A stretch of DNA of 28,356 nucleotides, from IMG/VR virus record IMGVR_UViG_3300026321_000245, positions 1 to 28,356 of that record; one strand, written 5' to 3'. This document shows, piece after piece, positions 1-28,356 of this stretch. The position numbers and the translations under genes are program-made. Each line of letters opens with the position of its first letter. Within the stretch, counting starts at the first letter, position 1. The notes under the pieces were generated by a model that saw nothing but the letters and a program-made list of their open reading frames with translations, was not told where the DNA came from and ran no database searches. The DNA is from a virus.

Positions 1-2031
1 TATTGGTTTACCACCAATGACATAGTTGTCATCAATATCATATGTTGTTGGGGCAGGTGTAGTAATTGTAGTAACTGGTTCACCTGGAAAATTACCAGCA
101 GCATTATATCCTACTTCCAGCACCATAGCACCAGTATCGCCAGTTGTAACAATATCAACAGTATTGCCTCTTAATGCATTATACTTAGATGTTGCTAATT
201 TAACAATGTTATCATCTACCTTAACAACATACCAAGAAGTATTGACAGCGAAACCAGTTGTAATTGTTGCACCTGATGGTGGATTACCTGGTGCATATTG
301 GAATTGTGCAACGTTAGTAGCAGTGTTAGATAGAACTCTTAATTTATGTCCAGTTGACATACCATGACCAGTGATGGTGACAGTATCATCTACTGTATTC
401 AATCCACCTGCTCCACCAGTAACTGACATTGTTATCTTACTACCAATACCAGAAACGTTTCCATACGTTGATGCATTGGGGTCAGTAATAATATAGTCTG
501 TAATTCCATGTGAATGGAATAATGGAACACCACCTGAAGGTATGAAATAGTTTACAGATCCAGTACCATTCTTATATCCAACTGAATGGTCATCTAATAC
601 ATATCCAGCACCTTCAAATGCACCTGCTTCTGGTGCTTCTGATGTCAACACTGCATGTTCATGTTCAGGAACAGCAGAAATCATCTTCTCTTGTAATGGT
701 CCAACCTTCATGGTAACTTCACCACTAAGAGTAGCACCAACAAATTCTACAACATTATCGTAACCACCAACAACAACACTACCAATATCCATTAACTGTT
801 GTTGTTCACTCTTACTAAAATACCATTTACCACCAGTATTACCAACAGAAGATATTACACTACCAGATACAGGAGATCCACCACCTTGCACACCTCCACC
901 TGCACCTACCAATTTCCTTGTTTTATAGTCTGGAAGGTCAAATGTTATAGCACTTGCCGATCCAAAGTCTGATTTATTGAAACTTCCACCTGTACCACCA
1001 TAGTTATCCTTCAAGACTTCATATAATAATGGATAATCTTGAGCATTAACTGTCGCTCCATCACAATATAAGAAACCAGGATACTGATTATCAGGGTCAC
1101 TAGCAGAATTTGATGATACTGTCTGTATTCTTATCTTACCAAGACCATCAGAACCTGCTTGAAGAACCTTTAATACATCTCCTGATGCATATCCATAACC
1201 TTCTTGTTTTATAGTAGCATAATCAATTGCTCCACCAGCAGTAGCAGCAATACCAACTCTTAATCCAAATCCTTCTGACGTTATGAATACTATATTACCA
1301 GCAGATCCTAGATCTGTGATGTTATAAAAGTAACCAGCAGCAATATCACCTGTGTTTCTTGCCAATCTAAATGTATTTGTAGTAACAATATCAATAACTG
1401 CTGTTAATCCTGCATCGACAGCAACACCACCTGTACCTCCGGGTGACATAGCAACAGTTGCAGTTGCACCATTACCACCACCTCCAACAAGAGTAACTGT
1501 TGGGAATTGATATCCAATACCACCATCTACTACATTAATACCAGTAACTACACCAGCATTAACTACAACCTGAAAAGATCCTGTTGTTACAGGACCACTA
1601 CCATTATCTCCAACAACTACTGTTGGTGAACTTGTATACCCTGTACCACCAGCAGTTACAGTAAATGATTGAATAGAACCACCGAGTTTTGCTTTGTTTG
1701 GTGATTGTGATGTGGATTTAATTATTATCTTATCACCATCACTTAAAAGATTTCCTATACCAGTAAATGAAAATGTATCATTACTTACTGACAGACCACC
1801 CTGTCCAATAACCATTTCTATTGGTTCTATTGGATAACCTGCTGGACTCATTAAATCTGATTGATACCCTGTACCAGTTCCAGCAGCATACTGTGCTATC
1901 GCAGTAACTACACCATCATCTGATACCTTATCGTCATCTGCCTTAAAAACAGGTAAGATTGCACCAATAGGCATAGTTGATGACGTGTAAGTCACCTTAT
2001 CTGCTAAGTAGTTAGAGCGAATATTTCTCAT
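1..2031 (-). CDS. Tail-collar fibre protein, third of three (C-terminus cut by window edge)
   Basis: The reading frame is open from an ATG at 2031 to base 1 (677 codons, no stop), so the protein continues outside the window. Its N-terminus is MRNIRSNYLADK. Residues about 110-190 hold Gly-rich GGTGYTSSPTVVVG and GGIGYQFPTV repeats. A phage tail-collar domain lies near residues 315-385, marked by YPGFLYCDGATVNAQDYPLLY and FDLPDYKTRKLVGAGGG. Two HxH motifs follow, EHEH near 455 and HSH near 507. In T4, collar-type proteins are short tail fibres (gp12), and HxH motifs bind metal in T4 fibre tips, so a role in host attachment is likely but inferred. The ATG overlaps the upstream gene's stop by one base (TAATG), which suggests translational coupling. 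Host receptor and total length are unknown. Confidence 0.85.
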   Translation of the reverse strand, partial: MRNIRSNYLADKVTYTSSTMPIGAILPVFKADDDKVSDDGVVTAIAQYAAGTGTGYQSDLMSPAGYPIEPIEMVIGQGGLSVSNDTFSFTGIGNLLSDGDKIIIKSTSQSPNKAKLGGSIQSFTVTAGGTGYTSSPTVVVGDNGSGPVTTGSFQVVVNAGVVTGINVVDGGIGYQFPTVTLVGGGGNGATATVAMSPGGTGGVAVDAGLTAVIDIVTTNTFRLARNTGDIAAGYFYNITDLGSAGNIVFITSEGFGLRVGIAATAGGAIDYATIKQEGYGYASGDVLKVLQAGSDGLGKIRIQTVSSNSASDPDNQYPGFLYCDGATVNAQDYPLLYEVLKDNYGGTGGSFNKSDFGSASAITFDLPDYKTRKLVGAGGGVQGGGSPVSGSVISSVGNTGGKWYFSKSEQQQLMDIGSVVVGGYDNVVEFVGATLSGEVTMKVGPLQEKMISAVPEHEHAVLTSEAPEAGAFEGAGYVLDDHSVGYKNGTGSVNYFIPSGGVPLFHSHGITDYIITDPNASTYGNVSGIGSKITMSVTGGAGGLNTVDDTVTITGHGMSTGHKLRVLSNTATNVAQFQYAPGNPPSGATITTGFAVNTSWYVVKVDDNIVKLATSKYNALRGNTVDIVTTGDTGAMVLEVGYNAAGNFPGEPVTTITTPAPTTYDIDDNYVIGGKPI

Positions 2032-3401
2032 TAGACTTTAATTAGATAATCGACCATAATAAAAGGAGCAATTAAATTGTCCATCTTCTTTGTTTGATCA
2101 GGAGTAATATTAATTGTGGAAGTCATTCCATCAGTACTAACAAAGAACTCAGTAGTATTTAAGTTATAATTGGTAGTACCTGTCTCATAATTGATGGTAT
2201 GAGTATGATCTGTTGGATCAGATTCATAATTCAAAGCATTAGTTGTTACTACCACGTTAGATATCTGTGGATACACAGTATTTGCTATACCAGTATCAAC
2301 AGCAGTATCAAACGGCATGACATTAGATAAGTCAGCAGTATGTGAATAACCATTAGTACCTGTCTGAGGTATATCATCAGTACCAACACCAGTTGCACCA
2401 GCAATATAGTTTGATGAGATACTTAAAGAACTACTCGCACATGACATAGACTGTTGACCAATTGGCCAAGGTAATGTCTGGAAGCATGTATTAGGTGTAG
2501 TATCTATGAATAGAGGTATAATACTAGGACTTTGACCAGCAATATTATCACCAGATTGTGTAGTAGATTGTGAACTTGGTACTAAACAATAGATATTAAA
2601 TCCAGCACAAGCATTCTTACATACACCATAGTATTGGTAACTAACACCGAAACCACTAGGAATATAGTTGCCTGGTGTGAAGTTCACTGATTCTGCATAT
2701 AATCTACAAGCAGGTTGTGCTTCCTGGTTACCACCAGGACCATCAACCATTGTATGATAGTACCATTCATGTACACCAATCGTAGAAGCATTCCTGTAAT
2801 AGTTTAATTCAAACATATCACTACCAGCACGTCTCTTGATCCTACACCTTCTGGTTGTAGTATAGTGACAGTGTGGTTGGAATCCATTTACAGGAACAAT
2901 CTCTGAATCTACGTATCTTGGTCTAGTAAATGAAACATTACCTCTTAGTGCAGCAGTAACTGGTGGGATTCTAAACTGTCCACTTAAAGTAATAGTAGCA
3001 GTACTTCCAACATTACTTGACACCTCAATACCAACACCAGACTTATCTATTGTCTGGTTAGCAGCATTGGTTACTGTCAGGTCATTCATTACACCCTGAT
3101 CCGAACCACTTGATGCTTTAATAAACTTTGATCTTAAATCTGGTACTTGAAACTGTGAAGTAGTTAAAGTAACACCAGTCTGTTTGAATACACATAGATC
3201 ACCCAGTCCTAAAATCTCAGCAAGAGCAGGGTATTGTGTTTCATTGTATACACTACCATCACATCTCAAATAACCAGCAGGTAGTAACGATGCACTGAGT
3301 CCTACTGTAGGATCATTAACATCTAATTCTCTAGGAAATGCTATCAGGGATCCTGTTGTAGTACCTAGTTTATTTCTCTCTTGTGATAGGAATGCTGCCA
3401 T
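2031..3401 (-). CDS. Tail-collar fibre protein, second of three (456 aa)
   Basis: This is a virion adhesion protein with an N-terminal tail-collar domain (residues about 35-95). The signature is LLPAGYLRCDGSVYNETQYP followed by FQVPDLRSKFIKAS. The rest is a beta-rich, Thr/Ser/Asn-rich region with several Cys residues and no recognisable catalytic motif. Two HxH motifs (PHCH mid-protein and DHTH near the C-terminus) resemble the metal-binding His pairs of T4 gp12 and gp37 tips. Both ends use TAATG junctions, so it should be translated in step with its neighbours. It shares the collar signature with the genes on either side but little else by eye, which suggests old duplication followed by divergence of the tip regions. 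Receptor specificity cannot be read from the sequence. Confidence 0.85.
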   Translation of the reverse strand: MAAFLSQERNKLGTTTGSLIAFPRELDVNDPTVGLSASLLPAGYLRCDGSVYNETQYPALAEILGLGDLCVFKQTGVTLTTSQFQVPDLRSKFIKASSGSDQGVMNDLTVTNAANQTIDKSGVGIEVSSNVGSTATITLSGQFRIPPVTAALRGNVSFTRPRYVDSEIVPVNGFQPHCHYTTTRRCRIKRRAGSDMFELNYYRNASTIGVHEWYYHTMVDGPGGNQEAQPACRLYAESVNFTPGNYIPSGFGVSYQYYGVCKNACAGFNIYCLVPSSQSTTQSGDNIAGQSPSIIPLFIDTTPNTCFQTLPWPIGQQSMSCASSSLSISSNYIAGATGVGTDDIPQTGTNGYSHTADLSNVMPFDTAVDTGIANTVYPQISNVVVTTNALNYESDPTDHTHTINYETGTTNYNLNTTEFFVSTDGMTSTINITPDQTKKMDNLIAPFIMVDYLIKV

Positions 3402-4606
3402 TAGAATGCCCGTATTAACATTATTACTGTCTGGGAAGGTGTATTGTTATCTAATACAATATTTAATGCACTATCGATGTCAGAAACATTAACAGTATAT
3501 GATTGTACATTATTAATAGCGATATTTGAAGGTGCTCTCAAGCCTGGAGCAGTCATAGAAATATCAAATGTAAAATGATTATGCGGAGCAAGACTTGATT
3601 CTGTGAATACTTCACCAGAATGACTCAAGTTTGTTGGATAAGTTACACTTTGATCTCCACCAATATAGTTCTTCTTACCCATAATACCTGATGTATATGG
3701 TGGTGGGAAGACACCAGTATGTGCAATCATTTGGTGGCCATAATTATAAGTGTCACCAAAGGCAGGAGTATTACCACTACCTTGTGGTATAGTTCTAACC
3801 TTACCGATTTCAGGAATAGTTCCTTTAGTCGCAGGGTCGAATGTCTTTCCTTCACTGGTTACAACAAGAGTATTGTCATCATAGTATGTGATAGATCCGA
3901 ATCCATTCTGCCAACTATCAGGACCATCATTACCACCTGCACCAGTTAGGTTAGCAGATTCATAATCAGGTGATCCACTAGTAGCATAGAATGTAGTCTC
4001 GAATGTTTGTACATACTTACCAGAAGGTTGAGCAGTAGTATATGATCCGGGATGCCTATGAGCAGGTGTGTGGTCTATACCTAGTTTTCTACCGAGAACA
4101 TAGTATGTCTTAGACCATGTAGGATCATTCAGAGTAAACTCTTGAATCCTACCTGCCATATTATTAATACCATCAAGTTGGAATGTTATGTCAGTGTCAG
4201 CACTGTAGATAGCAGGGGGTGTTACCGCAGTACCATCACCTTCAATCAAAGGACCAACAACAGAATCAGCATTCGGTTGATTGTACTGATACTTTGTCTC
4301 ACCCAACATGGTTCTCTCGATATCAACCAGTGCTCTACCATTTAAGTTAGGAACACGAAATTGATCTGCCGCTTCATAATCAGGGTAGTTACCCTTAATT
4401 GATGTAGCAGTGGGACCATATGTGTTACCAATCATAGATGCTAGTAAAGGATATTCACTAGCAGAATGAGTAGCTCCATCACATAGTATCCAACCATGTG
4501 GCACGTTAGGGGGATTTGATCCTCTAAGCGTTGAGTTACCTCCCCATGGCATTATAGTGCCAATGGGTGAGGTCTTCATTGTTTTGACTCTGTTGTAGAA
4601 TGCCAT
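3401..4606 (-). CDS. Tail-collar fibre protein, first of three (401 aa)
   Basis: This is a probable short-tail-fibre-like or fibre-tip protein. The collar domain spans residues about 10-100, with SPIGTIMPWGG, HGWILCDGATHSASEYPLLA and FRVPNLNGRALVDIERT. The rest is Gly/Asn/Thr-rich, as expected of a beta-structured trimeric fibre. HxH motifs are AHRHPGSY near residue 185 and APHNHF near residue 345. The start codon overlaps the stop of the giant fibre gene (TAATG), and its own stop overlaps the next collar gene in the same way. This placement suggests that the three collar proteins are distal parts or alternative tips of the tail-fibre apparatus built on the 4988-residue protein. That assembly model is inference. 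Confidence 0.86.
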   Translation of the reverse strand: MAFYNRVKTMKTSPIGTIMPWGGNSTLRGSNPPNVPHGWILCDGATHSASEYPLLASMIGNTYGPTATSIKGNYPDYEAADQFRVPNLNGRALVDIERTMLGETKYQYNQPNADSVVGPLIEGDGTAVTPPAIYSADTDITFQLDGINNMAGRIQEFTLNDPTWSKTYYVLGRKLGIDHTPAHRHPGSYTTAQPSGKYVQTFETTFYATSGSPDYESANLTGAGGNDGPDSWQNGFGSITYYDDNTLVVTSEGKTFDPATKGTIPEIGKVRTIPQGSGNTPAFGDTYNYGHQMIAHTGVFPPPYTSGIMGKKNYIGGDQSVTYPTNLSHSGEVFTESSLAPHNHFTFDISMTAPGLRAPSNIAINNVQSYTVNVSDIDSALNIVLDNNTPSQTVIMLIRAF

Positions 4607-7600
4607 TATAGTTCAGTTAACCACCAACCTTGATATGCAGCAGGGATGAAGTTATCTCCATCTGATTGACCAACGAATATTAGACCGAAGGATGCGTTTC
4701 TGTTCTGTACAACAAGTTCACCAGATCCGTATGGAGTAGATAGACCACCCAACTTAGTACCTTCAGTATCACCTTGAATTGCAACTGGTTCACCACCTAC
4801 GATTGGAGCACGAATTACGAGAGAGTTGTTATAAGTCAATTGACCACCAACTTCAGTAAATCTAATGATGTCTCCAGTCTCAGCAAGAGATGGTAGAGTT
4901 AATACCATCGCACCTGTTGCTGGTGCTACTGCTACAATATAATTTATATTGCTAGTAACACTGCCTGTTGCGTTAACGAAGGTGGACTTATGACCACCAT
5001 TCTTGTTCTTCCAACCAGTGTAACCAAATCCATCGATAGAACAGTCTTGATTAATCTGATAGTTCTTAGTACCACCGTCACCAAGATTTCTAACTGTGAA
5101 TATCTTCTGGGTATTAGATGCAGTTGTAGCAGCAATACCATTGATATCTAAGAAACGACCAACGAATGTATCACCATATTCAGGTTCAACACGGAATGTT
5201 GGGTCAAATGATGTATTAGTAAACTGAATTGCATCAGGATCCTCAACACACTTACTTGGGAATATTCTTAGGAATCCACTTATATCTGTAGCAGCGTTAA
5301 CAACTAACTTACCAGCTTCAAAGTGGTGCTCATCGTTGTTCTGTACAGTTAAGATAGGTACGTTATTATCAGTACCCATGATATCGAAGGAAGATCCGAT
5401 GAACTTAACGTCATCGTATACTGTCAAACGACCATGATGGAAGTCCTTCTTGACCAATGGTGTTCCACCAGTGGTTGTTACTGAGTTTCCTACCTCAAAG
5501 ATTTCATCACCGATGAATAGGAAGTACTCTCTATCCTTGAAGAATGGAACTACATCACTGTTCTTCAACTTGATTTCTACAAGTGATGAACCTGATCCAG
5601 CAATATCTTCTTCAAGTACAGTTGCCTCTCTAAGTAATACTCTCCAGACAGTTTCACCGTCAGCGTGAGTCTTAGCAGCACCAGGCCAGTTAGCAACGTT
5701 ATTAATACGATTTACAGGCAAGTATCCAGCAGTACCAGAGGTTACAACTGGAGTACCAGTTATCTGCATGAATTCTTCTTGAGTACCTGAACCGTAACCA
5801 ACTAAGATGAAGTCGTTAATTGCAAAGTTGCTAACGTTATCAACTGTGAGTTGAGTTGCAGTTGTTGTAATCGGAGTTACAGTATCAACAAATGTTGTTG
5901 CAATTCCGTTATCAACTTTAGGATCCTTAAGTACTGTGTATACAGTAGCACCAACACTATGTGATGATACACTAGTTCCAAACTTAGATCTCTGTGTGTA
6001 AACTCTACCACTTGGGTTACCAATTACAGTGTCACCACTGCAAGCATCGATAGTGAAGATATCACGAACACGATCTGTTATACTAAACTTCTCGTTCTTC
6101 GCTGCCTTTAATGATACACCAGTTGCAGTTCCAGCACCAGAGAAGGCAGTGTTCAGTGTTACTGTACTACCAACGATGCTGACGATCTGAGGATCAACCT
6201 GTCTTGTGATACCACCATCAGTTACGAACTGATTCTGTGTTAATGTTACTGCATTACCACCGCTTACTAGTTGAACATAATCGTCAACTTCTAGTCCAGC
6301 AGTATCAACAACGTTAGTGATAGTTGTGAATGATGCTGCGATATCACCAGTGAATACACCAAGAGAAGCAGCAGTTGCCTTGTAACCAGTCTTACATCCA
6401 CCAATGAAGTTGAATGAACCGTTAACAGTTAACTTACCATTCTCTCCATCAACACCATCGTTACCAACGATTACTCCACCAGTTACGGTGTCAACCTCGA
6501 ACAATACGTTACCAGGACATCCATCCTTAATTTGTAACTTCTTATTGTTCTGTGTAAGAGGTGTTGCTAGTTTGAATACTTCACCTTGATTGAAGGTTCC
6601 GTCTGTGTTTGTATCTTCACGATCAACAATAACATAGTCTCTTTGGACTGTTAGTGTTCCACCGAAAGATGCTAAGTAAATATTCTCCTGAGTACCAGTA
6701 GAATCAATTGTCTGCTCTGTCCATGTAGCATCAAATGCGATGTTACACTTATAGATTGGAGTTCTGTTTGTTACTGTATCAGGGTGATTAGTCTTGACAG
6801 TTGTGAATGTACCAAGTGGTTGTCTCTCAACTGTTAGGTAGTAAGGAGCTTGTTGTACTCCACTTAAACCACCAGAAGCAACTCTTACGATCTCTGGGTG
6901 TGTTCCTGTTCCTGCATCAACTGTTGTGTCGAGGATTATGTAATCACCTTCACCAAAGTAACTACCAGGATTATTGAGTAATGGTAAGTAGTACTGATTA
7001 CCAGTTAGAGCAGGTAGGTCAGCACCGCCAGGTCCAGCAGCAGCTATTACATTCTGGAATGTAGTACCGCCCCAGACTCCTGAACCAGCAGTGTCAAGAC
7101 GGTTATAATTTGGATCTGCTTCGATAACTTCAAGTACATTGATAATGTCAATGTTCTTATTGTAAGTACCTACTGATATAATACCGCTTGCGTGAGCGAA
7201 TGCAGTAGATCCTAACTGTGCTCTATCACCAATGAAGGAGAAGGCAGAAGTACCACCGCAGAGGTTAACGCTACCGTTAAAGGTTGCTGTACCATCTACT
7301 TCAAGGTTATTTCTAACTGTTGTTGTACCACCTTGACCAGCAATGTTAACTTCAGAAGAGTTAGTTGCTACGTCAATGGTCTGTGTGTTACCAGAGAATA
7401 AGGAAACAATACCTGCTTCAGTATTCAGAGTTACAATCTGTTCTGGTTGTGTTCTATCACCACCAAGTATCTTGTCTGCACCGAATGTTGCATCACCTGC
7501 GTAGGATACCTTTCTATTTCCAAACTTAACGTAGGATAGTGATTCGTTATTACCGTATGCACCACCAATTTCAATCTTAGAAATGTTAGTTGCAGTGTCA

Positions 7601-10600
7601 GCAATAGCACCGAAGAAGATGTTACTGTCAACAGAAGCACTACCAATCTTGATAGTCTGTTGTCCAGTTACAGAATCACCAATGTCTATTGTCTGAGCTG
7701 CTGTTGTAGTATCAGCGATTGTTAAGGCAGTTGCAGCACCAGCAATATTAACTGTGGTTGCAGTACCGTTAACAAGATTGAATGTTGTAGCAGCAGTAGT
7801 AAGATCTCCACCATCAATTTGAACATCTAGATCAAATAGTGCATTGCCAGTGAACTTAGAAGTTCCGTTGACAAATAAACCGTATGAGGAAAGATTTGCG
7901 TCTGTTGCATTGATACCAACCTGACCAGTACCTACAGTATTAGAAGTTTTAACTCTAAGTGTTGACTGGTTAAGAGGATTGTCTGCATCACCACCGACTA
8001 ACAATGCGTCAGCACGACCATTCTTAGTACGAGCAGCAAACTCAGCATTAGTTAAGAAGTCTGGGGTTGTTGTACCACTGATGAATGCACTACCAACAAC
8101 ATCCAAGTTAGCCTTAGGATTAGTGTAAGTATCTACAAATCCAGTCTCGTAAGAACTGTGTGATGCTCTTGCTACTGTGTTAACACCAAGTCTGTAGTCA
8201 CCTATAGAACCAGCACCCGATACCAATGTATTTCTAACATAAGTACGGATTGCATCAGCACCTATAACACCAAGTTCCTTGAACTCTGATGTAGAAACAA
8301 ATATCTTAGGATCAGGGTTGTTACCAGCGACAACTGTTGCCCAGTTTAAAGTAGCTTGTGCTTGAGCAGTTGTTACTTGGAAGTGAACGTAGTTATTAGT
8401 TGGTGAGAACGCATCTCCAGAAGGTGAGTAAACAGGCCAACCTTGTGGAAGGTTCAGTAGAGATACTGGGTAATTGGTAAATCTAATCTTGGAAGAATCT
8501 GTAATACCAAGTGCTTGGTTCTCTACAGCAACGTTACTCGCTTCAAATGTAAGTTTAACAACGTTACTACCGTCAAATGTGATAGTGAAGATGCTATTTA
8601 CAGAGATCTCACTGAAGTAGTTGGCATAGATCCAACCAAGTGATCCAGATTCTCCAATCTCATCACCTTTCAGTAGAACATCACCAGACTTAGGCATCAC
8701 ACCACCATAAGTGATGAACTGATTAGTATTAATTCTAGTACCAGAATTTGCAACAAGTGATGTCTGGTTAGGTGTCATGTTAGTTGGAACACCACCTGAG
8801 TTAGTATGAGTCTGGAACATATATTCCTGACCATTACCTCTGGAGTTGAATCCAAATACAGCAGCATCTACTCTGTTCTTGCTAAGGCGAATGTCACCAT
8901 TCTGTGCAGGAGTGAAACTTTGTCTGTCTAGTGACTCATCCTGTTCTAATAAAGTAACTGGATCAACCGAACTTACATTAGAACGAATGATAAGTGCATC
9001 TCTATTTTGTGTTAGATCGGCATCCTGAACACTTATTAATACAGGAGATTCAAATGTGTTAACAAGACTTCCGTTACCACCAACAACTGTGATATTCTGG
9101 TTGAATGTTACAGCAGTGTCAAATGTGGTTACTAAACCTCCTACTACGTCATCTGGGTCTCCATCATCATTCAATACAGCAGCGTCTAGGAAGGTCTCTT
9201 CGCCTGTGATAGCGTTGATCTTCTTATTACCGATATAAAGGTCTCCGTTGGAGTTTAGACCCGTGTAGAAGACTATACCACCGTTCTGCTTCTTAGACTG
9301 AGCATAGAAGTCTTCTAATGGTGTAAGAACAATCTCTTGACGAACTGGTAGACCAGTTGAGTAGTTACCTGGACCAAATCCAAGATACTCAAACGTGTGG
9401 TTACCTGCACGAGCAATAGATGGTCTACGGAATTCAACGTAGAACTTATCATCTGTCATTACTGTGCTTGTACCAGCAATCTTAATCCTACGATCTTCAG
9501 AACCAGAAGTTGCGTTACCGCCTTGTGCCTGAACTGTGTAAGTATTCTCTATGAATGCTGGTTGCTTAACCCAATCTTCGACTAGTTCTCTTGTTACAGA
9601 TCCCTTATAGTCGTTAACGGTAACTAAACCGTGTGTATAGTTGTCAGCAGCAGAATATGCTTGTGGTGGATCAATTAATCCAGCATATACGTTCTTCTCT
9701 TCTGATGTTGTACCAGACTTCTGGAACCAGAGAGGATCGTTTCTGTAGTTTAGAGGATATAGTTTGCTAACTGGCTGTGAGAATCTAAATTCCTTGAAGT
9801 TATTAACAACTCCAGGACCAGTTGGGAATGGTTGAATGTTACCACGTAAGCAAGTTAAGTAGAATATACCTTCTTGCTGTCCGAAGATACGTTTCTGTAG
9901 TGTCTCTACGTTAAAGATGTAGAAGGTATCTTCAATAATACCTACATCATTTACAGTATCAACGTAGTATTCAATACCAGCATCGTCAGTAATACGATCA
10001 CCTGGTGTGATAGTATAGACATTAGCACCTGCTTGCTTGTAGTAGTACTCAGGATATCCCTTAGCAATAAGTGTCTTGAGTGGCAGTGACTTACCAAAGT
10101 CCTGATCCTCTACCATATCAGCGAAGATAGTTCCTTGTGTAAACCTTGTGCTTACAAATTCACTATACTCTAATTTTCCGCCGCGAATATTTTTCAGGAT
10201 TAAGTAGTGATTGCTTCCAACATTGTAATAAGCATGTACGTTAGCAATACCTGAAGAATTACCTGTCCATTGAATCTGGTTAGTAGTAATACTCTGTGTC
10301 TTATTGGTTACGAAGTCTCCACCTTGAGGAGCATCGATCCTCACTGTAGTGAATGTCTCGTTCTTAAGACCAGGATAGTTTACAATGTCAATTGCATGGT
10401 CAAATACATTCAACTCAAGGTACTTGATAGTAGGATCTAATGGATCTTCTACATAACGACCACTTTGAATTGTTGCTTTGAGTCCACTAGCAGTTGTAAC
10501 GAATGCACGATAATCAATACCAGCATTAGTTAAGTCTTTCTTGTATGGATCATACTTAGCTGCTACACTGAGTGAATTACTTGTGAAGTCTGCTGCTGTA

Positions 10601-13600
10601 TATCCAATGTACTCATTCTGTTGTCTTGGGTTCTTGAACCTAGCACCGTATACTGATCCAGTTACAGGCTTAAGTACAAGTTTCTGTGGGATTAACTTAC
10701 GAGTATCATCAGTTCTTCCCTTGATGACGAATCCATTGATAGGATCTCTTGCATTCTCAATATCCTTTGGAATAACATAACGAATCTTATATGTTCTGTC
10801 ATCAGCAGTACGATCATCCTTAAGACGCTCGAACCACATGTCTGTAGATCTAGGAGTTGCCTGAAGGTCTGGTTGATTGATTCTCCAGAAGATGTTATCA
10901 TCATATCCAGCAGGGGATCCAGTAACCTCATCCTTACACTTGATGTACCACTTACCAGAAGTAGTAACAGCATCAGTAAAGGTTGGGTCAAATGCCATTG
11001 GTGACCTGCTCTTGTTAGCATAGGTCGTGAACTTGATACCAGTTTGACCAGGATCAAATGTAACTCGTACATCATTCAGTGCATCTGCCTTGCTTAGGTG
11101 GATGGTGAATACCTTATCATTTTGGTAACGAACATAGAATGATACGTTAGGGTTAAGTCTACCGTAATCTGGGCTAGAATTATCTGTTACAGCAACGTTA
11201 GCATTGTTTGCAAACGCTGTAGATACTAGAGGTAGTTGTGAACCATCTTCAGGTCTGAAGAATACTTGCTGTGCTGTTGTGGAGTTAGAAGGTTTGTCAA
11301 CAATGTTTGGAATCTCTGTCTCGAATCCACCATTACCTGAGAAGGATGCAGCAGTTGCTAAGTTAGTTCTGTATGAATGTAGATCATAACGATCATCAAG
11401 TACGAACTGATAGATATCAATCTCAACATCAGGATCAACACTAGTTGTTTCAGATGAATAGATGTAGATACCAGCAGCAGCATTCTCCTTAGAGGTTGCA
11501 AGCATTAACTTGGTCTGGTCACTACCATTGAAGTATGTTGTACCACTATAATCAATAGGTTGTGTGGTTCTGCCCGGAGCAATTACATAGTATGTTACGT
11601 TAGGTTCAAATCCATTAGGTAGTCTAACAACACGCTTGTCTACTGAAACATACTTACCTGTTACTGAGTCAAAGCGAGGACGTGGAACCAACCTTACAGG
11701 TGTTCCAGTCTCGAAGTCGTGAGCATTAGTTGAACCAGCACCAGTAGTATCAATTGTGAATACTGTTGATCTGGAAGCAAGCAATGATGTATTAACTGTC
11801 TGTTCCTGACGAGTAACAGAACCAAGACCACTACTAATAATGGTGGTGATGTTACCAATCAGTGTATTGATTGCAGCTGCTGTTGCAGCACACTCAGCAT
11901 TACTTGAGTTAGTTGTTGAGTCTCTAGTGATATCTCTATCAGCATCATTAACAGGACCAATAACCTTAGTTAATGGTGTTGTATCTGCCCATGCTCCACT
12001 AGCATATGTGAAGTATAGGTTGATTGAACTGCTTGACAGGATAGCATTAACTGTATTACCTGTTTCTAAACGTGATCCATTAACACCCAATTCAATTGTG
12101 GTGTTACTAATAATTTTCTTGACGTATGTTCCTTCTGGGATGGTTGTGTAGAGTGGTGTAGTACCTGCTGCCTTAAGAACACCTTGTTCGTAAGGAGATA
12201 CACCGCTTTCATCATACTCTACTACACTCATACCAATTACAATACCACTTGTATCACCTACATCAACGGTTGAAGAACCAGCAGTAGTTGTACAGTTGTA
12301 TGCTAGGAAGTCGAAGTTCCTCATTGCAGCGGTACACATGTTACCGACATAGTTCCAAGCATCAATTGTTTCAGATGCTTGACCATCAACGAAGTCTAAC
12401 TGAGCATTAACGAAGTATGCTTCACCAGCCTGTACACTGTTGATGTTACCACCAAGACGTAAGTCATTGACAACAGCATCTACGATGTAAGCAACGTCTC
12501 TGAAGCACTTAGATTGCTCATTGTTGATAGTAAAGTCACCCGTATTAAGTGTTGGTAGACCGTTAAGGTTACCAGCAAGGATGGAATCAACAAGGATATC
12601 GAATAGAGTTTCAATTGTATTTCTAACGTTAGCACAATCCCACTCACCATTACTTACGTTAACTAGGTCATTAAGATTACCAGCAAGTAAACTGTCAGTG
12701 AAGATGCCAACTAATGTATCAACTGTAGAAAGAACCTCTGCACAATTACCTTGAGTATATGTGGTAGGTTGTGTTGGTTCTGTTCTTGTGATACTATTAA
12801 GGTTACCAACAGCAGCATCAGTACCAACACCCTGAATAATAATATCCATCAAGGTGTCTGTTGCTGATATCATGCTGTTACATGTAGCAGCATCATAAAG
12901 ACCAATTAAGGTTAGATCTTTAACCTGTTGGTTAGTAGCATCAGGAGTCCAGTTAGTAGGTGTAACTGTTGTGTTTGTAATAACCTTTTCTATAACACCC
13001 TTTGCTTTACTATAAACTTCAGCAACTTCTGTACGCTCACTCTGTGGCATAAGAAGTGTAACACCATTGAAGTTATTGGTTACGAAACCGTTACCGATAT
13101 CATATACCTTATGGTTACCACCATACTTCATGTTGTATGCAACGTCTCTTACAACATCGTATACATCATCCAAACAATCTTGCTCTGTATAACCAGTAGC
13201 AGGAGTGTATGAAGTATGAACTGTCTTCATCTCTTCATATGCTTGCTTGGCAATGAACTTGGAGTTAGCAAGAAGTAATACAGATACGTCAGCATTAGCA
13301 TCAGATACTATTGGTGGTTCACCAGTAGTGTCAGTAGTAATACTTGTGTCTTTCTGTGATAGTTGGTTGTTGATAGCAAGGTTGATCTGATCTTGAACCT
13401 TATTCAAACCAACGATAACTTGGTTAACTTCTCCTTGTACACCATTACTTAACAGTGCATTACCAGAGAAATATGTCTTGAGGTAAGAGATTGTATACTC
13501 GTTACCACCGAACCAAAGGTCTTGTGCTATAGCATCTATAATCCTACCTAAGTCTCTTCTACACTTAGTCTCATAGTTTGTAGAAGAATGGTTGGAATCA

Positions 13601-16600
13601 TATGCATTGATAGCAGTAATTGCTTCAGTAATGATGCTATTCTTATTAGCAAGAATAAGGTTACGTGCATCCTTGTTACGGCTAGCATTTAGAGAAGAAT
13701 CTCCTCTGAAGATTGTAATTGCATTATTCTCAGCAGATACAAATGTATGAGGATACTCACCACCTTCTATAACAAGTCCTCTTTCAAGGTTGTTTGCAGT
13801 AGCAGATACAAATGTATGAACAGTTGTATTGGTTGAAGGAATAGTCTTCAGTACTTGTACATCAAATGTGTTTGCTTGTACATTGAAGATCTTCAACCAC
13901 TTACCAGCAGAAGGATCTGTAGGACGTGGATATGTGTGGTTAGTATTGTGACTATCCTGAGCACATGTAAATGTTAATGAGTTGTTTGCAAGTTTGATAT
14001 GCTCTCCATTTACAAATCCGTGACCATTAACAGTCAGTGTCATAACACCAGTAGAAGGCTGATATACAGCACCAGTTACTGAGTGTGTGTTACTAGTATT
14101 AACGAATGTATGAGTATAGTTACCACCAGCAATCACTGCGCCAGAAGCAGCAGATACAAATGTATGTGCTGTGGTATTAGAAGAAGTACCAACGTTAAGT
14201 GTGATACTATCTGAAGTTACAGATGCAATACTGATTGCAGTATTGTATGCAGGATCTCCTGCTCTAGGATAAGTATGGTTAGTACCATTACTATCTTGAG
14301 CACATGTAAATGTTAGAGAATTATTTCCTAGTTTAATACTTGTACCAGCAGTTAAAGTGTGAGTACCAATTGTAAGTACCAACACACCAGAGGTGGGATT
14401 ATAGGTAGCTCCACTAACATTGTAGTTAACAATAGGAGATTGACCAACGTTAACCGTGACTGTTCCATCTTGTCTCTTAACTCCATTACTTACAGCAGAT
14501 ACAAATGTATGTGCAGATGTATCAGGAGATGCACCAATATTAACCTTAAATGTGTCAGCAGTTACAGCGGAAATTTCTAACCACTTACCACTTACAGGGT
14601 CAGTTGCTCTAGGATAGGTATGGTTTGAAGCATTACCATCCATAGCACAGGTCATTGTTAATGAACCATCAGCAATCTTAACCATATCTCCATTAGAGAA
14701 TCCATGACTAGAGATAGTTAATACTAATTCACCAGTAGTAGGAGCATATGTTGCGTTAGTTGCTGTATGATTTGTAGATCCAACTGCGGTAACATTCAGT
14801 GCAGTATTATATGCTGGATCACCTGTTCTTGGATAAGTATGGTTTGTACCATTGTTATCCATACTACAAGTAAAGGTCAAAGCATTCTTCGCTAACCTAA
14901 TACTTGTTCCTGTATTAATTGTGTGACTACCTAAAGTAAGAACTAGATCACCAGTTACAGGGTTGTAGGTAGAATTATTAATATCATATCCTTTAGCAGT
15001 TTTTGCACCAACATTTACTGTAAGTGTATTAGCTGTAGTGGAACTGATAGGTAATGTCTTACCATATACAGGATCAGAAGCACGAGGATATTTGTGTTGA
15101 GTAGAGTTATTGTCTTGTTCACATGTGAATGTCAATGCGTCTGCATTAATACTCAGAGAATCACCTGCCTTCTCAATACCATTAGCAGATGCAGATATAA
15201 AGTTGTGGATATAATTACCACCAGTTATGAGTGCATTAGTATTAGCACTTACAAATGTATGAGTGTAGCTACCACCTGTCTTAACAGAACCAGCAACAGC
15301 ACTAACGAATGTATGTGCTGTAACGTTAGGAGATACACCAATGTTAATCTTAATAGTTCCAGACTGCTTGATTAAACCATCAGCAGTAGCAGAAACGAAT
15401 GTATGTGTATACTGATCATGAGCAGGTGAAATACCTACATTAACTTCAAATGTATTTGTAGTCTTATTAGCAACTGTCAACCACTCATCAAAAGCAGGGT
15501 CGGATGTTCTTGGATATGAATGGTTTGATTGTCCACTATCCTTATCACAAATAAATGTTAGAGATTCCTTAGCAAACTTAACCTTATCTCCATTGTTTAA
15601 TCCATGACCACTAACAGTAATTACCATTACACCAGTAGAAGCAGTGTAAGCAGCACCTGTTACAGTAGTAGTTGTACTACCAACTTCCTCTACAACAATA
15701 GAATTGTCATAGAATGGGTCAGTCTTCTTGGTTAAACCATTATTAACAGCAGAAACAAAATTGTGAGTTGTAATGTTAGAAGAAACTCCTACATTAACTT
15801 GGAAAGTATTTGTTTGTACGTTGAAAACACTTATCCACTTACCACTAATAGGGTCACTAGAACGTGGATATGTATGGTTAGAACCATTGCTATCCTGAGC
15901 ACAGGTGAATGTTAGCGAATCATCTGCTAACTTAATCTGTTCTCCGTTGTTTAATCCATGACCTGCAACTGTCAACTCAAGAACACCAGTAGCAGGAGCA
16001 TAAGTTGCATCCGTTACTGTAGCAGTTGATGTAGTAGTTCTAGGATATGAATGATTGCTTCCGTTACCGTCTTGAGCACATGTAAATGTTATAGCACCGT
16101 CTGCCAACTTGATGTTGTCAGATGCTTTAGTAATACTGTTAGCAGCAGCAGAAACAAAACTATGTGTAGTTGTGTTAGAAGAAGGAACGGATGCTAATAT
16201 CTGTACAGCAAACGTATCTGTAGTAACACTACTGATTTGTAACCATGCACCACTTACAGGGTCAGTTGCACGAGGATAAGAGTGGTTAGTACCATTACTA
16301 TCTTGATCACAAGTAAAGGTTAATGCACCGTCATCTATTCTAATCTTCTCACCGTCTTGGAATCCGTGACCAGCAACAGTAAGTGTTACAAAACCTGTAT
16401 TAGGATTATATGCAGCAGTAGTTGGAGTATATCTCTTAGCACCACGTATGTTGTGGTTACCAATGGTCAACTCCATTATACCTGTTGTAGGTGTATAAGT
16501 TGCATTGGTTGGAGTATATTGTACAAGAGGTGATGCACCAACATTAAGTGTAACGCTGTTAGCTGTAGTACCTGTAATCTGTATTGATTCACCAGATACA

Positions 16601-19572
16601 GGGTCAGTTAATCTTGGATAACTATGAACTGTAGCATCATCATCCATCGAACAAGTAAAGTTCAATGAGTTATCTGCTATCTTAACGTATGTACCAGTTG
16701 ATAAAGTGTGACTACCTATAGTTAAGACAAGATCACCTGTAGTAGCATTGTAAGTACCAGCAGAAGGAGTGAAGTGTACAGTAGGAGCTGCACCTACATT
16801 TACATTAACTGTATTTGTAGTTGATCCTGTAACAGTCAACCAAGCACCAGAAGCAGGGTCGGATGAACGAGGATAAGTATGACTACTATAACCTCCATCC
16901 ATATCACAAGTGAATGTTAAAGAGTTGTCTGCGATCTTAATCTTATCACCATTAGTATATCCATGATTAGGAATAGTTAATGTTAATAGACCGTTAGCAC
17001 CATTGTATGCAGCACTAGTTGCTGTTGTTGTAGTGGATCCAGTGAATCCATGATTAGCAACGAGTAATGTTAAATCTCCAGTCTCTGAATTATAAGTAGC
17101 ACTCGTTGGAGTATAAGATACTGATGGATTTGCTGGATCCATAGTAATAGTATCGTCAGATACTGTCAATAGATTAGCAATCGCTTGCTTACAGTAATCT
17201 TTTGCTCTCTGGAATGCGTATACAGATTCTTCCTCTTCACCTAACAATCCATTTGATAGAGGAGTTCCATCTGGGTTAAAATATGTCTTAGTTGCAGCAA
17301 TGACATTAGCATTACCACCATCTCTTAAATCTTCTGAGATAGCATCCACAACATAACCAATATCCCGCTTACACTTAGCTTCAGAAGAAGCATGACTCGG
17401 AGCATATTCCAAAGTTTTTGCCCACGCATCATCTATGATCTCCTGTCTATTTGCCTGAATTAAATTACGAGCGTCTGCATATCTGTTAGCAGCAGGATCT
17501 AATCCTGGATTTACATAAGAAACGTTTCTAAGAGCAGGGTATTTCTGTAAGATATAACCGAATACCTCCTCCTGCATCATGCGACGATTGCTTTCAATCA
17601 AATTAGCAGCGTCAGCGAATGCATTATTAACTGATAGTCCAGAAGGATTAAGTATACTACCCTTAGCAATATACTTAACGAAACCTGTTGGTTCTAGACT
17701 TACATCAAAGAGACCATCATCTCCAGGAGCAGATGGCTCAAGTTTTACATATAGTTTTTCAGATGACTTAGCACCAAGTCTATATCCTGTAATAGTAGCA
17801 GCAGGACGATTAACTGGGTCATTAAGATCATCACTACCTAAGAACAACTTAGTATAGTTTGTTGGGTTCTGGATAGTACCAGCAATATCAACTGTATAAT
17901 ACTGAACCTTCTCAGTGTTAGCAGAGTTATCAGTAACCTGCTTAGGTGGAATGATATCAGTAATGAATCCACCCTTATCTTGGTTGAAGGCGAATCCTTT
18001 AAATCCTTTAGCGTGTAATGATGTATTACCAAAGTTACTATTAGAGTTGGTGATACTCATATCACCACCACTTTCCATTAGGAAGTGATCGGCATAACCA
18101 ACAGCGAATATACTAACACACTGGATGAATGAATCTTCAGATGCTCTAACGTGGAAGTTTCTCCACTCATCTTTCCAGTAAGAATCACCTTTAGTGTGGT
18201 ATGGTATTGTAGCAAACGCATCAGTTAGAGATGCTTGGTTCCAAGTATTTGAATACTCATCATATCTGATGAATGCTCTGTCGTCTTGCTGTAGTGATAC
18301 ACCAGTATACTGTGCAATAACAACTGACTTAAATCCAGTTGCTTTTAAACCATTTGCCCAGATACCACAAATACCCCATGTAGAACGAATGGAGCAGTTA
18401 AAGACGTATGGTGAAGCAGACTCAACAGAATCAACTTCTGCTAATGTCTGTGCGTTCTGACCAAGTGCAGGAGTTGAGTTTATATCAACAACCTTACCTG
18501 ATGTAATATTTGTACCAATTGCAGCAGTTACAGAAGGTACTTCGTAGATAAACTTACGAGCATCATTCTGATCGATCTCTTTAATTGGGAAGATACCCTC
18601 AAGGATATCATCAATTTCTGTACTTGATATAGCAACGAATTGACCTTGGAAATAACCATGATCAACCTTAGTTGTTACTTCAACTTCTGTTGTAGATGCA
18701 GGGATAGAAGCATCAGTAGTACTGTCAGTAAACTTTAATGACTCAATGATACGGGAGTCAGATAGAGGTCCAACAATTCTGTTCTCTTGAACTCTAGGAG
18801 CAAACTCACCTGGATCATCAATCGTTGGTTGATATGCAGAGAATGCCTTAGCAACCTTTCTGTAGTACAGACCTAATTCTTCTGAATCAGCATATTCAAA
18901 TACTGTTAATTTATGGTGAGAATAGTTAGGTGCTGCTAACTTAGTAAAGTCATTAGGGTCGTAATAAACTTCACCAGTCCCTTCTGAAGCATTCCATAAT
19001 GGTGATTCACTAGATGTCTGACCATCTTTAATAGTAAACTGCCAGAAATAGCAACCACCTGTTACATTGAATATAGCAGAACGAGGAATAGTTCTTTCAG
19101 TAACAGCAGGATCTGGAACATATAGAGGACGTACAGTAGTTCTACGAAGGTCATAACCTACCAAAGAAGAACCACGAGGGATGATAGCACCACCCTCAGT
19201 GTTGTTAAACTTACGGAATATATTATCAGGATTAGATATATCTACAATCGAAGTGTCTGTCCAAGCACCATTTGCTTGATCGAATCCAAATATATCAACT
19301 CCACTAGTATCAGCAAGACCAGGACGGTTGTCAATGTAGTGGATGCCAGGCATCAACATGATAGTGAACTGATCGAACCTATCGTTATCGAATCCTGGAA
19401 GGTATGAATACCTAGCGATCTCTATAAAAGCACGTTGAATGCTCTTGAATGGTGTTACAGGTGAATTACCTCTATTAGATAAAGCATCTGTTGCATTGAA
19501 ATCATCGGGTGAAACATACAAATACTTACCAGTTTTACTACTGATAAGATTATCCAGTCTTGTTAATGGCAT
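4606..19572 (-). CDS. Giant modular tail-fibre or virion structural protein (4988 aa)
   Basis: A single uninterrupted frame covers more than half the window. The N-terminus (residues 1-100; YLYVSPDDFNATDALSNRGN, PFKSIQRAFIEIARYSYLPG, MLMPGIHYIDNRPG) is a module I recognise from cyanophage structural proteins. Residues about 640-800 and 1965-2395 contain Cys-containing helical modules (ARNLIQANR; KCKRDIGYVVDAI; GGN). Residues about 815-1955 form an array of 11 Cys/YPR repeats. Residues about 2230-2345 hold three short AGNLN repeats. The C-terminal half is Thr/Asn/Gly-rich and typical of trimeric phage fibres (for example VNIAGAATALTIADTTTAAQ near 3930). There is no signal peptide, membrane segment or enzyme motif. 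A late promoter lies 38 bases upstream, and collar-protein genes follow by TAATG overlap. A long host-binding fibre is the best guess; a tape-measure role is less likely because the composition is not coiled-coil. Confidence 0.9.
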   Translation of the reverse strand: MPLTRLDNLISSKTGKYLYVSPDDFNATDALSNRGNSPVTPFKSIQRAFIEIARYSYLPGFDNDRFDQFTIMLMPGIHYIDNRPGLADTSGVDIFGFDQANGAWTDTSIVDISNPDNIFRKFNNTEGGAIIPRGSSLVGYDLRRTTVRPLYVPDPAVTERTIPRSAIFNVTGGCYFWQFTIKDGQTSSESPLWNASEGTGEVYYDPNDFTKLAAPNYSHHKLTVFEYADSEELGLYYRKVAKAFSAYQPTIDDPGEFAPRVQENRIVGPLSDSRIIESLKFTDSTTDASIPASTTEVEVTTKVDHGYFQGQFVAISSTEIDDILEGIFPIKEIDQNDARKFIYEVPSVTAAIGTNITSGKVVDINSTPALGQNAQTLAEVDSVESASPYVFNCSIRSTWGICGIWANGLKATGFKSVVIAQYTGVSLQQDDRAFIRYDEYSNTWNQASLTDAFATIPYHTKGDSYWKDEWRNFHVRASEDSFIQCVSIFAVGYADHFLMESGGDMSITNSNSNFGNTSLHAKGFKGFAFNQDKGGFITDIIPPKQVTDNSANTEKVQYYTVDIAGTIQNPTNYTKLFLGSDDLNDPVNRPAATITGYRLGAKSSEKLYVKLEPSAPGDDGLFDVSLEPTGFVKYIAKGSILNPSGLSVNNAFADAANLIESNRRMMQEEVFGYILQKYPALRNVSYVNPGLDPAANRYADARNLIQANRQEIIDDAWAKTLEYAPSHASSEAKCKRDIGYVVDAISEDLRDGGNANVIAATKTYFNPDGTPLSNGLLGEEEESVYAFQRAKDYCKQAIANLLTVSDDTITMDPANPSVSYTPTSATYNSETGDLTLLVANHGFTGSTTTTATSAAYNGANGLLTLTIPNHGYTNGDKIKIADNSLTFTCDMDGGYSSHTYPRSSDPASGAWLTVTGSTTNTVNVNVGAAPTVHFTPSAGTYNATTGDLVLTIGSHTLSTGTYVKIADNSLNFTCSMDDDATVHSYPRLTDPVSGESIQITGTTANSVTLNVGASPLVQYTPTNATYTPTTGIMELTIGNHNIRGAKRYTPTTAAYNPNTGFVTLTVAGHGFQDGEKIRIDDGALTFTCDQDSNGTNHSYPRATDPVSGAWLQISSVTTDTFAVQILASVPSSNTTTHSFVSAAANSITKASDNIKLADGAITFTCAQDGNGSNHSYPRTTTSTATVTDATYAPATGVLELTVAGHGLNNGEQIKLADDSLTFTCAQDSNGSNHTYPRSSDPISGKWISVFNVQTNTFQVNVGVSSNITTHNFVSAVNNGLTKKTDPFYDNSIVVEEVGSTTTTVTGAAYTASTGVMVITVSGHGLNNGDKVKFAKESLTFICDKDSGQSNHSYPRTSDPAFDEWLTVANKTTNTFEVNVGISPAHDQYTHTFVSATADGLIKQSGTIKINIGVSPNVTAHTFVSAVAGSVKTGGSYTHTFVSANTNALITGGNYIHNFISASANGIEKAGDSLSINADALTFTCEQDNNSTQHKYPRASDPVYGKTLPISSTTANTLTVNVGAKTAKGYDINNSTYNPVTGDLVLTLGSHTINTGTSIRLAKNALTFTCSMDNNGTNHTYPRTGDPAYNTALNVTAVGSTNHTATNATYAPTTGELVLTISSHGFSNGDMVKIADGSLTMTCAMDGNASNHTYPRATDPVSGKWLEISAVTADTFKVNIGASPDTSAHTFVSAVSNGVKRQDGTVTVNVGQSPIVNYNVSGATYNPTSGVLVLTIGTHTLTAGTSIKLGNNSLTFTCAQDSNGTNHTYPRAGDPAYNTAISIASVTSDSITLNVGTSSNTTAHTFVSAASGAVIAGGNYTHTFVNTSNTHSVTGAVYQPSTGVMTLTVNGHGFVNGEHIKLANNSLTFTCAQDSHNTNHTYPRPTDPSAGKWLKIFNVQANTFDVQVLKTIPSTNTTVHTFVSATANNLERGLVIEGGEYPHTFVSAENNAITIFRGDSSLNASRNKDARNLILANKNSIITEAITAINAYDSNHSSTNYETKCRRDLGRIIDAIAQDLWFGGNEYTISYLKTYFSGNALLSNGVQGEVNQVIVGLNKVQDQINLAINNQLSQKDTSITTDTTGEPPIVSDANADVSVLLLANSKFIAKQAYEEMKTVHTSYTPATGYTEQDCLDDVYDVVRDVAYNMKYGGNHKVYDIGNGFVTNNFNGVTLLMPQSERTEVAEVYSKAKGVIEKVITNTTVTPTNWTPDATNQQVKDLTLIGLYDAATCNSMISATDTLMDIIIQGVGTDAAVGNLNSITRTEPTQPTTYTQGNCAEVLSTVDTLVGIFTDSLLAGNLNDLVNVSNGEWDCANVRNTIETLFDILVDSILAGNLNGLPTLNTGDFTINNEQSKCFRDVAYIVDAVVNDLRLGGNINSVQAGEAYFVNAQLDFVDGQASETIDAWNYVGNMCTAAMRNFDFLAYNCTTTAGSSTVDVGDTSGIVIGMSVVEYDESGVSPYEQGVLKAAGTTPLYTTIPEGTYVKKIISNTTIELGVNGSRLETGNTVNAILSSSSINLYFTYASGAWADTTPLTKVIGPVNDADRDITRDSTTNSSNAECAATAAAINTLIGNITTIISSGLGSVTRQEQTVNTSLLASRSTVFTIDTTGAGSTNAHDFETGTPVRLVPRPRFDSVTGKYVSVDKRVVRLPNGFEPNVTYYVIAPGRTTQPIDYSGTTYFNGSDQTKLMLATSKENAAAGIYIYSSETTSVDPDVEIDIYQFVLDDRYDLHSYRTNLATAASFSGNGGFETEIPNIVDKPSNSTTAQQVFFRPEDGSQLPLVSTAFANNANVAVTDNSSPDYGRLNPNVSFYVRYQNDKVFTIHLSKADALNDVRVTFDPGQTGIKFTTYANKSRSPMAFDPTFTDAVTTSGKWYIKCKDEVTGSPAGYDDNIFWRINQPDLQATPRSTDMWFERLKDDRTADDRTYKIRYVIPKDIENARDPINGFVIKGRTDDTRKLIPQKLVLKPVTGSVYGARFKNPRQQNEYIGYTAADFTSNSLSVAAKYDPYKKDLTNAGIDYRAFVTTASGLKATIQSGRYVEDPLDPTIKYLELNVFDHAIDIVNYPGLKNETFTTVRIDAPQGGDFVTNKTQSITTNQIQWTGNSSGIANVHAYYNVGSNHYLILKNIRGGKLEYSEFVSTRFTQGTIFADMVEDQDFGKSLPLKTLIAKGYPEYYYKQAGANVYTITPGDRITDDAGIEYYVDTVNDVGIIEDTFYIFNVETLQKRIFGQQEGIFYLTCLRGNIQPFPTGPGVVNNFKEFRFSQPVSKLYPLNYRNDPLWFQKSGTTSEEKNVYAGLIDPPQAYSAADNYTHGLVTVNDYKGSVTRELVEDWVKQPAFIENTYTVQAQGGNATSGSEDRRIKIAGTSTVMTDDKFYVEFRRPSIARAGNHTFEYLGFGPGNYSTGLPVRQEIVLTPLEDFYAQSKKQNGGIVFYTGLNSNGDLYIGNKKINAITGEETFLDAAVLNDDGDPDDVVGGLVTTFDTAVTFNQNITVVGGNGSLVNTFESPVLISVQDADLTQNRDALIIRSNVSSVDPVTLLEQDESLDRQSFTPAQNGDIRLSKNRVDAAVFGFNSRGNGQEYMFQTHTNSGGVPTNMTPNQTSLVANSGTRINTNQFITYGGVMPKSGDVLLKGDEIGESGSLGWIYANYFSEISVNSIFTITFDGSNVVKLTFEASNVAVENQALGITDSSKIRFTNYPVSLLNLPQGWPVYSPSGDAFSPTNNYVHFQVTTAQAQATLNWATVVAGNNPDPKIFVSTSEFKELGVIGADAIRTYVRNTLVSGAGSIGDYRLGVNTVARASHSSYETGFVDTYTNPKANLDVVGSAFISGTTTPDFLTNAEFAARTKNGRADALLVGGDADNPLNQSTLRVKTSNTVGTGQVGINATDANLSSYGLFVNGTSKFTGNALFDLDVQIDGGDLTTAATTFNLVNGTATTVNIAGAATALTIADTTTAAQTIDIGDSVTGQQTIKIGSASVDSNIFFGAIADTATNISKIEIGGAYGNNESLSYVKFGNRKVSYAGDATFGADKILGGDRTQPEQIVTLNTEAGIVSLFSGNTQTIDVATNSSEVNIAGQGGTTTVRNNLEVDGTATFNGSVNLCGGTSAFSFIGDRAQLGSTAFAHASGIISVGTYNKNIDIINVLEVIEADPNYNRLDTAGSGVWGGTTFQNVIAAAGPGGADLPALTGNQYYLPLLNNPGSYFGEGDYIILDTTVDAGTGTHPEIVRVASGGLSGVQQAPYYLTVERQPLGTFTTVKTNHPDTVTNRTPIYKCNIAFDATWTEQTIDSTGTQENIYLASFGGTLTVQRDYVIVDREDTNTDGTFNQGEVFKLATPLTQNNKKLQIKDGCPGNVLFEVDTVTGGVIVGNDGVDGENGKLTVNGSFNFIGGCKTGYKATAASLGVFTGDIAASFTTITNVVDTAGLEVDDYVQLVSGGNAVTLTQNQFVTDGGITRQVDPQIVSIVGSTVTLNTAFSGAGTATGVSLKAAKNEKFSITDRVRDIFTIDACSGDTVIGNPSGRVYTQRSKFGTSVSSHSVGATVYTVLKDPKVDNGIATTFVDTVTPITTTATQLTVDNVSNFAINDFILVGYGSGTQEEFMQITGTPVVTSGTAGYLPVNRINNVANWPGAAKTHADGETVWRVLLREATVLEEDIAGSGSSLVEIKLKNSDVVPFFKDREYFLFIGDEIFEVGNSVTTTGGTPLVKKDFHHGRLTVYDDVKFIGSSFDIMGTDNNVPILTVQNNDEHHFEAGKLVVNAATDISGFLRIFPSKCVEDPDAIQFTNTSFDPTFRVEPEYGDTFVGRFLDINGIAATTASNTQKIFTVRNLGDGGTKNYQINQDCSIDGFGYTGWKNKNGGHKSTFVNATGSVTSNINYIVAVAPATGAMVLTLPSLAETGDIIRFTEVGGQLTYNNSLVIRAPIVGGEPVAIQGDTEGTKLGGLSTPYGSGELVVQNRNASFGLIFVGQSDGDNFIPAAYQGWWLTEL
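12545..12890 (-). repeat. Three short AGNLN repeats in the giant fibre
   Basis: Three units of about 45 residues each start with Cys and continue through a helix such as STVDTLVGIFTDSLLAGNLN. The others are NTIETLFDILVDSILAGNLN and SATDTLMDIIIQGVG...GNLN. The spacing of hydrophobic residues suggests short amphipathic helices. The array lies between helical-module copies 3 and 4. Confidence 0.7.
13460..13675 (-). repeat. Helical DARNLI/GGN module, copy 2
   Basis: This is the second clear copy of the module at 17265-17485. Its markers are KDARNLILANKNSIITEA, KCRRDLGRIIDAIAQDLW, GGNEYT and YFSGNALLSNG. The shared Cys, the RD pair, the (V/I)DAI helix and GGN are kept, while the rest has diverged. 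It lies immediately after the Cys/YPR array in the protein. Confidence 0.75.
13710..17125 (-). repeat. Array of 11 Cys/YPR beta-type repeats inside the giant fibre gene
   Basis: The repeats encode modules of roughly 70-130 residues. The fullest read ATYxPxTGxLxLTI, then SHG or HTL, then a DNSLTFTC-like core, a DSNGTNHTYPR-like loop, DPxxGKWL, a TFxVNVG strand and an AHTFVSA tail. I count 11 copies of the C-x-x-D...YPR core. Two modules (near 16,080 and 15,120) lack the leading half. Three HTFVSA tails stand in tandem near 15,200-15,330. The mixture of complete, headless and tail-only units looks like repeat gain and loss by recombination. Confidence 0.85.
17265..17485 (-). repeat. Helical DARNLI/GGN module, copy 1
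   Basis: This stretch encodes ADARNLIQANRQEIIDDAW, then KCKRDIGYVVDAISEDLRDG and YFNPDG. It recurs in the same protein at 13460-13675 (KDARNLILANKN, KCRRDLGRIIDAI, GGN, YFSG). Weaker copies lie at 13090-13290 (DCLDDVYDVVRDVAYNMKYGGN) and 12395-12530 (KCFRDVAYIVDAVVNDLRLG, YF). A half copy precedes it near 17560-17640 (DAANLIESNRR). Together copies 1 and 2 bracket the Cys/YPR repeat array. Confidence 0.75.
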
Positions 19573-19609
19573 GATTTTACTCTGACCCTGCTATAAAAAT
19601 ATCCTCATC

Positions 19610-20686
19610 TTATTTATACCGCAGAGCGTCAGTCCAGTTCTTAAAACTGTAAGGATGCCATATAGCATACTGCTCTGTTGAACTGATGAGTTGATCCCTA
19701 GTAGACACTTTTACATGGTCTAATATACGATCAAATTCCGCGTAAGGTTTGAATGAAAGAGTTTTTGCATATTCCCAAAAAGGAGTGTCGTACTTAGATC
19801 CGTTTTGATAATGCCATAATACAAATGTCTCAATTTTCCGCATTCTATCCATTATTTCATTGTCAACTGCCTCTCTCGTAGCACGACCTTTAACAAGATG
19901 CATATAAGTTGTTTCCGCAACATGTTTATAGAAATGTCCTGAAGTAGCCTCCAATGGTTCTAAGAATGCTAGTCTATTACCATTAAGAATAGTCCTTTTA
20001 CCTCTAAAGATACTTTTAGCAATATAATTACGAAATGATAGATCACCATCAGGTTCTACGTCAAAAATTTTGCTGAGATTTTTTCTCGCTTCTTCCTTAT
20101 TTGTTATTGCATTATTGTATAGGTAACCATAAGATGTACTATCATGATTAGGAACAATAAATGTCCACCCATCAGGTGTAGCAACAGAATCAGTATAATT
20201 CCTAGATGGTTCTTTAGGTCCAGTTGCTAATATTACAGCATTTATTGGATTAGTTAACCTATGATAATCTTCTAACGTATCTGGTATACCTCTACAATCA
20301 AAAATATAATCAGCATCTATCTCTTGTTCTGGATCGCTAATATTTTTCTCTATGAAGTTATATTTGTCTAATACAACATCCTTCAATAAATCAGGAACAT
20401 AATGAGCAGACATTATATTCATTGAAAATGGATGAAATATATCTTCCCTTGTCCAATCTCTATAACGTATTCCTATCTTTTGTGTTGCTTTAATATTATT
20501 GTTACTATGCCAATCAGTTCCCAATGCTGCATATATCAACCCTAACACATCAGGTGTAGTTCCTTGCCCCACTCTTTGAATAGGAACATTAGGATCATGG
20601 TATACATCCACTTCACTACCATAGAATCCATAATGCATTGCAGTAATACATCCACCTAATCCAGCACCAAGAACTGCAATCTTCAT
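19610..20686 (-). CDS. Tryptophan-halogenase-like flavoprotein (358 aa)
   Basis: This is related to FAD-dependent tryptophan halogenases (PrnA/Trp_halogenase family), which use reduced flavin, O2 and halide to halogenate aromatic substrates. Visible family marks are the FAD-binding VLGAGLGG at residues 5-12, VGQGTTPDV near 39-47, and a Lys near residue 70 in KIGIRYRDW, in the place of PrnA Lys79. Others are GWTFIVP near 174-180 in place of the usual WxWxIP, LEPLEATSG near 242, and LWHYQNGSKYDTPFW near 290-304. It is much shorter than the 500-540 residues usual in the family, so substrate and even halogenation activity are uncertain. An oxidising flavoprotein is the safer call. I chose the ATG at 20686, which overlaps the upstream dioxygenase stop as ATGA, over an in-frame start four codons earlier. 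Its last codons contain the late promoter of the fibre gene. Confidence 0.75.
   Translation of the reverse strand: MKIAVLGAGLGGCITAMHYGFYGSEVDVYHDPNVPIQRVGQGTTPDVLGLIYAALGTDWHSNNNIKATQKIGIRYRDWTREDIFHPFSMNIMSAHYVPDLLKDVVLDKYNFIEKNISDPEQEIDADYIFDCRGIPDTLEDYHRLTNPINAVILATGPKEPSRNYTDSVATPDGWTFIVPNHDSTSYGYLYNNAITNKEEARKNLSKIFDVEPDGDLSFRNYIAKSIFRGKRTILNGNRLAFLEPLEATSGHFYKHVAETTYMHLVKGRATREAVDNEIMDRMRKIETFVLWHYQNGSKYDTPFWEYAKTLSFKPYAEFDRILDHVKVSTRDQLISSTEQYAIWHPYSFKNWTDALRYK
19611..19618 (-). promoter_or_regulatory. T4-type late promoter for the giant fibre gene
   Basis: The minus strand reads TATAAATA, the T4-family late -10 box, 38 bases upstream of the fibre start codon. It lies within the last codons (Tyr-Lys-stop) of the upstream halogenase-like gene. 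T4 late promoters need no -35 box. Confidence 0.7.
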
Positions 20687-21183
20687 AGTAGACCCCAAAT
20701 TTGTATAGTTATTCTAATAGCAAAACCATCAGGTGCTACTGAAGTGACTAAATGGTTCTCTGAAGTAGTATTAACCACCATTACATTCTTTTCTGGAAGA
20801 ATAGTATTCCATTCCTCTGTATTCTTATCTTGCCATATAAACCACCCACCAGAGTTAGGATGCCACTTTTCATTCATGTATATGGTTGCACCAAACTTAC
20901 GTGATTGATCATTATGCATAGCAATACCAGAATGAGGTTGCCAGATATAATACTGAGCAACAACCTCACATTCTGGTATATACTCTTTAATCTCCTGTTT
21001 AATCAACTCGGTTGTTTCTGGTGACATCATAGATGCCATTGTATTACCAGATATACCTTGCCTTAATTCTGGTGGCCAAATCATGGTACTAGATGCCCAT
21101 ACATTCTTTGGCAGTTTCTCATTGATCTCCTCCTTACATTTCTGAAAGAGAGTATCACTTAAGGCATTTTTTATTATTTTCAT
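20683..21183 (-). CDS. 2OG-Fe(II) oxygenase, prolyl-hydroxylase-like (166 aa)
   Basis: This is a probable 2-oxoglutarate and Fe(II)-dependent dioxygenase of the double-stranded beta-helix fold. The metal motif is H90-x-D92 in GIAMHNDQS. The distal His is H144 in SENHLV, and the likely 2OG-binding Arg is R157 in AIRITIQ. The short length fits a bare catalytic domain. The start at 21183 lies only seven bases from the 3' end of tRNA-Asp, so no ordinary ribosome-binding site fits between them. The gene overlaps the halogenase-like gene by ATGA and is therefore probably co-translated with it. Substrate is unknown. Such small 2OG oxygenases are common in cyanomyoviruses, and hydroxylation of protein, nucleotide or small molecule are all possible. 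Confidence 0.8.
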   Translation of the reverse strand: MKIIKNALSDTLFQKCKEEINEKLPKNVWASSTMIWPPELRQGISGNTMASMMSPETTELIKQEIKEYIPECEVVAQYYIWQPHSGIAMHNDQSRKFGATIYMNEKWHPNSGGWFIWQDKNTEEWNTILPEKNVMVVNTTSENHLVTSVAPDGFAIRITIQIWGLL

Positions 21184-21189
21184 GATCTA

Positions 21190-21263
21190 CGGGATAGATG
21201 GGACTCGAACCCACGACCTCTTGCGTGACAGGCAAGCGTTCTAACCAACTGAACTACTACCCC
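21190..21263 (-). tRNA. tRNA-Asp (GTC)
   Basis: It folds as a cloverleaf of 74 bases. The acceptor GGGGTAG pairs with CTATCCC (one G-T pair), and the discriminator is G. The anticodon loop is CTGTCAC on the stem CTTGC/GCAAG, giving GTC. The T arm contains GTTCGAGTC. No CCA is encoded. Confidence 0.93.
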
Positions 21264-21265
21264 AA

Positions 21266-21337
21266 TGCCATCAGGGGGATTTGAACCTCCGACCTTGGCT
21301 TTACAAAAGCCCTGCACTACCACTGTGCTATGATGGC
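21266..21337 (-). tRNA. tRNA-Thr (TGT)
   Basis: The acceptor GCCATCA pairs perfectly with TGATGGC, and the D stem is GCAC/GTGC. The anticodon loop is TTTGTAA, giving anticodon TGT. There are likely mismatches at 27-43 (G-A) and in the T stem (A-C), so the fold is slightly degraded. The discriminator is A and no CCA is encoded. Only two bases separate it from tRNA-Asp. Confidence 0.88.
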
Positions 21338-21340
21338 AAA

Positions 21341-21412
21341 CTGGGATGGCTGGGCTCGAACCAGCGACAAATTGATTAACAGTCAATTGTTCTACCACTG
21401 AACTACATCCCA
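21341..21412 (-). tRNA. tRNA-Asn (GTT)
   Basis: The acceptor TGGGATG pairs with CATCCCA, the D stem is GTTC/GAAC, and the anticodon stem ATTGA/TCAAT carries loop CTGTTAA, giving GTT. The T stem is GCTGG/CCAGC, the discriminator is G and no CCA is encoded. Its first base directly follows the cpeT stop codon. Confidence 0.93.
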
Positions 21413-21940
21413 TCACTGTCTTTTAAAATTAAGATGACCGTAATTAGATCCCCATATCTTCTGATGAGTTACAGGATCTAAACCTTCATCCATAACATCT
21501 AACCCTTCGGTGTTTAGAATAATACTGTTCCTGAGATATGTGCTCTTACCATTCCATTCAATGAAACATTGGCATTCTGGATCAGTACCACCTTCATACC
21601 TCTTATCACCTGTCTTCTTAAAGACCAAATCACATCCATCTCTATAAGTAAGAAGATCGTCTGTTAGTAATTCTAGATTAGTTCCTTGTAAGAACCGTTG
21701 CTCTTGATCACCATCAATCTCATAATTATGAGTACGAATCTCATCTATACCCTCAATTACATCAATGACGTACTGTAGGTATGGTCTATTCCTTAGATAG
21801 TTATATGCCTGTTCTCCATAAAAACGATTGTCACCAATACGTTTATAGGTAATCCAAATGTGAGCATAGCGTGTCGGATGAGACTGTGCTTGTCTCTTAT
21901 TTGAAAATTGTCCTTCCAATAATGTAAGAAATTCACTCAT
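21413..21940 (-). CDS. cpeT: CpeT/CpcT-type phycobiliprotein lyase (175 aa)
   Basis: CpeT/CpcT proteins are bilin lyases or chaperones that help attach phycobilins to Cys of phycobiliproteins in the cyanobacterial light-harvesting antenna. The whole protein follows the family pattern. It has SNKRQAQSHPTRYAHIWI near residues 13-30, FYGEQAYNYLRNRPY near 40-54, NYEIDG near 72-77, LTYRDGCDLVFKKTGDKRYE near 97-116 and WGSNYGHLNFKR at the C-terminus. At 175 residues it is slightly shorter than host CpeT but lacks no visible block. Cyanophages are known to carry cpeT as an auxiliary gene that may adjust host antenna pigments during infection. It overlaps the small gene upstream by ATGA and abuts tRNA-Asn, so it sits in a polycistronic unit. 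Confidence 0.9.
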   Translation of the reverse strand: MSEFLTLLEGQFSNKRQAQSHPTRYAHIWITYKRIGDNRFYGEQAYNYLRNRPYLQYVIDVIEGIDEIRTHNYEIDGDQEQRFLQGTNLELLTDDLLTYRDGCDLVFKKTGDKRYEGGTDPECQCFIEWNGKSTYLRNSIILNTEGLDVMDEGLDPVTHQKIWGSNYGHLNFKRQ

Positions 21941-22203
21941 GTTGGTATAACGTCAGGATTATATAAATCTAAATCGAATAGAACTGGATGACACTCTTCC
22001 TGAGTTAAATAATCTCCAAACCTAAGAATATCCTGTAAGGTATATTCTGGATTAGAGGCACACTCAGTGAGAACCCACTTATCTTCTTTGTCTGCCTTCT
22101 CAAGAGAATCAAACGCAAAGGGGATGTTCTCAATATAATACAGCAAAACTGGTTCTTTGTCAAGGAAAACATACCGTCTTGACACTCTATATGGTCTTGT
22201 CAT
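21937..22203 (-). CDS. Small protein of unknown function before cpeT (88 aa)
   Basis: I do not recognise this gene. It encodes a soluble-looking, acidic small protein (MTRPYRVSRRYVFLDKEP... ending YNPDVIPT) without signal peptide, membrane segment or clear metal motif. An aromatic-rich strand-like start (VLLYYIENIPFAFDS) is followed by a helix-like DILRFGDYLTQEE. The stop overlaps the cpeT start as ATGA, so the two are probably made together, and a helper role for CpeT is possible but unproven. I chose the ATG at 22203, preceded by GAAGG, rather than an in-frame TTG at 22212. The GAAGG-to-ATG spacing is short, so the start is not certain. Confidence 0.72.
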   Translation of the reverse strand: MTRPYRVSRRYVFLDKEPVLLYYIENIPFAFDSLEKADKEDKWVLTECASNPEYTLQDILRFGDYLTQEECHPVLFDLDLYNPDVIPT

Positions 22204-22230
22204 GACCTTCAATCTACTACTACTATTTAA

Positions 22231-22812
22231 CTACCGACCAATGTTGAAAGATACCGAAATCCTATCTTCTTCTGATTGATTTACGTCTACCTTATGGTAC
22301 AGTGAAGATGGGAATAATATTATCATCCCCTCTGTTGGTGTCATATAATATGCTGGATGCACAGGTAGTATCTTTTGAAATTGATCTGAATAAGAACTCA
22401 TTTCATCCCACATAGTAAATGTATTGGGATTATCAAAAACTAACTGACCAGAATCCTTTGGTGCGTTAATCCAAAAGACACCAGAAAATACAGATCCAGG
22501 ATGATCATGCTTGTGGTTGAATGATCCTGGTTTGTTTATATTGATCCAGAGATCTTCTATATGAAATTCTTGTCCATACTTTAAAGTTATAGAAAAGAAC
22601 TCATGACGCAATGTTCTTTCTACTGCATCCAATATAGGATTGGGACCATATGTGTAATCAAATGAAGATTGCCAACCTCCTCTATTTGATATAACTCTAC
22701 CCTTTGGATCACTGTCATATTCCCCATAGATATAATCTACCAATTCTTCTTTATCAAAATCCTTTACATCATATGCATGTAGAGTAGAAGGAAATAATGG
22801 TATAATTTTCAT
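22231..22812 (-). CDS. 2OG-Fe(II) oxygenase, PF13759/TIGR02466 type (193 aa)
   Basis: This is a predicted 2-oxoglutarate/Fe(II) dioxygenase of the family often found in cyanophages and marine bacteria. The diagnostic block is LWININKPGSFNHKHDHPGS at residues about 88-107, followed by SGVFWINAPKDSGQLVFDNP near 110-129. This places candidate iron ligands at H102 and H104 (or D103). The distal His is H173 in SSLYHKVDV, and the 2OG-binding Arg is R184 in EEDRISVSFN. Length is typical for the family. Its start overlaps the stop of a 39-residue basic ORF by ATGA. It is unrelated in detail to the second oxygenase at 20683-21183, so the operon carries two independent dioxygenases. Substrate is unknown. 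Confidence 0.86.
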   Translation of the reverse strand: MKIIPLFPSTLHAYDVKDFDKEELVDYIYGEYDSDPKGRVISNRGGWQSSFDYTYGPNPILDAVERTLRHEFFSITLKYGQEFHIEDLWININKPGSFNHKHDHPGSVFSGVFWINAPKDSGQLVFDNPNTFTMWDEMSSYSDQFQKILPVHPAYYMTPTEGMIILFPSSLYHKVDVNQSEEDRISVSFNIGR

Positions 22813-22928
22813 CGCATAAGTTTCCTCTTTAAAAATTTCACCCTCTTCTTAGCAGAACGTAACGCCTGTGGCTTCAGGGTACGCTTTGCTTCTTTTTTAC
22901 TATGTTTTTGCCAATTCGGATACCTCAT
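22809..22928 (-). CDS. Short basic peptide overlapping two genes (39 aa)
   Basis: This frame begins MRYPNWQKHSKKEAKRTLKP and ends KRVKFLKRKLMR, so it is extremely Lys/Arg-rich. It starts inside the end of the 63-residue gene upstream and ends by ATGA overlap with the 2OG oxygenase start. It thus fills exactly the gap between the two, in the way genes are packed elsewhere here. AGGA lies two bases before the ATG, which is close for a ribosome-binding site. Nucleic-acid binding would suit the charge, but nothing else supports a function. It may be only a coupling ORF. Confidence 0.5.
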   Translation of the reverse strand: MRYPNWQKHSKKEAKRTLKPQALRSAKKRVKFLKRKLMR

Positions 22929-23091
22929 TGTCCTGTGGTCTATTAGGGGGTGTTGCTTCAGGTTGATTCCTTTGCTTTCTTATGAACTCACGTAGTTCTG
23001 GTCCTTCCTCCCATTCCCAGAGAGACTTACGACCCTTCTTGTCAACTGTTTCAAAAGATCTTTTGATTACAGCATCATCTCTAAGTTTCAT
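22900..23091 (-). CDS. Small charged protein of unknown function (63 aa)
   Basis: I do not recognise this protein. It starts MKLRDDAVIKRSFETVDKKG, continues with a Trp/Glu-rich stretch (SLWEWEEGPELREFIRKQR) and ends in a Pro/Asn-rich tail (PEATPPNRPQDNE). It has no membrane segment or signal peptide. It is the first gene after the promoter at 23203-23230, with a leader of about 105 bases that contains a strong hairpin. Its end overlaps the 39-residue basic ORF in another frame. It could be a small early regulator or host-takeover protein, but that rests only on size and promoter type. Confidence 0.65.
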   Translation of the reverse strand: MKLRDDAVIKRSFETVDKKGRKSLWEWEEGPELREFIRKQRNQPEATPPNRPQDNEVSELAKT

Positions 23092-23121
23092 AATGTTCTC
23101 TTTAAGATACAGTATATATGG

Positions 23122-23156
23122 TTAGGGTTTCTTCGCCCCTGGTATAGAAACCCTAA
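23122..23156 (-). promoter_or_regulatory. Leader hairpin upstream of the 63-aa gene
   Basis: Perfect 11-base arms (TTAGGGTTTCT and AGAAACCCTAA) enclose a 13-base loop. No T-run follows on either strand, so this is not a standard terminator. It lies in the transcribed leader between the 23203-23230 promoter and the start codon at 23091. It could be a protein-binding or stability element. Confidence 0.6.
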
Positions 23157-23202
23157 AAGATTAATCCAGAGCAGTCATAGGTAGCGATGCCTTGACCTTA
23201 AA

Positions 23203-23230
23203 ATTATAGCATAAAAAAAGAGGTTGTCAA
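23203..23230 (-). promoter_or_regulatory. Sigma-70-type promoter downstream of the HNH gene
   Basis: The minus strand has TTGACA (23230-23225), a 16-base spacer and TATAAT (23208-23203) with an extended -10 TG (TGCTATAAT). Both boxes are exact consensus, so it should be read by host RNA polymerase early in infection. It drives the 63-aa gene and probably the whole accessory operon. It begins six bases after the HNH stop codon. Confidence 0.8.
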
Positions 23231-23235
23231 CCCTA

Positions 23236-24069
23236 TTAATATTCTCTTTTTTCAAGATTCTCCCACCACCATAAAGGTTGTAGGTTTGAATAGTGTGCTG
23301 CCTCTTTGAATTGTTTTCTATCAGTTAAATCAAATTTTGATAATTGTTTCTTATGATCTAGATGCCATCCATCATGGGTCCAATTATCCCAAGTCATTCC
23401 TTCTTTAAATTGACTTTCTATATGATCTTTAAACTCTTCTATCGTGCAACCCAAATCATCAACAGCACTACCAGATTTATAATTGCCTTTGACAGCATCA
23501 CGCATTCTACCTCTCAGTCTGTAAGCTAACTTATACTGTATATTATTTTGATAATTTTTTTTCCTCCACTCATTAAACAGTCCCCTCTGTCTCTCTTTAA
23601 CATCAGGTCTTTGTCTATATGCTTTCCGTTTTGCTGCTTGTTCTGGAGTATAGAGTTCCTTGGCACGTTGTCTAAGTTTTTCTCTATTCTCTTCGCGGAA
23701 AACTCTTCCTTTTTCTAAAAATCTCTCTCTATTAGTTTGATAATGCTCTGCCTTCACAGCAGCGATTCTTTCTTTATTCTCTTCACGATATTTTTTGTCG
23801 TATGCTTTCTTTTTTTCTATAATTTCTGGTCTAGAGTAATACTCTTTATTCTGTTGCTTGATTTTTTCTTTATTCTTCTTTCTATAAGCAAGTTTTTGTT
23901 CTCTCCGTTTGTCCTTGTTCTTCTCAGCATATTCTTTCTCGTATGCTTTCTTTCTATCTTTATTATTTGCACACCACTCTCTTGTAGATCTCTTTATCTT
24001 TTCTTTATTCTTCTGATAATATGCTCTGGAGTACTCCTTTGCATACTCAGGATCTTTAAATGGACTCAT
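23236..24069 (-). CDS. HNH-family endonuclease with a long K/E-rich repeat arm (277 aa)
   Basis: The C-terminal 75 residues form an HNH-type nuclease domain: LGCTIEEFKDHIESQF, then GWHLDHKKQLSKF with His236 and the Asp-His pair at about 238-239, and SNLQPLW...ENLEKR. Residues about 1-185 are degenerate, highly charged repeats (for example YRKKNKEKIKQQNKEYY and YREENKERIAAVKAEHY), probably a long helical DNA-binding arm. Free-standing HNH nucleases in T4-like phages are usually homing endonucleases that spread themselves. Here the gene stands as a cassette between near-identical promoter elements. I chose the ATG at 24069 (MSPFKDPEYAKEY) because the GTG at 24108 lies within the upstream terminator hairpin. 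The chosen ATG is only seven bases past the -10 box, so the mRNA may be leaderless. Confidence 0.85.
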   Translation of the reverse strand: MSPFKDPEYAKEYSRAYYQKNKEKIKRSTREWCANNKDRKKAYEKEYAEKNKDKRREQKLAYRKKNKEKIKQQNKEYYSRPEIIEKKKAYDKKYREENKERIAAVKAEHYQTNRERFLEKGRVFREENREKLRQRAKELYTPEQAAKRKAYRQRPDVKERQRGLFNEWRKKNYQNNIQYKLAYRLRGRMRDAVKGNYKSGSAVDDLGCTIEEFKDHIESQFKEGMTWDNWTHDGWHLDHKKQLSKFDLTDRKQFKEAAHYSNLQPLWWWENLEKREY

Positions 24070-24076
24070 ACAAAAT

Positions 24077-24104
24077 ATTATAGCATAAAAAAAGAGGGTG
24101 TCAA
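24077..24104 (-). promoter_or_regulatory. Sigma-70-type promoter of the HNH gene
   Basis: The minus strand has TTGACA (24104-24099), a 16-base spacer and TATAAT (24082-24077) with an extended -10 TG. Over 28 bases it differs from the element at 23203-23230 at only one position. The -35 box lies inside the terminator hairpin of the preceding gene. Confidence 0.82.
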
Positions 24105-24115
24105 GCACCCTCTTT
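24087..24115 (-). terminator. Intrinsic terminator of the porin-like gene, merged with the HNH promoter
   Basis: A perfect 10-base stem (AAAGAGGGTG and CACCCTCTTT) with a five-base loop is followed on the minus strand by further Ts, making a run of seven. It lies about 20 bases after the stop codon of the 127-aa gene. The loop and descending arm also supply the TTGACA of the next promoter. Confidence 0.85.
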
Positions 24116-24134
24116 GAATTTATCTGATTAGAGA

Positions 24135-24518
24135 TCAGAATACGAACTTAGCTCCGACCTTAGCACCCCAGTTAACAACGTCTTCGTTGCTTACTTCGTC
24201 AGTGATGCCTGAAAGCTCACCGTAGATACCAAGAGTATCAGTAGCGGCGATGTTAAGACCAGCCTTACCAGAGATTTCTCCTTCAGATCCGTCTGTACCG
24301 TCAACTGCTGTGAAAGCAGGACCGCCTTGAACATAGAAACTAACTTTCTCAGAAGCATCGCCTTCATAACCTATATGAAGATCAGTTGTTGCTCCAGAAT
24401 AATCTCCATCAGGATATGAGAGATTGCTTTCGACATTCACGTAAGGACCAGCAAAAGCGGCTCCAGCGAGAAGGAAAGGTGATGCTGCTACAGCAGCGAT
24501 TGTTGATTTGATTGACAT
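24135..24518 (-). CDS. Secreted beta-barrel (porin-like) outer-membrane protein (127 aa)
   Basis: The start at 24518 gives a classical signal peptide: MSIKSTIAAVAA, a hydrophobic SPFLLAGAAFA core, then Gly-Pro after an AFA cleavage site near residue 23. The mature 104 residues consist of about six amphipathic strand-like stretches (YVNVESNLSY; TTDLHIGYEG; KVSFYVQGGPAF; ISGKAGLNIAA; LGIYGELSGI; WGAKVGAKFVF). They end in Phe, the usual C-terminal signal of outer-membrane barrels. The phage-encoded product would therefore be placed in the host outer membrane, where altering uptake or blocking superinfection are possible roles. It could instead be a virion protein. It has its own late promoter, a structured leader and a strong terminator, so it forms a single-gene unit. 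An upstream in-frame ATG at 24593 would add 25 residues before the signal peptide and is unlikely. Confidence 0.75.
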   Translation of the reverse strand: MSIKSTIAAVAASPFLLAGAAFAGPYVNVESNLSYPDGDYSGATTDLHIGYEGDASEKVSFYVQGGPAFTAVDGTDGSEGEISGKAGLNIAATDTLGIYGELSGITDEVSNEDVVNWGAKVGAKFVF

Positions 24519-24543
24519 GTTTGTTTTTAGATATCTCGCAAGG

Positions 24544-24580
24544 AAAAAACCCCACGGATGATAATTCCCCCGACATGGGG
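24544..24580 (-). terminator. Terminator-like hairpin in the leader of the porin-like gene (possible attenuator)
   Basis: On the minus strand CCCCATG (24580-24574) can pair with CGTGGGG (24556-24550), and six Ts follow directly (24549-24544). The same CCCC run can instead form the tight hairpin TTCCCC/GGGGAA (24582-24565), so the two folds exclude each other. The T-run ends 26 bases before the start codon. Confidence 0.5.
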
Positions 24581-24634
24581 AACTTTTGTACATCTACGCA
24601 GGGTTACGATCTTTCGAGTCCTTTGTATATTTTT

Positions 24635-24652
24635 GTGAAGATTATGCTTCAC
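24635..24652 (-). promoter_or_regulatory. Short hairpin at the 5' end of the porin-like gene's leader
   Basis: A perfect six-base stem (GTGAAG and CTTCAC) has a six-base loop, just after the late promoter. It would stand at or near the 5' end of the transcript and could protect it. Confidence 0.45.
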
Positions 24653-24657
24653 TTCAG

Positions 24658-24665
24658 TATTTATA
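24658..24665 (-). promoter_or_regulatory. T4-type late promoter for the porin-like gene
   Basis: The minus strand reads TATAAATA in an AT-rich setting, 140 bases upstream of the start codon at 24518. The box matches the one upstream of the giant fibre gene exactly. The porin-like product would then be made late, together with virion proteins. Confidence 0.68.
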
Positions 24666-24699
24666 ATACTTCATTATCTAAGAACCGTAAAGCCCCCTT

Positions 24700-24721
24700 G
24701 TGCCAGTTTGTGAACTGTCAC
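24700..24721 (-). terminator. Hairpin after the beta-helix structural gene
   Basis: The arms GTGACAGTT and AACTGGCAC (one mismatch) with loop CACA begin one base after the stop codon. No T-run follows, so it may protect the mRNA 3' end or act as a weak terminator rather than a strong intrinsic one. Confidence 0.4.
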
Positions 24722-24722
24722 A

Positions 24723-25745
24723 CTAGTTTAAGAATATATTAGCACCTTCAATAAAGACGCTAGTGGCAGCCTTAAGTTTCGCCGTACCAGCAGTTGCTTC
24801 AATATCTATGTTACCAGCAGTCGCCTTAACGTTAATAGCTCCAGCTGCCTTAACATCCACTCCACCTTTACCTTCAATGGTTGTTTTTCCTGTGGATTCA
24901 TATTTTGCAGTGGTTGTTGCTTTCTGTTCTATATTGAGCTTAGCATCAACAAGATACTTCCCTGCACTATCAATTTTCATACCACCACGAGAAGTTGTAC
25001 ATTTATATGTCATCAGTCTATTGGTAAGCAATGGGAATAGAATCTTACCACCATAAGTAGCAGTCTTAATACCACCAATCCTTTCATTAAGGTCACCTTT
25101 AATCTCAAGACTAAAATGACCAGTAGAAGCAAATGCTACTGTTCCTCTTGGATCTCTTGTGTTAGTATTAATCTCTTTAACCCACCTCTCCAACTTCATC
25201 ATCTTCTGTTCCCAGTAAGTCTCCACCTTACTCTCTATCGATCCTGCATTGATCTTCAACGGACCATCACCATTTTTCCCTGCTTGGAGTAAAATATCAC
25301 CACCTACCAATGATAAAGTTTCTGTAGCATTTAAACTAATTTTATTTGCAGTAACTACTACTGAATTTCCTGTGCTTGTAACTACTACATTACCATTGGC
25401 AGCAAGTTCCATTGCATCAGCTTTTGAATCTGCTCCCTGATTGACTTCTATCTTAAGTGATTCTTCAAAGAATAAATGTCCTCCACCACCTGCACGAACA
25501 TTAAGAAATCCAGAACCAGAACCCAACAATGGGTTTCTTGGTCCTGTCCTAACAGTCATACGATTATTAGACTCCATACAAATGAAGTTATCACCAGGAC
25601 CATCAATACTTAATCTTAAACCTTCCCCATCTGGTAATTCAGTTTCGTATATAACTGAACGAGTCATGTGACCCTTGTATACTACATTATACTTGGGATT
25701 ATCCTTTAGTTCTTGAGTTTCGTTGGGGGTAATAGGTAATGTCAT
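24723..25745 (-). CDS. Beta-helical virion structural protein, likely baseplate spike (340 aa)
   Basis: The protein contains two runs of short alternating strands typical of triple-stranded beta-helices in phage spikes: NGNVVVTSTGNSVVVTANKI near residues 112-131, and GAINVKATAGNIDIEATAGT with AKLKAATSVFIEGANIF at the C-terminus. A helical stretch (VETYWEQKMMKLERWVKEIN) near the middle could help trimerise it. There are no catalytic motifs. In T4 the membrane-piercing beta-helix is the C-terminal part of gp5. Here the preceding gene is gp5-like and ends without such a helix, so this protein may supply the needle. I chose the ATG at 25745, which overlaps the preceding stop as TAATG, over an in-frame TTG at 25754. 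Confidence 0.75.
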   Translation of the reverse strand: MTLPITPNETQELKDNPKYNVVYKGHMTRSVIYETELPDGEGLRLSIDGPGDNFICMESNNRMTVRTGPRNPLLGSGSGFLNVRAGGGGHLFFEESLKIEVNQGADSKADAMELAANGNVVVTSTGNSVVVTANKISLNATETLSLVGGDILLQAGKNGDGPLKINAGSIESKVETYWEQKMMKLERWVKEINTNTRDPRGTVAFASTGHFSLEIKGDLNERIGGIKTATYGGKILFPLLTNRLMTYKCTTSRGGMKIDSAGKYLVDAKLNIEQKATTTAKYESTGKTTIEGKGGVDVKAAGAINVKATAGNIDIEATAGTAKLKAATSVFIEGANIFLN

Positions 25746-28356
25746 TATGGGCAATCCACGTAACGACCAGTACCAATCTTAGTAGCACCAACATCAGCAA
25801 GTGCTTGAGTACCTAAACAAATCATTGATGGTATTAATTGAGCACCGTTACCATATTTACCAATAACTCTAATCTCTGGAGTTTCTGTAAAAGTAACTGC
25901 TCTATCCAATACTCTAGCACCAATAACAAAACCATCCTCATTAATGACTGCCTCAGCAATACCTTTAACACCATTAACATAAACTTCTGGTTTCTCAATA
26001 TATCCAATGCCAGGTCTAAGAACAGTAAACGTGTCTATAATACAACGTTTACCATTACCTGAAGCAAGATTCTTCTTATATCCATATCCACCACTTATAA
26101 CACGAATCTCTGTAAGATATCCATCACCATCAAGTAATCCGAAAGCATTAGCACCAATTCCTTCTCCTTTAACAACTACAAATGGTGGTGATTCCCATGG
26201 AGTTCCAGGATTCTTAATTGGAATATCTATGATAGACCCATTTTCATCAGTAATAACTTCTGCTGGATCTACAATTGGTGGTACAATACCTAAACCAGGA
26301 TCTGTTTCTGGTGTATCACCTTCTCCTAGATCAAAGTCATCTACAGTTTGATCAGTAGGTGCTTCAATTAATACATCACATGATGCTCCTTTACTATGAA
26401 TGGTAAGCGTTAAAGTCTCATCATCTTCCTTAGCACCATCTTCTTCAATACCAATTGTTATATTGGCTTTGTTATTATTAACAACAAATTCTCCCGTCAA
26501 CTGACCACCAAGAATATCATCACCTGTTATACCATTACCACTTAAATTATAATAAGCAGCCGTTCCATTAGCAACATTAGTTGTTGTAATTGTGTAGATA
26601 ATAAACTCTCCTTCTTTTACTGTTGTCCTATCACTAGTTACCTTCCACACGTCTGTTATACCAATCTGACCATTAGGATCATTATCTTCGCCATCTCCGG
26701 GTACTGGATCAACTACTGAATCAGGAAACTCGTCATCTACAGGTCCAAGAGGATCATCTGATGGTGGTATGTATGGATTAACTGGTTGTTGTATATCTTG
26801 TTCCTTAATAGTACATCTTCCAATATTTTTGACATACTTTGTTCCGTAACCACTACTCTTATCTGGACTATTCAAATCCAATTTAACATAGAAATACTCA
26901 TCAGTTTCTTTCTCTGGATTAAATATAGTTTCTATGATAAGTTGCTTAGATGTTTCATTTGGAGCAAATCCAACTATACCATCTCTAACAACATAATCTA
27001 CATCTGCTGTAGCAGTACCTTTCTTTAAAGTTTTAAATGTTAAAGATGAAGCTATGTCAGTAACTCCTTCTCTTGTTATAGTAAATATTGCTTCTTCACC
27101 TTCAGTAACCTCGATATTATCAATATCATAGATTATCGTCTCATCTGTTGGCTTTGGTACACCACCAGTAAATCCAACAGTATTCAATAGTAATGGTTTC
27201 CCTTTAAATGCATCTTCACAAATGTACTGATTATAATCTGCTGTAGTACCATCAAATGTCTTTTCAATCTGCGCTAAAAGTTCATCTAAAGGATCCAACT
27301 CCTCTTCATCATCAGCTGTAATAACCGATTGCTCTCCATTTGTGCAATACTTATCTATCTTCTTACAATCTAAATCAGAACCAGAGCATTGAATACCAAG
27401 TAATTTTAAAACATAGTTGATAGCACCACCAATTATGTTAAGTGGAACTGCTATAGCACCCAATATATCCTGTAAAGGACCGAGAATATCTTGCAATAAA
27501 CTCTCCATCAAGGACATAATTTTACTTAAGATACCGCCTATCAACTCATCAATCTGACAAGCAACTGCACGATATATCTTATCAATATAACTCATCAAGA
27601 GATTAGTAAGCCACTTTGCAATGCGCTCACCAATATCTGCCATCTTACATCCAATGTTGGCAAGTATCTTATTGATCCATTTCATTATATTTGATAATGC
27701 ATTACCTTTCTTAGTAGGTCGTAGAGTTGCATTAATCAATGCTTGACCAGCAAGAGTCACCTGACCATTAATAAATCCCTTTACATTCGCAATAAGAGTA
27801 CGAACAAGAGCCATGAATTTGTTAGTATATTTCTTGGCAACATATAATCCATCATATAATTTACCAGTTACCTTACCAACATAATACGTTCCTATCTTAC
27901 CATCATTATTTTGAATCTCTGCCAAGAATTCACTGAGAACCAAAGCACCTTTAGTCTTAAGATCAGTACAAGGATTTGCACTTGATTGACACCATTCCAA
28001 TCTAGCAGTATTAGACATGTTCTTTGGTATTGGAACAGCATCTAAAATAGGATTTATAGATACTATCTTAGCATCAGATAATCCACTACCCCATGAATTA
28101 GCACTATAATCAGATTGTACACCACCTTCTTTATTTTCAACTAAACCTACTGCTCCCTCAGTTCCAGCAAACATGCGATCTGCTGGAATCTTTCTTGTGA
28201 GACTATCTATTTCATCTGGACGCTCAAAATTAACAACAGTTGTAGCACGAGGAGTATGTCCAACAGACCCCATTATTATTGGTTTCTGCCTCTCATTATC
28301 AAGGTAGAAACCAACAACAAAACAACCTATTTGTAACTGTGGATGAGCACCACCAG
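25745..28356 (-). CDS. gp5: gp5-like baseplate hub protein with Calx-beta domains (N-terminus cut by window edge)
   Basis: The frame stays open past the internal Met at 28273 to the window edge. It reads GCFVVGFYLDNERQKPIIMG before SVGHTP, which resembles the end of the OB-fold of T4 gp5, so the true start lies outside. Numbering from the Met at 28273, residues about 140-290 are predicted helices, some hydrophobic (LQDILGAIAVPLNIIGGAI). Calx-beta-like domains lie near 379-464 (VTEGEEAIFTITREG; GTATADVDY) and 541-634 (TVKEGEFIIYTIT; DDETLTLTI), with an acidic, Pro-rich linker between them. GYGY-type repeats (VISGGYGY; PGIGYIEKPEVYV) occupy about 720-840. No T4-type lysozyme domain is visible in the part present. 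The protein likely forms the baseplate hub around the spike encoded next. Confidence 0.78.
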   Translation of the reverse strand, partial: GGAHPQLQIGCFVVGFYLDNERQKPIIMGSVGHTPRATTVVNFERPDEIDSLTRKIPADRMFAGTEGAVGLVENKEGGVQSDYSANSWGSGLSDAKIVSINPILDAVPIPKNMSNTARLEWCQSSANPCTDLKTKGALVLSEFLAEIQNNDGKIGTYYVGKVTGKLYDGLYVAKKYTNKFMALVRTLIANVKGFINGQVTLAGQALINATLRPTKKGNALSNIMKWINKILANIGCKMADIGERIAKWLTNLLMSYIDKIYRAVACQIDELIGGILSKIMSLMESLLQDILGPLQDILGAIAVPLNIIGGAINYVLKLLGIQCSGSDLDCKKIDKYCTNGEQSVITADDEEELDPLDELLAQIEKTFDGTTADYNQYICEDAFKGKPLLLNTVGFTGGVPKPTDETIIYDIDNIEVTEGEEAIFTITREGVTDIASSLTFKTLKKGTATADVDYVVRDGIVGFAPNETSKQLIIETIFNPEKETDEYFYVKLDLNSPDKSSGYGTKYVKNIGRCTIKEQDIQQPVNPYIPPSDDPLGPVDDEFPDSVVDPVPGDGEDNDPNGQIGITDVWKVTSDRTTVKEGEFIIYTITTTNVANGTAAYYNLSGNGITGDDILGGQLTGEFVVNNNKANITIGIEEDGAKEDDETLTLTIHSKGASCDVLIEAPTDQTVDDFDLGEGDTPETDPGLGIVPPIVDPAEVITDENGSIIDIPIKNPGTPWESPPFVVVKGEGIGANAFGLLDGDGYLTEIRVISGGYGYKKNLASGNGKRCIIDTFTVLRPGIGYIEKPEVYVNGVKGIAEAVINEDGFVIGARVLDRAVTFTETPEIRVIGKYGNGAQLIPSMICLGTQALADVGATKIGTGRYVDCP

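Follow-up and report, generated by a model that had tools for sequence, protein, structure and literature searches.

The promoter-early stem-loops (PeSLs) of T4-like phages are reportedly the subject of Arbiol et al. 2010 (doi 10.1093/gbe/evq006) and Comeau et al. 2014 (doi 10.1093/gbe/evu129). The passages of PMC4503421 that deal with PeSLs describe them as mobile composite promoter-terminator cassettes of T4-like phages, and judge them to be sparse in cyanophage S-PM2 and unlikely to explain its gene gain. Other arrangements are comparable in part: lambdoid morons are single genes with their own promoter and terminator between conserved genes, F-CphI-type endonucleases with an Endo VII motif (PMC6083498) are encoded by free-standing cyanophage genes between conserved genes, and manA RNAs (RF01745) form leaders.

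The DNA analysed here (the window) is a virus record of 28,356 bases, whose gene content (baseplate hub proteins, a PF24653 outer-membrane-like protein, CpeT, tryptophan halogenase, 2OG oxygenases and three tRNAs) marks it as a ~28-kb fragment of a T4-like cyanophage. One ORF of 4988 aa (4606-19572, minus strand) lies between tail-collar-like proteins and an auxiliary metabolic gene cluster, and the three tRNA genes are in tandem (21190-21412, minus strand) between cpeT and a 2OG oxygenase gene. An HNH gene in this window is bordered by two similar elements, A and B, which are best read, by analogy, as cyanophage counterparts of PeSLs. As in PeSLs, a sigma-70-like promoter (12/12 in both elements) and a stem-loop terminator (a 10-bp stem in A, degenerate in B) share one intergenic sequence, and this sequence is repeated at boundaries of variable genes that are apparent sites of gene insertion or loss, two of them in the window. 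Recombination-derived mini-circles in virions are a further trait of PeSLs. The cyanophage form differs in that its layout hardly varies (the -35 falls inside the hairpin, the U tract inside the spacer and the -10 at +4), that each genome here has few copies, and that structured leader RNAs often follow. It also differs from the lambdoid morons, in which each gene has a private pair of signals, whereas one shared, repeated phage-type terminator-promoter sequence is used here. The HNH gene resembles the F-CphI-type genes in being free-standing between conserved genes and in a match to an Endo VII-family profile; however, the match is weak, and neither an intron nor an association with psbA is seen. 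Finally, an element with the same core stands directly before manA RNAs, as element B does before a leader RNA in the window, but this leader has another structure and no Rfam match.

Anatomy of the two elements

The large genes of this region are on the minus strand, so that upstream means higher coordinates. The features of the locus are as follows.

24135..24518, minus strand: OMP, cyanophage outer-membrane-like beta-barrel protein (PF24653, Pfam E 9.3e-44), the gene upstream of HNH
24091..24115, minus strand: intrinsic terminator hairpin of element A, 10 bp, then U tract; predicted end of the OMP transcript
24077..24104, minus strand: promoter of element A, -35 TTGACA at 24104-24099, spacer formed by the 3' arm of the terminator plus the U tract, and extended -10 TGCTATAAT ending at 24077; predicted driver of the HNH gene (promoter scan; same core before HNH in contig L138)
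23236..24069, minus strand: HNH/endonuclease VII-like ORF, 277 aa (weak PHROG matches and conserved residues)
23220..23234, minus strand: degenerate hairpin of element B, a weak terminator (dG -4.6, z -0.45)
23203..23230, minus strand: promoter of element B, -35 TTGACA at 23230-23225 and extended -10 TGCTATAAT ending at 23203; predicted driver of the leader RNA and downstream genes (promoter scan; -10 position before the leader anchor in 53/53)
23121..23196, minus strand: conserved pseudoknotted leader RNA, with a P1 hairpin whose loop pairs with GGCGA and a P3 hairpin whose loop pairs with the 3' strand (P4) (alignment; no Rfam match)
22900..23091, minus strand: first ORF 3' of the leader, 63 aa (phrog_558)
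22231..22812, minus strand: 2OG-Fe(II) oxygenase (PF13759, E 8.9e-26), next gene in the predicted element B transcript

The original prediction, made from the letters of the window, was that two 28-base promoter elements one base apart stand before and after the HNH gene, the upstream copy being fused to a perfect terminator hairpin. Both points are borne out. The 28-mers ATTATAGCATAAAAAAAGAGG[T/G]TGTCAA occur exactly at 24077-24104 (A) and 23203-23230 (B); a search of the window that allowed up to 3 mismatches gives no third copy, and shuffling predicts 0. On the coding (minus) strand both read TTGACA[C/A]CCTCTTTTTTTATGCTATAAT, in which 16 nt separate a perfect -35 from an extended -10 (TG before the -10) that is also perfect. 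A scan of 9.4 kb (19000-28356) for sigma-70 promoters gives no other 12/12 match. Element A overlaps a hairpin at 24115-24091, AAAGAGGGTG-CUUGA-CACCCUCUUU, with 10 perfect pairs followed by U's (dG -16.1, z -4.1), and the same stretch in element B forms only a degenerate stem, a point that the original prediction did not mention. Because the hairpin's loop and 3' arm contain the -35, and the -35/-10 spacer contains the U tract, terminator and promoter are interlocked rather than merely adjacent. The idea that one sequence joins the terminator of the previous gene to the promoter of the next thus holds as sequence anatomy with a predicted function, and A and B may be expected to work as promoters and terminators. 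The HNH ORF starts (24069) 7 nt past the -10 of element A and ends 5 nt before the -35 of element B; its mRNA is probably leaderless, given the short distance from the -10 to the ATG.

A and B are alike over 28 nt with 1 mismatch, or 31 nt with 2, and no further than the functional motif, so that a recent duplication of A giving rise to B is not supported. Since the two match only over a promoter that is conserved across the whole class of elements, their likeness need not mean duplication.

The element class and its leader RNA

The element had also been regarded as a flank specific to the HNH gene, against which a scatter over many unrelated gene boundaries was to speak. Such a scatter is found, and this part of the prediction is abandoned: the 21-nt core CCTCTTTTTTTATGCTATAAT is present in at least 120 marine viral contigs and also in cultured T4-like cyanophages, at unrelated gene boundaries, and element B appears to be the promoter of a leader-RNA operon. 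Among the matches listed, a perfect stem, 6 bp or longer, ends in the core in 85 of 98 distinct contexts, and TTGACA is present at up to one mismatch in 40 of the 98, the remainder keeping the extended -10 only. Across the class the -10 is almost always 4 nt past the U tract. In the three complete genomes used for the count (P-SSM7, P-HM1 and P-SSM2), an exact TATAAT stands directly behind 10 of 37 hairpin terminators, compared with ~1% of other T-runs (P about 1e-11, Fisher test). Each of 14 cyanophage records carries 1 to 7 copies of the element at up to 2 mismatches, compared with 0 to 1 for the reversed control, and most of the matches of leader queries (BLAST) to 118 cyanophage records in the phage collection are due to the element alone. 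Syn1 and P-SSM2 carry it behind regA, and several phages have it in front of td. Single copies are located at P-SSM2 142801-142828 and P-SSM7 177775-177802. At several other elements, too, an ATG stands 6-7 nt past TATAAT (24069-24082 in the HNH case).

The exact core also occurs in 32 bacterial genome contigs, mostly Bacillota and none of them with a Prochlorococcus or Synechococcus title, and there is no sign in these of a host origin of the element. The fusion of hairpin, U tract and ATGCTATAAT is also seen at gene boundaries of some AT-rich Bacillota MAG contigs (L332, L343 and L354), in pairs ~1-2 kb apart.

The leader RNA behind element B is 76 nt long and begins at about +1 (23121-23196). 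Instances collected with a sequence pattern in its 5' half represent 53 distinct contexts, all of which have a -10 (up to one mismatch) 21-25 nt before the leader anchor, and a hairpin terminator is fused in front of the leader in 42 of them. An alignment of 44 sequences (A1) supports P1 and hairpin P3, along with a loop interaction (P2) and a pseudoknot helix (P4), and shows strong covariation: 93.8% of its pair cells are standard, compared with at most 51% when the pairing is slid, and 128 cells are changed on both sides, compared with 35.8 in shuffles, in counts that ignore relatedness. All of P4 is paired (100%), and 6 of its 9 pairs covary; P1 and P2 rest mainly on conservation. A covariance model (R1) recovers members outside its seed with a shorter P1 (P-SSM2 144035-144104, L035, L104, L119 and L024). 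Folding of the single sequence is unremarkable (z -0.69), as expected if the leader is pseudoknotted. No Rfam family matches it even at E up to 10, and its assignment to manA RNA (RF01745) or another Rfam family was rejected as no covariance model matched above the gathering score. Judging from the alignment, the leader is a conserved, pseudoknotted RNA without an Rfam match, and it is the most novel component here. In P-SSM2 a purM-annotated ORF follows closely behind the leader, and the genes downstream of leaders include a tryptophan halogenase (Pfam), several small proteins and, as we presume from their sequence, PstS-like and PurM-like proteins. With window-type and L230-type queries, the only leader-length BLAST match in the phage collection is the single-cell virus AG-345-E08. 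Leaders of another kind, manA RNAs (RF01745), lie directly behind the same terminator-promoter element in L014, L019, L023, L063, L085 and L136, and the layout of -10 plus manA recurs.

Proposed gene insertion at element boundaries

Relatives were sampled as 80 contigs with an OMP gene, giving 68 distinct OMP 3' ends with the window included. An intrinsic terminator (hairpin and U tract) closes the OMP gene at 67 of the 68; a -10 at up to one mismatch follows the terminator in 36 of these 67, and in 33 of the 36 it is exactly 4 nt past the U tract. There is no HNH match at the OMP loci of the 80 contigs. The best syntenic relative, L242, has the order hub842-hub343-OMP-g63-oxygenase-...-cpeT-oxyB-halogenase, with full synteny without HNH, one element standing between OMP and g63; its proteins are 61-87% identical to those of the window for most genes and 41-53% for hub343 and the 63-aa ORF. 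In L261 and L230, OMP is followed by one element and then by the same leader RNA as behind element B. Empty sites with a single element, which the prediction had expected in relatives, are therefore present in L242, L261 and L230. No close relative of the window phage that lacks HNH was found, L242 being the nearest by synteny. We propose that OMP, one element and then the next gene or leader was the ancestral layout.

The HNH ORF consists of Lys-rich helical repeats and a C-terminal DGWHxDH...NLQPLW..NL.K motif. The PHROG HNH and EndoVII profiles match it weakly (E about 1e-3), and H236, D238, H239, N262, N271 and K274 are invariant in 12 homologues, so that an HNH-type catalytic motif is present. 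Pfam gave no match, and the AlphaFold model (pTM 0.36) gave no significant Foldseek match. The ORF is thus a predicted HNH/Endo VII-like homing endonuclease. It is an optional gene, absent at the 80 OMP loci and present at another site in L138, which holds the only close homologue found (75% identity). There the gene lies one gene upstream of its position in the window, between hub343 and OMP and directly behind TTGACATCCTCTTTCCTTATGCTATAATATTTT, with the promoter core without the terminator arm and with no second copy downstream. Because the same promoter core precedes a 75% identical HNH gene at a different site, the promoter travels with the gene; on this comparison HNH has used more than one site with the promoter core moving along. 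The suggestion that HNH carries its regulatory unit along therefore holds for the promoter core, but not for the second twin. L242, L217, L230, L248 and the window (a one-base variant in the last two) have one copy of the 13-bp site motif TAGTGTGCCAGTT, and L138 has two, one on each side of HNH. The doubling may be a target-site duplication around the L138 gene, against which the recurrence of the motif elsewhere has to be weighed. Since the L138 gene is flanked by this different, itself recurrent repeat, more than one insertion route is possible. The 13-nt motif TAGTGTG[AC]CAGTT / AACTG[TG]CACACTA recurs in cyanophage intergenic regions, often as inverted pairs (L138 at 2907 and 3728, the window at ~24720, many OMP loci).

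A parallel insertion is evident behind gp23, which we take from its translation to be the major capsid gene. In seven contigs (L013, L062, L063, L079, L098, L111 and L113) gp23 is followed by one element and manA, whereas in L055 and L118 it is followed by an element, a 334-aa gene (phrog_2615), another element and manA. The manA RNA is above the Rfam threshold in L013, L062, L063, L111, L113, L055 and L118, and was assigned by sequence similarity in L079 and L098. In L055 and L118 a 53-bp exact direct repeat spans each element, and identity to the L113 flanks is 94% over 1.5 kb on the left and 98% on the right, over the 100 nt that remain before the contig ends. A copy of the gene with 65% identity is found in L024 in the order regA, element, gene, element, manA.

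L055 11342-12460 (rc); L118; L024 4722-5842: phrog_2615 gene, flanked by duplicated elements, then manA RNA

As compared across these contigs, gp23/manA is a clean case of a one-gene insertion at an element with duplication of the element, with a cargo that differs from HNH, and the phrog_2615 gene is a one-gene passenger at both the gp23 and the regA boundary. The originally proposed insertion is thus best supported at gp23/manA; at the HNH locus the likeness of A and B does not reach past the promoter, so that recombination between the two is unsupported there. Gene gain or loss with a breakpoint in the element is seen at gp23/manA, whereas at the HNH locus there are only empty sites in more distant relatives.

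Explanations and implications

We consider it quite probable that A and B are composite terminator-promoter elements and that the OMP boundary received HNH as a one-gene cassette together with its own promoter core. Seen in the sequence itself are the anatomy and spread of the element, the empty sites, the second HNH site with the same promoter and the gp23/manA cassette. When the polymerase leaves the upstream gene, the G+C hairpin would form and transcription would stop in the U tract; the same DNA would serve the next gene as a strong sigma-70 promoter, with the -35 in the hairpin and the extended -10 four nt past the U tract. Element A would part OMP from HNH, and element B, with its weakened terminator, would part HNH from the operon that opens with the structured leader RNA. 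HNH and its promoter core would have entered the boundary between OMP and the next gene as a one-gene cassette. After stopping at an intrinsic terminator, bacterial polymerase often remains on the DNA and is able to begin a new transcript from the closest promoter (PMC6978380, PMC11347151); for such a polymerase, fusion of promoter and terminator would be the ideal layout. Stop, RNA release and restart is the most likely sequence of events, and by analogy the polymerase may be recycled from stop to start at the element. A gene could then drop in without disturbing its neighbours, as the left copy would insulate the upstream gene and drive the newcomer, and the right copy would keep the downstream operon running, a role that is also ascribed to PeSLs of T4-like phages (cited through PMC4503421).

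The elements could instead be independent, ordinary signals whose near-identity reflects convergence on a consensus, HNH having come by homing with repair in the flanking genes and without their involvement. That A and B share nothing beyond the functional motif, that near-identical elements stand at unrelated genes and that cyanophages are known to have free-standing homing endonucleases of the Endo VII type, such as F-CphI (PMC6083498), all agree with this. We nevertheless regard it as rather unlikely, because the offset from terminator to -10 is fixed, far above chance, the gp23/manA cassette carries a 53-bp duplication of the element, and the HNH sites of the window and of L138 are both within intergenic regulatory motifs. 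For the HNH gene of the window we infer arrival by PeSL-type recombination at the element, and not by homing repair alone.

If the 28-mers were the ends of an HNH mobile element that excises by recombination between them, direct repeats around the gene and single-copy empty sites would be expected, and both exist. The distribution of the element largely refutes this and makes it very improbable: the elements flank many non-HNH genes, the L138 gene lacks a downstream twin, and element B fronts a leader-RNA operon of its own, with the leader behind a fused element in 42 of 53 contexts. We give still less credence, close to none, to a hairpin that is mainly regulatory (attenuation or mRNA protection) rather than a terminator. 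Element B retains its promoter without a stable stem, which indicates that the stem is dispensable for the promoter sequence; however, hairpin and U tract at 67 of 68 distinct OMP ends make a textbook intrinsic terminator, and the position of the -10 behind the U tract places the hairpin outside the downstream transcript.

Returning to the composite-element explanation, we argue from these loci that marine cyanophages undergo at least single-gene insertions at elements of this kind, contrary to the doubt expressed in the passages of PMC4503421 on S-PM2. We also lean, by a little, to a wider picture in which marine T4-like cyanophages have a standard "stop-and-restart" docking element that takes single-gene cassettes, a common passenger of which would be a pseudoknotted leader RNA of a class not yet described, riboswitch-like as a candidate and starting at about +1 before unrelated metabolic or moron genes (a PstS-like protein, purM in P-SSM2, Trp halogenase, or the 63-aa ORF and then a 2OG oxygenase). 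As the leader is present in the cultured phage P-SSM2, it can be tested. The element would provide a natural test of polymerase recycling from a terminator to an adjacent promoter, and should the leader RNA prove to be a metabolite sensor, abundant ocean viruses would have a new class of regulator. PeSL-type shuffling would be extended to marine cyanophages, where it had been doubted, and there would be a concrete sequence rule for the entry points of flexible genes in cyanophage genomes, which may be expressed immediately on arrival.
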